Assembly: GCF_007827455.1 (NCBI RefSeq) | Contig: NZ_VISM01000001.1 | Location: 2,457,501 to 2,521,500, forward strand | DNA from: Lutibacter sp. Hel_I_33_5 | GTDB taxonomy: Bacteria > Bacteroidota > Bacteroidia > Flavobacteriales > Flavobacteriaceae | DNA length: 64,000 nt | Direction of reading: 5' to 3' | Shown here: piece after piece, positions 1-64,000 of the stretch | Layout: the number at the start of each line of letters is the position of its first letter | Position numbering within the stretch: the first letter of the stretch is position 1 | The notes under the pieces: model-generated | What the model saw: the letters and a program-made list of their open reading frames with translations, nothing else | Told to the model about the DNA's origin: nothing | Database searches by the model: none | Position numbers and translations under genes: made by a program

Positions 1-1
1 T

Positions 2-76
2 TTAATCGGAGAAAATTTCATGAAAACCGATAATCCAGGTGAAGCTTGTCAAGAATTTATCAGTCAAATTCGATAA
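2..76 (+). CDS. trpC: Indole-3-glycerol phosphate synthase, C-terminal end only (partial)
   Basis: Only the last 24 codons are in the window. They read LIGENFMKTDNPGEACQEF and onward, ending with TAA at 74-76. The pattern of a (V/L)GE..M...DPG-like tail is typical of TrpC, the enzyme closing the indole ring in tryptophan synthesis. The trpF start codon lies 2 bases after the stop, so the two are almost certainly in one operon. The identification rests on this short tail plus the gene order with trpF, trpB and trpA. Confidence 0.85.
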   Translation, partial: LIGENFMKTDNPGEACQEFISQIR

Positions 77-78
77 TT

Positions 79-768
79 ATGAAGCTGAAAGTTTGTGGAA
101 TGAAATATCTAGAAAATATCCAACAAGTTGCTGAGTTGCAACCTGAGTATTTGGGTTTTATTTTCTATGATAAATCGAAACGTAATTTTGAAGGAATCAT
201 TCCTGAATTCCCAAAATCAATTAAGAAAACAGGTGTTTTTGTTAATGAATATATAGAGATTTTAATTTCTATGGTTGAAGAATATCAGTTAGAGGCAATT
301 CAGTTACATGGGGATGAATCTGTAGAATATATTAATAAATTAAGAAATCAATTAGCAGAAAGAAGAGCCTTGTTTATTGAAGAAAATAAGCAGATAAGAA
401 AGAAAAAAAATCAACATTTTATTTCTAAATCACCAATTGAAATTATAAAAGTATTTGGTATTAAAGATGAATTTAATTTTGATGTTTTAAAACCTTATGA
501 AGATGTAGTTGATTTCTTTTTGTTTGATACTAAAGGAAAAGAAAGAGGAGGGAATGGTGTTGTTTTTAATTGGGAAGTATTAAAAAATTATCCATCCAAA
601 AAACCATTTTTTTTAAGCGGAGGAATCGGTTTAGAACAATTAAAAGAAGTAAAAGAGATTTTAAATACTGAGTTACCAATTTATGCAGTTGATGTTAATA
701 GTCAATTTGAAATTAAACCAGGATTAAAATCTATAGAAAATATAAAGAAGTTTAAAAATGAAATTTAA
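79..768 (+). CDS. trpF: Phosphoribosylanthranilate isomerase
   Basis: TrpF converts N-(5-phosphoribosyl)anthranilate to the carboxyphenylamino-deoxyribulose phosphate used by TrpC; it is a cytoplasmic TIM-barrel enzyme. Visible signatures are the N-terminal KVCGM (catalytic Cys), QLHGDE, the FLFDTKG strand with the general-acid Asp, LSGGIG and the C-terminal [13 protein letters not shown] phosphate-binding block. An upstream in-frame ATG at 46 exists, but it would overlap trpC; the ATG at 79 puts KLKVCGM at the expected N-terminus and is preferred. The protein is 229 aa, slightly longer than the usual 200-215, because of a charged insertion around residues 90-115. The 3' end overlaps trpB by 11 bases, suggesting translational coupling. 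Confidence 0.95.
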
Positions 769-1936
769 ACCTACAAAAGAAGGGTATTACGGACAGTTTG
801 GAGGCGCATTTATCCCTGAGTTATTATATCCTAATGTGAAAGAATTAGAAGATAATTATATTCAAATTATCGAATCTTCTGAGTTTCAAAAAGAGTATAA
901 ATCGTTGTTGAAGGATTATGTTGGTCGTCCAACACCATTGTATTTAGCAAAACGATTATCAGAAAAATATGGTGTTACTATTTACCTAAAAAGAGAAGAT
1001 TTAAATCATACAGGAGCGCATAAAGTAAACAATACGGTTGGTCAAATTCTTATAGCAAAAAAATTAGGTAAAACTAAAATTATTGCTGAAACTGGAGCGG
1101 GACAACATGGAGTTGCAACTGCAACTGTTTGCGCTTTAATGGGATTAGAATGTACTGTTTTTATGGGGGAGATTGATATTAAACGTCAAGCGCCCAATGT
1201 TGCTAGAATGAAAATGTTAGGAGCAAAAGTTGTTGCTGCCACAAGCGGAAGTAAAACGTTAAAAGATGCTACTAATGAAGCAATTCGTTACTGGATTCAG
1301 AATCCTGAAACCTATTATTTAATTGGTTCTGTAGTTGGGCCACATCCTTATCCAGATATGGTAGCGCGTTTACAAGCTATTATTTCTGAAGAAATGAAAT
1401 GGCAATTAAAAGAACAAACTGGTAAAGAAAATCCGGACACGGTAATTGCTTGTGTTGGTGGTGGTTCTAATGCGGCTGGTGCTTTTTATCATTATTTAGA
1501 GGATGATAAAGTTGAGTTAATTGCTGTTGAAGCTGCAGGTTTAGGAGTTCATTCCGGAGAAAGTGCTGCTACTTCTCAATTAGGAGAAGTTGGTGTAATC
1601 CATGGAAGTAAAACTATTTTAATGCAAGATGATTATGGTCAAATAGTTGAACCATATTCAATTTCTGCAGGATTGGATTATCCTGGAGTTGGCCCTTTAC
1701 ATGCCTATTTATTTGAAAGTAAACGAGCTGAATTTATGAATGCGACTGATAAAGAAGCATTAGATGCTGCTTATGAATTAACTAAAATTGAAGGAATTAT
1801 TCCTGCATTAGAAAGCGCCCATGCATTGGCTGTTTTACCTAAGATGAATTTAAGAAAAGATCAAGTTGTTATTGTTAATTTATCGGGTAGAGGAGACAAA
1901 GATTTAGAAACGTATATTAAACATTTAAGCGATTAG
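758..1936 (+). CDS. trpB: Tryptophan synthase beta chain
   Basis: TrpB is the PLP-dependent subunit that joins indole and serine in the alpha2-beta2 tryptophan synthase complex. At 392 aa it has the normal family length. The PLP lysine is K89 in HTGAHKVNN, the phosphate-binding loop is GGGSNAAG, and the indole-site ETGAGQHG block is intact. The start ATG lies inside the end of trpF (11-base overlap). trpA follows after 29 bases. Nothing appears degraded. Confidence 0.98.
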
Positions 1937-1965
1937 CCATTAGCTAAAAGCCAAAAGCTTTAGAA

Positions 1966-2733
1966 ATGAATTCAATCAAAAATATATTCAATCAAAAAAA
2001 GGAAGGAATACTTTCAATTTATTTTACTTCTGGATTTCCAAAATTAAATGATACTACAAAAGTAATTCAGAATTTATCTGAAAGCGGTGTAGATTTTATT
2101 GAAGTTGGTTTGCCTTATTCAGATCCATTAGCAGATGGCCCAACGATACAAGATAGTAGCCAGGTTGCATTAAAAAACGGAATAAATTTAGACTTGATTT
2201 TTGATCAGTTAAAATCTATAAAAGAGACAAATAAAACTCCGTTAGTGATTATGGGGTATTTGAATCAGGTGATAAAATATGGTGAAGAAAAGTTCTGTGA
2301 AGCTTGTGTATCTTGTGGAGTCGACACCGTTATTTTACCAGATTTACCAATGATTGAGTACGAAAATCATTATCAAGAGTTATTTAAAAAATATGGAATA
2401 ACAAATGTCTTTTTAATTACACCTCATACATCCGAAGAACGAATTAGAAAAATAGATTCTTATTCGGATGCTTTTATTTATGTTGTTGCTTCTGCTTCAA
2501 TTACAGGTGCAAAGGGAGAAATTTCCAATCAGCAAATAGCTTATTTTGAAAGAATAAAATCAATGAATCTTCAAAGTAATTTGGTTGTTGGTTTTGGTAT
2601 TTCTGATAACAAAACTTTTACAACTGCTTGTAATTATATGAATGGTGCCATTATTGGTTCTGCTTTTATAAAAGCGTTAGAGAAAAATGGAGTTGATAAA
2701 ATTGATGGTTTTATTAAGTCAATTATAACTTAA
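1966..2733 (+). CDS. trpA: Tryptophan synthase alpha chain
   Basis: TrpA cleaves indole-3-glycerol phosphate to indole and glyceraldehyde-3-phosphate, and passes indole to TrpB. The 255-aa TIM-barrel protein carries the catalytic Glu (E46) in FIEVGLPYSDPLADGPTIQ, the ILPDLP strand with the second acidic residue, and the GFGIS phosphate-binding motif near the C-terminus. It is the last gene of the trpC-F-B-A run and is followed within 3 bases by a strong hairpin terminator, so it closes the operon. Confidence 0.97.
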   Translation: MNSIKNIFNQKKEGILSIYFTSGFPKLNDTTKVIQNLSESGVDFIEVGLPYSDPLADGPTIQDSSQVALKNGINLDLIFDQLKSIKETNKTPLVIMGYLNQVIKYGEEKFCEACVSCGVDTVILPDLPMIEYENHYQELFKKYGITNVFLITPHTSEERIRKIDSYSDAFIYVVASASITGAKGEISNQQIAYFERIKSMNLQSNLVVGFGISDNKTFTTACNYMNGAIIGSAFIKALEKNGVDKIDGFIKSIIT

Positions 2734-2735
2734 AT

Positions 2736-2768
2736 AAAAAGGCGAAACTAAAAAGTTTCGCCTTTTTT
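2736..2768. terminator. Bidirectional intrinsic terminator between trpA and the T9SS gene
   Basis: A perfect 13-14-bp stem (AAAAAGGCGAAAC / GTTTCGCCTTTTT) with a 6-base loop TAAAAA is followed by a T-run on the plus strand and preceded by an A-run that gives a U-tract on the minus strand. It can therefore end both the trp operon and the convergent gene at 2787-3620. Confidence 0.9.
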
Positions 2769-2786
2769 AATACTTTCAAATTGCGA

Positions 2787-3620
2787 TTAATGTTGTATAA
2801 GTATCATTTTTGATGCACTAACATTATATTTATCAGAAAACTTAACTAAGTACATTCCATTAGCTAATTTTGAAGTGTCAAAAGTTTGATTTGAATTTTC
2901 TATTTTCCTTGAGATAAGCATTTTACCTAAAACGTTGAAAATTTCAATCTTATTGACTCTTTCATTTATGTTTTTTAAATTTAAATGTTGGTTTGCAGGT
3001 ATTGGATACATAGAAGCTTTGCTCAATTCATTACTTATTGTAGAAGCTGTAGATGCTTCTTTATAGAATTTTATTTCACTAATTGTATTCCAAGCACTTG
3101 TGTTAGCTTCTGTTGTAGCATTTATTCTTCCAAAACAAATTAATTTTACATATGTAACCCCAGTTTGTACACTTGGTAATATAAATTGCTTATAAGTTCC
3201 ATCTAAATTACTTTGTTGTTTAGCTCCATTGAAAACATCTGTAAAATCTGCAGCTTCTTTTCCTGTAGTAGATACTAAAAATTGAAAAGCATAAGGATCA
3301 CTTTTAGCAACAGTTAGGTATTGAAATTCAGCTAAGTTATAAGCGGCACCAAGATTAATAATAATTGATGCTTCTCCTGTTGCATTTCCTAAATTACCAG
3401 CCCAATCAGTATCTGGGTCATTATCTGTAATTCTTTCTTTTACATTATTTTTTGTATCAGATTTTTCTTCATCAAATGCAAATTCTACAGTAATTCCAGT
3501 AGTAATTTCTGTATTAGTTGAAGTTACAGGTACTTCTTGAGAAAACCCATTAAATGCTAGTAAAAAAACTAATGTTCCTAAATAGTTTTTTGTTTGTTTT
3601 AAAAATTTTAAAGTAATCAT
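2787..3620 (-). CDS. T9SS-secreted protein with a discoidin-like (F5/8 type C-like) domain
   Basis: The 277-aa protein begins with a signal peptide (residues 1-27, ending FNGFSQ). Residues about 30-195 look like a galactose-binding/discoidin beta-sandwich: ITDNDPDTDWAGN, an aromatic/acidic region, and IKFYK at the end, as often found joined to polysaccharide-degrading enzymes. Residues about 205-277 are a Por-type C-terminal sorting domain (YPIPANQHLNL, IEIFNVLGK, NGMYLVKF), which directs export through the type IX system and cell-surface attachment. No catalytic domain is visible, so it may be a carbohydrate-binding surface protein; the ligand is unknown. A perfect palindrome just upstream suggests dedicated regulation. 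Confidence 0.75.
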   Translation of the reverse strand: MITLKFLKQTKNYLGTLVFLLAFNGFSQEVPVTSTNTEITTGITVEFAFDEEKSDTKNNVKERITDNDPDTDWAGNLGNATGEASIIINLGAAYNLAEFQYLTVAKSDPYAFQFLVSTTGKEAADFTDVFNGAKQQSNLDGTYKQFILPSVQTGVTYVKLICFGRINATTEANTSAWNTISEIKFYKEASTASTISNELSKASMYPIPANQHLNLKNINERVNKIEIFNVLGKMLISRKIENSNQTFDTSKLANGMYLVKFSDKYNVSASKMILIQH

Positions 3621-3641
3621 TTTTTCGATATTTTTTTATTT

Positions 3642-3705
3642 TAATTTAATATATTTGGTAAACCAAACTGGTGTGCCAATTTGGTTTACCAAATATATTA
3701 AATTA
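3642..3705. promoter_or_regulatory. Large perfect inverted repeat, candidate operator
   Basis: Arms of 26 bp (3642-3667 and 3680-3705) are exact reverse complements, with a 12-base centre that contains a further TGG/CCA pair. Each arm contains TTTGGTAAACCAAA, itself a palindrome, so the element holds two equal regulator sites. It lies 22 bases before the start of the discoidin/T9SS gene on the minus strand. The two dyad sites resemble those of GntR- or LacI-class repressors of sugar genes; which regulator binds is inference. Confidence 0.6.
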
Positions 3706-3822
3706 TATTTAAATCTTAAAAATTGATTAAATGCCAGTAAGTTAAATGATTTTTCATGAAAATTATTAGTAATAAAATAATGCCTATTGTGAGTTTAGGT
3801 ATAATGAAAAGTAAATAATATT

Positions 3823-4293
3823 TTAGTTTACACTAATCAATTTAATGTCAAATATAATTACTTTACCCCCTAATGGATTAAAAGAGGATAATTTTCCTGA
3901 ATATCCAATTTTAGAAGGAATAATTAGTTTCGCAGAACCACCTTCTTGAAGATATGTTATTCCTTCAGAAAAACCAGGAATTAGTCTATTTAAATCATAA
4001 TTAACACCAATATCTGGGCTTTCTTCAAAAACAATTCCATCAGTTGTGTATCCCTTATAATAAACAGTTACATTAGAAGAAAGAGTTGGGGTTTTCCCTG
4101 TGCCTTTATCGATAATTATATAATATAACCCAGTGCTACTTTTTTTAGGAGTTAAATTGTTTTTAGAAATATAATCTTGAATTTCTATTTCATTAAGAGA
4201 ATCATAATCAATTACTTCTTCTTCAATAGTTTCAGTTGAAGAACATGAAACAAATAGAAGTGTTACAAATACTATAGATATAATTGATTTCAT
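3823..4293 (-). CDS. FKBP-type peptidyl-prolyl cis-trans isomerase lipoprotein
   Basis: The 156-aa protein starts with a lipoprotein signal (LLFVSC, lipid-anchored Cys near residue 17), so it acts at the outer membrane or periplasmic face. Residues about 60-156 form one FKBP domain: VTVYYKGYTTDGIVFEES, the IPGFSEGITYLQEGG helix region, and IIPSKIGY. These blocks carry the proline-isomerase active-site pattern, with some substitutions (for example IVFEES in place of FDSS). The short acidic linker after the lipobox is typical of flavobacterial lipoprotein FKBPs. It stands alone, with about 200 bases to the upstream T9SS gene. Confidence 0.88.
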   Translation of the reverse strand: MKSIISIVFVTLLFVSCSSTETIEEEVIDYDSLNEIEIQDYISKNNLTPKKSSTGLYYIIIDKGTGKTPTLSSNVTVYYKGYTTDGIVFEESPDIGVNYDLNRLIPGFSEGITYLQEGGSAKLIIPSKIGYSGKLSSFNPLGGKVIIFDIKLISVN

Positions 4294-4626
4294 TAAGAAT
4301 GATTTTAATTTGGAGGCAAATATAAGTGGAAAGTTTTAATATTTTTTTTCCAAAAAAGTTAAATCATTAAAATTTATAATTTTAAAAGAAGAATTATTTA
4401 ACTAGAATTAATTTTTTACTAAAAGAAAAGTAAATAAATAAATCCAGAAATAAATAAATACATGGTAGTTAAAGCAAGTTCGAGTCTATAGCGTTTTATG
4501 AGTTTCATTAGTGACATTTATTATTAGATACCAGTTTGTAAAAAAGGTTGCGTCATTTTATGAAAAAAAAGAAGCCAGAATAAATATTATCCTGACTTCT
4601 TTAAACTAACTTTTTCTTTTATGGAA
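4294..4626. other. Intergenic region without a gene
   Basis: 333 bases of very AT-rich DNA separate the FKBP gene from the large T9SS protein. No convincing open frame or RNA gene is seen. The right end contains a minus-strand terminator for the large T9SS gene (4561-4602), and the left end must hold the FKBP promoter. Confidence 0.6.
4561..4602 (-). terminator. Intrinsic terminator of the large T9SS gene
   Basis: Read on the minus strand, AAAGAAGTCAG pairs with CTGGCTTCTTT (one G.T/C.A position) around a 13-base AT loop and is followed by a run of eight Ts. It lies 25 bases after the stop codon of the 4627-8316 gene. Confidence 0.75.
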
Positions 4627-7600
4627 TTATTCCTTAATTATTTTTTTAGTGATAATCCCTTTTTCAGTTTTCATTTTTAATAAATAGATTCCTGAATTAA
4701 TTCTCTCTAAATTGATTTTAAGTTTTGTTGTTTCTATTACTTTTTTACCAAGTAAGTTATAGATAGAAACCTTTTCAACTTTAGAATTACTCCTTATGTT
4801 TAAGGTGTTTTTAGCTGGATTTGGATATATAAAATATTCAATTCCTTTCTCTTCATCTATACTTGCAGTTGAACTAAATATTGCAGTAATGTTTTTATCT
4901 GCATCCATTGTTATTGATAATGGATTTGTAGTTCCAGATGCATCTCCAGACCAATTAACAAATTGATACCCTGTATTAGGAGTTGCTGTTAAGGTTAAAG
5001 ATTCTCCATCATCATAAGTAGATTTTCCTTTAAGTATAGGATTTATTGAGACGGTTCCATTTGTTGCGGTAATTGTTAATGTACGTTGTATTTTTACAAA
5101 AGTGGCAGTAACTATTTTATGTCCATTCATAACAATTGTAAATTGATTTGTCGTCCCAGAAGCATGACCCGCCCAATTCTTAAATTCATATCCAGTATCT
5201 GGAGTTGCTGTTAATGTAACAGAGGTTCCTTCATCATATTTTCCGTTTGTTGGATTTGGATTTGTAACGATAGTTCCATTTGAGGAAGTCAATGTTAGAA
5301 TGTATTGAATCCTACTAAACATAGCTGTAATATTTTTGTCAGCATCCATTGTAATTGTTAATGGATCTGTTGTTCCAGATGCATCACCAGACCACCCATC
5401 AAATTGATAACCTGCATTTGGTGTAGGAGTTAAAGTAATTGCAGTTCCGTAATCATACGTTCCATTTGTAGGGTTTGGATTTGTAGCTACACTACCATTT
5501 GTTGCTGTTAAAGTTAATGAATGTTGGATTTTAGCAAAAACTGCAGTAACATTTTTATCAGCATCCATCGTAATAGTTAATGGATTTGTTGTGTTTGTAT
5601 TACCAGTTCCTGCAAAATCTCCTGTCCAATGTGAAAACTCATATCCTGAATCTGGAACAGGAGTTAGAGTCACTACAGTTCCGTCATCAAAAGTTCCACT
5701 ATTTCCAGTTATTGTTGTAGGAGTTGGATTTACAGTTATAGTTCCGTTTGTTTCTACAATAGTTAATGTACGCTGTGTTTTAATAAACATTGCAGTAATG
5801 TTTTTATCAGCATCCATTGTAATAGTTAATGGATTGGTGGTTCCAGTTGCATCTCCAGACCAACCATTAAATTGATATCCAGTATCTGGGGTTGCTGTTA
5901 GTGTAACACTTGTACCGTCTGTATAAATTCCATTTGTAGGATTTGGGTTTGTTGTTATATTACCATTGGTCGCAGTAATTGTTAAAGTTCTATTATTTTG
6001 TGCAGGATCATATTCAAAAGCTCCCATATCTACAGTTGTATTGTAGATTCTTGAATTTCCAGCTAAATCTAAAGTAACCCCACTCGGAATTTTACTATTA
6101 TCACCAGTATCAACAGCAGGAGAAGTAGCTTGTAATTTAAAATCTGATGCTAGTAATGGATCTGAATTACTAGTATTTGTTAAAAAAGCTAAATTTGAAA
6201 AGTTATCCTCATCAATTGAGTTGTTTACAAGTGTTGTATTTGGTAATGAAACATGACCTTTATTGATTGCCTTTGTTACAACATTGCTTGCTCCTTTATT
6301 GTTATAAAAGATGCTATTAGAAATGTTTGCATTGTGTGTGCTACTACCTCCAGTATTTTTAGCTAAACTTAGAACTCCTCTTTCTGTACTGGCTTGTGTT
6401 CCAATATCAGTATTATTTGCAAACGTACAGTTTGTTATGTTTGAAGTTACGTTAGATCCAGAAGCGTTCGCCCTTATCCATAAAGCACTTGCTGTATATC
6501 CTTTTTCTGTTCCGCTTTTATCTTTTGAAGTATTATTAGTAAATAAACAGTTTGTAATATTATAAGTAACTGTTCTATTCTTATTCGTTAAAAAATATCC
6601 CACAGAACCATACCTACTAAGGTTATTGTTAAAAACACTGTTTTGAATATTAATACTCGCATTTATATCAAAATAGGCTCTTATTGCTCCTCCTGTTAAT
6701 CCAACATTGTTCTTAAAAGAACAGTTTTTAAGAGTTAGCGAATTAGCAGTATCAGCAACTAAAATTGCAGATCCATAAGCATTGGTAGAAGTACCATTAG
6801 CGTGTCCATCATTTATTTGAATTCCATCAATAATAATATCATTTGCGTTTAATTTTACAATATGATAACTATTTTCAGTTCTGCCCATTGCAGAAAAATC
6901 TACGCCTGTATCATCTCCATTCAAATCTCCCGATAGAATTGTTGGATTGTCATTTATTTTACGTTCAGAAATTGTTGTTTCTGTTCCAGCAAAACCACCG
7001 TAAATTTTAAGATTATTTACACTTAAATTAAAAGCATCCGATCTTCCAGTACCTGGTTTATAAGTTCCTTTAGCAATCCAAATTTCTGAAGTATTATTTC
7101 CAATTTCATTAAAAACATCTTTTAAATCAGATTTTGCATTTGCCCAAGAATCTCCAGAATTATTTCCTCCAGACACATTTGCATTAACATAATATTTAGC
7201 TATTGAAGGCGTTGGTTGATATTTTTTTATAGAAACTTTACCTCCATCTAAAAAGAATAAGTAAAGGTGATTATCTGTAGAATTAAATTTTATTCCGCTA
7301 AAAAAATCAGCCGTATTAGTGGTTATATTTAAATCGGGTAATGTAGACCAGAAAGAAGAACTGTATTTCTGAAATTGTAACTTATCACTAGAATCAGAAT
7401 ACATTAAATATGCTCTGTTTTGAGTTTTGTCTTCTGCTAAACTTAAAATATCACTAGTATTATTAGTTGTATTAAGAGGTTGTGGAGTTGTTTGGTCTTT
7501 ATATCCAAAAATTATTCTTTTAGCTCCAGCGTTTCCAACAGCTTCATTTTGCCCTGCCCAATAATTTCCTCCAGAAACTGAGGTCATTTTTATTAACCTT

Positions 7601-8316
7601 GCTGGATCTATGTTTTTATGATAATCATTATTACCAGTATTAAAAATGTGTTGATACACATCTGCACGTTGTACAACTGCAGTGTGATTTATCGTATTAT
7701 TAACTACATATTTATTATATGCTGTTGGATAAGTTGCCATAGCTTTAATGCTATAAACTTGATCATAGCTCCAAGAAGAAGTTCCGCCTCCATTTACAAC
7801 ACCTACATCATAAAACCTTCTTAATAGATGATTAGCGGTGTTATTTGAGACATTTTGATGTCCAAAAACATAAATATTATTATTCGTATCGTATTGAATA
7901 CTTAAAGGCGCAATTTCTCTAATGGCATCACTTCCGTTTAAACTTGTTTTAATAGCAACCCAATTTGTACCATCAAATTTATAAATATCAATTCTATTTG
8001 TTGTTTTATTTTTAAAAGCAACATTAGGTTCATTTGTAGATGGGTTAAAGGCAATGTTAATTAATACTGCTTCATTTGCTATAATAGCTCCTGTACCAAC
8101 TGCCACCCAGTTTGTGCCATCAAACTTAACAACATAAGGTTTGTTGGCGTCTAAAACATTTGCGTAAATAACATAAGGATTTCCCGTTGTTGGATGAAAA
8201 GCCATTGCCGCATCCTTTGCAAAATTTGTAAACTTAGCACTTCCTACTTGTGTCCAATTCTGTCCAAAACTCAAACTTGAGATTAGAAAAAGTAAATAAA
8301 ATAATTTTGATTTCAT
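4627..8316 (-). CDS. Large T9SS-exported surface protein with beta-helix and five InlB-type repeats
   Basis: 1229 aa. Residues 1-18 are a signal peptide. Residues about 20-370 contain WVAVGTG / KFDGTNW type short repeats, resembling a beta-propeller. Residues about 374-765 look like a right-handed parallel beta-helix (YYVNANVSGGNNSGDSW, many N-x-I/F strands, GAFEYDP end), as in proteins annotated choice-of-anchor Q. Residues 776-1148 are five divergent InlB B-repeats (LTITATNG...YDDGTSVTLTATPDTGYQF.GWSGDA..TMDADKNITAMF). Residues about 1160-1229 are a Por-type sorting domain (YPNPAKNTLNI, SIYNLLGKK, SGIYLLKM). Likely an adhesin-like or polysaccharide-interacting cell-surface protein; the ligand is unknown. 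A LytTR regulator/kinase pair lies directly upstream in the same direction. Confidence 0.8.
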   Translation of the reverse strand: MKSKLFYLLFLISSLSFGQNWTQVGSAKFTNFAKDAAMAFHPTTGNPYVIYANVLDANKPYVVKFDGTNWVAVGTGAIIANEAVLINIAFNPSTNEPNVAFKNKTTNRIDIYKFDGTNWVAIKTSLNGSDAIREIAPLSIQYDTNNNIYVFGHQNVSNNTANHLLRRFYDVGVVNGGGTSSWSYDQVYSIKAMATYPTAYNKYVVNNTINHTAVVQRADVYQHIFNTGNNDYHKNIDPARLIKMTSVSGGNYWAGQNEAVGNAGAKRIIFGYKDQTTPQPLNTTNNTSDILSLAEDKTQNRAYLMYSDSSDKLQFQKYSSSFWSTLPDLNITTNTADFFSGIKFNSTDNHLYLFFLDGGKVSIKKYQPTPSIAKYYVNANVSGGNNSGDSWANAKSDLKDVFNEIGNNTSEIWIAKGTYKPGTGRSDAFNLSVNNLKIYGGFAGTETTISERKINDNPTILSGDLNGDDTGVDFSAMGRTENSYHIVKLNANDIIIDGIQINDGHANGTSTNAYGSAILVADTANSLTLKNCSFKNNVGLTGGAIRAYFDINASINIQNSVFNNNLSRYGSVGYFLTNKNRTVTYNITNCLFTNNTSKDKSGTEKGYTASALWIRANASGSNVTSNITNCTFANNTDIGTQASTERGVLSLAKNTGGSSTHNANISNSIFYNNKGASNVVTKAINKGHVSLPNTTLVNNSIDEDNFSNLAFLTNTSNSDPLLASDFKLQATSPAVDTGDNSKIPSGVTLDLAGNSRIYNTTVDMGAFEYDPAQNNRTLTITATNGNITTNPNPTNGIYTDGTSVTLTATPDTGYQFNGWSGDATGTTNPLTITMDADKNITAMFIKTQRTLTIVETNGTITVNPTPTTITGNSGTFDDGTVVTLTPVPDSGYEFSHWTGDFAGTGNTNTTNPLTITMDADKNVTAVFAKIQHSLTLTATNGSVATNPNPTNGTYDYGTAITLTPTPNAGYQFDGWSGDASGTTDPLTITMDADKNITAMFSRIQYILTLTSSNGTIVTNPNPTNGKYDEGTSVTLTATPDTGYEFKNWAGHASGTTNQFTIVMNGHKIVTATFVKIQRTLTITATNGTVSINPILKGKSTYDDGESLTLTATPNTGYQFVNWSGDASGTTNPLSITMDADKNITAIFSSTASIDEEKGIEYFIYPNPAKNTLNIRSNSKVEKVSIYNLLGKKVIETTKLKINLERINSGIYLLKMKTEKGIITKKIIKE
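4873..5991 (-). repeat. Five tandem InlB B-repeat coding units
   Basis: The units are 73, 83, 73, 73 and 71 codons long. They share TLTxTxTNG at the start and TMDADKNITAxF at the end. The second unit has a 10-residue insertion rich in Thr/Gly/Asn, and the fourth has lost the ADKN core (MNGHKIVT). The units are similar at DNA level, so unequal recombination could change their number. Confidence 0.8.
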
Positions 8317-8410
8317 ATTTTCTTGATTTTTTATGAAAACAAAATTGCCCCTAATATTTATTTAAATTAGAGGCAAATTTCTGAAATGTAGATATGAGTT
8401 TCTAAACTCC

Positions 8411-9160
8411 TTAGATGTTTTGTACAATGGTTAAAAATTCTTCTTTTTTATCTTTAGATATTGATACTACTTTATCATTTTCCATTAAAATGTACCCGCC
8501 ATCTTTTTTAATATATTCTTTTATGTAAGATAAATTTATAAGATATGATCGATGAGGTTTATAAAATATATTTATATTTTGTAATAGATCTACAAAAAAC
8601 TTTAAAGGTTTGCTGACTAAAATAGTACCATCATTTTTTGTAGATACTTTTGCATACATTCCATCTGCTTCTAAAGAAATTATATCATTAAAATTAACAA
8701 ATTTTATTCCATCTGCATTTGGTAATCCTATTTTTTTGAAATTAGAATCTTGAAGACTTTCTTTTAGTTCTGTTAATCTTTTATTTATTTGCGAGTTTCC
8801 TAAAAAGGCCACTGCTTTATCAACAGCTTCTTTAACTTGATTTGGTCTTACGGGTTTTAATAAATAATCTATAGCAGATAGCTGAAAAGCTTTTATTGCA
8901 TATTCACTATAAGCAGTTGTAAAAATAATTTCGAAATTATAAACTTCTTTTTCAATATAATTTAGGATTTCTAAACCAGAATGTTCTGGCATTTCTATAT
9001 CTAAAAAAACAATACTTGGTGTTTCATTTTTAATTAAATCTACTCCATTAAGTAAATTTTCTGCTTCAAAAATTTCTGTAATCTTTGGGCAGTTTTCTTC
9101 AATTAAAATTCTTAGAACTTGCCTTGCTTTTTTCTCGTCATCTATAATTAATGCCTTCAT
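8411..9160 (-). CDS. LytTR-family response regulator
   Basis: 249 aa. Residues 1-120 form a receiver domain: IIDDE start, the phospho-acceptor Asp in VFLDIEMPEHSG, TAYSEYAIKAF and the conserved LLKPV. Residues about 145-245 are a LytTR DNA-binding domain (IISLEADGMYAKV, FYKPHRSYLINL, IKKDGGYI). It likely binds direct repeats as a dimer when phosphorylated by the kinase encoded 5 bases upstream. The next gene downstream is the large T9SS protein, a possible but unproved target. Confidence 0.92.
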   Translation of the reverse strand: MKALIIDDEKKARQVLRILIEENCPKITEIFEAENLLNGVDLIKNETPSIVFLDIEMPEHSGLEILNYIEKEVYNFEIIFTTAYSEYAIKAFQLSAIDYLLKPVRPNQVKEAVDKAVAFLGNSQINKRLTELKESLQDSNFKKIGLPNADGIKFVNFNDIISLEADGMYAKVSTKNDGTILVSKPLKFFVDLLQNINIFYKPHRSYLINLSYIKEYIKKDGGYILMENDKVVSISKDKKEEFLTIVQNI

Positions 9161-9165
9161 GTATA

Positions 9166-11031
9166 TTATTTTATAACAGGTATTTTTAAAATAACTTTTG
9201 TTCCTAAAGCTTTACTATCGTCTTTTAAATCTATGATTTCTACACCTATTTTTTTTTCTTTGCCAAAGTTTAATAAATCTAATCGTTGTGATGTAGCATT
9301 GGATGCAAAAGATTTATGATGTAATTCTTTTTTCGCATTTAATTCTTTTGATTTTTCCCTTCCAACACCATTATCTTCTATAATACACTCTATAATTTTA
9401 TTAGACTCTTTACTTATAGATATACTTAACTTTCGTTCTTCTTTTATGTGTAACAAACCATGTTTTAATGCATTTTCTACATAAGGTTGAATTAGCATTG
9501 TTGGTATTTTTATTGTTTCAGAATTTGCATTATCATCAATTTTAAAAGAATATTGCAGTTGTTCTTCAAAACGTAGTTTTTCTAATTCTAAGTATAAATT
9601 AAGATTGTGTATTTCATCAGGAATAGAGATAAATCCTAAATCACTAAAATGAAGATAATTTCGAATTAAGTCTGCAAATTTCCCTAAATAATCGCTAGCT
9701 AAGTTTTTTTGATTTAGAACAATATAATCTTGAATAGAATTTAAAGCATTAAATATAAAATGTGGATTCATCTGAGCTTTTAGTGCTTTTAATTCTGAAT
9801 CTTTATATTGTTTTTCTAGCGCTAATCTTTTTTGAATTTCTTTTAGTTCTAAAGCTATTAACTCTGTTTTTTTCTTAGCTTTTAAGCGACCAAAATAAAA
9901 TAATGAAGCAATTAATAGTAAACAAGCAATTACAATGGAACCTATAAATAAGTTTCTGTTTTTTTTGCTTTCTAATTCTGCTATTTCTTTTTGGTTTTTA
10001 ATTTTTTCAGTTTCAAACTTTGTTTGAGAATCCGCTAAGAATTTTCTTTTTTCTATATTAAAAATAGAATCTTTAATTGAAATGAATTTCTTGTTAGATT
10101 TTAAAGCATTTCCTTGTTGATTTAAGATAGAATAAGCAACAAATAAATGTTGATTAATCCTCATTTGATAAGATAAGTTCTCTATTTCTTTGAATTTTAC
10201 TAGCCCTTTTGTGTAAAATGGAATAGATGCTTTATGATTTCCTTCTATAGAATATAATGTCCCTAAAGTATAATTTGCATAGGCAATATTATTTATTTGC
10301 TTTTTGTTTTTAAATGTATTATTTGCCTTGTCAGCATAAGTTCTTGATACTTTTAAATTTTCTATTTTTTTTTCTCTTAAATATAATATTTTATAAAATC
10401 GACTATATTTAATTTGTGTCATTGCAATACCACTTTCACAATCTTTCTTTTTAAAAATAGTATTGGCTTTATTTAAGTGAATTAATGCGTTATTAAACTT
10501 ATTGCCTTTAATATTCATGTAAATATTTGCTGCATTAAGATGTATCCTAGCAAGTTGTATTGAATTTGGTTCTTTCTCTAATTCAGAGATTAGATTTAAA
10601 CAAATCTCAATACCTTTTTCAAAATTATCATTTTCTCTTTCTATCTTAGCAATGTTATTTTTTACTTCAATTAATGCTTCAGTGTCCTTAGTAATATCTA
10701 ATAACTTTATTGCTTTTAAGCAATAATTCATAGACGCTGAAAAATCTCCTTTTGTATAATAATAACTTGAGTAGGCTACAAAAGCTCTTGCAATTCCTTC
10801 TATGAAATTATTTTTTTCAGAAAAAATTAAAACATTTTCTATATTGGATAAACTTTCGTTGTAGTTTTTATTGTTATAATATAGACCTAAATCTAAAATT
10901 CCTAGTGCATTATTTTTATTAATTTCTTGATTGTTAAACTTTTTAAGATCAAAATTATCACTACAGATATTCTGAGAAAAACTAATAAGTATATTTAATA
11001 AAAAAAGAATGGAGGTTAGTTTAAATTTCAT
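9166..11031 (-). CDS. TPR-containing LytS-type sensor histidine kinase
   Basis: 621 aa. Signal peptide 1-19; a long helical region (about 30-320) of TPR-like repeats predicted in the periplasm; one membrane segment (FIGSIVIACLLLIASLFYFG, about 360-380); then a coiled coil and a His_kinase domain with the phospho-acceptor His (about H424) in QMNPHFIFNAL. The C-terminal HATPase region has PYVENALKHGL and DNGVGR. It is the partner of the LytTR regulator just downstream (5-base gap). The TPR sensor arrangement is common in Bacteroidota; the signal is unknown. Confidence 0.9.
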   Translation of the reverse strand: MKFKLTSILFLLNILISFSQNICSDNFDLKKFNNQEINKNNALGILDLGLYYNNKNYNESLSNIENVLIFSEKNNFIEGIARAFVAYSSYYYTKGDFSASMNYCLKAIKLLDITKDTEALIEVKNNIAKIERENDNFEKGIEICLNLISELEKEPNSIQLARIHLNAANIYMNIKGNKFNNALIHLNKANTIFKKKDCESGIAMTQIKYSRFYKILYLREKKIENLKVSRTYADKANNTFKNKKQINNIAYANYTLGTLYSIEGNHKASIPFYTKGLVKFKEIENLSYQMRINQHLFVAYSILNQQGNALKSNKKFISIKDSIFNIEKRKFLADSQTKFETEKIKNQKEIAELESKKNRNLFIGSIVIACLLLIASLFYFGRLKAKKKTELIALELKEIQKRLALEKQYKDSELKALKAQMNPHFIFNALNSIQDYIVLNQKNLASDYLGKFADLIRNYLHFSDLGFISIPDEIHNLNLYLELEKLRFEEQLQYSFKIDDNANSETIKIPTMLIQPYVENALKHGLLHIKEERKLSISISKESNKIIECIIEDNGVGREKSKELNAKKELHHKSFASNATSQRLDLLNFGKEKKIGVEIIDLKDDSKALGTKVILKIPVIK

Positions 11032-11148
11032 AAAAGCTTAATAGTGCAAGTGTGAAAATAGATGAAAATGAATTAATAATAATATAAAATTTCTGAAATG
11101 TTAAAACAAACTTCTAAAGTGTAATGTTTAACTTTTAAGAGAATTTGA

Positions 11149-12759
11149 TTAATTTACCTGTTCACCATTTACAAAAGTTTTTAATGCTTTAGTTTCAGGA
11201 ATCTCTTTTCCTTTAACTTTCATGATATTCTGATTTAAAATCACGAAATCTGCAGATTTTCCAACTTCAATAGATCCTTTTTTATTTTCTTCAAAGTTTG
11301 AAAAAGCAGCCCAAATGGTCATTCCTTTTAAAGTTTCTTCTCTCGATAATGCATTTTCCATTTGATACCCACCTTCTGGGTAATTGTTGAGGTCTTTTCT
11401 AACTGTAGCTGCATAAAATGTTAAATAAGGATTTACTTTTTCAACAGGATAATCTGTTCCTAAAGCTACTTTTCCGTAAATGTTTAGTAATTTTTTATAG
11501 GCATATCCACCTTTAATTCTTTTTTCGCCAACTCTATCTCCAGCCCAATACATATCTGATGTTGCATGTGTTGGTTGAATGGAAGGAATGATGTTTTTAA
11601 AACCATCGAAATCATTCTCATCAACAATTTGAGCATGCTCTATCCTCCAACGTCTATCTTTTTTATTTTTTAATACTTTCTGATAGGTTTTTAATAGTAA
11701 ATAATTTGTCGAATCTCCAATAGCATGCGTATTCATTTGATAATCAGAATTCGCAATTTGTTCTGCAATTTCTTGATATCTTTCTGGTGAATATATTAAG
11801 GCTCCAAAATGATTTTCTCTATCGGAGTATGATTTTTTTAATGCAGCTCCTCTAGAGCCTAAAGCGCCATCACCATATACTTTAAAAGAACGCACGTTTA
11901 ATCTATCCGTTTTTATAATTCCTTTTTTAGTGTAATAATCTAAGTTAGGTTGTGTTGCTGAAACCATGGCATAGATTTTAATTTTTAAATCTCCAGTTTG
12001 ATGTAAACTATCAATTAATTCAATAATTGGTTTGTCTAAACCAGCATCATCTACGGTTGTTAATCCGTAAGAGAAATTAATTTTCTCTGCTGTTTTTAAT
12101 GCTTGAATTTGTTCTTTTCTAGTTGGAGTAGGGGGTTTGATATAATCCATGGCATTATCTATTAAAACACCAGTAAGTTCTCCGTTTTCTTGAATAAATT
12201 CTCCACCTTCAATTTTTATTGCTTTTGTAATCCCAGCAAAATCTAACGCAGCTTGATTAACTAACAATGCATGTCCATCAATTCTTGTTATTGCCACTGG
12301 AATAGTAGGGAATAGTTTATCTAATTTTCCCTTGGTCGGAAACTTTTTAACTTCCCAATCATTTTGATCCCAACCTCGTCCTGTGATAAAAGAAACATTT
12401 TTTTCTTTTTGAAAAGTAACTAGTTTTTCTAAGACTTCATCGTAGCTCTTAGTATCAGAAACATCAACTTTTTGTTGTTGTAATCCTAAGCGATAAAAAT
12501 GACAATGTGCATCAATTAAACCTGGAACAATAGTTTGGCTTTTAGCATCAATAATGTTTTTTGAAGCATATTTTTCTTGAATCTCCTCGTTAGAGCCTAC
12601 TGCAATAAATTTACCGTCTTTAATCGCAAAAGCTTCAACATTTTCAAAATTGTCATTAACCGTATAGGTGTTAGAATTTATGACAATGCTATCTGCTTGT
12701 TTTTTACTGCAAGAAGTAAAAAGGATACTAAAACAAAAAAGAGAAATTAATCTTTTCAT
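11149..12759 (-). CDS. Amidohydrolase lipoprotein (amidohydrolase family 3, YtcJ-like)
   Basis: 536 aa with a lipobox (LFTSC, Cys 17), so it is probably membrane-anchored outside the cytoplasm. Metal-dependent hydrolase features follow in order: VPGLIDAHCHFYRLG, the long-chain YtcJ-type GRGWDQNDW, a metal-ligand Lys/Cys region replaced by KVYGDGALGSRGA, NTHAIGD, RIEHAQIV, and TDYPVEKVNPYL with the final Asp. The substrate cannot be read from sequence; relatives act on amide or N-acyl bonds. Its start is separated by 3 bases from the stop of the M28 peptidase gene, so the two are co-transcribed, which fits a role in peptide or acyl-amino-acid use. Confidence 0.88.
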   Translation of the reverse strand: MKRLISLFCFSILFTSCSKKQADSIVINSNTYTVNDNFENVEAFAIKDGKFIAVGSNEEIQEKYASKNIIDAKSQTIVPGLIDAHCHFYRLGLQQQKVDVSDTKSYDEVLEKLVTFQKEKNVSFITGRGWDQNDWEVKKFPTKGKLDKLFPTIPVAITRIDGHALLVNQAALDFAGITKAIKIEGGEFIQENGELTGVLIDNAMDYIKPPTPTRKEQIQALKTAEKINFSYGLTTVDDAGLDKPIIELIDSLHQTGDLKIKIYAMVSATQPNLDYYTKKGIIKTDRLNVRSFKVYGDGALGSRGAALKKSYSDRENHFGALIYSPERYQEIAEQIANSDYQMNTHAIGDSTNYLLLKTYQKVLKNKKDRRWRIEHAQIVDENDFDGFKNIIPSIQPTHATSDMYWAGDRVGEKRIKGGYAYKKLLNIYGKVALGTDYPVEKVNPYLTFYAATVRKDLNNYPEGGYQMENALSREETLKGMTIWAAFSNFEENKKGSIEVGKSADFVILNQNIMKVKGKEIPETKALKTFVNGEQVN

Positions 12760-12762
12760 AAA

Positions 12763-14199
12763 TTATGGTTTAAGAGTCTCGTTTGTGTACAAATATTTAT
12801 CCATTAAATAGACAATACTTACCATGGAAGCACTCCCAAGTTCAAGCTCACGTTTATTTACTTTATCGAATGTATCACTTGCTGCATGATGATAATCAAA
12901 ATAACGTTGACTATCTGGACGATAACCTACCAATGTAATTTCATCATTTTTCAAAGGACTTATATCAGCGCCACTTCCGCCTTTTGTAATATCATGTAAA
13001 CCATATGGAGCTAATAGTTTTTTCCAACTTTGTAATAAGTGAATGTTTTTATCATTTGCATCAATAGAAAAACCTCTTGGTGTATGTCCGCCAGCATCAG
13101 ATTCTAAAGCACCAATATGAATTTCTCCATTTACTTTAGCTAAACGCGCATATTCTTTGGCACCACGTAACCCATTTTCTTCATTCATAAAAAAGACAAT
13201 TCTAATTGTGTTTTTTGGCTTGATATTATTCTTTTTTAATAAGTACGCAACTTCTAAGGATTGTACAATACCTGTTCCATCATCATGAGCGCCATCACCT
13301 AAATCCCAAGAATCTAAATGTCCGCCAATCACCATAATTTTATCTGGATTTTCACTTCCTTTAATTTCGCCAACTACATTATGAGAAGGTGCATCTGGTA
13401 ATGTTTTACAACTTTGTTTTAAATAAAATTTTAACCTTGGATTTTCTTTTAAATGTTTGCTTAAATTTTCTGCAGCTCTAGAGCTAATTGCTGCTGAAGG
13501 AATATATTCTGATGTTGGAATATCTCCATACCCCATAGAACCTGTATGTGGATAATCATCAATGCCGTTTGTCATTGATCTAACAATAATTGCTTTCGCT
13601 CCAAATTTACCAACGGTTGACGCACCAGCAAATCGTTGCCCAACACAACCACCATACGCTTTAAAAGTGTTTATTAAGGTGTTGTCAAATCGACCATTAA
13701 AAAAGACAATTTTTCCGTTGGCTTTTTCACCTAATAGTTCGGCTTCTTCGATGCTTTTTACTTCAATAACTTCTGCTGTAATTCCGTTTGAAGGTGTTGC
13801 AATAGATCCACCTAAAGCACAAACAGGTACATGTATCTTTTTGCCTTTAAAAGAATAATTAGCAACTTCTTTTTCGCCACGTACCCAATGCGGAACCATA
13901 ACGGGTTGTAACCAAACTGAGTCTAAACCAATCTCATTCATTAGTTTTTCTCCCCATACAACAGCTTTTGCAGCACCTTCAGAACCAGATAATCTACTTC
14001 CAACATTTGTTGTTAGGTCTTCTAACCAATCGTAGGCTTTACCTTCTTTTAAAGCCGTATTGAAAAAGTGTTTAATGTTTGTTGAGTCTTTTTTCTCTTG
14101 TTTAGAAAAGTCTGCAGAATTTAGAGCAGTATCTTTTTGTGTTTGCTTGCAAGAAAAAATTACAAGACTTGCTATAATAAGTAGCGATAGTTTTTTCAT
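12763..14199 (-). CDS. M28-family zinc peptidase lipoprotein
   Basis: 478 aa. N-terminal lipoprotein signal (LVIFSC, Cys 17). Residues about 120-265 contain a PA-like inserted domain (VFFNGRFDN, GAKAIIVRS). The catalytic M28 domain follows: GGHLDSWDLGDGAHDDGTG (metal His and bridging Asp), FFMNEENGLRGAKEYA (catalytic and metal Glu), ALESDAGGHTP (metal Asp) and HHAASDTFD (last His). All metal ligands appear present, so it should be active as an aminopeptidase or carboxypeptidase at the cell envelope. It is the first gene of an operon with the amidohydrolase. Confidence 0.9.
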   Translation of the reverse strand: MKKLSLLIIASLVIFSCKQTQKDTALNSADFSKQEKKDSTNIKHFFNTALKEGKAYDWLEDLTTNVGSRLSGSEGAAKAVVWGEKLMNEIGLDSVWLQPVMVPHWVRGEKEVANYSFKGKKIHVPVCALGGSIATPSNGITAEVIEVKSIEEAELLGEKANGKIVFFNGRFDNTLINTFKAYGGCVGQRFAGASTVGKFGAKAIIVRSMTNGIDDYPHTGSMGYGDIPTSEYIPSAAISSRAAENLSKHLKENPRLKFYLKQSCKTLPDAPSHNVVGEIKGSENPDKIMVIGGHLDSWDLGDGAHDDGTGIVQSLEVAYLLKKNNIKPKNTIRIVFFMNEENGLRGAKEYARLAKVNGEIHIGALESDAGGHTPRGFSIDANDKNIHLLQSWKKLLAPYGLHDITKGGSGADISPLKNDEITLVGYRPDSQRYFDYHHAASDTFDKVNKRELELGSASMVSIVYLMDKYLYTNETLKP

Positions 14200-14294
14200 T
14201 TTGTAGGATTATTTGAATGAGATAAATCTACAAAAATCAAATGAGAAATTTGAAAAAGTAATTTTAGATTATAAAATACTTAAAAACGCTAGCT

Positions 14295-16067
14295 TTAAAA
14301 ATCAAACTTATAGGCAACCCCTCCTAAAATTTGAAAACCTTGATTATTAAAGTTCGAGAAACGTTGATATTTATTATCAGAAATGTTATTCATTTTTATA
14401 AAAGCAGAAAGTTTATCACTAAAATGATAGCCTCCATTTAAGTTAACATCTACATAAGAAGTTAGCTTTTTTGTGGTAAATGAATTGTTGTTTGCTCCGT
14501 TATAATTAATCACACTTCTATCTCCAACGATAAAAGCATCTAGTCCGAAATACCATTTGTAGTTTTTATATCTGGTAAAAAAAGTTCCTTCAAACTCTGG
14601 TAAATTCCATGCGGTTGAATTATTGCTTACAGTATATGAATTTACTTTTCCATTAAAACCAACAGTAATTTTCTTGCTTAAGTCGATTTCTATTTCACCA
14701 AAAAAACTGAGTGTAATAACATCGTCATACAATACTTTATAAGAGTTTCCGAATTCGTACCCTAAAAGCGACGTAGCATTAAAATTTGTATTTGTCCCAT
14801 CAGATTTTGAGTTATTTCTTAAAAATAACGCTTTGTCTTGTTCGTTTTTGTAGCTGGCTTTAAAATCAAAACTAGTATGCGTGGAAAGTTTTCCTGCAAA
14901 TCCACCATTAAAACTATATTTTTCATTGGTTTGTGTGATGAAAAGTGTTGGTGAAACATACGGATTGTCTGCCACTAAATCTTGATATGTATTGGTATGT
15001 AAATCGCCATTTGCAGCCACATACACATTTAAGTAATCCTTTACTAATGGATACGAAACATGCACGTCTGGATAGATTAAAAAGTTAGTAGAACTATTTT
15101 CTGTATCTAAAGAAAGATAGGTTTTTAGCCCAGCTTTTATAGAAAAATCATTCCAATCTAATAAATAATACGGATTTATACCAGCTGTGAAAATAGTGTA
15201 TTTGATTTGAGTATTACTGGTATATTCTTTTACAAAATCCCCTTTTAGAAACTCAAGTTTTGTGTTTACATGTATATCATCTAAAAATCGGTTAATTCTT
15301 CCTAAAGGAAATTTAAAATTAGGTTTTAACTGAATTAAAAATTCAGAAGAATCATATAAATCTCTAAAAATTCCTAAACTAATTGATGAAGATTGAATAT
15401 ACGAATCGTGTAAAAGAAATTCTGTTGTTACGTTAAACGAATTATAACTTTGCTCTTCGGCAATAGCATTTATGGTTGGTTGTGTAAAAGTATAATTTGG
15501 TAAACCATACCAATTGTATTTTTTCTGTTCTGAGTTTAACTGAATTTTAATATCAAAATAACGTTCTTCCTTAAGAAAAAAGAATCCAGCTTCAAAATTT
15601 GAAAAACCACTTTGTAAAGGTGTACTTTCAATAGGATTTTCAGAAGAGATATATTTAGCAAACAAGCCAATATCAAAATCGAATTTAGAATTATAATGTA
15701 AAAATAGTTCTCCAAAAGGAGTTGTGTTACTTCCAAATCCGCCTGCTAAATAATTTCTGTATAAACGTTCTTTTTTTCCTAAATCGATTCCTTTTAAAAC
15801 GCCACTTTTAGGAATAAATGTAGAGGCAACCGGCGCAGAAAAAATAGTGTATTCTAAGGCTCTCTTTTTACTGTCTTTATCTAATTTAATGGTAGGCGTT
15901 TTTTTTATCTTAAAAGCATCTGATATTTTAGGAGTATACGAAGTAATCACATTAATTACTTCTGTTTTTATAGTGTCTTTAGCCTTTTTTGGAGGTGATT
16001 TTTTTTGTGCGTTTACCAAACAAACACCAAAAATAACTAGGTATGTAAAAAGAATTTTTTTCATCAA
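14295..16067 (-). CDS. Outer-membrane beta-barrel protein (TonB-dependent-receptor-like, no plug)
   Basis: 590 aa. A signal peptide (about 1-20) is followed by a Lys/Pro-rich stretch, a short conserved VITSYTPKISDAFKI segment and then alternating aromatic/polar beta-strands to the end. The last strand ends in a terminal Phe (AYKFDF), the mark of an outer-membrane barrel. No TonB plug domain is visible, so it is barrel-only and shorter than full receptors. It follows the TPR gene by only 2 bases; the pair probably forms one envelope assembly or transport unit. Function is not established. Confidence 0.7.
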   Translation of the reverse strand: MMKKILFTYLVIFGVCLVNAQKKSPPKKAKDTIKTEVINVITSYTPKISDAFKIKKTPTIKLDKDSKKRALEYTIFSAPVASTFIPKSGVLKGIDLGKKERLYRNYLAGGFGSNTTPFGELFLHYNSKFDFDIGLFAKYISSENPIESTPLQSGFSNFEAGFFFLKEERYFDIKIQLNSEQKKYNWYGLPNYTFTQPTINAIAEEQSYNSFNVTTEFLLHDSYIQSSSISLGIFRDLYDSSEFLIQLKPNFKFPLGRINRFLDDIHVNTKLEFLKGDFVKEYTSNTQIKYTIFTAGINPYYLLDWNDFSIKAGLKTYLSLDTENSSTNFLIYPDVHVSYPLVKDYLNVYVAANGDLHTNTYQDLVADNPYVSPTLFITQTNEKYSFNGGFAGKLSTHTSFDFKASYKNEQDKALFLRNNSKSDGTNTNFNATSLLGYEFGNSYKVLYDDVITLSFFGEIEIDLSKKITVGFNGKVNSYTVSNNSTAWNLPEFEGTFFTRYKNYKWYFGLDAFIVGDRSVINYNGANNNSFTTKKLTSYVDVNLNGGYHFSDKLSAFIKMNNISDNKYQRFSNFNNQGFQILGGVAYKFDF

Positions 16068-16069
16068 TG

Positions 16070-19000
16070 TTAATTTTGTGGTGTTACCGAATTATTGGTT
16101 TTGGCTTCTTGAGTTTTTATTTTCTTCAACTCGTTATTTGCGTCTAATAAAACATCATCAAATCCTTGCGTATTTTTAATTACGTTTTCTAAAATATACG
16201 TTGCTTGATAGGCATCTTTTAGTTTGTAATAATTTTTTGCCATAATAATTAAGCCTTTTAATCCCCAATACTTATAAGAAGAATAATCAGCAGCTATCGT
16301 TTGTACAACTTTATTAGAGTCTAGATATTCTTTATTTTGATGTTTAAAAAAGGCATTAAAATACAGGGCTTCCGCTTTTAATTCTCCAGTAGCGTTTCTT
16401 TCTATTTCACCATAGTATTCTTCGGCGGTTTGTAAATCTTCAGTTTTAAATGCAGCTCTGGCAATAATAATCTTAGCATCATATTCTAAATTGCTTTCAA
16501 TTTTATCTTTTACCAATACTTTTTCTGCGTATTCAACTGCTTTTTTAAATTGATTAGATTCGTAATACCCTTTCATTAAATTACTTTCTGCAAACAGAAT
16601 ATTTTGTGGCGAATTTGCTTCAACTTCTAATCGTTCTAACAAAGGAATTGCTTTTTTCCAATCCGCAGCTTCTAGATGAATTTGCGCTAATTTATTTAAA
16701 GCTTCTTCTGTAAATTCATTCTGATGTTGAACAATTACATAGCTATAATTCGGAATCGCCTTTTCTTGAAGATTAATTTTATTTAGTAATTCGGCTAAGT
16801 AAAAGTTTGTCTTAAGTGCGTGTAAACCATCTGGATAGGATTGTAGATATTTGCTAAAACCTTCAATGGCTTTTTGAGTATTATTCTCCAAAAATTTATT
16901 TTCCGCTGCTTGATACGTGATATTATCTAAATCATCATCAGAGACATTTGCAAATTTAATTCCACGAACCCAATTTGCATATTCATCAATATTTCCTGTA
17001 TCTATATATACATTTTTAGCATTGGTAACCGCTTGCTTTGCTTCTGTAGAATTTGGATACTTTTTTACAGTTTCTTTAAATCGTTCTATCGCTTTACTAT
17101 TGTTGTTTTCATTATAATATAGTAGCCCCTCTCGTAATAAAATACTTGGATTGTAAGCGCTTTTAGGGTGTTTTTCTAAAACACGTTGATACGCCTTATG
17201 TGCTTGTTCATTTTCTTTAATACTAGCATACGTATTTCCTATTTGATACAAGGCATCATCTTTTAAATCTGAAGTTTCAAATTGATTCACTACTGATTTT
17301 AACGCGTCAATTTTTTTATCATTTTCACCTAAAAAACCATAACTAATTCCAGTTTGATAAAACGCATAATCTGCACCTGTTCCAATTTCATCAGTAATGT
17401 TTTTGTACGCTTTTATAGCATCTCTATATTCTTTTGATGCAAAATAAGAATCGCCTACACGTAATCTAACATCATCTTTTAAAGAATAATCAATTTCTTC
17501 TTTACTCAAAAAGTTTTGAAACCATTCAATAGCCTTATCATACTGTTTTAGTTTAAAATAACTATACCCAATATTATAATCGATTTCAGAAAACTCAATG
17601 CTATTATTTTTAATTAAAAACTTTTTTAAGATGATAAATTGTGCTGTAGATTCTTTATAATTTTCTAATCTGTAATTAGTTTCTGCTTCCCAAAATTGTG
17701 CTTTTTGATAAATAGGTGGTTTTTCTGATTTTTTACTTTTCACAAATAAAGGAAGTGCTTCTTTTAGTTTATTTTCATTAAATAATTGAATTCCTCTGTA
17801 TAAAGAAACTTCGTTGGTTAATTTTGAATTTTCTTTAGTTTTTTTCTTTGCCAGATAATTTAAAGCACCTTGATAATCTTGTTGATGTAAATAGGAGGTA
17901 ACCACCAAACCATTAATTTCATTGTAGCTTTTAGACTTAGGATATTGAATTAAATATTCTTGTAAAATTTCTGCAACACTTTTATATGGGTTACCTTCTT
18001 CATAACTCAACTTAGCATAATTTAAAGCAGCATCTTCTTTTATTTGTTGATCAAAAGCAAGTTCACTAGCACTTTTAAAAGCATTTAAGGCTTCTGGTTT
18101 TCTGTCTAAGTTCAGATAACATTCACCTAAATGATAGTATGCGTTTTGAGAAACACCATCTTTTTCATCAATAATTTTATTGAAATAACTAATGGCAGTT
18201 TCAAAATTATCTTGCTTATAATAGGCGTATCCTAAAATATAATAATCAGTATTATTCCATTTACCTCTTTTTCCTTTATAGGTTTTTAAATACGGAATTG
18301 CTTCTTTATATTTTTTAAGATTAAAATAACTTTCTCCTACAATTTTAGAAATTTCTGATTTTTCTTTTTTACTTGCTTTTGGTAATAATTTCTCGCCAAC
18401 ATCAATACAACGTTCAAATCTACCTGCTTTAAAACTAATGTCTAATAGGTAATAACTTACTTCACTTTTATAAGATTCGTTATTTGCAATTTCTGTTAAT
18501 GTCGTTTCTGCAACATCGTAATCTTCTTGTTTGTAAGCAATATATCCATAATAATATCGTGAGTCGTTTCCGTATCGAGCATCATTAATTAAAGGCAAAA
18601 ATTTATTTCTAGCCAATGATAAATTTCTATTGACCAATAATGCATATCCCATTTTAAAGTTCAACTCTTTTTTGTTTTCATCAGATAAAAAACGATCGTT
18701 AACTTTTGTATACCATTTTAGGGCATGGGATGCTCTTTTATTAGAAAAATAATAATTACCAACATTTAAAAAAGCTTTGTCTTTTTTGTTGCTTGTTGGA
18801 TGATTTTCTACAAAATCTTTAACTTTTTTATCGGCATCAGTTTGATTTAATTTGATAGCGCACATGGCATCATAATAAAATGCATCTGCTTTAATATTAC
18901 TTGTGCTTTCGCTCTTTTTGGTGACTTTAATAAAATTCTGTTGTGCAGCAGCATATGCTTTGTTGTTGTACAATTTTACTGCGTGATTAAAATCTGCTAA

Positions 19001-19096
19001 TAGGTTTACATCAATTTCAGATTGCTGAGAAGAAACAGAGAATGTTAGTAGAATACTTAAAAAAAAGAAAATTATTTTTTTTGAGGGTTTCATCAA
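16070..19096 (-). CDS. Long periplasmic TPR-repeat protein
   Basis: 1008 aa with an N-terminal signal peptide (residues about 1-23, ending VSSQQ). The rest is almost entirely tetratricopeptide repeats, with recurring patterns such as AYYHLGECYLNLDR, DAFYYDAMCAIKL and YQIGNTYASIKENEQAHKAY. This is a helical solenoid for protein-protein contacts. It lies 2 bases upstream of the beta-barrel gene on the same strand, so a physical partnership with that barrel in the envelope is a reasonable inference. No catalytic domain is seen. Confidence 0.85.
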   Translation of the reverse strand: MMKPSKKIIFFFLSILLTFSVSSQQSEIDVNLLADFNHAVKLYNNKAYAAAQQNFIKVTKKSESTSNIKADAFYYDAMCAIKLNQTDADKKVKDFVENHPTSNKKDKAFLNVGNYYFSNKRASHALKWYTKVNDRFLSDENKKELNFKMGYALLVNRNLSLARNKFLPLINDARYGNDSRYYYGYIAYKQEDYDVAETTLTEIANNESYKSEVSYYLLDISFKAGRFERCIDVGEKLLPKASKKEKSEISKIVGESYFNLKKYKEAIPYLKTYKGKRGKWNNTDYYILGYAYYKQDNFETAISYFNKIIDEKDGVSQNAYYHLGECYLNLDRKPEALNAFKSASELAFDQQIKEDAALNYAKLSYEEGNPYKSVAEILQEYLIQYPKSKSYNEINGLVVTSYLHQQDYQGALNYLAKKKTKENSKLTNEVSLYRGIQLFNENKLKEALPLFVKSKKSEKPPIYQKAQFWEAETNYRLENYKESTAQFIILKKFLIKNNSIEFSEIDYNIGYSYFKLKQYDKAIEWFQNFLSKEEIDYSLKDDVRLRVGDSYFASKEYRDAIKAYKNITDEIGTGADYAFYQTGISYGFLGENDKKIDALKSVVNQFETSDLKDDALYQIGNTYASIKENEQAHKAYQRVLEKHPKSAYNPSILLREGLLYYNENNNSKAIERFKETVKKYPNSTEAKQAVTNAKNVYIDTGNIDEYANWVRGIKFANVSDDDLDNITYQAAENKFLENNTQKAIEGFSKYLQSYPDGLHALKTNFYLAELLNKINLQEKAIPNYSYVIVQHQNEFTEEALNKLAQIHLEAADWKKAIPLLERLEVEANSPQNILFAESNLMKGYYESNQFKKAVEYAEKVLVKDKIESNLEYDAKIIIARAAFKTEDLQTAEEYYGEIERNATGELKAEALYFNAFFKHQNKEYLDSNKVVQTIAADYSSYKYWGLKGLIIMAKNYYKLKDAYQATYILENVIKNTQGFDDVLLDANNELKKIKTQEAKTNNSVTPQN

Positions 19097-19230
19097 AGAA
19101 TTTTATTGTTTAAAAAGAATAACGTTCGTTTTTTTGTTTTGTTGGATAGTATTTCTAAAAAAGTTTTTAAAAATATGATTCAAATGTAAGAATTGTTGCT
19201 AATTTTAATCGTAAAATGATTATAAATTTA

Positions 19231-19238
19231 TAGGTTTG
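19231..19238 (+). promoter_or_regulatory. Candidate Bacteroidota -7 box upstream of ftsE
   Basis: TAGGTTTG fits the TAnnTTTG -7 consensus of Bacteroidota sigma-ABfr and lies 16 bases before the ATG. A good TTG-type -33 box at the right distance is not obvious, so the call is tentative. Confidence 0.4.
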
Positions 19239-19254
19239 TAGAAATCAATATTTT

Positions 19255-19941
19255 ATGGAAGATTCGGTTTTACATTTAGATAATGCAGATATTTATCAAA
19301 GAGATAATTTAGTATTGTCTAAAGTAAATTTGACTATAAATAAAGGTGATTTTTACTATTTAATTGGTAAAACAGGAAGTGGAAAAAGTAGTTTGATGAA
19401 AACACTTTATGGAGATTTACACTTACAGCGCGGATTAGGAAATATTGTTGGTTTTGATTTGAAAAAATTAAAGGAAAAAGAGATTCCGTTTTTAAGAAGA
19501 AAAATAGGAATTGTTTTTCAGGATTTTAAATTACTGAGTGATAGAAATGTTTTTGATAATCTTGAGTTTGTTTTAAAAGCAACGGGTTGGAAAGATAAAT
19601 CAGAAAGAAAAGATAAAATTCATGAAGTGTTAGATAAGGTTGGTATGAAAGAACAATACTACAAAAAAACCTTTGAGCTTTCTGGTGGAGAACAACAACG
19701 TGTTGCAATAGCAAGAGCACTTTTAAATGATCCAGAATTAATTCTAGCCGATGAACCTACTGGGAATCTAGATCCAAAAACTTCGTTAGAAGTGATGGAA
19801 TTACTGAATGAAATAAATAAAAGTGGTAAAACCATTTTTATGGCCACGCACGATTATCAGCTTATCGTAAAATTTAAGCAAAGAACCGTGAAATGTGAAG
19901 GTGGAAAACTGTTTGAAGTAGAACAGAAAGCTACGGTTTAA
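19255..19941 (+). CDS. ftsE: Cell-division ABC transporter ATP-binding protein FtsE-like
   Basis: 228-aa ABC ATPase of the FtsE size class. Walker A is GKTGSGKS (residues 38-45), the Q-loop lies in [11 protein letters not shown], the signature is [15 protein letters not shown] (about 142), Walker B is [12 protein letters not shown] (about 162) and the switch His is in ATHDYQL. FtsE works with the membrane protein FtsX to activate peptidoglycan hydrolases at the septum; ftsX is not adjacent here, as is usual in Bacteroidota. The last 11 bases overlap the convergent glycosyltransferase gene. Confidence 0.85.
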
Positions 19942-21049
19942 AAATTTCTTTAATCATTTTTTTAGCCGATTCCTCAGGACTAAAGTGAATTAATTTATCT
20001 TGACGGTCTTTTATGTCTTCAATTTCAAAATCTTGAGAAAATAACTCTTCTGTAGCCCTTAATATTTCTTTTTTTGAATTAGCCACAACACATAAGTTTT
20101 CTAAACCAGTATCATCAATCATTTTACTATTAGCAATAATATGTTTTCCTTGATATAATGTGTTTAGTAGCTTTAACTTTATTCCGGTTTTCTGAAAAGT
20201 AAAAAGTGTATTTATATGCGCTTCTTTTAAAAGTTTTTCTAAAGAATCTTGATCAGGAATATCCTTAAAAACAATAGCATCATGTTTTTTTATTTCGGAC
20301 TCAATTTTCTTATTGATTTTACTACTTGCAATAATAAATTTATATCCTGAATCTTTATAAACTTTAATCAGAAATAATGCTGCTTTAATATTATCAGAAA
20401 CTCTTAGATCTCCATGAAACAAAATAAAATCTCTTTTTTTTGAATACTTATCTATGGTTTTAGTTTTGTGAAAAGCTGGAATATAGTGACATTTATTACC
20501 GTAATTAGAGGTGAAATACCTTTGTTCATAGGGTGAAATAGTAAATATTCCGGTTACCTTATTTATATGTTTTTCAAAACGTTTAAGCTTCCAACCTTCC
20601 ATAAAGAAAAATATCTTTTTAAAAATATTTGATTCGCTTTTTGCTAATCCATAAAAATAATCATGCTCAATATTATGGGTTCTTATAAAAGTTCTTTCAT
20701 CAAAAACTTTATTTAATAATGGGTAACAAGTATGTAGTCCTTCAAATAAAACAGGGGCTTTAATTTTAATTAAATTATAAATTAAAGTGTTGTTTTTCCT
20801 ACTTTTAACCCTAAAAGGAAGCGTTGATAAAATGGAAAGAAAACTATTTTTCCTTTTATAATAAAAAACCTTTTCACAATATTTTTCTAACTCAGTTTGT
20901 TTTCTTTTATTGTTGAATAAATATGTGTGTAAATATATAGATACACCTTTTTTATGTAGTTCAATAATTTTGTAAAAAACATCTATTATTCCACCATAAT
21001 TCGGAGGATACGGAACATCAAAAGAAACAAGGTGAATACTTTTCTTCAT
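19931..21049 (-). CDS. Glycosyltransferase (GT4-like fold)
   Basis: 372 aa from the ATG at 21047-21049; three further upstream codons from a TTG are open but place KKSIHLVSFD away from the N-terminus, so ATG is preferred. The N-terminal half has DVPYPPNYGG and an IRTHNIEHDYFYGL motif, and the C-terminal half has the nucleotide-sugar donor fold (LFHGDLRVSDN, TGIKLKLLNTLYQGKHII). It probably adds a sugar to an envelope polysaccharide or protein; donor and acceptor are unknown. It converges with ftsE and is divergent from the 2OG oxygenase gene. Confidence 0.7.
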   Translation of the reverse strand: MKKSIHLVSFDVPYPPNYGGIIDVFYKIIELHKKGVSIYLHTYLFNNKRKQTELEKYCEKVFYYKRKNSFLSILSTLPFRVKSRKNNTLIYNLIKIKAPVLFEGLHTCYPLLNKVFDERTFIRTHNIEHDYFYGLAKSESNIFKKIFFFMEGWKLKRFEKHINKVTGIFTISPYEQRYFTSNYGNKCHYIPAFHKTKTIDKYSKKRDFILFHGDLRVSDNIKAALFLIKVYKDSGYKFIIASSKINKKIESEIKKHDAIVFKDIPDQDSLEKLLKEAHINTLFTFQKTGIKLKLLNTLYQGKHIIANSKMIDDTGLENLCVVANSKKEILRATEELFSQDFEIEDIKDRQDKLIHFSPEESAKKMIKEIFKP

Positions 21050-21102
21050 TAAGAACAAAAATAGAATTTAAAAATGAATACTTTTATACTTTTAAAATAA
21101 TT

Positions 21103-21921
21103 GTGAATTATAATAGAAACAACATAGGTGAGCTAATTTTTAATCAATTAGAGAAAAATAAAGAATCTTTAAAAAAGCAATTTTTAAAGTCGAAAGATAC
21201 AATTGGTTATTTTTTCTTAGATGATATTTTACCCAAAGAGTTTGCGCAATTAATTCATGAGAAATTTCCTAAAATTGACCAAGCTGTAAAAAAGAAAAAT
21301 ATAAGAGAGTATAAGTATACAGCCTATCAAATGGATAAATACGATTCATTATTAGAAGAAGTTATTTATGCATTTCAAGACGAAAAAGTAATTAAATTGG
21401 TTTCAGGAATTTGTGATTTAGAACATGTCTATGGAGATGAGTTTCTTTATGCTGGCGGATTATCTTTAATGAAAAGAGATAGTTTTTTGAATCCACACTT
21501 GGATAATTCACATGATAAAGACAGAAATAGATGGCGTGTTTTAAACCTGTTATATTATGTAACTCCAGATTGGGAGCTTGAAAACGGTGGAAATTTAGAA
21601 GTTTGGCCTAACGGATTAAAAAATAAGCAAATCACCATAGAAAGTAAATTTAATAGGTTGGTGGTAATGGCTACACACCAAAATTCATGGCACTCTGTAA
21701 GTAAAGTTGTTAAAGATGATGTTAGATGTTGTGTGTCTAATTATTATTTTTCTGATACCGCTTTATTAGTTTCGGATGAATTTCATATTACTACATTTAG
21801 AGGAAGATCTTCAGAAAAAATAAAAGATATAATCTTGCAAATTGACAATTCTGTGCGTTCTAGTTTACGAAAATTATTTAAAAAAGGAGTACGAGAAAAT
21901 CCACACCAATACAAAAAGTAA
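21103..21921 (+). CDS. 2-oxoglutarate/Fe(II)-dependent oxygenase (prolyl-hydroxylase-like)
   Basis: 272 aa from a GTG start; no in-frame ATG lies upstream. The double-stranded beta-helix core shows the metal triad as HLD (in LNPHLDNSH) and a distal His in NSWHSV. The two flank a LNLLYYVTPDWELENGGNLEVW segment typical of 2OG-Fe(II) oxygenases, and an Arg/Ser-containing SNYYFSD lies after the second His. It sits between two glycosyltransferase genes, so it may modify a sugar or a surface molecule; the substrate is unknown. Confidence 0.8.
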   Translation: MNYNRNNIGELIFNQLEKNKESLKKQFLKSKDTIGYFFLDDILPKEFAQLIHEKFPKIDQAVKKKNIREYKYTAYQMDKYDSLLEEVIYAFQDEKVIKLVSGICDLEHVYGDEFLYAGGLSLMKRDSFLNPHLDNSHDKDRNRWRVLNLLYYVTPDWELENGGNLEVWPNGLKNKQITIESKFNRLVVMATHQNSWHSVSKVVKDDVRCCVSNYYFSDTALLVSDEFHITTFRGRSSEKIKDIILQIDNSVRSSLRKLFKKGVRENPHQYKK

Positions 21922-23007
21922 TTAATGTAAGTTGTTAAAAATAGAAAGCAATTGTTTTTCCTGTTTTTCCCAAACCAATGCTTTTTTTGCTGTACATAAT
22001 TCTTTTGAAAAATCCTTATCTAATAACGCTTCAATTTGTTTAGCAATAATTTTTGGATCTCTGTTTTTTATAATCCCACCAACATTATAATCTAAGACAA
22101 CTTGTTTCATTTCTGGAAGATTAGAAACTAAAATTGGAATTTCTGCTTGGATATAATCAAATATTTTATTTGGTAAAGCATATCTATAATTTAAGCCTAA
22201 ATCTTCTTCAAAACTGATTCCTAAATTTGCTAAAGGTGTTAGTTTTTGAAGTTCTTCTGGAGATAATTTTCCTAAAAGCTTCACATTGTTTTCTAAACTT
22301 TCTTTTTTTACTTTCTTTTTTAATTGAATAAAAATATCACCATCACCAATAATAACAAAAATATAATTTGGAAGATATTTCATGGTATCAATCATTAATT
22401 CTAAACCTCTTCCCATATTAATTGCACCTTGATAAATAATGACTTTTTCTTCTTTATAATTAAAAGGAAAGTTTCCGGTCTCTGTTTCTTTATAAAGAGG
22501 TATGTTTTTTATAACTTTAAATTCTGACTTATAGGTGTCTTTATATATATCGGCTATACTTTTACAAACAGTATAATTATTTTTCAATTTCGGAATGACC
22601 CATTTTTCAATTTGAAGCCAAACTTTTTTTACTAAATTCTTGTCTACGAGTTCTGGAACTTCAGAAAATAACTCATGACTGTCAAAGACTATTTTTTTTC
22701 TTTGAATTTTACTTACTAAAAAATTCGCTATTAATGAATCGACATCATTAGAAAGTAAAATGTCTTTTTTTGTAAACAGTAAGAAAAAGAAAAGGCGGAA
22801 GTTATATTCAGCATAAAAAAGAAAGCTACTATTAAAAAATAAGTTCATTCTTTTAGTACTATATTCTCTAATAATAGGTGAACTATTTTTTAATTCTCTA
22901 CCAACCAATAATACATCAAAACCATTAGCGTGTAAAGTATTACATACTTTTGCAACACGTTGGTCTGTAGATAAATCGTTTGTTACGGAAACTATAATTT
23001 TTTTCAA
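21922..23007 (-). CDS. Glycosyltransferase family 4 protein
   Basis: 361 aa with a TTG start that gives KKIIVSVTNDLSTDQRVAKV, a usual N-terminus for this group. The acceptor half contains SHELFSEVPELV; the donor half contains GAINMGRGLELMIDTMKYL, IIGDGD and GLSFEEDLGLNYRYALPNKIFDYI-type residues with the conserved Glu (here in FEEDLGLN). It probably transfers a sugar from a nucleotide donor in envelope glycan synthesis. It converges with the 2OG oxygenase gene, the two ends being adjacent. Confidence 0.85.
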   Translation of the reverse strand: MKKIIVSVTNDLSTDQRVAKVCNTLHANGFDVLLVGRELKNSSPIIREYSTKRMNLFFNSSFLFYAEYNFRLFFFLLFTKKDILLSNDVDSLIANFLVSKIQRKKIVFDSHELFSEVPELVDKNLVKKVWLQIEKWVIPKLKNNYTVCKSIADIYKDTYKSEFKVIKNIPLYKETETGNFPFNYKEEKVIIYQGAINMGRGLELMIDTMKYLPNYIFVIIGDGDIFIQLKKKVKKESLENNVKLLGKLSPEELQKLTPLANLGISFEEDLGLNYRYALPNKIFDYIQAEIPILVSNLPEMKQVVLDYNVGGIIKNRDPKIIAKQIEALLDKDFSKELCTAKKALVWEKQEKQLLSIFNNLH

Positions 23008-23037
23008 CTAAAAAGGTATTGTTGTGAGCAATATAAA

Positions 23038-23246
23038 ATAAAAAACCCACTCCAAAGTATGAAGTGGGAAAATTGCTATGAAAAAGAAAGATACTCTTTA
23101 ACAAGTATCTTGGTTCAAAGATACAATAGAATGTAGTTGTAAACCAAAAAAAATAGATAAAAGGTCGATTTTTATAGATGAAAAGAAATCGATTTCGTAA
23201 AAAACCCACTTCAATTACTTAAAGTGGGAAAATTGCTATGAAAAAT
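23038..23246. repeat. Two copies of a hairpin + GCTATGAAAAA element
   Basis: Two units (about 23038-23112 and 23200-23262) each contain a CCCACTY...RAGTGGG hairpin, the identical spacer AAAATTGCTATGAAAAA, and then a second, unit-specific dyad (AAGATACT/AGTATCTT in one, ATAACAA/TTGTTAT in the other). On the minus strand each first hairpin is followed by TTTTTT, so each could act as a terminator for transcripts from higher coordinates, originally those of ssrA before the island entered. The function of the conserved spacer is unknown. Confidence 0.55.
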
Positions 23247-23345
23247 TATGATAACAACTTGTTATTATAATTTAATAGACGCTTGCTTTTAATATAACTT
23301 ACGTCTATATATAATTTTAACATTTTATTTTGGTAAAATGTATTT

Positions 23346-23363
23346 TGTGGAGACGCCGAGAAT
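23346..23363. other. attL: 18-bp duplicate of the ssrA 3' end
   Basis: TGTGGAGACGCCGAGAAT is identical to 52137-52154, the 3' end of the tmRNA gene. The identity stops at both borders. The integrase gene begins 166 bases inside. This marks the left boundary of the integrated element. Confidence 0.85.
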
Positions 23364-23478
23364 ACTTTAGTATAATTTTTGTTTGTCATTTATTCTTTAT
23401 AAGTTGTTTATTTATAAGGGTTTGTATACTTTTTTTATATCTTAATAATCTTTTTTTATATAATTAGATATAACAAAA

Positions 23479-23499
23479 TTATCAACGATTTTATCAACG
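23479..23499 (+). promoter_or_regulatory. Candidate integrase arm-type sites, left end
   Basis: Two copies of TTATCAACG start at 23479 and 23491, a 12-base period. A similar pair with the same period lies just inside the right end (52073-52093). Such paired short repeats at both ends are what the arm-binding domain of this integrase class would recognise; this is inference. Confidence 0.5.
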
Positions 23500-23528
23500 T
23501 ATAAAAATTTGAAAATAATTTAAAAATT

Positions 23529-24767
23529 ATGAAGCATACATTTTATCTGAGAAAACCAAAGGGTGTTAATGAGACTTTAATTTTGTTTTCTTGTTATTTT
23601 AAAAATGAAAGAAAACAATTTGTTTATTCCACAAGACAATCAATAATCCCAAAAAATTGGGATTTCCAAAATAATAAACCCAATAATAGGGGAAAGGATG
23701 TATCGGTCAACCATATACTCATTTCTCGAGTTCTAAATCAATATGAAGATGAATTTTACTTATTTCAATCTCGATCTGAATTAAGTAAAACGGAGTTTAC
23801 AAGCCATTCATTAAAACAGTATTTAGATAAATCATTAGGTAATATTTCAGTTAATAAAACTGCATTTTTTGAAGTTTATGATCGATTCACAAATGAAAAG
23901 ATTAAAAGAAAAGAATGGAAAAAATCTACAATTAAAAGATATAATAATATTAAAAATCTACTTACAGAATTTGAAAAAGTAAAAAGATATAAATTAACTT
24001 TCAGTAAGATTGACAATATATTTTATACAGAGTTCATTGATTTTTGTTATGAGTATAAAGATCATTACACAAATACTTTTAATAGAAATATAGGGCTTGT
24101 AAAAACTTTTTTGTTTTGGGCTTTAAAAAAAGAATTTATGTTTAATAATAAATTTATTAATTTTAAAAAACCCAAACGAGTTTTAACAAGGGAGGAAGCA
24201 TTGTCTTTTGAAGATATTAAAAAGCTCTATAATCACGATTGTGATGATTCAAAATTGAATAAAATTAAAGATGTTTTTATTTTTCAGAGTTTAACTGGTA
24301 TGCGCTTTGGCGAATTAAAACTGATTAATAAAAGAACGGTTAATAGTAGTGATTGTGTAGTATTAAAAGAAGAAAAAGATAGTTCTAAAGATACCAGAGA
24401 AATTCCTTTGATTTCTATTTCGAAAGCTATTCTCTTAAAATATGATTACAGACTTCCATTAGTTTCTAATCAAAAACATAATGATTACATAAAAGAGGTT
24501 TTAAAAGATGCTGGTTTTGTAAATGAAGTTGAGTATAGCAAAACAAAAGGAGTAGAACAGGAGGTTTTTGTAAAGAAATTCTATGAACGTATTTCTACCC
24601 ACACAGCAAGAAGAACATTTATTACTATTATGAGAAATAAAGGAATAGCAGATAAAACGATTATGAGTATCAGTGGTCATAAGGATATAAAAACATTTAA
24701 TATGTATCATCAAGTAAATAATGAGGCTAAAATTGAAGCAGTAAAATCAGTATTTGAAGATTTCTGA
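23529..24767 (+). CDS. Tyrosine-type site-specific integrase of the island
   Basis: 412 aa. The N-terminal region (about 1-95) has the arm-DNA-binding fold of Bacteroidota mobile-element integrases (FYLRKPKG, STRQSIIPKNWDF), residues about 110-205 form the SAM-like core-binding domain, and the rest is the catalytic domain. The catalytic set is visible: R259 (TGMRFGEL), H358xxR361 (HTARRTF), H384 (SGHKDI) and nucleophile Y393 (MYHQ). It most likely inserts and excises the element at the ssrA 18-bp core. It lacks the look of an integron integrase (IntI) and its 3' end, not its 5' end, faces the cassette array. Confidence 0.93.
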   Translation: MKHTFYLRKPKGVNETLILFSCYFKNERKQFVYSTRQSIIPKNWDFQNNKPNNRGKDVSVNHILISRVLNQYEDEFYLFQSRSELSKTEFTSHSLKQYLDKSLGNISVNKTAFFEVYDRFTNEKIKRKEWKKSTIKRYNNIKNLLTEFEKVKRYKLTFSKIDNIFYTEFIDFCYEYKDHYTNTFNRNIGLVKTFLFWALKKEFMFNNKFINFKKPKRVLTREEALSFEDIKKLYNHDCDDSKLNKIKDVFIFQSLTGMRFGELKLINKRTVNSSDCVVLKEEKDSSKDTREIPLISISKAILLKYDYRLPLVSNQKHNDYIKEVLKDAGFVNEVEYSKTKGVEQEVFVKKFYERISTHTARRTFITIMRNKGIADKTIMSISGHKDIKTFNMYHQVNNEAKIEAVKSVFEDF

Positions 24768-24812
24768 GTGAAAACTCTTTAATTTTATGAGCCGTATTTA
24801 AGACGGTCAAAA

Positions 24813-24950
24813 GGTGTTACAACGTGATTGTATAAGATTAGTTGCGTTGATTTAGCACTAAAGTTAGCAAATAAATCACAGATAGAAAGTCCGCGAGGAC
24901 TTTCGTAAACTGGCTAAAACCAGCAATTAATTTTATACGGTGTTAGCACC
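24813..24950 (-). repeat. attC-like site 7 (end of the TPR cassette)
   Basis: The gene-side box GGTGCTAAC (complement at 24942-24950) pairs with the cassette start at 25869-25877. The outer stem is GTATAAGATTAGTTGC / GCAATTAATTTTATAC, 16 bp with two G.T wobbles on the plus strand. The inner hairpin GAAAGTCC-GCGA-GGACTTTC shows a compensatory change relative to sites 1 and 2. The distal box GTTGTAACACC (complement at 24813-24823) has no partner further on; the integrase gene follows, so the array ends here. Confidence 0.75.
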
Positions 24951-24956
24951 AGTTTT

Positions 24957-25850
24957 TTATTGTTTTAATTCAACTATTTGTTGTTTCGCAAATTCCTTTG
25001 CTCTTTCATCTCCGAATTCAGCTGTTTTTTCATAATATTCAATAGCTTTTTTCTTGTCGCCTTTCAGTTTGTAACCTTGAGCAATGTTTCCAAGAACAAT
25101 ATAATCTTTCGGATTTATTTTTTCAGCTCGTAAAAGAGGTTCAATTCCTTTATCATATTCTCCAGTTAGTAAATATGTAATTGATAAATTTGATAAACTC
25201 TCAATATGGTTTGGATAAAACTCTAAAACTTTGTTAGCAACATCTCGCATATTTTTTAGTAAATCATCATTTCCAGTATTGTATAGTTGTAACTGATAAT
25301 TTTGAATGTCTAATAGAAAATCTTTTTCTGTTCCATCAAATTTTTCATTGCTAGTCCAAGTCCAATTATTTTTGTTTTTAGCAGAATATTCAATTGTTTT
25401 TAGAATTTCTGATGTGAAATTTTTCCAATCAGGAATTTGTCCAAGTGCATAGATTTTACCAAACCTCATATCAAGTCGATTTGGGTAAAGTTTGATTCCT
25501 TTGTCAATTTTATCAAACCCTTTTTTTAATTCGGTTTGATTGTAGTGAATTTGGCTTCCTAAAAATCCAGCATTTTTATTTAAACTATCTTTTAATACAA
25601 GACTTTCGCCATTTGTTTGGTCATTCGTCAAAGCCAGAACTTCTTGACGAGATTTCATAAAATGATAATTAAAATAACTCGTAAATAGTTCAGCGTCTTT
25701 TGGGTTTTCAGATTGCCATTTTCTCAAAGTTTTCAATTGATTTATTGTGTCATTAGTTTCACAATATTTCTGAAATTCAGATTGATAATTTTGACTAAAG
25801 CCAATTTGTGATATTAAAATCACAATTAAAGTTACAAATATCTTTCTCAT
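24957..25850 (-). CDS. Cassette 7: secreted TPR protein
   Basis: 297 aa from the ATG at 25848-25850, giving MRKIFVTLIVILISQIGFSQ, a clear signal peptide. Longer frames would start inside the attC-like site and are rejected. The mature protein has TPR-like repeats, clearest near the C-terminus (IVLGNIAQGYKLKGDKKKAI, EYYEKTAEFG). The function is unknown; it is probably a periplasmic or lipid-free exported helper. As a complete gene with a short 5' leader inside one cassette it may carry its own promoter or be read from upstream cassettes. Confidence 0.75.
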   Translation of the reverse strand: MRKIFVTLIVILISQIGFSQNYQSEFQKYCETNDTINQLKTLRKWQSENPKDAELFTSYFNYHFMKSRQEVLALTNDQTNGESLVLKDSLNKNAGFLGSQIHYNQTELKKGFDKIDKGIKLYPNRLDMRFGKIYALGQIPDWKNFTSEILKTIEYSAKNKNNWTWTSNEKFDGTEKDFLLDIQNYQLQLYNTGNDDLLKNMRDVANKVLEFYPNHIESLSNLSITYLLTGEYDKGIEPLLRAEKINPKDYIVLGNIAQGYKLKGDKKKAIEYYEKTAEFGDERAKEFAKQQIVELKQ

Positions 25851-25868
25851 TAGTTTTTTTTTCAAATT

Positions 25869-26062
25869 GGTGCTAACGGTTAGTATATGAAAAGTAGGGC
25901 AGGTGATAAGCACTTACTTTTGGATTTATACTGAGCCATATTTTTCATTTTATTTTTATCTTTTTCTAAAATACAAATTAAAAATGTGGCGGACTTTGCA
26001 AATAAGCACAAGCCTTTGATTTAGCAGTTTCCGCCCTATTTTTTATATACATTGTTAGCCAC
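25869..26062 (-). repeat. attC-like site 6 (end of the restriction-modification cassette)
   Basis: 194-bp site of the longer subfamily. The boxes are GGTGCTAAC (25869) and GTTAGCCAC (26054). The outer stem GTATATGAAAAGTAGGGC / GCCCTATTTTTTATATAC is 18 bp with two G.T wobbles at positions equivalent to the other sites. The interior shares AAATTAAAAAT.TGGCGGACTTT with site 4. Confidence 0.75.
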
Positions 26063-26173
26063 TGGCTTTATTCCGCAAACTTTCTAGCGTTGGTAAGACA
26101 TACTCTTTTGCAATTTTTGGCGTAGCGTTGGCTGTAGCGAATTGCGAATGTGTATGGCTTTGAGCGTTGGCTT

Positions 26174-29100
26174 TTACATCGGTTTAATCATTTTTTCAAT
26201 AAATTCAATTTCTTCTTTACTCAATTTATATTTTTCATAAAGTTGCTTGTCAATTTCCTCAATGGATTTACTCCAGTCAATGTCAGATTCAGAAGTGAAA
26301 TTTTGGAGAGGAACAAATTTGTATGTTTTCGATGTTCCGTGTTGGCTTACTTTCGGAATGCTATGCATAAACCTAGTAAACTTAGTAAAACAATAGTTTG
26401 TTAGATTTTTAGCTGATTGTTCTTTTAAATCTAAATCAGCTCCTATAACGATATATGTTTCAGTGCTTATTGTATTTGGCTCTCCTACAAATGCATTTAA
26501 GTTATCATCATTTAACTCTGTCCCAATATTGTTAGCGTAAGGTGCAAATACTTTGAATTTATCAATCCAATTAGTATTTTTTGTGATTTCCTCTTTATTT
26601 AAAAAACCTACTTGTTTCCCTCTACCATAGCACAAAATAGGTGATGTTAGTCCATTCTTTGTAGACCTAAAGATTGTTTTGTTTTTAACAATATTTCCCT
26701 CTAGACCAAAAGGTTTTCTTGAAGATATAATGTTTTGAAAAGACTCAAATTTATCATTTGATTTAACCTTTTTGAGTATGTCTACAGCAATACTGTGTCG
26801 AATAAGAATGTCAGAGTCTTCTGTTTTTAAATTTCTTAAACTTTGAGTTGGGATTAAATTATCATTATAAGTAAATACTTTCGTTAAGTCTTCACTATTA
26901 TCAAAACTCTTATCTCTTAAGAAAAAACAAATACCTCCTCTGTTATTTGTATTGGAGAAAATGATATCTGGCTTTAAAAAATCGTGTAGTTCCGAAACAC
27001 TTTTGTCATTTAACATTTGGTCTCTAAATGTATCTAACCCTTTTCCACCAGCATACCATCTTGTTGGCATAATTATACAGGTGTAGTTAGAATCCAATTG
27101 TTTTGCAATATTTACAAAATGGTGATAAATAGGTCTAGCACTAGCTTGTGCACCTCCATCGCTTTCTTGGTATGGTGGATTACCAACAATTACATTAAAT
27201 TTCATATCGTTGTTGTTAATTTTTATAGTTTCATCTTCAATCAAATCGTTTTCTTTGATTAAATCGTAAGATGTGTAGTTTGATTCTATATTTTTAATTT
27301 CTAGTTCAAGTAGTTTGTATACTTTTCTAGTAAATTCGTAAGCAATCTTGGATGTTGGGATTGAGTAAAAATTATTTGCTACCTTTTTTCCGAATTTTTT
27401 ATATGTGGCATATACAAACTCGCCTTGTTTGGAAGCAATATCAAGTAGTAAAGTAGTTTCTTTTATTGCATCGACAGGTAATGAGTTCATCATTTTATCG
27501 GTAACAATTTCGGGTGTAACAATCTCAGAATCCGATAAGCGACTAAATTTCTTCATCGCATTACTTGCTCTTTCAATTGGTGAAATTGTAGTGTCGTTTG
27601 CTAAAGAATTTATATTAGAGATTTTATAATCTAATTCGCTTAGTATAAAAGGATTAATGTGCTCTTGAAATAGAACAAGTATGTCTGCTTCAAGATTTAA
27701 ATGTGTTGCTATACGCAGATTGTTTTCATCGTTAATTATTGCATTGATAATTTCTTGAAGTGATTTAACAGTTGAATCCGTTAAAAAAGAAAAGAAAAGA
27801 ATTCTTGCATAATACATTGCAAACTTTCCTTTGTAATCTATTTTTTCATCATCTTTTGAAGGTTTTGAATCCTTATCACCTTCATCTGCCTTTTCACTAT
27901 TATCAGGTTCATCACCAGTATCAATATCGTCACCTTCTCCCTCTGATGGTTCTATTTCTAAACCTTGTCTTGATTTTAAACCACCTTGTTTTTCGATTAC
28001 AGCTTTTATTGCCTCTATGTCTAACAAAGAAAAATCTATAGAAATTGATGTGGCTTCATCTAAAACACTCCTTTCATTCGAATATTTGCGAACAGCATCT
28101 AAAATATCTGTTGGCTCAACTTCAACCATTTTTTTGTTGTTAATGACAACTATTGGTGAAATTTGTAGCTCTCTTTTTATTCTTTCTTCTAATTCGGTAT
28201 TTCCGTTAGATTCTACATTAACATTATAAATCTGCGACTTTTGTTCCTGCATTTGGAACACTCTATTAGGATTAAAATCAACTAATAAGGTTTGAGGTTT
28301 CATATTGTATTTTACAATATCGCCATCAGGTTCTTTATAAACCTTAATAAATTGGCTTTGAAGCCTGAAAATTGCTTGGTCGTACTCTTGTGGTGAGGCT
28401 GTATCTTTTAAATAGAGCATAGTATCCCATTCAGGTACTGTACTTCCTGTAAGCATTCTATTTACAGTTAAAGTGATAGTTTTTTTGTTCTCGCTTTCAC
28501 ATTTAATTATTTTAGATTTTACTGACTGTGTGTCTTTGTAAATTTTATCATTTTCTACACCAGAAATATTGATTACTTCGTAAGAACTTAGGTTTTTAAA
28601 TTCATTCGATTTAATTAATTCCTCTAAAGCATCACAGGAAGCACGATAGGGAAGAACACAAACCATATGACGACACATTTTACCTTCTTTCAACTTATCA
28701 TAGTCTAAAAAACTTAATAAATTGTCATCTTCATCTTTACCATCAATCACATTAAGTAAATCGATGATTTCTTGCTCATAAATAAACTTTTTATGTAGTT
28801 GATTTGTGTTGTCTTTAAGTATGGATTTAGGTTTTAATAATTCAGCGAAAGCATAAGTAATACCTGCTTTTTTAAGTTCTTCCATTCTTTGTCTGGAAGA
28901 TTTATTTGGGTTAAATGCAAAACGTATCATTTGAGGAAAACCATAATAAGGGTTATCCCATTCTTTTATTTCATCTTTAATTAGGTTTTGCTCATTCCAA
29001 TTTTCTTGGTCTTCTGCAATATTTGTGAATTGATAAAAAGCGATTATATCGTCATTTGTAAATTCACTATTCATTAAAATTCGATAAGGTGTACCAGATA

Positions 29101-30124
29101 AATGAATGCGAACCTTTGCGTTTATAGTTTTAGTAGTATCGTCTAATTGGTCTATAGATTCATCATTGAGTTTTTCCTCATTTTTTCGTTCTTTGCTTGA
29201 AAAGTCTTTTAAAACCTTACCATATTCTAATGCTCTTGCACCAAAATGTGTCTCGTCAATAAGTAATAAATCAATTTGATTTTCAAATACTTCCTTATGT
29301 TTTGTTTTTATATCATCGCCTTGTAAATCTTGAAGTGTTAGAAATAAAGCGATGTTTTCATTTGCCTCAATTTTTTCTTTAATAATAGAATCACTTTGCA
29401 AAAGTGAGTTACTGTCTAAAAACGTAAATCCATCAAACTTTTTATGGCTTTCTACAGTTTTTTTCCATTCTTCTCTAACATCAGCTTTTGCCGAAACAAT
29501 TAAAACAATTTTTGCATTCATTTCTACTGCACAACACATTGAGGTAAATGATTTGCCAAAACGCATTACAGCATACATTAAAAGATTGTTTCTACCTTTG
29601 TTTAATGCATTTGTGAACCTTTCAATAGTCTCCTTTTGATTTGGTCTTGGCTCATAAGTTTCAGTTCTATTGTAAGTATGAACTATTGGAATATGACTGT
29701 CTTCAAATTTATAGAGCTGATATTTTGTGTCGTTATTTTTATGAGATTCTTTTATATCAATTATAGCATCATCTACGTCCTTTGGTGTAGTATCTTTGAA
29801 AAATTCATTTGAATAATATGGCATTGACTCTAAGGAATCAGGCAATAATCTAGACTTTTGAATATCGTTTTCTAAATATTTATGAACTGCAAAATCTCTA
29901 AAAAAAGTTTCTTCATCTATCTTTGCTACTTCTTGAAATTTCTTCTCTAGTTCAGGAAAATATTTTCTCCATTCATTAAGTCTTGTTTCTACTGGTCTGT
30001 AGGTATCGCCAATTTTTAAATAATTAGGAATTGTTCCAGTTGTGAAAGCGTAAATATGAGGCTCAACTCTTCCGATGATTAATTCCTCAAGTATTTGTAT
30101 ATCTAGTTGATTATTTTCTGCCAT
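26174..30124 (-). CDS. Cassette 6: fused nuclease-helicase-methyltransferase restriction enzyme
   Basis: 1316 aa single-chain restriction-modification enzyme. Residues about 24-95 resemble a GIY-YIG/T5orf172 nuclease (IYAFTTG, YLKIGDTYRPVETRL, FFRDF.VHKYL). A superfamily-2 helicase core follows, with a Walker A variant MRFGKS (about 184-189), DETH box (about 290) and LSGTPYR. The C-terminal half is an Eco57I-type adenine methyltransferase with motif I LLDIASKQGEF and motif IV NPPY (982-985), then a target-recognition-like region. A Glu/Asp-rich linker around residue 720-760 separates the halves. It overlaps the preceding gene by 14 bases. It probably cuts unmethylated foreign DNA; the recognition site is unknown. 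Confidence 0.8.
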   Translation of the reverse strand: MAENNQLDIQILEELIIGRVEPHIYAFTTGTIPNYLKIGDTYRPVETRLNEWRKYFPELEKKFQEVAKIDEETFFRDFAVHKYLENDIQKSRLLPDSLESMPYYSNEFFKDTTPKDVDDAIIDIKESHKNNDTKYQLYKFEDSHIPIVHTYNRTETYEPRPNQKETIERFTNALNKGRNNLLMYAVMRFGKSFTSMCCAVEMNAKIVLIVSAKADVREEWKKTVESHKKFDGFTFLDSNSLLQSDSIIKEKIEANENIALFLTLQDLQGDDIKTKHKEVFENQIDLLLIDETHFGARALEYGKVLKDFSSKERKNEEKLNDESIDQLDDTTKTINAKVRIHLSGTPYRILMNSEFTNDDIIAFYQFTNIAEDQENWNEQNLIKDEIKEWDNPYYGFPQMIRFAFNPNKSSRQRMEELKKAGITYAFAELLKPKSILKDNTNQLHKKFIYEQEIIDLLNVIDGKDEDDNLLSFLDYDKLKEGKMCRHMVCVLPYRASCDALEELIKSNEFKNLSSYEVINISGVENDKIYKDTQSVKSKIIKCESENKKTITLTVNRMLTGSTVPEWDTMLYLKDTASPQEYDQAIFRLQSQFIKVYKEPDGDIVKYNMKPQTLLVDFNPNRVFQMQEQKSQIYNVNVESNGNTELEERIKRELQISPIVVINNKKMVEVEPTDILDAVRKYSNERSVLDEATSISIDFSLLDIEAIKAVIEKQGGLKSRQGLEIEPSEGEGDDIDTGDEPDNSEKADEGDKDSKPSKDDEKIDYKGKFAMYYARILFFSFLTDSTVKSLQEIINAIINDENNLRIATHLNLEADILVLFQEHINPFILSELDYKISNINSLANDTTISPIERASNAMKKFSRLSDSEIVTPEIVTDKMMNSLPVDAIKETTLLLDIASKQGEFVYATYKKFGKKVANNFYSIPTSKIAYEFTRKVYKLLELEIKNIESNYTSYDLIKENDLIEDETIKINNNDMKFNVIVGNPPYQESDGGAQASARPIYHHFVNIAKQLDSNYTCIIMPTRWYAGGKGLDTFRDQMLNDKSVSELHDFLKPDIIFSNTNNRGGICFFLRDKSFDNSEDLTKVFTYNDNLIPTQSLRNLKTEDSDILIRHSIAVDILKKVKSNDKFESFQNIISSRKPFGLEGNIVKNKTIFRSTKNGLTSPILCYGRGKQVGFLNKEEITKNTNWIDKFKVFAPYANNIGTELNDDNLNAFVGEPNTISTETYIVIGADLDLKEQSAKNLTNYCFTKFTRFMHSIPKVSQHGTSKTYKFVPLQNFTSESDIDWSKSIEEIDKQLYEKYKLSKEEIEFIEKMIKPM

Positions 30125-31121
30125 TTATTGATTTCTTATTTTCTATTAGGTCAATAAACCTTAGTTTTTTCCCTTTTAAATCTTTGTTTGACCAGTCCAT
30201 AACTAAACAGTAAATTCCATTATGTTCAAGCATATTGTTGTTAAGACAGCCTTTACAAAATGAATTGTCTGTTTCTTCTTCTCCAAATAGGTTAACTGAT
30301 TTTGTTTTTATTTCACCACAAGAGAATGGAACAACACCTTTTAAACCATCCATTTGCCAAACATTCCAAGAAATTATATATGCTATCTCTTGAATTGATT
30401 TAAGTAAAGGTTCTTTTCTGAATTTATGTTTGTAGTTTTCAATGAAAGTAAATAGCATTGACTCTCTTGCTAATAACAAACTGTCACCTTGCCATTCATA
30501 AGCATAAGTATTTTTATAAGCAGACTTTATTGCCTTAAGCCATTCACTAGAATCATCAACATTTTCGTTTATAACTCTTAGTTTTCTATCTAATAAACCA
30601 ATCCTGCTTTCAATCTTAATGAACTTACCTGTTGTAGTATCGTATCTACTTGTTATGTATGGTGCTTCTCCACAAGAAATTTCAAGTCGAGTATCATTTA
30701 CATAATCTATCCAAGTCTTATTTTTGGGGAATTCAATTTTTGTTTGGTTAGTTTTCCATTTTTTTTCATCTGGAATTTCTTTATTGAAAACATTTTTTCT
30801 TTCGAACCAAGCATTATCTATTAAGTTATTTTGTGCATTACATATCCAAGATGGTGTAAATACTTCAGCCATTTTTTTTACTCTGGAATGTTGTAATATT
30901 TGGTCTTTTTGAACCCTTGGCATTATTACATTTCCATTTATACCAGTAATATGCTCAGATTGAATCTGATTACATTCTAAATATTGTTCTCCCAAATGCT
31001 CATAATTACTTGTTGCCCAAATAATGTTTTTTTGAGTTGTTTGGTCTCGTAAAAGAATATCCAAAACTTTTGGATATTTTTCTAAGATTTCATTTTCTAA
31101 TATGTCTATTTCCGTCCTCAA
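30111..31121 (-). CDS. Cassette 6: N6-DNA-methylase-like subunit
   Basis: 336 aa. It contains AEVFTPSWICNAQNN, EISCGEAPYITSRYD and SWNVWQMDGLKG, blocks found in annotated restriction-modification M-like subunits that accompany the large fused enzyme. A standard DPPY/NPPY catalytic tetrad is not evident, so it may be a specificity, accessory or degenerate methylase unit rather than an active enzyme. A CxxC-like pair (SFCKGCL) near residue 300 may bind metal. It overlaps the HTH gene by 4 bases and the big enzyme by 14, so the three genes are one operon. Confidence 0.65.
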   Translation of the reverse strand: MRTEIDILENEILEKYPKVLDILLRDQTTQKNIIWATSNYEHLGEQYLECNQIQSEHITGINGNVIMPRVQKDQILQHSRVKKMAEVFTPSWICNAQNNLIDNAWFERKNVFNKEIPDEKKWKTNQTKIEFPKNKTWIDYVNDTRLEISCGEAPYITSRYDTTTGKFIKIESRIGLLDRKLRVINENVDDSSEWLKAIKSAYKNTYAYEWQGDSLLLARESMLFTFIENYKHKFRKEPLLKSIQEIAYIISWNVWQMDGLKGVVPFSCGEIKTKSVNLFGEEETDNSFCKGCLNNNMLEHNGIYCLVMDWSNKDLKGKKLRFIDLIENKKSINGRK

Positions 31122-31318
31122 TTCAGCTCTTTTATTGGCACTAGTAATTCTTTTGCTTCAACATTTAAGATTTCAGCAATTTTGTATAAATCCTCTAAAC
31201 TTGGTTGTCTCCTGTTTTGTGCATAAGAGTTAACCATATTGTAACTTTTTTCTAGTTTTTCAGCTAGCCATTTTTGCTTAATTCCTTTTTCGTCTAAAAC
31301 CTCTTTAATTCGGTTCAT
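31118..31318 (-). CDS. Cassette 6: XRE-type HTH controller protein
   Basis: 66 aa, almost entirely one HTH_3 domain (IKQKWLAEKLEKSYNMVNSY, recognition helix region NRRQPSLEDL). Size and position as first gene of the restriction operon match controller (C) proteins, which delay restriction until methylation is established. Two matching palindromes lie 22-63 bases upstream of its start and are likely its own operators. Confidence 0.85.
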   Translation of the reverse strand: MNRIKEVLDEKGIKQKWLAEKLEKSYNMVNSYAQNRRQPSLEDLYKIAEILNVEAKELLVPIKELN

Positions 31319-31339
31319 AATTGAATTATTTATTTCAGT

Positions 31340-31381
31340 TTACTAAAGTAAGAAGAATTATTAATTATCTCACTAAATGAG
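31340..31381. promoter_or_regulatory. Paired palindromes, candidate C-box operators
   Basis: TTACTAAAGTAA (31340-31351) and CTCACTAAATGAG (31369-31381) are two dyads sharing the ACTAAA core, with centres about 30 bases apart. They lie directly upstream of the controller gene, where C-protein operators are found. They leave room for a promoter between them and the start codon. Confidence 0.6.
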
Positions 31382-31496
31382 TATTAAAATAATCACTATG
31401 TTTGGGTGAGTGTTGGAAAAAGGCAAGCTCTTTTTATTTTGTGAGGCACGAGCAAAATGAAATGTGCTTGACTGTGCGGTTGGCTTTTCAGAGCTT

Positions 31497-31630
31497 GTGG
31501 CTAACGGTCTAGTATAAGAATAGTAGCGAATTTTCACGCATTAACTTTTCGGTTAACACAGACCTTTTTTATATTTACTTACTTTCGGTTTAGCGACTAA
31601 ACCGCTATTATTTTTATACATTGTTGGCAA
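31497..31630 (-). repeat. attC-like site 5 (end of the S41 peptidase cassette)
   Basis: 134-bp site. Boxes GTGGCTAAC (31497-31505) and GTTGGCAA (31623-31630). Outer stem GTATAAGAATAGTAGCG / CGCTATTATTTTTATAC, 17 bp with the same two G.T wobbles on the plus strand. The interior contains the dyads CGGTTAACACAG and CGGTTTAGCGACTAAACCG. Confidence 0.75.
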
Positions 31631-31633
31631 TAG

Positions 31634-33055
31634 TTATTTTCCTGATTTCTCTTTTTCAAGTTCTATGACTAATTCAATTGCTTTGTCTTTTTTGTTTTTT
31701 AAATCATTTGTTAGTTGGTCTAAAAACTCATCTTTATTTGTTGAATATTCCAATGGATAATCTGCGGAAATTCCCACATTTTCATAGTTTTTGCCTTTTA
31801 AATCTTGATAAACTTCGTTAGATAATTCGTATTCCCAACCATTTGGAAGTTCTTTATCTAAAGTCGATGAAAAAATTCCTTCTGTTGTCGAGCCAATTCT
31901 TTTGAAATTGGAATTAGCTAAAGATGCTAAAACAAGAATTTCGGAAGCACTTGCTGTTAAATTACTTGTTAGCAAATATACGTTTCCATTAAAATGATTT
32001 TTTGACGGAATAATTTTAAACTTTTGAGGATTTGCAAAACCTTTTTCTATTCTTGCTTTTTTTGTGTAAGCCAATTTTTCTTTATCGGAAAAGTGGTTTA
32101 AAATGTCAAGTGCAACAGCATCTTTTCCGCCACCATTAAAACGCAAATCCAAAATATAACTTTTTGCTTGTGGTAAGTTTTTAATTATTGAATTCAATAT
32201 TTTGTTGATTCCGTCAACTTCGTCTTGCCTTTGTAATTCATCTTTTCTATTCTCTGCTTTTTCCCAATATTGACCATAGAAATTTCTTAAATCTAAATCT
32301 TTCTCCAAATTATAATCCGCTAACATTAGCATAGAATTGATTTGAATGTAACCTACATTTTTCTTGATAAGTCCGTAACGAACCATTCCTGCATTGTAAT
32401 TACGTAAACTATCAACATAAAATTCAGCAATTTCTTTGTTGAGATTAAATTCGTCCAATTTAGAATACTTTTCTTCTTGTTCTTTAATTTTATTTTTATA
32501 CTCGTTTTCAATTTTTTCGGGTACTTCCATTTTGACGTGTCCATCATTTAGAATTGCAATCATTTCCTTAAAAATTGTATAAAGTTCTAAATCTGTGGTG
32601 TTCTCGTTTACTTTAGGTTTGTATTTTTTATAGACTTCTTTCCAATTAATGTCTTTAATATCAAAAGATGCGTAATGTTCATTGAATGTATCCCAAAACA
32701 CTTGAAAGTTAATTTTTGGGTCGTTATTTAATTCGCTCGTAGTTTTACAGAGATTTGGTAATTTCTCTAATCTAGTAAATAGCCAATCATCATTTCCGTG
32801 TTGAATTGTTAATGTTTCTTTTGAATAGTTTGTGACTTTTCCAAAATCTAAAATATGTTCTTTAAAAGATAAATTACAATCTTGCTTTGAAATATTATAA
32901 ACGCTTATAATTGTGTCATTCAATTCGATAATATTTCCATATCCAATTTGTTTCCAAAATCCGTCTGGTTTCGGTTTTTCGTTTGATACTTTTTCATTAC
33001 ACGAACACAGAATAAAAAATAATATAAAGACTGATAAAAATTTAATGTTTTTCAT
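31634..33055 (-). CDS. Cassette 5: S41-family peptidase lipoprotein
   Basis: 473 aa with a lipobox (ILCSC, Cys 19). The S41/CtpA-like catalytic core lies in the C-terminal half: VGYIQINSM (about 234), ILDLRFNGGG (301-310), VYLLTSNLTASASEIL with the probable nucleophile Ser around 369, and a STTEGIFSSTL loop. There is no PDZ domain, unlike classical CtpA. It is probably a cell-envelope serine protease of unknown substrate. The stop codon lies 3 bases from the attC-like box, the usual compact cassette arrangement. Confidence 0.85.
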   Translation of the reverse strand: MKNIKFLSVFILFFILCSCNEKVSNEKPKPDGFWKQIGYGNIIELNDTIISVYNISKQDCNLSFKEHILDFGKVTNYSKETLTIQHGNDDWLFTRLEKLPNLCKTTSELNNDPKINFQVFWDTFNEHYASFDIKDINWKEVYKKYKPKVNENTTDLELYTIFKEMIAILNDGHVKMEVPEKIENEYKNKIKEQEEKYSKLDEFNLNKEIAEFYVDSLRNYNAGMVRYGLIKKNVGYIQINSMLMLADYNLEKDLDLRNFYGQYWEKAENRKDELQRQDEVDGINKILNSIIKNLPQAKSYILDLRFNGGGKDAVALDILNHFSDKEKLAYTKKARIEKGFANPQKFKIIPSKNHFNGNVYLLTSNLTASASEILVLASLANSNFKRIGSTTEGIFSSTLDKELPNGWEYELSNEVYQDLKGKNYENVGISADYPLEYSTNKDEFLDQLTNDLKNKKDKAIELVIELEKEKSGK

Positions 33056-33080
33056 TCTGTTTCTTGGTTTGTTTTAATTA

Positions 33081-33281
33081 TTGCCAACGGTCTTGTGTAT
33101 GAAACGTAGCGTATAAATAAACACTAACTTTTCGGATTAACACAGAGCCGAATTTTTATATTTTGTTTTTAATTTTTCTCTTTTTAAAAGCCAAATTAAA
33201 AATTTGGCGGACTTTTTAAATATACACAAACCTTTCGATTAAGCACTTATTAGCTATGTTTTATACACCGTGTTGTGTACA
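33081..33281 (-). repeat. attC-like site 4 (end of the 174-aa hypothetical cassette)
   Basis: 201-bp site of the longer subfamily. Boxes TTGCCAAC (33081-33088) and GTTGTGTACA (33272-33281). Outer stem GTGTATGAAACGTAGC / GCTATGTTTTATACAC with G.T wobbles at the two usual positions. The interior shares the AAATTAAAAATTTGGCGGAC block with site 6. Confidence 0.75.
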
Positions 33282-33282
33282 G

Positions 33283-33807
33283 TTATTTTTTCATATTGTC
33301 AAATGTCAAAACTACTTTCGGTTTTTGAGCATCCATAAACATTTTACTTCTACCAAATAGACAAATTTTTCCAATTTCGTTAAATACGTTGTGTTCTCCG
33401 TTTGAGTTAATCAGAACTTCTGCAGTACAAATTCCGTCAAGATGATTTTCGTCAATATATTTCCAATGATTTTCAATTTCGTCTTTAAAAACAATATTAA
33501 AAGCAGGTTCATTATATTGAATTGTATAATTTCCGTCATCCATTTCTGTCGGATTAAAATCAGGATGAGCGTTGTAAATCTTATCAAGTATTTCTATAGC
33601 AGAAGAGTTAATATCTGAAACTCTTTCCGGAAACATTATTACAGTTCCATTTTCAAAAACAGCAATTTGTATTTTTTTATCGGTGTAATACTTAGATTTT
33701 TCTAAAATCAAATTCAAATCGATAGGCAAGTTCGGTTTCCATTTCGGTTTAGGTGGAAAGTCAATTACTTCTTTTTTTTTGTTAAATAGTTTATCAAATA
33801 TTCCCAT
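33283..33807 (-). CDS. Cassette 4: hypothetical protein
   Basis: 174 aa, no recognised domain. It starts MGIFDKLFNKKKE, a basic amphipathic N-terminus seen in many small cytoplasmic proteins, followed by a proline-rich KPKWKPNLPID linker and a mixed alpha/beta region with several acidic stretches. No signal peptide or membrane segment. The stop codon is immediately before the TGTACACAAC box. Orphan genes of this kind are usual in integron cassettes. Confidence 0.7.
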   Translation of the reverse strand: MGIFDKLFNKKKEVIDFPPKPKWKPNLPIDLNLILEKSKYYTDKKIQIAVFENGTVIMFPERVSDINSSAIEILDKIYNAHPDFNPTEMDDGNYTIQYNEPAFNIVFKDEIENHWKYIDENHLDGICTAEVLINSNGEHNVFNEIGKICLFGRSKMFMDAQKPKVVLTFDNMKK

Positions 33808-33827
33808 TCGTTCGAGTTTGTTTTAAT

Positions 33828-33956
33828 TGTACACAACGTTGTTGTGTATGGTTAGTTGCGTGGTTAAGCAACTAAGTTAACAAACATTTACGAACCCGTG
33901 AAAATTCCGCAGGAATTTTCGTAAGTAGGTAAGAACCAAGCAATTAATTATACACG
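33828..33956 (-). repeat. attC-like site 3, larger part, split by the IS110 element
   Basis: Box TGTACACAAC (33828-33837), outer stem GTGTATGGTTAGTTGC / GCAATTAATTATACAC ending at 33955, and inner hairpin GAAAATTCC-GCA-GGAATTTTC. The missing final box GTTAGGCAAC is found on the far side of the IS at 35186-35195. Joining ATTATACACG to TTGTTAGGC gives the same order seen in uninterrupted sites 1 and 2. Confidence 0.7.
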
Positions 33957-34013
33957 GCTTAAGTTAGCATTTTAATAAAAAGGTTAAATTAAGCAATATA
34001 AATTAGAAAGCAC

Positions 34014-34153
34014 AGAAGAGAGGATTAAGGTTATTATATACGGAGAGACTATTGATCTCGTCAACATTGAAAATCCCCTCTCTTTTCTACACAGATTTCG
34101 TACAGTTTTATGAGGCTTCAGACCTCGATTTTAAGTCGTTGAAACTTGCGTAG
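34014..34153 (+). ncRNA. Candidate bridge RNA of the IS110 element
   Basis: The non-coding DNA upstream of the transposase folds into two stem-internal-loop-hairpin units, as in IS110 bridge RNAs. Unit 1: stem 34014-34026 with 34072-34088, distal hairpin GAGA/TCTC (34045-34059), left loop containing ATTATATACG. This matches the target flank ATTATACACG with one wobble-compatible change. Unit 2: outer CTAC/GTAG, distal hairpin GAGG/CCTC (34112-34126); the left loop has ACAGT, as at the IS right end (35176-35180), and the right loop has AACTT, complementary to AAGTT at the left end (33961-33965). Structure and guides are by eye. Confidence 0.55.
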
Positions 34154-34180
34154 GTTGTCCTTTCGTTAAAACATTTTCTT

Positions 34181-35152
34181 ATGAATAAAGATATTAAATA
34201 TTTTGGAATAGACATTAGTCATTTAGTATTTGATGTTACAGATTCTTCTGGTAATTACTATCAGTTTAAAAACAATGTAACTGGATTTAAAAAATTTGTA
34301 AAACATCTAGATTACAATAGTCATTGTGTAATGGAAGCTACAGGTTATTACCATTACAGGTTGGCTTATTTTTTACAGGAAAACAGTATAAAAGTTTCAG
34401 TAGAAAACCCTCTGTCGGTGAAACGCTTTATCCAGATGAAGTTATCAAAAATAAAGACAGATAAAAGCGATTCAAGATTGATTTGTGAGTATGCAAAACA
34501 AGTTGAATTAAAGTTATGGCAAGGTAATTCAAAACATCAGTTAGAATGCTTACAAATGACAAGACTTCTTTCTGTGTATACAAAACAGAGTACTATGTTA
34601 AAAAACAAAATACATGGAGAAGAAGTTTTGGGCAATCCAAGTAAAGTAGTTACGAGCTCATTAAAAAGTAGTTTGAGACAGGTAACAAAACAAATAGAAA
34701 AGGTAGAAGCAGCATTATTAATTTTAGTAAGAAAGCTACATCAAGATGTTTTAACACGCTTAAAAACAATACCTGGAATTGGAAATAAAACAGCGCTAAT
34801 GCTAGTTGTTTTAACAGATGGATTTGATCGTTTTAAAAGCGGAAGTGAATTGTGTAGTTATGCTGGATTAACTCCTGTAATTAGACAAAGTGGAAGTAGT
34901 ATAAATGGACGAGCCAGAATAAGTAAAATAGGCAACCAGAAGCTTCGAAATTTATTATTTATGTGCAGTTTTAATGCTTGTAAATACAACAAGGCTTGTA
35001 GAGAAATTTATGAACGAATAGTTGCCAAAGGAAAGAGTAAAAAATTAGCATTAATAGCGGTGTGTAATAAACTATTAAAACAAGCATTTGCCATTGCTAA
35101 ATCAGGATTAATATATGATGATACTTATAGAAGTACTTTAGTGAATATTTAA
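34181..35152 (+). CDS. IS110-family transposase (DEDD recombinase)
   Basis: 323 aa. The N-terminal DEDD (RuvC-like) domain shows D11 in FGIDIS, E52 in VMEATGYY and the TDKSDSR pair (about D94/D97). The C-terminal Transposase_20 domain has the LKTIPGIGNKTALML helix-hairpin-helix and the likely Ser nucleophile S237 in RQSGSS. All catalytic positions appear present, so the element may be active. IS110 enzymes join IS and target under direction of a bridge RNA. Confidence 0.93.
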   Translation: MNKDIKYFGIDISHLVFDVTDSSGNYYQFKNNVTGFKKFVKHLDYNSHCVMEATGYYHYRLAYFLQENSIKVSVENPLSVKRFIQMKLSKIKTDKSDSRLICEYAKQVELKLWQGNSKHQLECLQMTRLLSVYTKQSTMLKNKIHGEEVLGNPSKVVTSSLKSSLRQVTKQIEKVEAALLILVRKLHQDVLTRLKTIPGIGNKTALMLVVLTDGFDRFKSGSELCSYAGLTPVIRQSGSSINGRARISKIGNQKLRNLLFMCSFNACKYNKACREIYERIVAKGKSKKLALIAVCNKLLKQAFAIAKSGLIYDDTYRSTLVNI

Positions 35153-35186
35153 TGAGTTTTTACTTGTTTTTTACCACAGTACTTTG

Positions 35187-35504
35187 TTAGGCAACGTTTT
35201 TTAATTCGGTTAATTTTTCTGATAAAAATTCCGTTATTATATTATTCAATTCCGATTTTTTTATTTTTTCGATAATCTTATATTCAGATTTCTCCGTTTT
35301 AAAAATAAGAAATTCTATTTCCAAATATTCCATTTCTCCATTTGAGTAATAAAATATTTCTCCAGCAAAATTATTCGTTTCAAATTTTATTCCTTCGCTA
35401 GATGGATAATATATGGATTTACTAAATTTCGCATATTTCAATTCCGAAACTTTATAAATATTATGTTCCTCAAAAGTTTTGGAAATGATTTTCAAGTATT
35501 CCAT
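35187..35504 (-). CDS. Cassette 3: small hypothetical protein (second gene)
   Basis: 105 aa, no recognised family. It is rich in aromatic and acidic residues (IYYPSSEGIKF, IFYYSNGEMEYLEIEFLIF), resembling immunity- or antitoxin-like small proteins, but this is only a resemblance. The stop codon TAA is formed inside the cassette box GTTGCCTAAC. The IS110 element lies directly after that box, so any transcript running on toward cassette 4 would cross the IS in antisense. Confidence 0.6.
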   Translation of the reverse strand: MEYLKIISKTFEEHNIYKVSELKYAKFSKSIYYPSSEGIKFETNNFAGEIFYYSNGEMEYLEIEFLIFKTEKSEYKIIEKIKKSELNNIITEFLSEKLTELKNVA

Positions 35505-35507
35505 ATT

Positions 35508-35771
35508 TCAAATTTTCAAGTCCTCGATTACTTTTTCTAATTCGATTTTGAAATTTCTCCATTCAGAATATTCTTTATCAGGAATGGTACTAAAATCAAT
35601 ATCTTCTGTTACTTTACTAATCCCAAATTTGTTTTCGTCAAGTTGAATACAGTAAAAATCCTTATTTATCCAAACATCAACCATAAATGCACCAGAGTCA
35701 AAAGAATGAATTTCGTGTCGAATTCCTTTATGTTTAATTAATTCCGATATTTTGTCGACGTACTGTTTCAT
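35508..35771 (-). CDS. Cassette 3: small hypothetical protein (first gene)
   Basis: 87 aa, no recognised family; short alpha/beta protein with FMVDVWINKDFYCIQL and a C-terminal helix. It begins 6 bases from the cassette start box and ends 3 bases before the next small gene, so both are one two-gene cassette. Paired small genes in cassettes are often toxin-antitoxin or immunity modules, but nothing in either sequence proves this. Confidence 0.6.
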   Translation of the reverse strand: MKQYVDKISELIKHKGIRHEIHSFDSGAFMVDVWINKDFYCIQLDENKFGISKVTEDIDFSTIPDKEYSEWRNFKIELEKVIEDLKI

Positions 35772-35776
35772 CTAAT

Positions 35777-35913
35777 GTTGCCTAACGGTTTTGTGTATGA
35801 TTAGTGGCGTGTTTAAGCACCTAATTTAGCAAATAAAAACCGAATAGAAAATCCGCGAGGATTTTCGTAAGTAAGCTTGAACTAGCCATTAATTATACAC
35901 GTTGTTGTAAGCA
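35777..35913 (-). repeat. attC-like site 2 (end of the DUF723-like cassette)
   Basis: 137 bp. Boxes GTTGCCTAAC (35777-35786) and GTTGTAAGCA (35904-35913). Outer stem GTGTATGATTAGTGGC / GCCATTAATTATACAC with two G.T wobbles; inner hairpin GAAAATCC-GCGA-GGATTTTC. Over 90 percent identical to site 1 although the flanking cassettes are unrelated. Confidence 0.8.
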
Positions 35914-37044
35914 GTTTTTTATTTCCGCTTTTAATATTTTGTCAATTTTTTCTAATTCCAAATAATTAATTCGGATTAGTTTATAATTATGTTCAGAAGC
36001 GAATTCGTTTTTAATTTCGTCTCTAATTTTCAATGATTTTAATGCTTTTTCTCCTCCCCAAATTGAAATGGGTTCAAAATGTTGAATTCCGTCAAATTCT
36101 ATTAACGTTTTTAAATTTGGTAAATAAAAATCAAATGGTAGAGTTGTTTTGTGACTACAATCTTTAAATCTCTTTTGGTATTTATATTCAATTCCTTGAC
36201 TCTCTAAATAAAGCCTTATTTTTCTCTCTCCAGTCGTCTCTTTGCATTTTGGACATCCTTTTCCAGTTGAATAAATATGGTCACTTGGTGTTTGTTTAAA
36301 AAATCCGTGAACTTCACATTTAATTTTCACTTTTTGATGTGCGTTTATGTAATTTACTTTATCGTAATTGTAAATTTCTCCGTGTTGTTTAATTGCTCTT
36401 TCTATAAATTGCTCTTTTGTCAATCCAGAATTTCCTGTGCATTTCGGACAATTATGACCTTTCAGATGAGCAGAAGCAAATTGAGACCACTTTCCGTGCT
36501 CTTTGCAAACAATGGTAATTTTTCTATCTGCTCCTTTGTATTTCGCTAAAGAATAATCATATCTATTTCCGTGAATTTCTTTTGCAATGCTGATAAATTC
36601 ATCTAATGTTCGAGTAAATAATTCTGAATGTCCATCTAAACCACATTGATAACATCCTTTTTTATCGTTAACGTGATTGTCAGGTGTTTGTCTAAAATCT
36701 CCGTGTTTTTTACAAGTGATTATTATTTTGGAAAATGCTCCATTATAATCTAATTCGGATTTTGAATAATTGTATTTTTCTCCGTGAATTTTTATTGCTT
36801 GAGTTTTAAACTTTAAAAAAGGTTTTGTTCTTTTAGTCTTCGATTTTTCAATTCCGCAAATCGGACAACCTTGTTTTCTGTTTAAATGTTTGTAAGGTGT
36901 TTGAAAAAATGTTCCGTGTTCTGGAATTTTACAAATTATTTCAAGTTTTGAATCAACATTTATATATTCAGATTTCGAATAATCATATTGCTCTCCGTGA
37001 ATAGCAATTGCCTTTTCAATGAATATGTTTGTCTTTTCGTTCAC
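35893..37044 (-). CDS. Cassette 2: zinc-finger-repeat endonuclease-like protein
   Basis: 383 aa from a GTG at 37042-37044, the first usable start after the attC-like site; a longer frame would begin inside the site. It has four to five repeats of about 60 residues, each with an IHG..YDYSKSEY strand, a C.(E/K)HG pair and a C..CG knuckle, like DUF723 proteins. The C-terminus (LIEFDGIQHFEPISIWGG, KLIRINYLE) looks like a PD-(D/E)xK/Vsr-type nuclease fold, with the pattern E.D..QH. It probably binds and nicks or cuts DNA. The last codons read through the cassette box and the stop TAA lies within the attC stem. Confidence 0.7.
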   Translation of the reverse strand: MNEKTNIFIEKAIAIHGEQYDYSKSEYINVDSKLEIICKIPEHGTFFQTPYKHLNRKQGCPICGIEKSKTKRTKPFLKFKTQAIKIHGEKYNYSKSELDYNGAFSKIIITCKKHGDFRQTPDNHVNDKKGCYQCGLDGHSELFTRTLDEFISIAKEIHGNRYDYSLAKYKGADRKITIVCKEHGKWSQFASAHLKGHNCPKCTGNSGLTKEQFIERAIKQHGEIYNYDKVNYINAHQKVKIKCEVHGFFKQTPSDHIYSTGKGCPKCKETTGERKIRLYLESQGIEYKYQKRFKDCSHKTTLPFDFYLPNLKTLIEFDGIQHFEPISIWGGEKALKSLKIRDEIKNEFASEHNYKLIRINYLELEKIDKILKAEIKNCLQQRV

Positions 37045-37056
37045 GGTTTTCTCAAA

Positions 37057-37194
37057 TTGCTTACAACGGTTTTGTGTATGATTAGTGGCGTGTTTAAGCA
37101 CCTAATTTAGCAAATAAAAACCGAATAGAAAATCCGCAAGGATTTTCGTAAGTAGGCGAGTACTAGCCATTAATTATACACGTTGTTCTACGCA
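37057..37194 (-). repeat. attC-like site 1 (end of the first cassette)
   Basis: 138 bp. Boxes TTGCTTACAAC (37057-37067) and GTTCTACGCA (37185-37194). Outer stem GTGTATGATTAGTGGC / GCCATTAATTATACAC, inner hairpin GAAAATCC-GCAA-GGATTTTC. The spacer is 6 bases on one side and 3 on the other, giving unpaired bases of the kind that set polarity in known attC sites. Confidence 0.8.
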
Positions 37195-38126
37195 GTTTTT
37201 ATTCTTTTTATTAATTCACTTTTTTCAATTAAAATCTCTGGAAATTCTAGAAGTTTGATTTTGCTCTCGATTTCTACAAGTTCCAATTTTTCCTTTCCAA
37301 ACTGTACTTTAAATTTAGCTTTTTCAGGCAGTATTTGTAAATATTCACAAAGTTCTTTTGGGTATTCATTGATTTGGTCAGTTAACTTATAAATCCACCT
37401 TAAAATATCATTAACAGACTCCGCAACATTCATTCCGTGTCCACTTGTCATTCTTCCGCCTCCAGGACTAAAATATACAGTATCTCGAATTTTTGTCATT
37501 GGTAAAGAATATCCTTTGTCCCATAAAGTTTGTCTTTCAGTTGCATTTACTTTTGGGTTTACATCTTTCCAATGTTTAATTTTATATTGAGAAATTAGTT
37601 CGGGAAAATTATCGTGTAGAATTTCAATCCATTTCGTGTCTGCAAAAATCCCGTATTTATGTTTATCTGTTCCTAAAATTACAAAAACATCGTCTGTTAT
37701 ATAAACGAAAAGTAAACTGTCAACTTGTTTTACAAATTTGGATTTTTTGTCTTTTTCTGAAGATAAGTGAAAGTGATATATATTCCATTCATTGAGCAAA
37801 TGGTCGTGAAATCTACTTTGAATAACTCTTTTGCTTTGGAAATAATTCAAATTCCTTCCACTTTTTGCAATGTTAAAGATAAGTTCTATTTCCTTTCTTT
37901 TTGGGTGTAGAATAATCTCTTTTACGAAATTCGGATTGACTAATACTTTTCTGATTTTTGGATTAATTAACTTTAGTCTTATTGCCAAATAATTTCGAAG
38001 AATGTCATTTGTTTTTTCGCTATTCGGAATTTTTAAATCCATTTGTTTTAAAAGACGTTTAATTTCATCTTTTAATTGGTTTTCAAAAGTGGTCTTTGAT
38101 AGATTCAATTTCGTTGGTTTGGTCAA
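37188..38126 (-). CDS. Cassette 1: hypothetical protein
   Basis: 312 aa if a TTG only 3 bases after the cassette box is used; the first ATG would give 283 aa starting MDLKIPNSEK, and the choice is open. No recognised family. It has a basic helical N-terminal third, then a beta-rich centre (YHFHLSSEK, LLFVYITDDVFVILGT, YGIFADTKWIEILH) and a helical acidic tail. The stop TAG lies inside the GCGTAGAAC box. As the first cassette it lies behind whatever promoter drives the array. Confidence 0.65.
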   Translation of the reverse strand: MTKPTKLNLSKTTFENQLKDEIKRLLKQMDLKIPNSEKTNDILRNYLAIRLKLINPKIRKVLVNPNFVKEIILHPKRKEIELIFNIAKSGRNLNYFQSKRVIQSRFHDHLLNEWNIYHFHLSSEKDKKSKFVKQVDSLLFVYITDDVFVILGTDKHKYGIFADTKWIEILHDNFPELISQYKIKHWKDVNPKVNATERQTLWDKGYSLPMTKIRDTVYFSPGGGRMTSGHGMNVAESVNDILRWIYKLTDQINEYPKELCEYLQILPEKAKFKVQFGKEKLELVEIESKIKLLEFPEILIEKSELIKRIKTA

Positions 38127-38128
38127 AT

Positions 38129-38216
38129 TGCGTAGAACTAGTTATATCCAATCAAATATATGGATTTATTATGTTAATTTACGGGATAACAGAACATTTG
38201 ACTTGTTATTATCCGT
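38129..38216 (-). other. First cassette junction, attI-like position
   Basis: The cassette-1 start GTTCTACGCA (complement 38129-38138) is joined upstream to DNA with no attC-like stem; the sequence before the junction reads GGATATAACTA on the minus strand. The 75 bases to the SRAP gene contain ATAACA/TGTTAT and ATCC/GGAT dyads. In integrons this place is held by attI. Whether it is a true attI, a secondary site or a fused relic cannot be decided here. Confidence 0.4.
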
Positions 38217-38861
38217 TTAAAATATACTCAATTGATGATTGTCAAAGTCCAAATTATTTGAAATCAATTTATGTTCATAAGGGAAACCAAATTTTTTATA
38301 ATCATCACCGTTTAACCAAAAAGATTCATCTTCTTTTTTCAAAATTACTGGCATTCTTTTTTTGGTATTGTGAATTTTACTCATAAATTCATTTGCTTGT
38401 GTTGTTACTATTGAGTAAGAATGAATAATTTGCCCTTCCATATCTGTCCATGAAGAATATATGCCAGCAAAAGCAAATAAATCCTCATTAGGAATCGTAA
38501 TTAAATATTTTTCTTTTTTAGTGCCGCTTTTATTTAACCATTTCCATTCATAAAAACCATTTGCAATTATTAAACATCTATTTTGAATTACATCTTTAAA
38601 AGATCTTTTTTCATTTAGAGTTTCTATCCTTGCATTTAGTGTATAATGTCTATGCGAAGTATCTGATGACCATGATGGAATTAATCCCCAGTTAAACAAA
38701 CTTGCTTTATTAGGTTCATTGCAAGTAATGACAGGAGTTTTAGGGTAGTCAAATGCTTTTATTACATCTGTAGGGTCAAAATTATCAATATCTTGAATAT
38801 CGATATTAAATCTTTCTTGAATCTCTTCTTTTTTTTTAATTAATCGTGTTTGATAGCACAT
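38217..38861 (-). CDS. SOS-response-associated peptidase (SRAP, YedK/HMCES type)
   Basis: 214 aa. The catalytic Cys is residue 2 (MCYQTR) after Met removal, and the active-site blocks ANGFYEWKW and the His in MSKIHNTKKRMPVIL are present. YedK forms a stable thiazolidine crosslink with abasic sites in single-stranded DNA and so shields them during replication. The gene overlaps the upstream exonuclease gene by 26 bases and belongs to the minus-strand half of the island's repair module. Confidence 0.92.
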   Translation of the reverse strand: MCYQTRLIKKKEEIQERFNIDIQDIDNFDPTDVIKAFDYPKTPVITCNEPNKASLFNWGLIPSWSSDTSHRHYTLNARIETLNEKRSFKDVIQNRCLIIANGFYEWKWLNKSGTKKEKYLITIPNEDLFAFAGIYSSWTDMEGQIIHSYSIVTTQANEFMSKIHNTKKRMPVILKKEDESFWLNGDDYKKFGFPYEHKLISNNLDFDNHQLSIF

Positions 38862-40242
38862 TCAATTCAAAATTTGCATTATACTTTTCTTCATCTAAAG
38901 GTACGAAATTGTTGGGGTTACTTTTTAGATACCATTTTAGAATTCTATTAATGTCCTTATTGTCTTTTTGTTTGATAATGTTTTGAGAGTATTCTTGTAA
39001 AGTGTTTTTGGCATTATTTTCAATATAGCCAAACCCTTTATAGGTACCGTTTACAACTATTACAAATGCTTGTTCGTTTTTATTTCTTCCTTTTTCCTTG
39101 ATGATAAAACTTTCTGTTTGATATCGAACTGAAGATAAAGCTAATTCCACTCTAGAATTATAGCTTTCTACAGATTCTTCATTTCTACAAATACCCATGC
39201 ACTGTTTTATTTGGTAATGAAAACAGTTAGAAACATTAGATTGTAGATGGCAATATTTGGGGCATAATTTAAATTCTTCACATAAATTTTCTATAAATAC
39301 ACGAGCTTCGGTAGCATTATAAAACTTGGTAATCGGTTTTTGTACTAGCTTAATTTTATTAGTAGCTATATGTGTAATTCCTTGTCTATCTTGATAAATA
39401 AACAAAGCAATGTTCTCTCCAGTTCTTCTTTGGGCTCTATTGTATTTTGGATAAATTCTTTTTATCTCAGAAGATTCGTGCAGTAGAGCAATTAATTCAC
39501 TCCCTGTTTCAGTAAAAGTAATGTTGGCAGTTTCTAAACACATATTTACTTCTTTTTTTGATTTATCGTAAATATGACTTAGAATACGTTGCTTGATATT
39601 AATAGATTTACCAACATAAATAATTTCGTTTTCATTATTTCTAAAATAATAAACACCTTCTTTCTCTGGTAAATTGTCAATTACACTTTTTGGAAGCAAC
39701 GGAGGTAAAGTTGCCTCTCTAGATTTTGGATTTAAAAAGGAATTAATAACGTTGTTGTTGTCTCGCTCTAAGAGAATTTTAAACAAAATTACTGTAGCAT
39801 CTGCATCACCTTTAGCTCTATGTCGATTAGAAATAGGGATGTTTAAAGATTTACAAAGTTTACCCAAGCTATACGATTTTAAACCAGGGATAATTTTTCT
39901 GGATAATCTTACGGTACAAAGTTTTTTTCTTTGAAAAGAAGCGCCAAGGGATTTAAATTCTTTTTTAATTATATTATAATCAAAATTGACACTATGGGCT
40001 ACAAATATGGTGTTTTCAGTAATCTCTAAGACCCGTTTTGCTATCTCATAAAATTTAGGAGCATTCATAACCAAGTTATCATTAATACCAGTAAGACTGG
40101 TAATATAATATGGGATGGTACATTCGGGATTCACCAAACTAGTAAATTCATTAACAACCTTTTCTCCATCAAAAACTAGAATAGAAATTTCAGTGATTTT
40201 ATCACCACCAGTTGTTTCAATATCTACAATAGAATACATCAT
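38836..40242 (-). CDS. DnaQ-type exonuclease fused to a GIY-YIG nuclease
   Basis: 468 aa. Residues 1-165 are a DEDDh exonuclease: YSIVDIETTG, the VAHSVNFDYNII block and HRAKGDADAT. Residues about 195-285 are a GIY-YIG domain of the UvrC/Cho type (GVYYFRNNENEIIYVGKSINIKQRI). The C-terminal part contains Cys residues spaced like a small zinc or iron-sulfur site (CPKYCHLQSNVSNCFHY, QCMGIC). It probably trims or incises damaged DNA with the adjacent polymerases. It overlaps the repressor gene by 4 bases. Confidence 0.88.
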   Translation of the reverse strand: MMYSIVDIETTGGDKITEISILVFDGEKVVNEFTSLVNPECTIPYYITSLTGINDNLVMNAPKFYEIAKRVLEITENTIFVAHSVNFDYNIIKKEFKSLGASFQRKKLCTVRLSRKIIPGLKSYSLGKLCKSLNIPISNRHRAKGDADATVILFKILLERDNNNVINSFLNPKSREATLPPLLPKSVIDNLPEKEGVYYFRNNENEIIYVGKSINIKQRILSHIYDKSKKEVNMCLETANITFTETGSELIALLHESSEIKRIYPKYNRAQRRTGENIALFIYQDRQGITHIATNKIKLVQKPITKFYNATEARVFIENLCEEFKLCPKYCHLQSNVSNCFHYQIKQCMGICRNEESVESYNSRVELALSSVRYQTESFIIKEKGRNKNEQAFVIVVNGTYKGFGYIENNAKNTLQEYSQNIIKQKDNKDINRILKWYLKSNPNNFVPLDEEKYNANFELNVLSNTIN

Positions 40243-41012
40243 GCAATCAACTTTTCTAAAGCCTTTAATTCAATTCCTAGTTGATTTAGCATTTGAGCGA
40301 TACTACTTATTTTCAATTCATGTTCATCATATTCTTGAGTATTTATGCTACAGGTGTATTCCCAAATTTCTAAAACATTTTCTTTTGGTACTTCAAACGC
40401 AGGATAAAACTTGTTATCAGAAACTAGTAACAACGAATTCTTTTCTTCAATTTTATCGTAAACTCTTTTATATACTAAACCATCATTTTCTGTAAGAATA
40501 ATATAGGTTCTGCCATCTTTTACATCTTGAATATCATCAATAAATTTAGCTATAACATAAGAACCGCTTTTGGTAGGTAACATAGAATCTCCTTTAATGG
40601 GAAAAGCTCTGTGTTTACCTGTTGGCAGAAATGGGAGTTTAATTTTATTTAAGTCTTCTACATATTCTGGATCTGAATATCCATTTAAATATCCAGCAGA
40701 TGCTTCAAGAGGAATTACTTCAATTAAATCTTCATCAGAACCATCTACCATAATTGGAAACAAGACTCGTTGATTTCCAACATCAATAAATGATGTTTCT
40801 TTTGATAATGTTAAATTGTTTTTAATCAGAATATCTAATGGTAATTTAAAGTAATCTGATAATTTTATTAATGTATCAATAGATGGTTCTATTCTTGCAG
40901 ATTCATAAGACATTAATTGGGAGCGTGAAATAGATATCTCTTCTGATAAATATTCTTGTGATAACCCTTTTAAATTTCTAAGGTGCTTAAGATTGTTTGC
41001 TAAATTCTTCAT
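40239..41012 (-). CDS. XRE-HTH/S24 LexA-like repressor
   Basis: 257 aa. Residues 1-65 form a lambda-repressor-type HTH (LSQEYLSEEISISRSQLMSYE). A linker leads to an S24 protease: probable autocleavage site Ala-Gly in LEASAGYLNG, the nucleophile in KGDSMLP, and a general-base Lys in VYKRVYD. Such proteins cleave themselves when RecA filaments form. It is divergent to the DnaE-type polymerase gene (52 bases between), so it probably represses both half-operons. The HTH domain separates it from plain UmuD. Confidence 0.92.
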   Translation of the reverse strand: MKNLANNLKHLRNLKGLSQEYLSEEISISRSQLMSYESARIEPSIDTLIKLSDYFKLPLDILIKNNLTLSKETSFIDVGNQRVLFPIMVDGSDEDLIEVIPLEASAGYLNGYSDPEYVEDLNKIKLPFLPTGKHRAFPIKGDSMLPTKSGSYVIAKFIDDIQDVKDGRTYIILTENDGLVYKRVYDKIEEKNSLLLVSDNKFYPAFEVPKENVLEIWEYTCSINTQEYDEHELKISSIAQMLNQLGIELKALEKLIA

Positions 41013-41014
41013 AA

Positions 41015-41031
41015 TGTTTCAAAATTAAACA
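41015..41031. promoter_or_regulatory. Candidate operator of the S24 repressor
   Basis: TGTTTCAAAATTAAACA has 5-bp arms around a 7-base AT centre in the 52-base space between the divergent repressor and polymerase genes. A further half site TGAAAC lies to its right. It is the natural place for a site controlling both directions. Confidence 0.45.
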
Positions 41032-41064
41032 ATCAATGTGTAAAAATGAAACTATTTTTGTTAA

Positions 41065-44058
41065 ATGTTTTTAAATACACATTCTTACTATAGTTTAAGG
41101 TATGGAACAATCTCTCCCAAAGAGTTGATTTCATTGGCTATATCAAACAATTTAAAAGCTTTTTGCATAACAGATGTAAATAGTACAACTATGTCTTTAG
41201 ATGTCTTTAGGTTGGCTAAAAAAGCAAATATTAGGGTTGTTTTGGGTGTTGATTTTAGGAATAAAGCTGAGCAAAAATTTATAATGTTAGCTAAAAACAA
41301 TTTAGGATTTAAAAAAATCAATTCTTATTTGTCGGAATTCTTACATCAGACAAATTTTGTTGTGCCAGATAAAGCGAAAACTATCATAAATTCATATGTC
41401 ATTTATCCTTTTCATTCTTATAAAAACAGTCAACTCGAATCTAATGAATATTTGGGTGTTAGAATTCAAGATATTGGAAAACTGCGTTTGTCCAAATGGA
41501 AAAATAAGTTAGATAAACTGGTGATATTACATACTATTTCGTTTCAAAATAAGAAGGGTTTTAATACACACAGACTTTTAAGAGCTATTGATAATAATAC
41601 ATTATTAAGTAAGCTTTCTAAACAAGAACAAGGATTAGAAACTGATGTTTTTATTCAAGAATTAGAAATTAAAAAAGCATTTAATGAATTTCCTAAAATC
41701 ATAAATAACACTCAGAATATATTAAATAGTTGTCATGCAGAATTTGATTTTTCTGGTGGAGTACCCAACAATCAAAAGTCTTATACTAATAATGAAGATT
41801 TAGATTATAGACTTCTTAATAAATTAACTTTTAATGGTTTAAGTTATAGGTATGAAAATCCAACTGAAAAAGTTTTTTCTAGGATAAAAAAAGAGCTGAA
41901 AATTATAAAGGAGAAGAAATTTGTGTCCTATTTTTTAATTAATTGGAAAATATTAAAATACGCAAGAAGTAAAGATTATTATTATGTAGGAAGAGGAAGT
42001 GGAGCGAATAGTATCGTTGCTTATTTATTAAGAATTACTGATGTTGACCCAATAGAGTTGGATTTGTATTTTGAAAGATTTATAAATTTATATCGTACAA
42101 ATCCACCCGATTTTGATTTAGATTTTTCATGGAGAGATCGAGATGATATAACTCAGTTTATTTTTAAAAGATTTAAAAATACAGCATTAATATCTGTATA
42201 TAATACATTTAAACATAGAGCTTCTGTAAGAGAATTAGGCAAAGTGTTTGGATTGCCAAAACATGAAATAGATAAGCTATCTGCAAATAAATTTAATTAT
42301 CAAAAACTAGACAGATTATCTCAACTTGTTTTAATCTATAGTAAATATATTCAAGGGTTTCCAAATTATTTAGGAATACACGCAGGTGGAATTCTAATTT
42401 CTGAAAAACCGATTCATCAATATGTTGCAACATTTATGCCTCCAAAAGGTTTTGCTACTACTCAATTTGATATGGTAATTGCAGAAGATATTGGCTTATA
42501 TAAATTTGATATTTTAAGTCAAAGAGGATTAGGTAAAATTAAAGAAGCCGTTGAGATAATAAAATATAATCAACCAGAAAAAGGTAGAGAATTAGACATA
42601 CATGATATCAAAAGATTTAAAGAAGATAAAGAGATTAAAAACCTGTTAAGAACGGCAAAAGCTATAGGCTGTTTTTATGTAGAATCTCCAGCTATGCGTA
42701 TGTTGATGACAAAACTACAAGTTGATACTTATTTAGGGTTAGTAGCCGCAAGTTCAGTTATTAGACCTGGAGTTTCTCAATCTGGAATGATGAGAACTTA
42801 TATTCAAAGACATCGATTTCCTGAGAAAAGAAAAGAAGCACATCCGATTCTGTATGATATTATGCCCGAAACGTATGGGGTAATGGTATATCAAGAAGAT
42901 GTAATAAAGGTAGCTCATTATTTTGGGGAGCTAACTTTGGGAGAAGCGGATATGTTAAGAAGAGGAATGTCTGGTAAATTTAGAAGTAGGTCGGAATTTG
43001 AAAAAGTAAAACAACAGTTTTTTGATAACTGTAAAAAGTCAGGTAAAGCAGATGATTTAGCAGCTGAAATTTGGAGGCAAATAGAGAGTTTTGCTGGATA
43101 TGCTTTTGCTAAAGGTCATTCTGCTTCTTATGCAGTAGAAAGTTACCAGAGTTTGTTCTTAAAAGCTTACTTCCCTATTGAATACATGGTTGCAACGATT
43201 AATAACTTTGGTGGATTTTATAGAACAGAAGTATATGTTCACGAGGCAAGAATGCATGGAGCAATTATAAACCCACCCTGTATAAATAAAAGCTATAATC
43301 AAACTATTGTTATTGGAAAAGGGATTTTTATTGGTTTTATGTTTTTACAATCATTTGAATCAAAAACAGCTAAAGAGATAATAAATGAAAGAACCAATAA
43401 TGGAACATTTAATAGTTTAGATGATTTTATAAATAGAGTTTCTATTTCATTAGAGCAAATAACAACTTTAATAAAAATTGATGCATTCAGATTTACAAAA
43501 AGAAATAAAAGAGAATTACTATGGGAGGCTCATATGAAAATCAACAAAATATCATTTAATGAAACCAAATTATCATTGTTTAAAACTGCACCTGTAAATT
43601 ATAATACACCAAAATTATCTTCTACAAAATTAGAAGATGCTTTTGACCAAATAGAACTATTAGGTTACCCAATATGTAATCCATTTGATTTATTAGTAGA
43701 TACTTTTATTAACCCAATGAGAGCTGAGCATTTGGCTAGATTAAAAGGGAAGGTTGTTACAATTGATGGGTATTTAATAACAGCACGAAAAGTAAAAACA
43801 AGCAATAACAAGGTTATGTATTTCGGGAATTTTGTTGATTATGAAGGTTATTTTGTAGATACAGTGAATTTTCCACCAGTAGTTGATCAATATCCATTTA
43901 GAGGAAAAGGAATTTATAGAATTACAGGTAAAATTGTTGAAGAATTTGATTGTATTAGCATAGAAACTCAATCTATGGAAAGACTTGCAATTGTTGAAGA
44001 TCCAAGGTATTCAGATAGTCAAAAAGGTAGAATTTTAAAAAAAAGAAAGGTTGTATGA
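41065..44058 (+). CDS. DnaE-type DNA polymerase III alpha (ImuC/DnaE2-like, short form)
   Basis: 997 aa, about the length of error-prone DnaE2/ImuC and shorter than housekeeping DnaE. The N-terminal PHP domain is degenerate: HxH is NTH and TDHG reads TDVN, so no proofreading or phosphatase activity is expected. The polymerase core has VGRGSGANS and the catalytic PDFDLDFSWRD (about 348-358). HhH and OB-fold regions follow (KGKVVTIDGYLIT). The last 4 bases overlap the DinB gene. Together they look like an inducible translesion pair, as in imuABC cassettes. Confidence 0.87.
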   Translation: MFLNTHSYYSLRYGTISPKELISLAISNNLKAFCITDVNSTTMSLDVFRLAKKANIRVVLGVDFRNKAEQKFIMLAKNNLGFKKINSYLSEFLHQTNFVVPDKAKTIINSYVIYPFHSYKNSQLESNEYLGVRIQDIGKLRLSKWKNKLDKLVILHTISFQNKKGFNTHRLLRAIDNNTLLSKLSKQEQGLETDVFIQELEIKKAFNEFPKIINNTQNILNSCHAEFDFSGGVPNNQKSYTNNEDLDYRLLNKLTFNGLSYRYENPTEKVFSRIKKELKIIKEKKFVSYFLINWKILKYARSKDYYYVGRGSGANSIVAYLLRITDVDPIELDLYFERFINLYRTNPPDFDLDFSWRDRDDITQFIFKRFKNTALISVYNTFKHRASVRELGKVFGLPKHEIDKLSANKFNYQKLDRLSQLVLIYSKYIQGFPNYLGIHAGGILISEKPIHQYVATFMPPKGFATTQFDMVIAEDIGLYKFDILSQRGLGKIKEAVEIIKYNQPEKGRELDIHDIKRFKEDKEIKNLLRTAKAIGCFYVESPAMRMLMTKLQVDTYLGLVAASSVIRPGVSQSGMMRTYIQRHRFPEKRKEAHPILYDIMPETYGVMVYQEDVIKVAHYFGELTLGEADMLRRGMSGKFRSRSEFEKVKQQFFDNCKKSGKADDLAAEIWRQIESFAGYAFAKGHSASYAVESYQSLFLKAYFPIEYMVATINNFGGFYRTEVYVHEARMHGAIINPPCINKSYNQTIVIGKGIFIGFMFLQSFESKTAKEIINERTNNGTFNSLDDFINRVSISLEQITTLIKIDAFRFTKRNKRELLWEAHMKINKISFNETKLSLFKTAPVNYNTPKLSSTKLEDAFDQIELLGYPICNPFDLLVDTFINPMRAEHLARLKGKVVTIDGYLITARKVKTSNNKVMYFGNFVDYEGYFVDTVNFPPVVDQYPFRGKGIYRITGKIVEEFDCISIETQSMERLAIVEDPRYSDSQKGRILKKRKVV

Positions 44059-45272
44059 GTAATGAACGCTCTATTGTGCATATGGATTTAGATACTTTTT
44101 TTGTGTCTTGTGAACGTTTGTTAGATAGTAAACTTAATGGAAAACCTATTTTAATAGGCGGCACTTCCGATAGAGGAGTGGTGGCATCTTGTAGTTATGA
44201 AGCAAGAACTTTCGGCATCCATTCTGCCATGCCAATGAGAATGGCTAAACAATTATGTCCAGAAGCAATAGTTTTAAGAGGAAATTCGGGAGTTTACTCT
44301 AAGTTTTCAAACTTAGTTACTGATGTAGTTAAGGATTCTGTACCCTTATATGAAAAAACATCTGTAGATGAATTTTATATTGATTTAACTGGGATGGATA
44401 AATTCTTTGGATGTCATCAAATTGCAAGCGAACTCAGACAAAAAATAATAAAAGAAACAGGGTTACCTATTTCATTTGGATTATCGGTTAATAAAACAGT
44501 TTCTAAAATTGCAACTGGAGAAGCTAAACCTAATAATGAAATCAGGGTTTTAAAAGGAACAGAAAAGCCCTTTTTATCACCATTATCTGTTAGAAAAATT
44601 CCAATGGTTGGTGAAGTTACCTATAGAGCATTATGTGATTTAGGAATCAAACAGATAAAAACTATACAAGAAATGCCTATGGAAATGATGGCAAAAGTTT
44701 TTAAAAAGAATGGTGTTTCTATTTGGAAAAAAGCAAACGGAATAGATGATAGCCCAGTTATTAAATATCGAGAAAGGAAATCAATTTCGACGGAAAGAAC
44801 ATTTGATAAAGACACAATTGATGTAAATAAACTTGAAGGAATTATTGTTGCAATAGCTGAAAATTTAGTATACCAATTAAGAAGAGGCAATAAGTTAACG
44901 GGTTGTTTAGCTTTTAAAATAAGATATTCGGATTTTCAAACCTATACTTTACAAAAAAAAATAGCTTATACATCCGCAGATCATAAAATAATACCAATAA
45001 TAAAAGAACTATATAAAAGATTGTATCAGAGAAGAATGTTAGTTAGATTGATTGGTGTAAAGTTTTCACATTTAGTAGAAGGGGGATTTCAAATTGATTT
45101 ATTTAATGATGATGAAACAACAATTAATTTATATCAGGCAATGGATAAAATGAGAGAAAGATATGGTGATAGGGCAGTAATAAGGGCAGTTGGAATGGAT
45201 GCGAAAAGTATTTCAAGATGGAATCCGTTTAATGGAGAACCACCACCATTATTAGCTAATAGAAGAGTTTAA
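44055..45272 (+). CDS. Y-family DNA polymerase (DinB/ImuB-like)
   Basis: 405 aa. The palm has HMDLDTFFVSCE and the catalytic SVDEFYID; the thumb has GLSVNKTVSKIATG with a K-rich HhH. All acidic residues for catalysis are present, so it is an active translesion polymerase, unlike ImuB, which is catalytically dead. QIDLF (346-350) matches the beta-clamp-binding motif. It is translationally coupled with the DnaE-type gene by an ATGA overlap. Confidence 0.9.
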   Translation: MSNERSIVHMDLDTFFVSCERLLDSKLNGKPILIGGTSDRGVVASCSYEARTFGIHSAMPMRMAKQLCPEAIVLRGNSGVYSKFSNLVTDVVKDSVPLYEKTSVDEFYIDLTGMDKFFGCHQIASELRQKIIKETGLPISFGLSVNKTVSKIATGEAKPNNEIRVLKGTEKPFLSPLSVRKIPMVGEVTYRALCDLGIKQIKTIQEMPMEMMAKVFKKNGVSIWKKANGIDDSPVIKYRERKSISTERTFDKDTIDVNKLEGIIVAIAENLVYQLRRGNKLTGCLAFKIRYSDFQTYTLQKKIAYTSADHKIIPIIKELYKRLYQRRMLVRLIGVKFSHLVEGGFQIDLFNDDETTINLYQAMDKMRERYGDRAVIRAVGMDAKSISRWNPFNGEPPPLLANRRV

Positions 45273-45295
45273 TAAAACTCTATCTAAACATAAAA

Positions 45296-45350
45296 GACAG
45301 CACCTAGGTAAAAAAAAAGCGCTATGAAAAAGCAAAACCTAGGAACTGTC
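45296..45350. repeat. Long hairpin between convergent genes
   Basis: Arms GACAGCACCTAGGT and ACCTAGGAACTGTC (one 2-base mismatch) enclose a 26-base A-rich loop with GCGCTATGAAAAAGC. It lies between the DinB gene and the convergent phosphoesterase gene. GCTATGAAAAA is also present in the two hairpin units at 23038-23246. It may serve as terminator or stabilise a 3' end. Confidence 0.5.
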
Positions 45351-45397
45351 AATATATTTCAAATATAATTATTTTATATTCATTAACTCAGAATAAT

Positions 45398-46024
45398 TTA
45401 TATTTCAATAGCAATTGGCTGATTTATATTTAAATATTTTTCATTTAAAATACTTGCATTTATATAAATAGTTTCATTTTTTTTTATGATACCATAACTT
45501 TCATGGATATGACCAAAAACGTGAACCTTAGGTTTAATTTCAATATTTTTTTTTAGAAGCTCTTCGCACCCAACAAATTCTCCCCTAACTGTTTTATCAA
45601 GAATTCCATAAGGAGGACCATGTGTAATTAGGATATCTGTATTTTTTGGTATTAAATCCCAGTGCTGCTTTATTTCTTCGCCTCTTTTTCTATTAAAAGC
45701 CCAATCATAAAACTCTGGCTGAATTGGAGAGCCCCAAAAATTCACACCTTTAATTTGGCAACCTGTATCATTTAAATAAATTACATTATCAGGAATTTTT
45801 GCTTCAACCATAACATTATGGGCTCTTTCGAAATAAAAGTCGTGGTTTCCAGCAATGAAAATTTTATGTTTATGTGGCTGTTTTGAAAACCAATCAAGAA
45901 AACCATTTATTTCATTAGCTCTTCCTCTTGATGAAACGTCTCCCGCATGAATTAAAATATCTCCTTTAGGAATTTCAATATCATTATGTTTATTATGTGT
46001 GTCCGAAATAAATACAATTTTCAT
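45398..46024 (-). CDS. Calcineurin-like metallophosphoesterase
   Basis: 208 aa. All five metal motifs are in order: ISDTHNKH, HAGDVSSRG, AGNHDFYF, THGPPYG and FGHIHES. The fold acts on phosphoesters, with possible nucleotide or DNA substrates; members of this MPPED-like type are often carried on mobile elements. It reads alone on the minus strand, 27 bases after the next small gene, and may be accessory cargo. Confidence 0.88.
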   Translation of the reverse strand: MKIVFISDTHNKHNDIEIPKGDILIHAGDVSSRGRANEINGFLDWFSKQPHKHKIFIAGNHDFYFERAHNVMVEAKIPDNVIYLNDTGCQIKGVNFWGSPIQPEFYDWAFNRKRGEEIKQHWDLIPKNTDILITHGPPYGILDKTVRGEFVGCEELLKKNIEIKPKVHVFGHIHESYGIIKKNETIYINASILNEKYLNINQPIAIEI

Positions 46025-46051
46025 GATTTAATAATATAATATTTTTAATTA

Positions 46052-46291
46052 TTAAAAAAGCTTTTTCATTTCAGATTTGTAGTTAAATATTAAATCTTCA
46101 ATTTCGTCTTTATGGTCTTCAAAGAATTTATAAAAAATATTTTCTGTGATTTGATTTCTCCCAATCCCAGTCATTATTGACATAGAAGCTATTTTCTTGT
46201 GAGTAGCCTCCAAACAATATAGTGTTTTAGATTTATTATTACTATTTTCAATGTTTATCGGTTTGCGTAGAAAGCGTAATTTATTATCCAT
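46052..46291 (-). CDS. Small hypothetical protein, possible DNA-binding accessory
   Basis: 79 aa, basic N-terminus (KLRFLRKPI) and a helical C-terminus (GIGRNQITENIFYKFFEDH) that could be a ribbon-helix-helix-like or other short DNA-binding unit. No family recognised. It is near the mobilization block in the same direction, so a relaxosome or maintenance role is possible but unproved. Confidence 0.5.
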   Translation of the reverse strand: MDNKLRFLRKPINIENSNNKSKTLYCLEATHKKIASMSIMTGIGRNQITENIFYKFFEDHKDEIEDLIFNYKSEMKKLF

Positions 46292-46382
46292 GAATATTAT
46301 ATTTTAATTTTGAATTATAACAATTAATTGTATTCACATTTTTTTCCCTTTTGATGGGTAGAAAGAATTATTTTTGGCATAG

Positions 46383-46829
46383 TTATTTTTTGTTTTTCCA
46401 TTTCTGATATGTTTTATATGATCTTGGATTGTCATTAAAAAACATTTTCATATGGTTTGTTATTTCAATTATTCCTTTATCATAAGCAGTATTTTCCACT
46501 TCTTTGATTTTTTGATATTGATAAAAATTAACTAAAAAACTTAGAAAACAAAAAATGAAAAATGAGCTAACTAAAATTGTCATCCACTTTGGAATAATGA
46601 CGGTTTTAGTCAGTTTGTTTTGGAGTGTGTTTAATTGGGTATTTTGATTTTTAAAACTTACATCTAATGAGTTTAATAGTTCTGAAAACTTTAAATTTAA
46701 AGGAGTTGTATCAACTTTAAATTTAGTAGTTTTTATTTTCTCAGATTCTATTTGTAATGTTGCTACGGCTTTTTCAAATGATTGTATTTCATCAATTAGT
46801 AAAGCGGCTATTTCTTCAATCTTTGTCAT
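46383..46829 (-). CDS. Single-pass membrane protein following the relaxase
   Basis: 148 aa. The first 90 residues are helical with heptad-like Leu and Ile (coiled coil); one membrane segment lies at about 100-122 (WMTILVSSFFIFCFLSFLVNF), with a short charged tail. It follows the relaxase gene after 17 bases in the same operon, where Bacteroidota mobilizable elements often carry such membrane partners. A link between relaxosome and a helper secretion system is inference. Confidence 0.6.
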   Translation of the reverse strand: MTKIEEIAALLIDEIQSFEKAVATLQIESEKIKTTKFKVDTTPLNLKFSELLNSLDVSFKNQNTQLNTLQNKLTKTVIIPKWMTILVSSFFIFCFLSFLVNFYQYQKIKEVENTAYDKGIIEITNHMKMFFNDNPRSYKTYQKWKNKK

Positions 46830-46846
46830 GGTTATTATCTTGTTAT

Positions 46847-47677
46847 TTATTTAACTGAGTTTTTAACTAGCGATTTCATAATTGATATTACTAAATTGGT
46901 TGGAAGTTGAACAATTTTGTTAGTCAGTTGAATACCATTATTTTTAACGTACTCTTTTCTTAAATTAATTTGAGGAGCTAGTTTGTTAATAGACATACTT
47001 CTGTGAACTTCACTTCCTTTTAGGTTTGTGCCTTTAAAATGATATCTAAACCCTTGTAATTTGTTCTGCTTATTTATAACTGGATTTACTTTAATTTTAT
47101 ATTTTATCATTAGGTCAATATAATTTTGAAAGCTTCGAGGTTTATACATTTTTAAACAGTTTAAGTGATGTTTATGAATCTCTGATCGAATTATCTTTAA
47201 ACCATTTAGTTTTTCTTGTTGAATTTGCTTAACGGTTTTTAATTGTAGTTTTTCAGCTACTCTTTCTGCTGTTTTTTGTGAACGTTTGCCAATAAAACTA
47301 TCATTATATGCTTTTCCTTTAAAATTAATTCTATTTATATATAAGTGAATATGTTTGTGATTTTTATCATTATGTACAAAGGCGATAGCTTGATGGTTTT
47401 CTAATTTTAATTCTTTAATAAATTCTTTTGTAATAATATTTAACCCATTATTATTTAACTTTTTTCCATCTTCAATAGTTGGACTTAATACAAAACTGAA
47501 AGTATTTCTCTTACATTTTTCATTCATAGACTGAATAATTTTAAATTCTTCAGTAACTTCTTTTGGAGTTTCTCCAGCAAGGTTTTGTTTAAAAACGATA
47601 TCAGCATCTTTGTTTAAATCCCATCCATATTCTATAGATGCTTTTGTATGAGAAATTGCTTTTCCTTTACCAATCAT
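46847..47677 (-). CDS. Relaxase/mobilization nuclease (MOBP type)
   Basis: 276 aa. Metal-binding histidines are visible at H102 and H107, H109, H111 (HNDKNHKHIHLYINR), the pattern of MOBP relaxases of Bacteroidota; a Tyr around residue 17-18 (EYGW) may be the nicking residue. Its start abuts the stop of the MobC-like gene without a gap. It nicks one strand at oriT and leads it into a recipient with help from a conjugation system not encoded here. Confidence 0.9.
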   Translation of the reverse strand: MIGKGKAISHTKASIEYGWDLNKDADIVFKQNLAGETPKEVTEEFKIIQSMNEKCKRNTFSFVLSPTIEDGKKLNNNGLNIITKEFIKELKLENHQAIAFVHNDKNHKHIHLYINRINFKGKAYNDSFIGKRSQKTAERVAEKLQLKTVKQIQQEKLNGLKIIRSEIHKHHLNCLKMYKPRSFQNYIDLMIKYKIKVNPVINKQNKLQGFRYHFKGTNLKGSEVHRSMSINKLAPQINLRKEYVKNNGIQLTNKIVQLPTNLVISIMKSLVKNSVK

Positions 47678-47980
47678 TTATTTAAAATTTTGTAGATGCT
47701 TTTTTAATTCTTCAGCAGTTTGAAATACTTTTTGATATAAATCTGGGTGTTTTATTTTTATTAAATTTCCAATGCTTTTAAAATTATTGTGGTAGGTAAT
47801 TAGCATTTTATATAGTTCAATTTGTTCTTCAGAAAGTCTTTCCGTTATCTTAAAATTAAGCACAGCTTTTTTACAAAATTCACTTTGTGTTAACCCTGTT
47901 TTTTTAGCTCTAATCTTTATCAACTTTTTTTCAAAAGAAGTAGTTCTAAACTTTGTTACACTGTTGTTTTTTCTTTTCAT
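47678..47980 (-). CDS. MobC-like relaxosome accessory protein
   Basis: 100 aa. The N-terminal part, with RTTSFEKKLIKIRAKKTGLTQSEFCKKAVL, is a ribbon-helix-helix-like DNA-binding unit; the C-terminal half is a helix-rich region with the MobC pattern IGNLIKI. MobC-type proteins open oriT for the relaxase. The candidate oriT lies directly upstream of its start, as expected. Confidence 0.85.
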   Translation of the reverse strand: MKRKNNSVTKFRTTSFEKKLIKIRAKKTGLTQSEFCKKAVLNFKITERLSEEQIELYKMLITYHNNFKSIGNLIKIKHPDLYQKVFQTAEELKKHLQNFK

Positions 47981-47992
47981 GTCATTGCTCCA

Positions 47993-48059
47993 TTTGCGAC
48001 CATAGGGAGAAAATCAAGATTTGTGAAGTCAGGCTTTTGGGCCCACTTCACACATCTTG
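47993..48059. other. Candidate oriT with 15-bp inverted repeat
   Basis: CAAGATTTGTGAAGT (48015-48029) and ACTTCACACATCTTG (48045-48059) form a dyad with one mismatch and a 15-base centre CAGGCTTTTGGGCCC. It lies between the MobC-like and primase genes, next to a TTGCGACCATAGGGAG stretch. Position and shape match oriT of MOBP elements; the nick base is not known. Confidence 0.65.
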
Positions 48060-48064
48060 AAAAC

Positions 48065-49105
48065 CTACTCAAACCTAATTACTTTACCTTTTACGTCTGT
48101 TAGATTAAATACTTCAATTAATGTTTTTATATGTTTGTTTTTCATATACATTTTTAGTGCTTTTTGATTTGTTTTTGATAGTATTCTCTTTGGTTTTTCT
48201 TCTATACTTTTTAGAAAATAATCAGCAATATCAAACCCTTTTTCTCGTTCAATTCTGCTTCCTTTTTCTTTTAATAAATCTGATACTTTAATATCATATC
48301 CTTTTAATTTCAGTTTTTCAGAAGTTGATTTCCATTTTGTATAAGGAGAACCATTTTTGCCTTCTAAACCTAAATCTGGATAGAGTATTATTTTTCTATT
48401 TTTTAAGACTTTAATTTTTTTAGCATTCAAACCACCTAAAGAACCAGAAGCTAACCATAGATATTTTTCAAATAAAATACTCATTATACAAGCAGTTTTT
48501 TCAGACTCTACAATTGCAATGGGTTTATCATATTTTGATAACAAGTGTTCGCCAAAAAAACATTGTGAAAGGTTAAATGATTCGATCTCTCCTTTTTTTA
48601 TTTTTAAAGAATGTTTCCAGTTGATATATTTGGTTCTTTTGCCTTGATTAGAATAAAGAATGATTTTTCCTCCTCTAATTTTATTTTCATAATCAATTTG
48701 CCAAAATATGGTTCCGTTATTCCAAGATGTTGCAGTACCAATTCTGTAATCATTTAAAAGAATAGAAACTTGTTCTGAATTAAATTTAGAATCTAAAAAT
48801 TGAATGAAATTATTTTTTTCATAATTATCAAGTGTGTCACTAAGTTCATTTAAAGAATGAAAACTTGTTTTCTTAACTACTACTAATTGATTTTGATTTG
48901 TAAAGGGTGTGTAAGGTATATTTTGATTTTTAAAATATGCTTTAGGTGTTAAGTGGTAACCACAATTAACTTCTCTATCACATCTACCAACTTTAGATGA
49001 TAAAAAGTTATCATTTTCTGTATCAATGTAACGAACTAATTTGTTCTTTTTGCATTGAGGACATTTATGCTTTATTGATTTTTTATGTAATGAATATTTA
49101 TACAT
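48065..49105 (-). CDS. Toprim-domain primase-like protein
   Basis: 346 aa. An N-terminal zinc ribbon is seen (HKCPQCKKNKLVRY, then CDREVNCGYH), followed in the C-terminal half by a Toprim-like domain with IAIVESEKTACI, LASGSLGGLN and the DxG-like ILYPDLGLEG. This composition matches the DUF6371/Toprim proteins of Bacteroidota mobile elements, which act in replication or transfer of the excised element, perhaps by priming DNA. It precedes the mob genes in the same direction. Confidence 0.8.
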   Translation of the reverse strand: MYKYSLHKKSIKHKCPQCKKNKLVRYIDTENDNFLSSKVGRCDREVNCGYHLTPKAYFKNQNIPYTPFTNQNQLVVVKKTSFHSLNELSDTLDNYEKNNFIQFLDSKFNSEQVSILLNDYRIGTATSWNNGTIFWQIDYENKIRGGKIILYSNQGKRTKYINWKHSLKIKKGEIESFNLSQCFFGEHLLSKYDKPIAIVESEKTACIMSILFEKYLWLASGSLGGLNAKKIKVLKNRKIILYPDLGLEGKNGSPYTKWKSTSEKLKLKGYDIKVSDLLKEKGSRIEREKGFDIADYFLKSIEEKPKRILSKTNQKALKMYMKNKHIKTLIEVFNLTDVKGKVIRFE

Positions 49106-49127
49106 GTAGGCGATTTTACTTCATTTT

Positions 49128-49309
49128 CTGCACTTTCAATCTATACTTGACTTGTAACTCTTTTTTGACTGCACTTTGGCTTCACTTTGACTGCATTTTC
49201 TGCACTTTGAAAGTGCATTAGTTTGCATTGTTTGCACTAATTTTGCATTTTGATTTACGCTTAACTTATTGATATGCAGCTGTGTATTGTTCAAAGTGCG
49301 GAAAGTGCA
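49128..49309. repeat. Iteron-like cluster of TGCACTTT repeats
   Basis: TGCACTTT occurs at 49129, 49170 and 49201, with a related TTCACTTT at 49181 and TTTGCACTAA at 49231. Reverse copies are AAAGTGC at 49293 and 49302. The copy at 49201-49217, TGCACTTTGAAAGTGCA, is a full palindrome. The cluster lies upstream of the primase-like gene and downstream of the DUF3987 gene. It may be a replication origin or operator. Confidence 0.55.
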
Positions 49310-49316
49310 GTATTTT

Positions 49317-50669
49317 CTATAGGTTTATCTTTTGATATTTTCCATGAGATACTTTTTTAAACAGTTTTGAGTCTTTTAAATATGTATAGAATTGTCTTTT
49401 ACTAATTCTAGGCTTATCATTAACTTTCTTACAAGCAATCTTTAATCCTTCAGCAGTAGTAAAATCATCATCTAATTCCTCAAGAATTGTTTTTTGCAAT
49501 TCTGTTAAAGTTTCAACATAGGCTTTCTTAATAATTTCTTGCCTAACCTTTATAGCATTGTTATAGAAGTATTGAAAAAGTTTTATGCCTCCTTGAACTG
49601 CAAATAATTCAATTTTATCAAGGGTGTTCTTATTAGCCGCATAATGGATTGATTGTAAAATCAAAGCAAAACGAATAACATATTGTTGAAGTTTAATTTC
49701 AATACTTCTCTCGTATTCGAAAAGATAATTTTCAGGTCTATTATTTTGCCAATCAAATAGATGCTTTTTAGCGTTTTCTTCAATCGGAATTAAAAGAGGT
49801 TCGACTTGGTCTATTGATGTTTCAATAAGGTTTGAGATTATAGAAAAGTAATTTTCTAAAATCCTATCATCTACCTTATTTATATTCCATTTTAAAGTTT
49901 TTTGTATTTCAGGATACACAAATAATAAGCGATCCATAAAACCATTAGAGCTTCTACCGTCTTTAGCAAAAGATTTTAATACTGATATTTGTGTGCTACC
50001 AATAACACCTATAAAAGGATCTTTTATCCTAAGACTTTTACCCGAAGCTCTATCTGTAGAAATAGTAGTTCCACTCCAAAGACTTAAGTATGTTTCTGCC
50101 TCTCCAGATGAATTGTAGCGATTAAAGTTCTTAATCCAACCATTTAATTCATCTACATAAATATATAAGCCTTTTTTATTATTAGAATGATGAAGTATTA
50201 ATGCTTCAGGGGTATAATCATTGATAAGATATTTTTTTAAAAAAGGTTTTCTTAATGTAGTTTTAGAATCAGATTTTAATTCATCTTCATAGTCTTTTAA
50301 AAGTTTTGAGTACTCAGCAAACAGTAGATTTTCTTTTATATGAATAGGTTTAAAACAAAAACTTAAAGCGTGGGATTTTGAATCTCCAGGTCTACCAACA
50401 ATTACAGTAAAAAGGTTTGCTTTTTCATTCCACCCTTTTTTTACTTCTACCTTAAGAGAATTCCCGATTGCAGATGAAGTCGCAGTTAAAATTCCTGCTC
50501 CTAGATAATCCAACGCAAATTGGTATTTATAATTTGCTTCGTAAATAATTTCTTGAATAATTTTAGGAAAAACTTCTACTGGAAAAGGATTTTTATTTTT
50601 GTCTGTTAATTGAATAAAATCATTTTCTAGGTCGATTTTATCAATATGAATAACTTTAGGTTTACTCAT
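49317..50669 (-). CDS. DUF3987-type P-loop replication protein
   Basis: 450 aa. It has a variant Walker A-like VGRPGDSKSHAL (about 91-102) and a later YIYVDELNGWIKNF region that would be Walker B-like, plus an SDRLLF-like arginine stretch; this fits DUF3987 proteins of Bacteroidota mobile elements, which are often joined to primases. The C-terminal 60 residues look like a winged-helix region (ISKRQFYTYLKDSKLF). The adjoining Toprim gene supports a role in replicating or processing the excised circle. Confidence 0.8.
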   Translation of the reverse strand: MSKPKVIHIDKIDLENDFIQLTDKNKNPFPVEVFPKIIQEIIYEANYKYQFALDYLGAGILTATSSAIGNSLKVEVKKGWNEKANLFTVIVGRPGDSKSHALSFCFKPIHIKENLLFAEYSKLLKDYEDELKSDSKTTLRKPFLKKYLINDYTPEALILHHSNNKKGLYIYVDELNGWIKNFNRYNSSGEAETYLSLWSGTTISTDRASGKSLRIKDPFIGVIGSTQISVLKSFAKDGRSSNGFMDRLLFVYPEIQKTLKWNINKVDDRILENYFSIISNLIETSIDQVEPLLIPIEENAKKHLFDWQNNRPENYLFEYERSIEIKLQQYVIRFALILQSIHYAANKNTLDKIELFAVQGGIKLFQYFYNNAIKVRQEIIKKAYVETLTELQKTILEELDDDFTTAEGLKIACKKVNDKPRISKRQFYTYLKDSKLFKKVSHGKYQKINL

Positions 50670-50758
50670 TTTAAGTGTAAATTTTAAACCGTATATTTGT
50701 ACTATACAGTAGTTAATATTGTATTTTTGAAAAAATATAAAGCATAGGGTTTGTACCT

Positions 50759-51049
50759 CTATGCTTTTCTTTTGTATTTGAAATTTTTCAATGTTTGATC
50801 TTCATTGAAAATTTGAAAGTGGTGTATTAACTTTTTACGTGGGCCGACTTCTTCGGCTTTTAAGAATCCAGAGTTTACATAATTTCTAATGCTCTGATAA
50901 TCTACATGTAATAGCTCAGCTACTTGATGATACGTGTAGTACTTATTTGTGTAGTCTTCTTTTGGGGAGTTTTTAATTTCAATAAGAAGTTTTTTTAGTT
51001 CTGAAACTTCATTTATTAGGAACTCATAAGGATTGTGAATTGCTCTCAT
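50759..51049 (-). CDS. HTH_17/MerR-like DNA-binding protein (excisionase-like)
   Basis: 96 aa. After a helical N-terminus comes an HTH_17-type domain (YYTYHQVAELLHVDYQSIRNYVNSGFLKAEEVGPRKKLIHH). Excisionases and small regulators of mobile elements have this size and fold. It is the first gene of the replication/mobilization run near attR, so it could control excision or the replication genes. Confidence 0.75.
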   Translation of the reverse strand: MRAIHNPYEFLINEVSELKKLLIEIKNSPKEDYTNKYYTYHQVAELLHVDYQSIRNYVNSGFLKAEEVGPRKKLIHHFQIFNEDQTLKNFKYKRKA

Positions 51050-51143
51050 AATTTATAATTTTAATGTATGTTGTCATCAAAACTGATAAAAAATGTAAAC
51101 AGTTAGCACAGCTGTCTCAACTTTTTGTAGCTATTTAGTTTTT

Positions 51144-51989
51144 TTATAAATTATCAAGAAAACTAAGACTATCATAAAATTCTTGATAATTATTTAAATC
51201 TTCATCATTATTAAAAACTCTTCTTCTGTGTGAGGTGGAATTATCGTATTCAAAGCCTTGGGTAAAAAATTTTTTATAATAAAGATGATTTACATTTTTG
51301 TAATCATCACTCTCGAATATTACACATTTTGATACTTCCAACTTAGCGGTTACTATTGCAAGGTGTATATAATTACAGCTTATTCTATTATAAATGAATT
51401 TTCCTTGCTTATTTAGAAATTCTATTTCTTTGAATCCATCAATAATTTCATCAATTGGTTTAACGAAAAAATCTTCTAATTTGTTTTTATCTGTATAAAC
51501 ATCCTTTTCAGATGTTCTATATAGATCGGAATAATCATTTACATTAAAGCATTTGTTTTTTTTATTAAAAAGCGATAAAGTTTCAACAGTATTATAAAAC
51601 TCTTGAAATTTTTTGTCAAGTTTATTACGGTTTTCTTTAGTAAGAAAAGGAGATAGCTTAGAGATTAACTTAGTTCCATCGGATATGTATGTTTTAGGTT
51701 TGTAGTTTTTATTTGGTTTTATCCTATATAAGAGCATTGATAAGAAAGAAATTAATAAAAACACAAATATAAAGGCACAAGTAATAAAAATGTACTTAAA
51801 AATAATACTCTTAGTAGTAAAACCTAATCTTAAATATTGAATAGAAAGAAGAAGTGTACCAGCGTTCATAATAAATAACCCCGCCTTCTCGCTCTTATAT
51901 AATTTATTTTTTAAATGTTTTGGGTATTGATGTAAAAAAGATATTGCTGTGCCGGTATAAGAGGCAAACTTAAAGAAAACATTTATCAT
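51144..51989 (-). CDS. Hypothetical membrane protein near attR
   Basis: 281 aa. Two membrane segments are likely in residues 40-95 (LFIMNAGTLLLSIQYL and YIFITCAFIFVFLLISFLSMLLY), followed by a soluble domain of about 180 residues with no recognised family. It is the last gene before attR. Single cargo genes with two membrane segments plus a soluble domain are common as anti-phage or immunity functions, but nothing here proves one. Confidence 0.6.
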   Translation of the reverse strand: MINVFFKFASYTGTAISFLHQYPKHLKNKLYKSEKAGLFIMNAGTLLLSIQYLRLGFTTKSIIFKYIFITCAFIFVFLLISFLSMLLYRIKPNKNYKPKTYISDGTKLISKLSPFLTKENRNKLDKKFQEFYNTVETLSLFNKKNKCFNVNDYSDLYRTSEKDVYTDKNKLEDFFVKPIDEIIDGFKEIEFLNKQGKFIYNRISCNYIHLAIVTAKLEVSKCVIFESDDYKNVNHLYYKKFFTQGFEYDNSTSHRRRVFNNDEDLNNYQEFYDSLSFLDNL

Positions 51990-52072
51990 GATTTTATTAT
52001 AGTTTATTATTGTTAATTATTCTAAAAATACTAAATTTGAAGATAACAACAAAAGAGTGAGGAAGAATTAAA

Positions 52073-52093
52073 TTACCAACGAAAATATCAACT
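52073..52093 (+). promoter_or_regulatory. Candidate integrase arm-type sites, right end
   Basis: TTACCAACG (52073-52081) and ATATCAACT (52085-52093) repeat with a 12-base period, like the two TTATCAACG copies at the left end. They lie about 44 bases inside attR. Confidence 0.45.
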
Positions 52094-52103
52094 CAAAATA
52101 AAA

Positions 52104-52134
52104 ACCCTTATAAACACTGAGTTTACAAGGGTAA
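52104..52134 (-). terminator. ssrA terminator supplied by the island
   Basis: Minus strand: ACCCTTGTAAAC, loop TCAGT, GTTTATAAGGGT, then TTTTATTTT. It begins just after the tmRNA 3' end, outside the 18-bp core, so it belongs to the island and not to the original chromosome. Confidence 0.8.
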
Positions 52135-52136
52135 TC

Positions 52137-52154
52137 TGTGGAGACGCCGAGAAT
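52137..52154. other. attR: 18-bp core within the ssrA 3' end
   Basis: TGTGGAGACGCCGAGAAT is the exact partner of 23346-23363. On the minus strand it covers the last bases of the tmRNA T-arm and acceptor stem (ATTCTCGGCGTCTCC). Confidence 0.85.
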
Positions 52155-52529
52155 CGAACTCGGGTCCAAACAAGCAGCCAACAAGCTTTCTACATACTTA
52201 GTTTTTGTTTAGTTTTCATCAAAAAGCCGATCAAAAACAATCTACTTTAAGCCTATCTTCTTTAGTTTCAAAAATTTATCGAAGTGCTAAATTTTCTATG
52301 TTTACTTTTACGATGCCCAAAAGTGAAACGCCGTAAACCAAGGCTTTTCGTGGACATAAAGCTTGCACACCTAGTGTGCCGAGGCTAATTCTACTATAAT
52401 TCGAATTATGCAGCTAAAGCGTAGTTATCTTCGCCGTTTAAAAAGTTGAAATTAAGTTTTACGAGTGTTATTTCATAACTCGGTATGCTTACAAATTCAC
52501 TGACCTTGCTGTCAAAACCAGTCGTCCCC
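52139..52529 (-). ncRNA. ssrA: Transfer-messenger RNA (tmRNA)
   Basis: The 5' end GGGGACGACTGG pairs with the 3' end GGCGTCTCC to form the acceptor stem. The T-arm GGACCCGAGTTCGATTCTC is present. The tag frame after the resume point reads GEDNYALAA then TAA, matching the GE(N)NYALAA type of Bacteroidota. Length about 391 nt. With SmpB it frees stalled ribosomes and marks nascent proteins for proteolysis. Its 3' end is the integration site of the island, and it remains complete. Confidence 0.95.
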
Positions 52530-52571
52530 AAAATGTCAAAGAAATATTTCTATATATAGAAATAAGGATTG

Positions 52572-52579
52572 CAAAAGTA
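52572..52579 (-). promoter_or_regulatory. Candidate ssrA -7 box
   Basis: On the minus strand TACTTTTG fits TAnnTTTG and lies 42 bases before the mature tmRNA 5' end, allowing a short precursor leader. A 16-bp palindrome TTTCTATATATAGAAA (52547-52562) lies between. No clear -33 TTG box is seen. Confidence 0.35.
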
Positions 52580-52647
52580 TAAAAAATACCCTTGCTCATC
52601 ATTATAAAATCTAATATCTTAGACCAATATTTATACCATTTAAGATT

Positions 52648-53853
52648 ATGAAGTTTGGCATTATAAAAGAACGAAAAAATCCACCAGATAGAAGAGTGGT
52701 CTTTTCTCCAGAAAAGTTACAAGAATTTCAAGAGGAATTTCCTGAGGCAATAATTAAAGTAGAAAGCTCTGATATTAGAGTTTTTCCTGATTCTGCTTAT
52801 ACAAATGCAGGATTTGAGGTGACAGAAGATGTTTCTGATTGTGATATACTGTTTGGTGTAAAAGAAGTACCAATTGAGGCGTTAATTCCAAATAAGAAAT
52901 ACTTTTTCTTTAGTCATACTATTAAAAAACAACCCTATAATAGAAAATTAATAAATGCTATTTTAGAAAAAAACATCGAGTTAATAGATCACGAAACTAT
53001 TATAAAAGCCAACGGAGCACGTTTAATTGGTTTTGGTCGTTATGCTGGAATCGTCGGTGCATATAATGGGTTTAGAGCTTTAGGGTTAAAAAATGAAACT
53101 TTTAATTTACCAAAAGCAGAAAATTTAGGAAGTCAGCAAGAATTAATAGAGGAGTTAAATAAGGTTGAAATTCCGAATATTAAAATCCTTTTAACAGGGA
53201 ATGGGAAAGTTGCCTATGGAGCAAAAGAAATGTTGGACGGAATGAACATCAAAAAAGTTTCTGTAGAAGATTATTTGAGTTCAACTTTTACTGAACCCGT
53301 ATATTGTTTGGCAGATGTTTTAGATTATAATAAACGTAAAGATGGTAAAGTTTTAAATAATAGAGATTTATACAACAATCCAGAAAATTATGTGTCAGAT
53401 TTTATGCGTTTTGCAAAAGTGACAGATTATTTTATTGCCGGACATTTCTATGGAAATGGTGCTCCTTATTTATTTACTCGTGAAGACGCAAAATCTAAAG
53501 ATTTTAATATAAAATTAGTTGCAGATGTTTCTTGTGATGTAGATGGTCCTGTTGCTTCAACTTTAAGAGCATCAACAATAGCTGATCCAATTTATGGGTA
53601 CAATCCTCAATCCGAATCTGAAGTCGATTTTAAAGATGAAAGAGCTATTGTTGTAATGGCAGTAGATAATTTACCTTGCGAGCTACCAAAAGATGCTAGT
53701 GAGGGCTTTGGAGAAATGTTTCTTAAAAACGTAATTCCTGCTTTTTACAATAATGATAAAGATGGAGTTTTAGAAAGAGCTAGAATGACTCAAAACGGAA
53801 AGTTAACTGAACGTTTTTCTTATTTACAAGAGTATGTAGATGGAAAAGAGTAA
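52648..53853 (+). CDS. AlaDH/PNT-type NAD(P)-dependent dehydrogenase
   Basis: 401 aa. N-terminal half resembles the alanine dehydrogenase/transhydrogenase N-domain: FGIIKERKNPPDRRVVFSP and the loop FGVKEVP; the C-terminal half has a Rossmann core with ILLTGNGKVAYGA. The family also contains saccharopine-dehydrogenase-like enzymes; which amino or keto acid is used cannot be told. The gene is divergent to ssrA and stands before a DUF3820 gene. It is chromosomal. Confidence 0.8.
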   Translation: MKFGIIKERKNPPDRRVVFSPEKLQEFQEEFPEAIIKVESSDIRVFPDSAYTNAGFEVTEDVSDCDILFGVKEVPIEALIPNKKYFFFSHTIKKQPYNRKLINAILEKNIELIDHETIIKANGARLIGFGRYAGIVGAYNGFRALGLKNETFNLPKAENLGSQQELIEELNKVEIPNIKILLTGNGKVAYGAKEMLDGMNIKKVSVEDYLSSTFTEPVYCLADVLDYNKRKDGKVLNNRDLYNNPENYVSDFMRFAKVTDYFIAGHFYGNGAPYLFTREDAKSKDFNIKLVADVSCDVDGPVASTLRASTIADPIYGYNPQSESEVDFKDERAIVVMAVDNLPCELPKDASEGFGEMFLKNVIPAFYNNDKDGVLERARMTQNGKLTERFSYLQEYVDGKE

Positions 53854-53892
53854 GTTAGTTATTCGTTTTTGGTAATTAGTTCATGATATTTT

Positions 53893-54114
53893 ATGGAACA
53901 AAATCAACAGTTTTTAATAGAGTTAGCTAAAATGAAAATGCCTTTTGGTAAATATAAAGGCACTTTTTTAATTGATTTACCAGAGCATTATGTGGTTTGG
54001 TATCATAATAAGGGGTTTCCTAAAGGTAAATTGGGTCAACAATTAGGGTTAGTTTACGAACTTAAGTTAAATGGACTTGAAGATATTGTTAGAGAAATTA
54101 GGAGGAAGTTTTAA
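53893..54114 (+). CDS. DUF3820-family small protein
   Basis: 73 aa. It has the family's core MPFGKYKGTFLIDLPEHYVVW and a C-terminal LGLVYELKLNGL stretch. The biochemical role is not established; homologues are sometimes joined to nuclease-type domains. It lies 39 bases after the dehydrogenase gene and may be co-transcribed. Confidence 0.85.
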   Translation: MEQNQQFLIELAKMKMPFGKYKGTFLIDLPEHYVVWYHNKGFPKGKLGQQLGLVYELKLNGLEDIVREIRRKF

Positions 54115-54163
54115 TTTCCCTAACAAAACATATCAAGTACATAAAGCATGTTTTATTTATAAA

Positions 54164-54976
54164 TTATTTCTCAGTAAATCTCTTACCTGTTAAAAAACCA
54201 ATTCTTAAATTTAATCCAATTAAAACATTTCCTCCTCCAATCATGTTACCTAATCGTAAAGCTGCATCAAAAATATCATCATTTGAATTCCCAAAATAGT
54301 AATGGAATCCAAATGATGCATCAACAGATATCGTTCTATCAAGAATCCATTGATTGCCATATTGTAAACCAAAATGTACTACAGTATGAGAAATTGTTTC
54401 TGTTCCATAGTATTCTTCCATTTTAAGTTTTCCAGTACTAAAACCTACAACTGGTGAAAAATAAGGACCGTGTAAAATATGTTTAGGTCTATATTCACCC
54501 TTATTAAATAAAGATTTTGTTTTCAATTTATAAAAGAAATCTATCCCAAAACCACTTCTTTCTAATTCAAATTCTGGAGTAACACCTAATCCATAAATTT
54601 TTAATTCTGTCATAATAGATTGCCCTAATTTTATGTTTTTTTCATAAGACAAGCCAAGTGTGTTATTTGCAAAGGCAGAAAAATTAAATAGTATGTTTCC
54701 AGTTCTATCTTCAGAAAAATAGTTGCTATCTTTTTCAGGATTTTTTACATTTAAATTTTCCCCATAAGCAAATTTCACTTCTCTTAAAAGCACTTTATCA
54801 ATTGTAAAAAGAACGCCATTTGGATCATCAAATAATACATATTTAATGGTATTTTTTGTTACTTTTTTGATGATTACTTTAATTTCTGAACCATCTTTTT
54901 TTGTAATAATATCTTGACCTTGTATTGCTGAATAGCATAAAAATAAAATAAGAAATAATGTTTTGTATTTTTTCAT
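54164..54976 (-). CDS. Exported hypothetical protein, possible outer-membrane barrel
   Basis: 270 aa. A signal peptide (1-20, ending YSAIQGQ) precedes a short domain with KKDGSEIKVIIKKVTKNTIKY, then a region with alternating strands rich in Gly, Phe and Tyr and a C-terminus LRIGFLTGKRF. A beta-barrel or envelope protein is likely. The function is unknown. It converges with the DUF3820 gene. Confidence 0.65.
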   Translation of the reverse strand: MKKYKTLFLILFLCYSAIQGQDIITKKDGSEIKVIIKKVTKNTIKYVLFDDPNGVLFTIDKVLLREVKFAYGENLNVKNPEKDSNYFSEDRTGNILFNFSAFANNTLGLSYEKNIKLGQSIMTELKIYGLGVTPEFELERSGFGIDFFYKLKTKSLFNKGEYRPKHILHGPYFSPVVGFSTGKLKMEEYYGTETISHTVVHFGLQYGNQWILDRTISVDASFGFHYYFGNSNDDIFDAALRLGNMIGGGNVLIGLNLRIGFLTGKRFTEK

Positions 54977-55109
54977 AATCGATTTTTTTTAGGTGTAAGT
55001 GAGATACTTTAGAGTTTCTAAAGTATCCACTTAAACCATTGTTGATTTTCTTTTCCATAGCAAATCAATCTTTAAATAATGTTTTTTAAAAGTTAACTAC
55101 TAATTCAAA

Positions 55110-55406
55110 TCAACTTGTTTTTATTAATTTTTCTAAAGCTTCAATATGTTTTTTAAATTCTTGTTTACCAACCTCAGTTGCATAATATTTTGTATTTGGT
55201 TTTCTATCTATAAATTGTTTTTCAATTCTTATATATGCTACTTTTTCTAAAGCTTTACAATGACTTGCTAAGTTTCCATCAGTGACACCTAATAACTCTT
55301 TAAGTCTTTTAAAATCCGCATACTCATTTACAGTTAAAACCGACATAATTCCTAGCCTGATTCTATGATCAAAAGCTTTGTTTATATTTAGAATGATACT
55401 TTTCAG
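55110..55406 (-). CDS. Winged-helix transcriptional regulator (probable CTG start)
   Basis: 98 aa if begun at CTG 55404-55406; only from there does the usual N-terminus KSIILNINKAFDHRIRLGIMSVL appear. A start at the first ATG would give 78 aa lacking the first helix. The wHTH core is LKELLGVTDGNLASHCKALEK with the RKPNTKYYATEVGK wing. A TAAGGA sequence made from the previous stop codon lies before the CTG. It is the last gene after two membrane proteins, and probably controls that operon. Confidence 0.75.
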   Translation of the reverse strand: MKSIILNINKAFDHRIRLGIMSVLTVNEYADFKRLKELLGVTDGNLASHCKALEKVAYIRIEKQFIDRKPNTKYYATEVGKQEFKKHIEALEKLIKTS

Positions 55407-55412
55407 GGTTCC

Positions 55413-56000
55413 TTATTTTTTGTCATATTTAAAATAAATAACAGCTCCATAAATTATATGGATAATACCAAAACCTATCACTAAAAACCAAAAACTAAAT
55501 TTTGGAATAAGAGCACATAATAAACCAATAACTATTTGTAGTATTCCTAATGGTTTTACAATATTATTAGTGTGTTTTGCAGCATGTAAAAGTGATAATC
55601 CATAAAATAAAGGAAGTAATGGAATTGCTTCTTTATATTGGTTTTTTAGGAGCAGTATACTGATAAAAACTAATCCAATACATAATGTAGTTATAAATGC
55701 TGAGACTAGTTGTTTTGTGGTAGAACTCCATATTTTTTCATCTGTAATTTTAGCTCTTCTTGACGTCATTATTATCGTAGTAACACTACTTAAGAAACCT
55801 ACAATCAATATAACAATTATTGCATTTATTGCTGAATAGCTTCCAGTGTTAATATCATTAAAATAATAGTATACAGCACCAAGGATTGCATATATACCTG
55901 CGAAAACTCCAGATAAACCACTCAATGAAATAAACCTAGATGATTTAGTCATTAAGTTTTTAATTTCTGCAATGTCTTTTAAGTAATTTTCTTTATTCAT
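55413..56000 (-). CDS. Multi-pass membrane protein
   Basis: 195 aa with four or five hydrophobic helices (e.g. FAGIYAILGAVYYYF, AINAIIVILIVGFLSSV, ITTLCIGLVFISILLL, FSFWFLVIGFGIIHIIYGAVIYF). No enzyme motif. It lies between a second membrane protein and the winged-helix regulator; such three-gene units recur in Flavobacteriaceae and the function is unknown. Confidence 0.7.
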   Translation of the reverse strand: MNKENYLKDIAEIKNLMTKSSRFISLSGLSGVFAGIYAILGAVYYYFNDINTGSYSAINAIIVILIVGFLSSVTTIIMTSRRAKITDEKIWSSTTKQLVSAFITTLCIGLVFISILLLKNQYKEAIPLLPLFYGLSLLHAAKHTNNIVKPLGILQIVIGLLCALIPKFSFWFLVIGFGIIHIIYGAVIYFKYDKK

Positions 56001-56069
56001 TTTAAAGTACTTTGAAATACAAAGTAAGTGAATATAAATATTATGACAAAGAGAAATTCCATTAAATTT

Positions 56070-56648
56070 TTAAGTGCGTGATATTATTCCGTTAACAATA
56101 TGAGCAACGCCAAGGATTAAAAGAGAAGAATACCAGTAGGTTGGAATGAGAAAAACAATAATAGCTAAAAGTAAACATAGTAAAGCAATTAGATAGATGT
56201 TTTTATTTTTAGAGGTATTTAATACAGTTGTAAAAACGGCATAAAAAATTAAGAAAAAAGGAGTAATAAAATTAGAATCTGAAATGTTATTTATAAATGA
56301 AAAAACAATAATGAAAATAAAAGAAAGAAGTAAATACGTATTTCTTTGAACTTTAGTTTTTTTATTCCATAAAAAATATCCTTCCTTTCTGGCATTTCTT
56401 CTACCTGAAAAAAAGAGTGCTAAGGTTGAAAAAATAAAAACAAAAATAAGAAGAACAACTCCTAAAATTTCAAGTATTTCAATAGACATAAAGGCAACAG
56501 GGTTTTCATCATTTAAAAAACCATCGCCAAAATATTTAATAGCATAGGCTGCTAAAAGAATATAAATTCCAATTAAAATACTTGTAATTCCTCTTAAAGA
56601 AAAGTTTACATTATTGTTTTCTAATAAATTCTTAGCTTTACCCATCAT
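56070..56648 (-). CDS. Multi-pass membrane protein, first of the regulator operon
   Basis: 192 aa; about four to five membrane segments (GITSILIGIYILLAAYAI, EILGVVLLIFVFIFSTLALFF, YLLLSFIFIIVFSF, IALLCLLLAIIVFLI). It resembles its downstream neighbour in plan, including a final helix motif (WYSSLLILGVAHIVNGII) like GFGIIHIIYGAVIYF, so the two may be old duplicates. Start is either of two adjacent ATGs. Confidence 0.7.
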   Translation of the reverse strand: MMGKAKNLLENNNVNFSLRGITSILIGIYILLAAYAIKYFGDGFLNDENPVAFMSIEILEILGVVLLIFVFIFSTLALFFSGRRNARKEGYFLWNKKTKVQRNTYLLLSFIFIIVFSFINNISDSNFITPFFLIFYAVFTTVLNTSKNKNIYLIALLCLLLAIIVFLIPTYWYSSLLILGVAHIVNGIISRT

Positions 56649-56675
56649 CTTTTTTCAACTGCTAATATACAAAAA

Positions 56676-57044
56676 ATGAACCCTGCAGAAGACTTTATTC
56701 TAAATCAGCCAGAACCATTTAAATCAATGTTACTACATCTTCAAATTCTGATTGAAACTCAATTTAAAGAAGTTGATTTAAAATTTAAATGGAAAATTCC
56801 TTTTTATTATTTGAATGACAAACCCTTGTGCTATTTAAATCCGTCTAAAAAGAAAGGTTATGTAGATGTTGCATTCTATTCAAATAAAGCTTTTGATTTA
56901 TATGATGAACATGTGATTACTGAGAATAGGAAAGTTGTAAAGTCTTTACGTTATAAAAATTTAGAAGAAATTGATGCGCAAGTTTTGTCCTCTGTGTTAG
57001 AAGAAGCTTTTAATCAAACAACTAAAGGTTTTTTTGGTAAATAA
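56676..57044 (+). CDS. DUF1801-family protein
   Basis: 122 aa. Features of the YdhG/DUF1801 fold are PEPFKSMLLHLQILI, KFKWKIPFYYLNDKPLCYLN and KSLRYKNLEEID. The family is small, cytosolic and of unsettled function. It is divergent to the membrane protein operon with a 27-base gap and meets the transglutaminase-like gene end to end. Confidence 0.85.
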   Translation: MNPAEDFILNQPEPFKSMLLHLQILIETQFKEVDLKFKWKIPFYYLNDKPLCYLNPSKKKGYVDVAFYSNKAFDLYDEHVITENRKVVKSLRYKNLEEIDAQVLSSVLEEAFNQTTKGFFGK

Positions 57045-58004
57045 TTAATTAATAATAACCTTATATTCTAATGCCAATTCATTTTCGATAAAAACATACA
57101 ATAAACTATTTCTTTGTGGGTTTTTAAAAGTTAAAATTGAAATATCACCTTTTAAAGTTATACTAGGTTTTTTAGCATATTGTTGCCCTTCATAAAGATA
57201 AATCACTTTTTTATTATGTAGGTTTTTTATTTTTAATTGAATTGTATCATTTTTACTGATGTCGATTATTCCTTTTAAAGGTGAAACAAGTGTTAAATCA
57301 TAATTCAAAAATTTTTGATTATAAATCGGTTGATTATAGAATTCTTCTTTAGATATTCTGCCGAAACGTAAAATCCAAAGAGAATCTTCAGGCAAATGTG
57401 TTTTAAAGATATTATCAGCAGGAATATTCCAAAAATAGGAATTAAAATCACGAATCCACTTTCCATTATTTTCATAACCTGCTGCCCAAGTCGCATCTAA
57501 AATAATCCATTTATTATTTAATTTCACAGCGTTCCAAGCGTGATTGGAGTTTTGAGGAATTACACCAATTTCTTCACCAGAAATCCGAACATTTCCAGTA
57601 ATTACTTCAGTTTCTAGCCCTAATAAATCTCCAACTTTTTTAAAAGCTTGTGCATATTCTTCACAAACACCAGTTTTATTCCTAAAGGCTTTACTAACAA
57701 GTTCATCTTTTAGGTTTTGTAGCTTTTGTTCTTTTTCTTCTTCACTTGAATAACTAAAATTAAAGCTTCTCGGTTTCGGATTGTAAAACTCTTTTAGATT
57801 ATAACGAATGTTTTTTGCTAACCAATAAAAAGCCGCATACGCTTTGTTTTCATCAGAATTAAAATCTTTTTGAATTTGATTTGCTAAGTTTTTTGCTGAT
57901 GAAAATCGAGGATAATTATTAACTGAATTTTCAACCTTAGCAAAATTTTGCGCACCTGAAGAGTAAGAGAAAACTAATAAAAGAAAAAAGAAAAGTTGTT
58001 TCAT
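57045..58004 (-). CDS. Transglutaminase-fold exported protein
   Basis: 319 aa with a signal peptide (about 1-19). The Cys-His-Asp triad is C114 (GVCEEYAQ), H155 (NSNHAWNAV) and D170 (IILDATW), with normal spacing. It may be a protease or crosslinking enzyme, or bind peptides in the periplasm. The C-terminal third is beta-rich and resembles an Ig-like domain. It is 38 bases from kdsA on the same strand. Confidence 0.88.
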   Translation of the reverse strand: MKQLFFFLLLVFSYSSGAQNFAKVENSVNNYPRFSSAKNLANQIQKDFNSDENKAYAAFYWLAKNIRYNLKEFYNPKPRSFNFSYSSEEEKEQKLQNLKDELVSKAFRNKTGVCEEYAQAFKKVGDLLGLETEVITGNVRISGEEIGVIPQNSNHAWNAVKLNNKWIILDATWAAGYENNGKWIRDFNSYFWNIPADNIFKTHLPEDSLWILRFGRISKEEFYNQPIYNQKFLNYDLTLVSPLKGIIDISKNDTIQLKIKNLHNKKVIYLYEGQQYAKKPSITLKGDISILTFKNPQRNSLLYVFIENELALEYKVIIN

Positions 58005-58042
58005 AGTTTTATTTAAACAACTAAATCAAACAAAAATTGTGC

Positions 58043-58861
58043 CTATAAATTATTGATCGTTTTTCTAATGGAAACTAAATTAGAAAGTAAGTTTTCTAAG
58101 TTGTCTAAATGTAACATATTTGCTCCGTCAGATTTAGCATTTGCAGGATCAAAATGAGTTTCTATAAACAATCCATCAACATTATTTACAACACCGGCAC
58201 GAGCAATAGTCTCAATCATATCGGGTCTTCCACCAGTAACACCAATAGTTTGGTTGGGTTGTTGCAAAGAATGAGTTACATCTAAAACAGTAGGAGCGAA
58301 GGCTCTCATTTCTGGAATTCCTCTAAAGTCAACAATCATATCTTGATACCCAAACATGGTTCCTCTGTCGGTAATCCAAACTTTTTCACTACCAGAATCT
58401 TTTACTTTTTGAACAGCGTGTTTCATTGCAGCAGGACTCATAAATTGTCCTTTTTTAAGATTCACAACTTTTCCAGTTTTTGCAGCAGCAACAACCAAAT
58501 CGGTTTGACGTACCAAAAAAGCAGGAATTTGTAAAATATCTACATATTCAGCAGCTTTTTCTGCATCAGAAACTTCATGAATATCTGTAACTGTTGGAAC
58601 TTTAAAAGTTTCCGATACTTTACGTAAAATCTTTAAAGCTTTTTCATCACCAATACCTGTAAAACTATCAATTCTACTCCTGTTTGCTTTTTTAAAACTT
58701 CCTTTAAATACATAAGGAATCTCTAATTTATCTGTAATTGAAACTACTTTTTCTGCAATCCGTAAAGCCATGTCTTCACTTTCTATTGCACAAGGACCCG
58801 CTAATAAAAAAAAGTTATTAGCATCGGTGTGTTTTATATTTGGAATTACAGATAAATTCAT
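58043..58861 (-). CDS. kdsA: 3-deoxy-8-phosphooctulonate synthase
   Basis: 272 aa. KdsA joins phosphoenolpyruvate and arabinose-5-phosphate to KDO-8-phosphate for the LPS inner core. Signatures: FLLAGPCAIES, KGSFKKANRS, TDIHE, and GGRPDMIE. The His/Asp metal-site residues are at their usual places. Complete, normal length. A candidate TAnnTTTG promoter lies 18 bases upstream. Confidence 0.97.
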   Translation of the reverse strand: MNLSVIPNIKHTDANNFFLLAGPCAIESEDMALRIAEKVVSITDKLEIPYVFKGSFKKANRSRIDSFTGIGDEKALKILRKVSETFKVPTVTDIHEVSDAEKAAEYVDILQIPAFLVRQTDLVVAAAKTGKVVNLKKGQFMSPAAMKHAVQKVKDSGSEKVWITDRGTMFGYQDMIVDFRGIPEMRAFAPTVLDVTHSLQQPNQTIGVTGGRPDMIETIARAGVVNNVDGLFIETHFDPANAKSDGANMLHLDNLENLLSNLVSIRKTINNL

Positions 58862-58878
58862 TTTGAATATTTTTTTGA

Positions 58879-58886
58879 CAAAACTA
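58879..58886 (-). promoter_or_regulatory. Candidate kdsA -7 box
   Basis: On the minus strand TAGTTTTG fits TAnnTTTG and lies 17 bases before the ATG. A clear -33 box is not seen in the AT-rich DNA before it. Confidence 0.4.
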
Positions 58887-58930
58887 CGAAATAAAATTGG
58901 CTATATTTATCGAATAAAATCGATTTTAAA

Positions 58931-59899
58931 ATGAAGAAAATTACATTCTTATTAATGATAACAATTTTAATTATTTCATGTAAAGAAAAAAATAAAGTTG
59001 TACAAAAATCAAATTCTAAAAAAGTATTTGTTATTGATTCTGTAACTGTAAAAAAACACCTATATACTTTGGCTTCAGATGAAATGCAGGGTAGAAGAGC
59101 AGGAACAGAAGGTATAGAAAAAGCGGCACAGTATATAGAGAATGAGTTTAAAAGAATTGGTTTAAAAACCTATGATACATTATCTTCTTATAGACAAAAT
59201 TTTGTTACAAAAGAACTGAAAATGTTTAATGTAATTGGTGTTTTAGAAGGGAAAAGTAAGAAGGATGAATTTGTTGTTATCTCTGCTCATTATGACCATT
59301 TAGGGATGAAAAAAGATGGAGAAGGAGATCTTATTTTTAATGGTGCTAATGATGATGCTTCTGGAGTTACAGGAGTTTTAACCTTAGCAGAATATTTTAA
59401 AAATAAAGGAAATAATGAAAGAACAATATTGTTTGTTGCTTTTACTGCTGAAGAAATGGGTTTAATTGGTTCTAAGTATTTCGGAAAAGGAATAGATGCT
59501 TCTAAATTTGTAGCAGGAATCAATTTAGAAATGATTGGTAAATCTCCAAGTTTTGGACCTAATACTGCCTGGTTAACTGGTTTTGAACGATCGGATTTTG
59601 GTACCATTGTACAAAAGAATTTAGAAGGTTCGGGATATAAATTATATCCAGATCCGTATACAAATTTCAATTTATTTTTTAGATCAGATAATGCTTCTTT
59701 AGCACGTTTAGGAATTCCTTCACATACTTTTTCTACAACTGCAATTGATATAGATAAAGATTATCATAAAGTAACAGATGAAGCGGAAACGTTAAATATG
59801 ACAGTAATTTCTGAAACGATTAAAGCTGTTGCAAAAGGAACAGAAAGTATCATTACTGGTAAAGATACACCAAGTAGAGTTGTTTTAGAAGAAAAATAA
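58931..59899 (+). CDS. M28-family zinc peptidase lipoprotein
   Basis: 322 aa with a lipobox (LIISC, Cys 17). Metal and catalytic residues: SAHYDHLG, GANDDASG, AFTAEEMGLIGS and INLEMIG, then SHTFSTTAIDIDKDYHKVTDE with the last His. It is shorter than the other M28 protein in the window and has no PA insert. Envelope aminopeptidase role is likely. It overlaps no neighbour; the TfoX-like gene begins 1 base after its stop. Confidence 0.9.
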   Translation: MKKITFLLMITILIISCKEKNKVVQKSNSKKVFVIDSVTVKKHLYTLASDEMQGRRAGTEGIEKAAQYIENEFKRIGLKTYDTLSSYRQNFVTKELKMFNVIGVLEGKSKKDEFVVISAHYDHLGMKKDGEGDLIFNGANDDASGVTGVLTLAEYFKNKGNNERTILFVAFTAEEMGLIGSKYFGKGIDASKFVAGINLEMIGKSPSFGPNTAWLTGFERSDFGTIVQKNLEGSGYKLYPDPYTNFNLFFRSDNASLARLGIPSHTFSTTAIDIDKDYHKVTDEAETLNMTVISETIKAVAKGTESIITGKDTPSRVVLEEK

Positions 59900-59900
59900 A

Positions 59901-60257
59901 ATGCCTTATAATCAATTTTTAGCCGATAGAATAGCACAATATTTTAAAGAGAAAAACATCAACTATTTTGAAAAGAAAATGTTTGGAGGTGTTTGTTTTA
60001 TGGTTGATGATAAAATGTGTGTGGGTGTTAATCGTGATGAAATAATGGCACGAATTAATCCTGATATTTATCAAGAATCTTTATTGAAAAATGGGTGTAA
60101 TGAAATGAATTTTACTGGAAGACCAATGAAAGGTTTTGTTTTTCTATCAGATGAAGCGATTGATTTAGATACTAATTTACATGAATGGTTGCAATTGGCA
60201 TTGGATTTTAATCCACTAGCAAAAATGAGTAAAAAAAAGAAACCTATAAAAAGCTAG
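59901..60257 (+). CDS. TfoX/Sxy N-terminal-domain protein
   Basis: 118 aa. The TfoX_N pattern is visible: KKMFGGVCFMVDDKMCVGV, MARINPD, and GRPMKGFVFLSDEAI. In Haemophilus, TfoX acts in competence, but single-domain proteins in Bacteroidota are of unknown role. It is translationally next to the M28 gene (1-base gap), so co-transcription is likely. Confidence 0.88.
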   Translation: MPYNQFLADRIAQYFKEKNINYFEKKMFGGVCFMVDDKMCVGVNRDEIMARINPDIYQESLLKNGCNEMNFTGRPMKGFVFLSDEAIDLDTNLHEWLQLALDFNPLAKMSKKKKPIKS

Positions 60258-60258
60258 T

Positions 60259-60927
60259 TTAATTCTGATACTTTAATAATTCATTTTGAAATTCTAAACT
60301 AAAAAGAGCTACGTCATTCCTGTTTTTTAGGTTAAGTTTTGTAATGATGTGTTGTAAATAAGAATCTATTGTTGAAGGTGTATTACCCATTATTTTAGCA
60401 AGTTCCTTTCTGTCTGTAGTATCTTTTAATAAAATTGTTAATTCTAATTCACGTTTACTTAAGTTTGAAATTCCATATAAAGAATCATTAAAAAGATTAA
60501 GTAACACTGAATTCCTTTTTTTAAGTAAATTTTTGATAGAAGCAGATTCGTATTTGCCTATGTTTATTACATTGTGTATAGTGTCAAAAAAATCTTGAAA
60601 ATTACTTCCTTTATATAGAAAACTCATGAAACCACTATTTTGCACTTTTTTCATAACTCTATAAGAATTATAATTTGTGTGAGCAATTAATTTCATTTTT
60701 GGTTTCATTTTTAAAATTCTTTCGCAAATATCAAAACCATCAGTAATATCACTATTATTGAATTCTAAATCGCAAAAAATTAATTGTATTTCTATAGAGT
60801 TTACAATAGAAATTGAGTTTCTAATATTGTCAGTAAAATAAAATTTAGCATCGGGTAAAACTTTTAGAATTCGTTGTTTTAAACCTTCTTCTATAATAGC
60901 ATGGTCATCTATAATTAAAATATTCAT
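60259..60927 (-). CDS. NarL/LuxR-type response regulator
   Basis: 222 aa. Receiver domain 1-120 with IIDDHAIIEEGL, the acceptor Asp in LIFCDLEFNNSD, and the conserved Lys in YKGSNF. Residues about 155-215 form a LuxR HTH (LSKRELELTILLKDTTDRKELA, STIDSYLQHIITKLNLKNR). Partner of the kinase 5 bases upstream. Its target is unknown; the BspA-like surface gene is divergent to the pair. Confidence 0.92.
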   Translation of the reverse strand: MNILIIDDHAIIEEGLKQRILKVLPDAKFYFTDNIRNSISIVNSIEIQLIFCDLEFNNSDITDGFDICERILKMKPKMKLIAHTNYNSYRVMKKVQNSGFMSFLYKGSNFQDFFDTIHNVINIGKYESASIKNLLKKRNSVLLNLFNDSLYGISNLSKRELELTILLKDTTDRKELAKIMGNTPSTIDSYLQHIITKLNLKNRNDVALFSLEFQNELLKYQN

Positions 60928-60932
60928 ACGTT

Positions 60933-62765
60933 TTAAGAATTATAAGGGATGCTTATTATTATTTTAAAACCATCATTTTCTTCAGTTTCAATATTAAAAC
61001 TTCCATTCATTAATGTAATTCTATCTTCAATATTCTTTAAACCATTACCTTTTTTTATTTTTTTAACCCCTTTACCATCATCTTTGTAAACTATAGATAG
61101 CAAGTTGTTATCTAATTTTATACTAACATTTGTGTGGTTAGCATCTGCATATTTTATATTATTAGCAATAAGTTCTTGAATTATTCTAAACGAATGTGTA
61201 CTGTAAGGCTCTATTAAACTTAGACTTATAGGAGATACTTGTTGATCAAATTTTTGACTATCTGTATCTTCTGGAAAAACATCTAATAACCTATTTATAA
61301 AAAGTTCTCCTTCTATAGAAGTATTATTTAGCTGATGTGACAAACCTCTAATCTCATTATAAGAATCTAGTAATTCATGAGATAAAGCTACGTTATTAAC
61401 CTCTGTTTTATGTGATAATTTTATTAAATTACTTGCAATACCATCATGTAATTCTCTACCAATTCTTCTTTTTTCTTCTTCGGTACTTTTTATAGAAGTT
61501 TGTAATAAATCTAATTGTTGTTGCTTCTTTCTTCTATGTATCCAAAATAATCCAGAAATTAAAACCAAAAGTAAACCAGCAAAACTAAGTTTAGTATTAA
61601 AACTTGATTTTTGAAGTTTAATTTCTTGTAGTTGACTTTCATTTTCTAGTTTTAATATTTTATTTTCTTTTTGTTGTGTTTGATATTTAGTTTCAATGTC
61701 TTTTACAAGTGCTGTTGTAGAATTATTGGATAAACTATCTGCTAATATTTTGAAATCAGAAACGTGATTATATGCATTTTTATAGCTCTTTGTTGCTGCA
61801 TATATTTTTGCTAACACTTTATTGGCATCTCTTTCAAACTCAGTTTGTTTTTGACTTTTTGCTTGTTCTAAACCTTTATTGGTAAATGAAATGGCTTTGT
61901 TATATTGTTTCTTTTTGTAATAGGTATCACCCAAACCAATATAAACCACAGCTTTTTCTGCTAAGGTAGCTTCAATAGAATTCATAATATCTAAAGCTTC
62001 TTTATATGATTTTTCAGCTTTATTTAACTGGTTTGTATCTAAGTAAATTGCACCTAAATTAACTAAAGAAAGTACTTGACGTCTAATATCTTTTTTCTCT
62101 TTAGAAAACTGTAATGTTCTTTCAAAATGATAGGTAGCTTTTTCTAAATTACCATCAGTATAAAAAATATTTCCTAGCTGATTTTCTATATTGGTATTCA
62201 AGTAAGTTCCAAAATTATTTTCTTTAATAATTTTTTGAATTTCATAACAATATTCTGCACTTTGATCATATAACTTCTGTCTAAAAGAAATTAAGGAGAT
62301 ATTAAAAAGTGAAATAATTTCTCTTTTTGGTGAGTCTAATTTTTTATATAAATCAATGGCCTTAAAAAAATAAGTCATTGCTTCTTTTAGCTTATTTTGT
62401 TGCGAATGTAATGAGCCTAAGTTAGCATATGTAGAAGCGATACTAGAAGTGTCTTTTACTTTTTCAAAACAAACAATTGCTTCATTATATTTTTCTAGAG
62501 CAGTATCGTAGTTCGTTTTTTCATAATAGGTAATTCCTTCACGCATTAAAGCCCTCCCTAATAATTCAGTTTGTTTTTTTTCTCTAGCTAATTCAATAGC
62601 TCTAGTAGAAAAAATAATACTAGAATCTAGTTTAAATTTCCTTCTATAATCAACAGATTTTTTAATGAATTCTTCAATTTCTGTAGAATCTTTTTTGTGG
62701 ATACTTTCTTGAGAAGAAACAACAAATGCAAATGAAATGAAAATGAGAGTAGTTAGTTTTTTCAT
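60933..62765 (-). CDS. TPR-sensor histidine kinase (HisKA_3 type)
   Basis: 610 aa. Signal peptide 1-19; six or seven TPRs in the periplasm (residues about 60-350); coiled coil and a membrane segment (LSFAGLLLVLISGLFWIH, about 393-410); HisKA_3 domain with phospho-acceptor H440 in RRIGRELHDGIASNL; HATPase domain with ELIANNIKYADA and DDGKGV. It works with the LuxR-type regulator downstream. The signal is unknown. Confidence 0.92.
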   Translation of the reverse strand: MKKLTTLIFISFAFVVSSQESIHKKDSTEIEEFIKKSVDYRRKFKLDSSIIFSTRAIELAREKKQTELLGRALMREGITYYEKTNYDTALEKYNEAIVCFEKVKDTSSIASTYANLGSLHSQQNKLKEAMTYFFKAIDLYKKLDSPKREIISLFNISLISFRQKLYDQSAEYCYEIQKIIKENNFGTYLNTNIENQLGNIFYTDGNLEKATYHFERTLQFSKEKKDIRRQVLSLVNLGAIYLDTNQLNKAEKSYKEALDIMNSIEATLAEKAVVYIGLGDTYYKKKQYNKAISFTNKGLEQAKSQKQTEFERDANKVLAKIYAATKSYKNAYNHVSDFKILADSLSNNSTTALVKDIETKYQTQQKENKILKLENESQLQEIKLQKSSFNTKLSFAGLLLVLISGLFWIHRRKKQQQLDLLQTSIKSTEEEKRRIGRELHDGIASNLIKLSHKTEVNNVALSHELLDSYNEIRGLSHQLNNTSIEGELFINRLLDVFPEDTDSQKFDQQVSPISLSLIEPYSTHSFRIIQELIANNIKYADANHTNVSIKLDNNLLSIVYKDDGKGVKKIKKGNGLKNIEDRITLMNGSFNIETEENDGFKIIISIPYNS

Positions 62766-62868
62766 GTTAAATTTTTATACAAGATAATAAAATGATTTTT
62801 CAAAGATACAATCTACAAAAAAACAAAAACATACGAATGTTGCTATGTTCCATTTTAATAATAGCATC

Positions 62869-62876
62869 TAGATTTG
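62869..62876 (+). promoter_or_regulatory. Candidate -7 box of the BspA-like gene
   Basis: TAGATTTG fits TAnnTTTG and lies 29 bases before the ATG at 62906. A TTG at 62840-62842 could be a -33 element, though the spacing (26 bases) is longer than usual. Confidence 0.4.
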
Positions 62877-62905
62877 TGATAACTAATCAAAAAAATAGTT
62901 AAAAC

Positions 62906-64000
62906 ATGAAAAAAAACATATACAAAAAAGTACTGTTTGTGATTTCTATGTTGCTTATAACCAATATAACAGCACAAAACTTTAGAACAGTTTGGCGCAC
63001 AACAGCACCGAACGAATCTATTACAATTCCAACAACTGGTAGTGGCTACAATTATACAGTAAATTGGGGCGATGGAGATTCTGATGCAGCACAAACTGGT
63101 AATGCAATGCATACCTATGTAAATGCTGGAGATTACACCGTTACAATTTCAGGAACTTTTCCTAGAATATTTTTTAATAATACTGGCGATAAATTAAAAA
63201 TACGTTCTGTAGAAGAATGGGGTTCTTCTATAGCGTGGACAAGTATGTTAAATGCTTTTTACGGTTGTACTAATTTAGTTAATAATGCAACAGATGTTCC
63301 AGATTTATCAGGAGTAACATTAATGATGAGAACTTTTTATAATTGTTCTAATTTAGGTACAGGATCTGCAACAAATTGGAATTCGTGGAATGTTAGTTCT
63401 ATTACAAGTATGTTTGCTCTTTTTCAAGGTGCTTCTTCCTTTAATAAGGACATTAGTAATTGGAATGTCTCTAATGTTAGTGGTATGAATTTTATGTTTT
63501 ACAATGCGTCTTCCTTTAATCAAAATATTGGTAGTTGGGTTGTTTCTAAAGTTACTAATATGAGCAATATGTTTGATGGGGCATCTGCATTTAATCAAAA
63601 TATTAGTAGTTGGAATGTTGAAAAAGTTACTAATATGTATAGTATGTTTAGAGCTACTGCTTTCAATCAAGATATAAGTGGTTGGAATGTGGTAAAAGTT
63701 ACTGATATGAGTATAATGTTTTTCTCAGCAACTTCTTTTGATCAAGATTTAAGTGGTTGGAATGTTGCCGCAGTTACAGATATGAGTAATATGTTTACCA
63801 ATGTAACATTATCAACAACAAATTACGATGCTCTTTTAGTAGGTTGGGACGCATTAAGTTTACAAAGTAATGTAACTTTTCATGGAGGAAATTCAAAATA
63901 TCAGTCAAATGCAGCCGTAAATGCAAGAGCAAATATGATTGCTTCTGATAATTGGACTTTTACAGATGGAGGAAGAGTAACTGTAGCTAATGAATGGACA
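62906..64000 (+). CDS. BspA-like leucine-rich surface protein, 5' part (cut by the window end)
   Basis: 365 codons are seen and the frame is still open at the last base. A signal peptide (about 1-24, ending NITAQN) is followed by a PKD-like segment (VNWGDGDSDAAQ, TVTISGTFP) and then DUF285/BspA-type repeats of about 24 residues: FNQNISSWNVEKVTNMYSMF, with variants such as FDQDLSGWNVAAVTDMSNMF. Such proteins are surface adhesins. A T9SS sorting domain is expected beyond the window. It is divergent to the LuxR/HisKA_3 pair. Confidence 0.88.
   Translation, partial: MKKNIYKKVLFVISMLLITNITAQNFRTVWRTTAPNESITIPTTGSGYNYTVNWGDGDSDAAQTGNAMHTYVNAGDYTVTISGTFPRIFFNNTGDKLKIRSVEEWGSSIAWTSMLNAFYGCTNLVNNATDVPDLSGVTLMMRTFYNCSNLGTGSATNWNSWNVSSITSMFALFQGASSFNKDISNWNVSNVSGMNFMFYNASSFNQNIGSWVVSKVTNMSNMFDGASAFNQNISSWNVEKVTNMYSMFRATAFNQDISGWNVVKVTDMSIMFFSATSFDQDLSGWNVAAVTDMSNMFTNVTLSTTNYDALLVGWDALSLQSNVTFHGGNSKYQSNAAVNARANMIASDNWTFTDGGRVTVANEWT

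What the first reader, a model, noticed from the sequence alone, without database searches (positions are those of the whole stretch)
24813..38138. Integron-like cassette array without integron integrase in a Flavobacteriaceae island
Seven consecutive units on the minus strand each begin with GTT plus a unit-specific sequence and end with the reverse complement of that same sequence, immediately before a conserved foldable element. The pairing is unit-specific (for example GTTCTACGC/GCGTAGAAC, GTTGTAAGC/GCTTACAAC, GTTAGCCAC/GTGGCTAAC), exactly as expected if a circular cassette is joined at G^TT of its own attC. All genes point the same way, have little spare DNA, and several stop codons are inside the boxes. 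Known attC R boxes follow GTTRRRY; here only GTT is constant (GTTCTAC, GTTGTAA and GTTGTGT occur). No IntI is in the window. Not seen in sequence: any evidence of current movement.
Basis: partly seen in the sequence, partly recalled or inferred. Interest (0 to 1): 0.95.

Follow-up and report, generated by a model that had tools for sequence, protein, structure and literature searches.

The report
Integron with a non-standard integrase
A flavobacterium carries seven gene cassettes whose matching end boxes and hairpin sites are those of an integron, a gene-capturing platform, likely moved by a recombinase of the same chromosome that lacks the segment typical of classical integron enzymes; sites of this kind were found in 176 of 199 sampled genomes of its family.

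Summary
Each of seven units starts with GTT plus bases complementary to its own end (9-10 nt; other units' ends match 0-3 beyond GTT) and ends in a foldable site. The missing recombinase is about 1 Mb away in the same chromosome: 394 aa, followed by an attI-like sequence and its own array. A 95% identical 79-bp copy of that attI lies directly before the window's first unit. A covariance model finds 30 sites in this genome, up to 118 in 100 kb in a sister species, and sites in 176 of 199 sampled Flavobacteriaceae genomes. Boxes match in 241 of 269 adjacent pairs (shuffled mean 14). Cassettes shared between species, behind attI in one and attC in the other, join exactly at GTT. Two nearly invariant A·C positions become G·T wobbles in the bottom strand, predicted to fold better in 247 of 250 cases. 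The recombinases lack the ~40-aa IntI patch, form a clade outside IntI, and lie on the array's strand. So it works like an integron but has neither the canonical R-box consensus nor a canonical IntI. Recombination by this enzyme is inferred, not shown. In the open-access papers I searched I found no description of such a system in Flavobacteriaceae.

The parts
38138..38216 (-). attI-like element, copy of the one behind the integrase gene at 1.472 Mb; ends at the G of the first GTT
   Evidence: 95% identity over 79 nt to G000:C1:1472447-1472525; third copy, 61 nt, at 2965353
37068..38138 (-). cassette 1: box GTTCTACGCA, gene 37188-38126 (312 aa, PD-T4-7-like), site S1 37059-37193
   Evidence: boxes; PADLOC E 2.9e-35
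35787..37067 (-). cassette 2: box GTTGTAAGCA, gene 35893-37101 (402 aa, DUF723/DUF4379), site S2 35778-35912
33838..35786 (-). cassette 3: box GTTAGGCAAC, two small genes 35508-35771 and 35187-35504, site S3 35194-33829 split by an IS110-family element
33089..33837 (-). cassette 4: box GTTGTGTACA, gene 33283-33807 (174 aa), site S4 33080-33280
31506..33088 (-). cassette 5: box GTTGGCAATA, S41 peptidase gene 31634-33055, site S5 31497-31631
   Evidence: gene 91% and 83% identical in two other genera
25878..31505 (-). cassette 6: box GTTAGCCAC, genes 30111-31121 (PADLOC label MTase_II) and 26174-30124 (type IIG restriction-methylase), site S6 25869-26062
24824..25877 (-). cassette 7: box GTTAGCACCA, TPR protein gene 24957-25913, site S7 24815-24950
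34181..35152 (+). IS110-family transposase gene of the element inside site S3; not part of the cassette
   Evidence: Pfam and NCBIfam

Best explanation
The window holds a seven-cassette integron-type array behind a copied attI, likely served in trans by the chromosome's patch-less tyrosine recombinase, which is predicted to insert and release circular cassettes at G^TT through the folded bottom strand of their hairpin sites. Shown by sequence: own-unit complementary boxes, the attI copy, uniform site orientation, covarying stems, nearly invariant A·C positions, the order integrase-attI-array elsewhere in this genome and in relatives, shared cassettes joined at GTT, and absence of the IntI patch. 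Inferred: that this recombinase is the enzyme, that the substrate is single-stranded, that the G·T wobbles and one asymmetric loop do the work of the extrahelical bases and IntI patch in choosing the strand, and that the arrays still move.
For: Boxes. attI copies identical or nearly so up to GTT and followed by different cassettes: three in this genome, two in G001. Each of the nine array stretches had an upstream partner box for its first site, preceded by an attI-like sequence. Junctions: cassette A3|1 (behind attI) vs G016|3 (behind attC), identity before GTT 21/60, after 37/40; G021|1 (attI) vs G013|23 and |111 (attC), before 18/60, after 40/40 and 39/40, and at the far end 41/43 and 39/43 before and with GTT, 24/60 and 27/60 after. 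Stem covariation: 11 of 17 pairs change on both sides in 147 distinct rows (the alignment was fitted to the model, which leans towards it). A·C columns: A 150 and 149, C 144 and 148 of 150. Bottom strand more stable in 247 of 250 units tested of 278, mean 4.7 kcal/mol; random windows 110 of 270. Integrase beside arrays: in 21 of 80 loci found by the integrase family the model matches, leaving out L186, are 53 of 53 on the integrase strand, 51 downstream. Co-occurrence in the family: integrase in 118 of 176 genomes with sites, 3 of 23 without (Fisher p 8e-7, not corrected for kinship or genome size).
Against: No recombination was observed. 58 of 176 site-bearing genomes had no integrase match at E<=1e-45. 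Many scattered sites in this genome lack a recognisable partner box or adjoin an IS end. Homologous S41 cassettes in three genera carry different site bodies, so gene and site are not always inherited together; likewise the last ~160 nt of A3|1 do not align to G016|3. 68 of 276 cassettes have no ORF of 50 aa, and in 22 of 208 with one the longest ORF is on the other strand. In locus L186 five sites lie on the strand opposite to a patch-less recombinase. The integrase model has pTM 0.52 and low confidence around the catalytic tyrosine.
Confidence: 0.87

Rival explanations
1. An ordinary integron whose IntI only lost its patch: the recombinases would be a derived branch of IntI, and the sites divergent classical attC.
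For: The integrase core matches Vibrio IntI4 (3.3e-37). A site of Polaribacter phage P12002L was recombined by class 1 IntI1 through its bottom strand (PMC9892861, section 13), and that phage has eight matches to my site model at E<=0.0031, though I could not tell whether the tested site is one of them.
Against: In the tree the IntI rows form one group (100/99) and 27 Bacteroidota patch-less rows another (99/95), neither inside the other; the best structural match is archaeal XerA. The root of the two is not resolved, and two patch-less rows from other phyla join IntI (90/84).
Confidence: 0.3
2. The array is a dead relic: the sites are recognised by nothing today.
For: Worn scattered sites and IS insertions; no local integrase in the window.
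Against: Intact boxes in all seven units, an uninterrupted integrase frame in this genome, species-specific first cassettes behind conserved attI, cassettes shared across genera.
Confidence: 0.08
3. The elements are terminators, REP-like or transposon-end repeats that happen to lie between genes.
For: They are imperfect palindromes between genes, and scattered single copies exist.
Against: Such repeats do not predict pairing with the far end of the same unit (241 of 269), an attI, or one shared strand with an integrase (53 of 53). Rfam at E<=1 gave one weak, unrelated match in 22500-39000.
Confidence: 0.02
4. The tyrosine recombinase at 23529-24767, convergent with the array's last unit, serves this array.
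For: It ends 46-56 nt from the last site.
Against: Weak relative only (Pfam 42.6 bits; IntI model 24 bits), not among this genome's matches to the array integrase, and not at the attI end as in the other arrays.
Confidence: 0.03

Closest known systems
Classical chromosomal integrons with IntI (for example Vibrio cholerae superintegron; details recalled)
   Same: Integrase, attI, one-way arrays of cassettes of up to 118 sites in 100 kb, cassette start complementary to its own end, bottom-strand folding bias, junction at GTT.
   Different: No IntI patch; R boxes fit GTTRRRY in 26 of 269; integrase co-directional with the cassettes and attI at its 3' end; conserved G·T wobbles, and in 159 of 250 predicted bottom strands one asymmetric loop as the only irregularity of the outer 27 pairs.
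CALIN (cluster of attC sites lacking integron integrase; term from PMC9024848 and PMC9892861)
   Same: The window: attC-like sites and cassettes with no integrase at the locus.
   Different: It has an attI copy, and the genome has a candidate integrase; the sites are not of the canonical kind.
CALIN of Polaribacter phage P12002L (PMC9892861)
   Same: Host related to this family; the phage has eight matches to the site model at E<=0.0031.
   Different: Published as attC of unknown source; two adjacent sites were tested there, one was recombined by IntI1; boxes match less well than in the arrays (5,3,2,5,5,6 of 7).
XerA and other Xer recombinases
   Same: Best sequence and fold match of the integrase core (1e-43; Foldseek 8.2e-16 with low TM-scores 0.38/0.52); no patch.
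   Different: An extra N-terminal domain of about 95 residues and cassette arrays; that XerA acts on chromosomal sites without cassettes is recalled.

Membership tests
Classical integron (IntI-based) | Integrase with the IntI additional domain (patch) | tested here: not met
   Aligned members lack ~40 residues that IntI1 has; spacing 50-70 in 59 of 67 proteins tested, 85 or more in 7, 81 in one. Definition by patch: PMC2426708 passages.
Classical integron (IntI-based) | R boxes of the form GTTRRRY / RYYYAAC | tested here: not met
   26 of 269 start boxes, 13 of 103 distinct ones; GTT itself in 275 of 278 sites.
Classical integron (IntI-based) | attI next to the integrase gene, array in one direction | tested here: met
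   in the window attI without integrase.
Classical integron (IntI-based) | Cassette start complementary to its own end | tested here: met
Classical integron (IntI-based) | Recombination between G and TT | tested here: inconclusive
   Homology of shared cassettes begins at GTT; GTT is common to both sides, so the cut within it is not fixed by comparison, and no assay was possible.
Classical integron (IntI-based) | Bottom-strand attC with extrahelical bases | tested here: inconclusive
   Bottom strand predicted more stable in 247 of 250. In 159 of 250 the only irregularity is one asymmetric loop; some have a further one-base bulge. Predictions only.
Classical integron (IntI-based) | Cassette promoter Pc near attI | tested here: inconclusive
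   The Bacteroidota -7 motif TAnnTTTG (recalled) lies 22 nt before GTT in 4 of 8 attI printed, three of which are copies in this genome.
CALIN | At least two attC with no integrase at the locus | tested here: inconclusive
   Seven sites and no array integrase in the window; but standard tools that define CALIN were not available here.

The most novel reading that the evidence does not exclude
Flavobacteriaceae and other Bacteroidia run their own, overlooked integron superfamily: an ancient patch-less branch, or an independent origin, of integrons that picks the attC strand by conserved wobble pairs instead of extrahelical bases and the IntI patch, with superintegrons of over 100 cassettes and plasmid and phage outposts.
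Probability: 0.5. Interest if true: 0.95.

Novelty: new variant of a known kind. Interest (0 to 1): 0.9.

Why it matters
A large survey of integrons reported a complete integron in one Bacteroidetes genome, Salinibacter ruber M1 (PMC9024848, passages), yet sites of the kind described here were found in 176 of 199 sampled Flavobacteriaceae genomes. If it works as inferred, a large bacterial family has a cassette-shuffling system that searches built on the IntI patch and GTTRRRY would miss, and patch-less integrases make it testable whether the patch was needed for integrons to arise and how a folded strand is chosen without it. It also opens a large pool of cassette genes, in this window including phage-defence genes.

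Tried and rejected
Rejected: the recombinase at 23529-24767 as the array's enzyme, Rfam families, ordinary repeats (see rivals). Not carried through: empty-site search for scattered single cassettes; the conserved attI and shared-cassette junctions served instead. Not followed: several scattered sites end in GTTAGCGAA or a near form. The first tree was replaced by a more careful one, in which 12 of 15 new Bacteroidota IntI loci were dropped because my motif filter did not recover them; in both, L182 and L188 were put in the IntI group before their patch was measured (later 101 and 81 residues against 100 in the reference). The pair G013|93 and G016|61 (86%) does not resolve a border, as both follow attC. 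L186 (titled Methylophaga MAG) was left out of the 53-of-53 count: five matches, all on the strand opposite to a patch-less recombinase, boxes matching in one of four pairs. The 150-row alignment A3 holds the best matches only (150 of 280). Search lists were capped; counts come from their tallies and genome tables.

Papers: search listings (open-access PMC text, no preprints); passages of PMC9024848, PMC2426708, PMC8138268, PMC9892861 (71, with section 13), PMC2727003. That no such system is described rests on these nine searches alone.

Full report
What was checked. The seven units at 24813-38138 on the minus strand are real. Each starts with GTT and unit-specific bases whose reverse complement stands at its own end (10 nt in six units, 9 in one); other units' ends match at 0-3 positions beyond GTT. 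Each end runs into a foldable site of 135-201 nt; site 3 is split by an IS110-family element.

The missing parts lie elsewhere in the chromosome. The genome is one contig of 3,101,420 bp with four Phage_integrase matches. One, at 1,471,310-1,472,491 (+; L002 5311-6495; 394 aa), overlaps at its 3' end a sequence that recurs, 95% identical over 79 nt, immediately before the window's first unit, and again over 61 nt (95%) at 2,965,353. The three copies are followed by different cassettes right after GTT. This is the order integrase, attI, array. The window's array thus has a copied attI, directly behind a gene for an SRAP protein in an operon with an exonuclease/GIY-YIG protein and an S24-type regulator, with DNA polymerase and IMS genes divergent; calling this an SOS operon is inference.

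The sites. A covariance model (R1) from six sites gives 30 matches at E<0.05 in this genome, a match at E<=0.01 in 36 of 36 genomes of the genus, this one included, and in 7 of 23 others of the order, and at E<=0.001 in 176 of 199 genomes of the family sample. I took nine array stretches of six genomes apart: 118 sites in 100 kb in G013, 65 in 120 kb in G016, 41 in G001, 28 in G024, 9 in G021 and 17 in this genome. Of 269 adjacent pairs 241 have matching boxes (>=6 of 7), against a shuffled mean of 14.3 and a maximum of 27. The two boxes of one site match in 29 of 269, close to that maximum, as neighbours are often alike. There are 103 distinct boxes, 13 of which fit GTTRRRY. What is kept is complementarity, not sequence.

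Strand asymmetry. In the 150 best sites 11 of 17 stem pairs change on both sides. Two positions are A on the left (150 and 149) and C on the right (144 and 148) of 150: mismatches in the top strand, G·T wobbles in the bottom strand. With each site closed by its own start box, the bottom strand is predicted more stable in 247 of 250 units tested (28 of 278 left out for poor boxes or length), by 4.7 kcal/mol on average; random windows of the same arrays favour it in 110 of 270. The predicted bottom-strand hairpin most often has an outer stem of 10-13 bp, then a loop with three more bases on its 5' side, then a long inner stem; in 159 of 250 this loop is the only irregularity among the first 27 pairs, in 13 there is none. 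In classical attC strand choice is directed by extrahelical bases (PMC2727003, passages). That wobbles take this part here is inference.

The recombinase. Among solved structures it is closest to archaeal XerA and then Vibrio IntI4 (the model has pTM 0.52). Aligned members lack the ~40 residues that IntI1 has before HxLRH; the spacing is 50-70 in 59 of 67 proteins tested against about 100 in seven IntI-like ones. PMC8138268 (passages) describes that insertion as not fully conserved in the integron-like subgroup but essential for integron function. The family carries instead about 95 N-terminal residues, modelled as a small alpha/beta domain. In the tree, ten IntI rows (100/99) and 27 Bacteroidota patch-less rows (99/95; 28 rows at 86/82) are separate; of four patch-less rows from other phyla two join IntI (90/84) and two are unresolved. 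In 80 loci found by this family, the model matches in 22; leaving out L186, 53 of 53 matches in 21 loci are on the integrase strand, 51 downstream, in Flavobacteriaceae and also in records titled Algoriphagus, Rufibacter and Bacteroidales. A Chryseobacterium plasmid has a relative (38%) with five weaker matches downstream, E 3e-5 to 7e-4. Classical IntI over the curated cut-off occurs in 84 of 296 genomes of the phylum sample: in none of the 30 listed of this genus and family, and in one of the same class outside them.

Movement between genomes. Cassette 1 of the third array of this genome, behind attI, is 88% identical over about 4.0 of 4.2 kb to cassette 3 of G016, behind attC; identity is 21/60 before GTT and 37/40 after. 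G021 cassette 1 (attI) matches eleven G013 copies (attC) at 94-96%; in the two pairs shown identity is 18/60 before GTT and 39-40/40 after, and it falls again after the far GTT. In G013, 81 of 118 units have a near-identical copy in the array. The window's S41 peptidase gene is 91% and 83% identical to genes in two other genera, each followed by a site of this kind, although the site bodies differ. This shows transfer and the junction, not present activity.

Cassette genes of the window include a type IIG restriction-methylase with a companion labelled MTase_II, and a PD-T4-7-like protein. Over 276 units the longest ORF is on the site's strand in 186, on the other in 22, and 68 have none of 50 aa.

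Against the reading. No recombination was observed; 58 of 176 site-bearing genomes lack an integrase match at E<=1e-45; many scattered sites here are worn or adjoin an IS. 'Integron' therefore means 'works like an integron': membership in the IntI-based family is not claimed, since two defining features were tested and not met.

Noticed in passing
33977-35186 (transposase 34181-35152 +): An IS110-family element sits between the R' box and the inner stem of site S3; the same or a near form of its end sequence adjoins at least five sites of this genome, so this IS appears to target such sites.
   Followed up: partly
L116 (Chryseobacterium plasmid NZ_CP041688.1), 11974-23722: A plasmid-borne relative of the system, with an IS110-family transposase and a group II intron in the array, both on the strand opposite to the cassette genes.
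   Followed up: partly
L198 (Polaribacter phage P12002L): Eight sites of this kind in a lytic phage; seven are on the strand opposite to most neighbouring genes.
   Followed up: partly
L098-L102 (G013): An array dominated by near-identical short cassettes (81 of 118 units have a near copy); many cassettes over all arrays have no ORF of 50 aa (68 of 276).
   Followed up: no
G000:C1 scattered sites, e.g. L021, L024, L029, L035: Single sites away from arrays often end in GTTAGCGAA or a near form, as if a common secondary target or remnant.
   Followed up: no
L186 (PAJP01000008.1, titled Methylophaga MAG): A patch-less recombinase with sites of this kind on the opposite strand, on a contig that may be misbinned.
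   Followed up: partly
38217-45272: SRAP, exonuclease/GIY-YIG and S24-type regulator genes next to divergent DNA polymerase III alpha-like and IMS polymerase genes; the attI copy starts right behind the SRAP gene.
   Followed up: no
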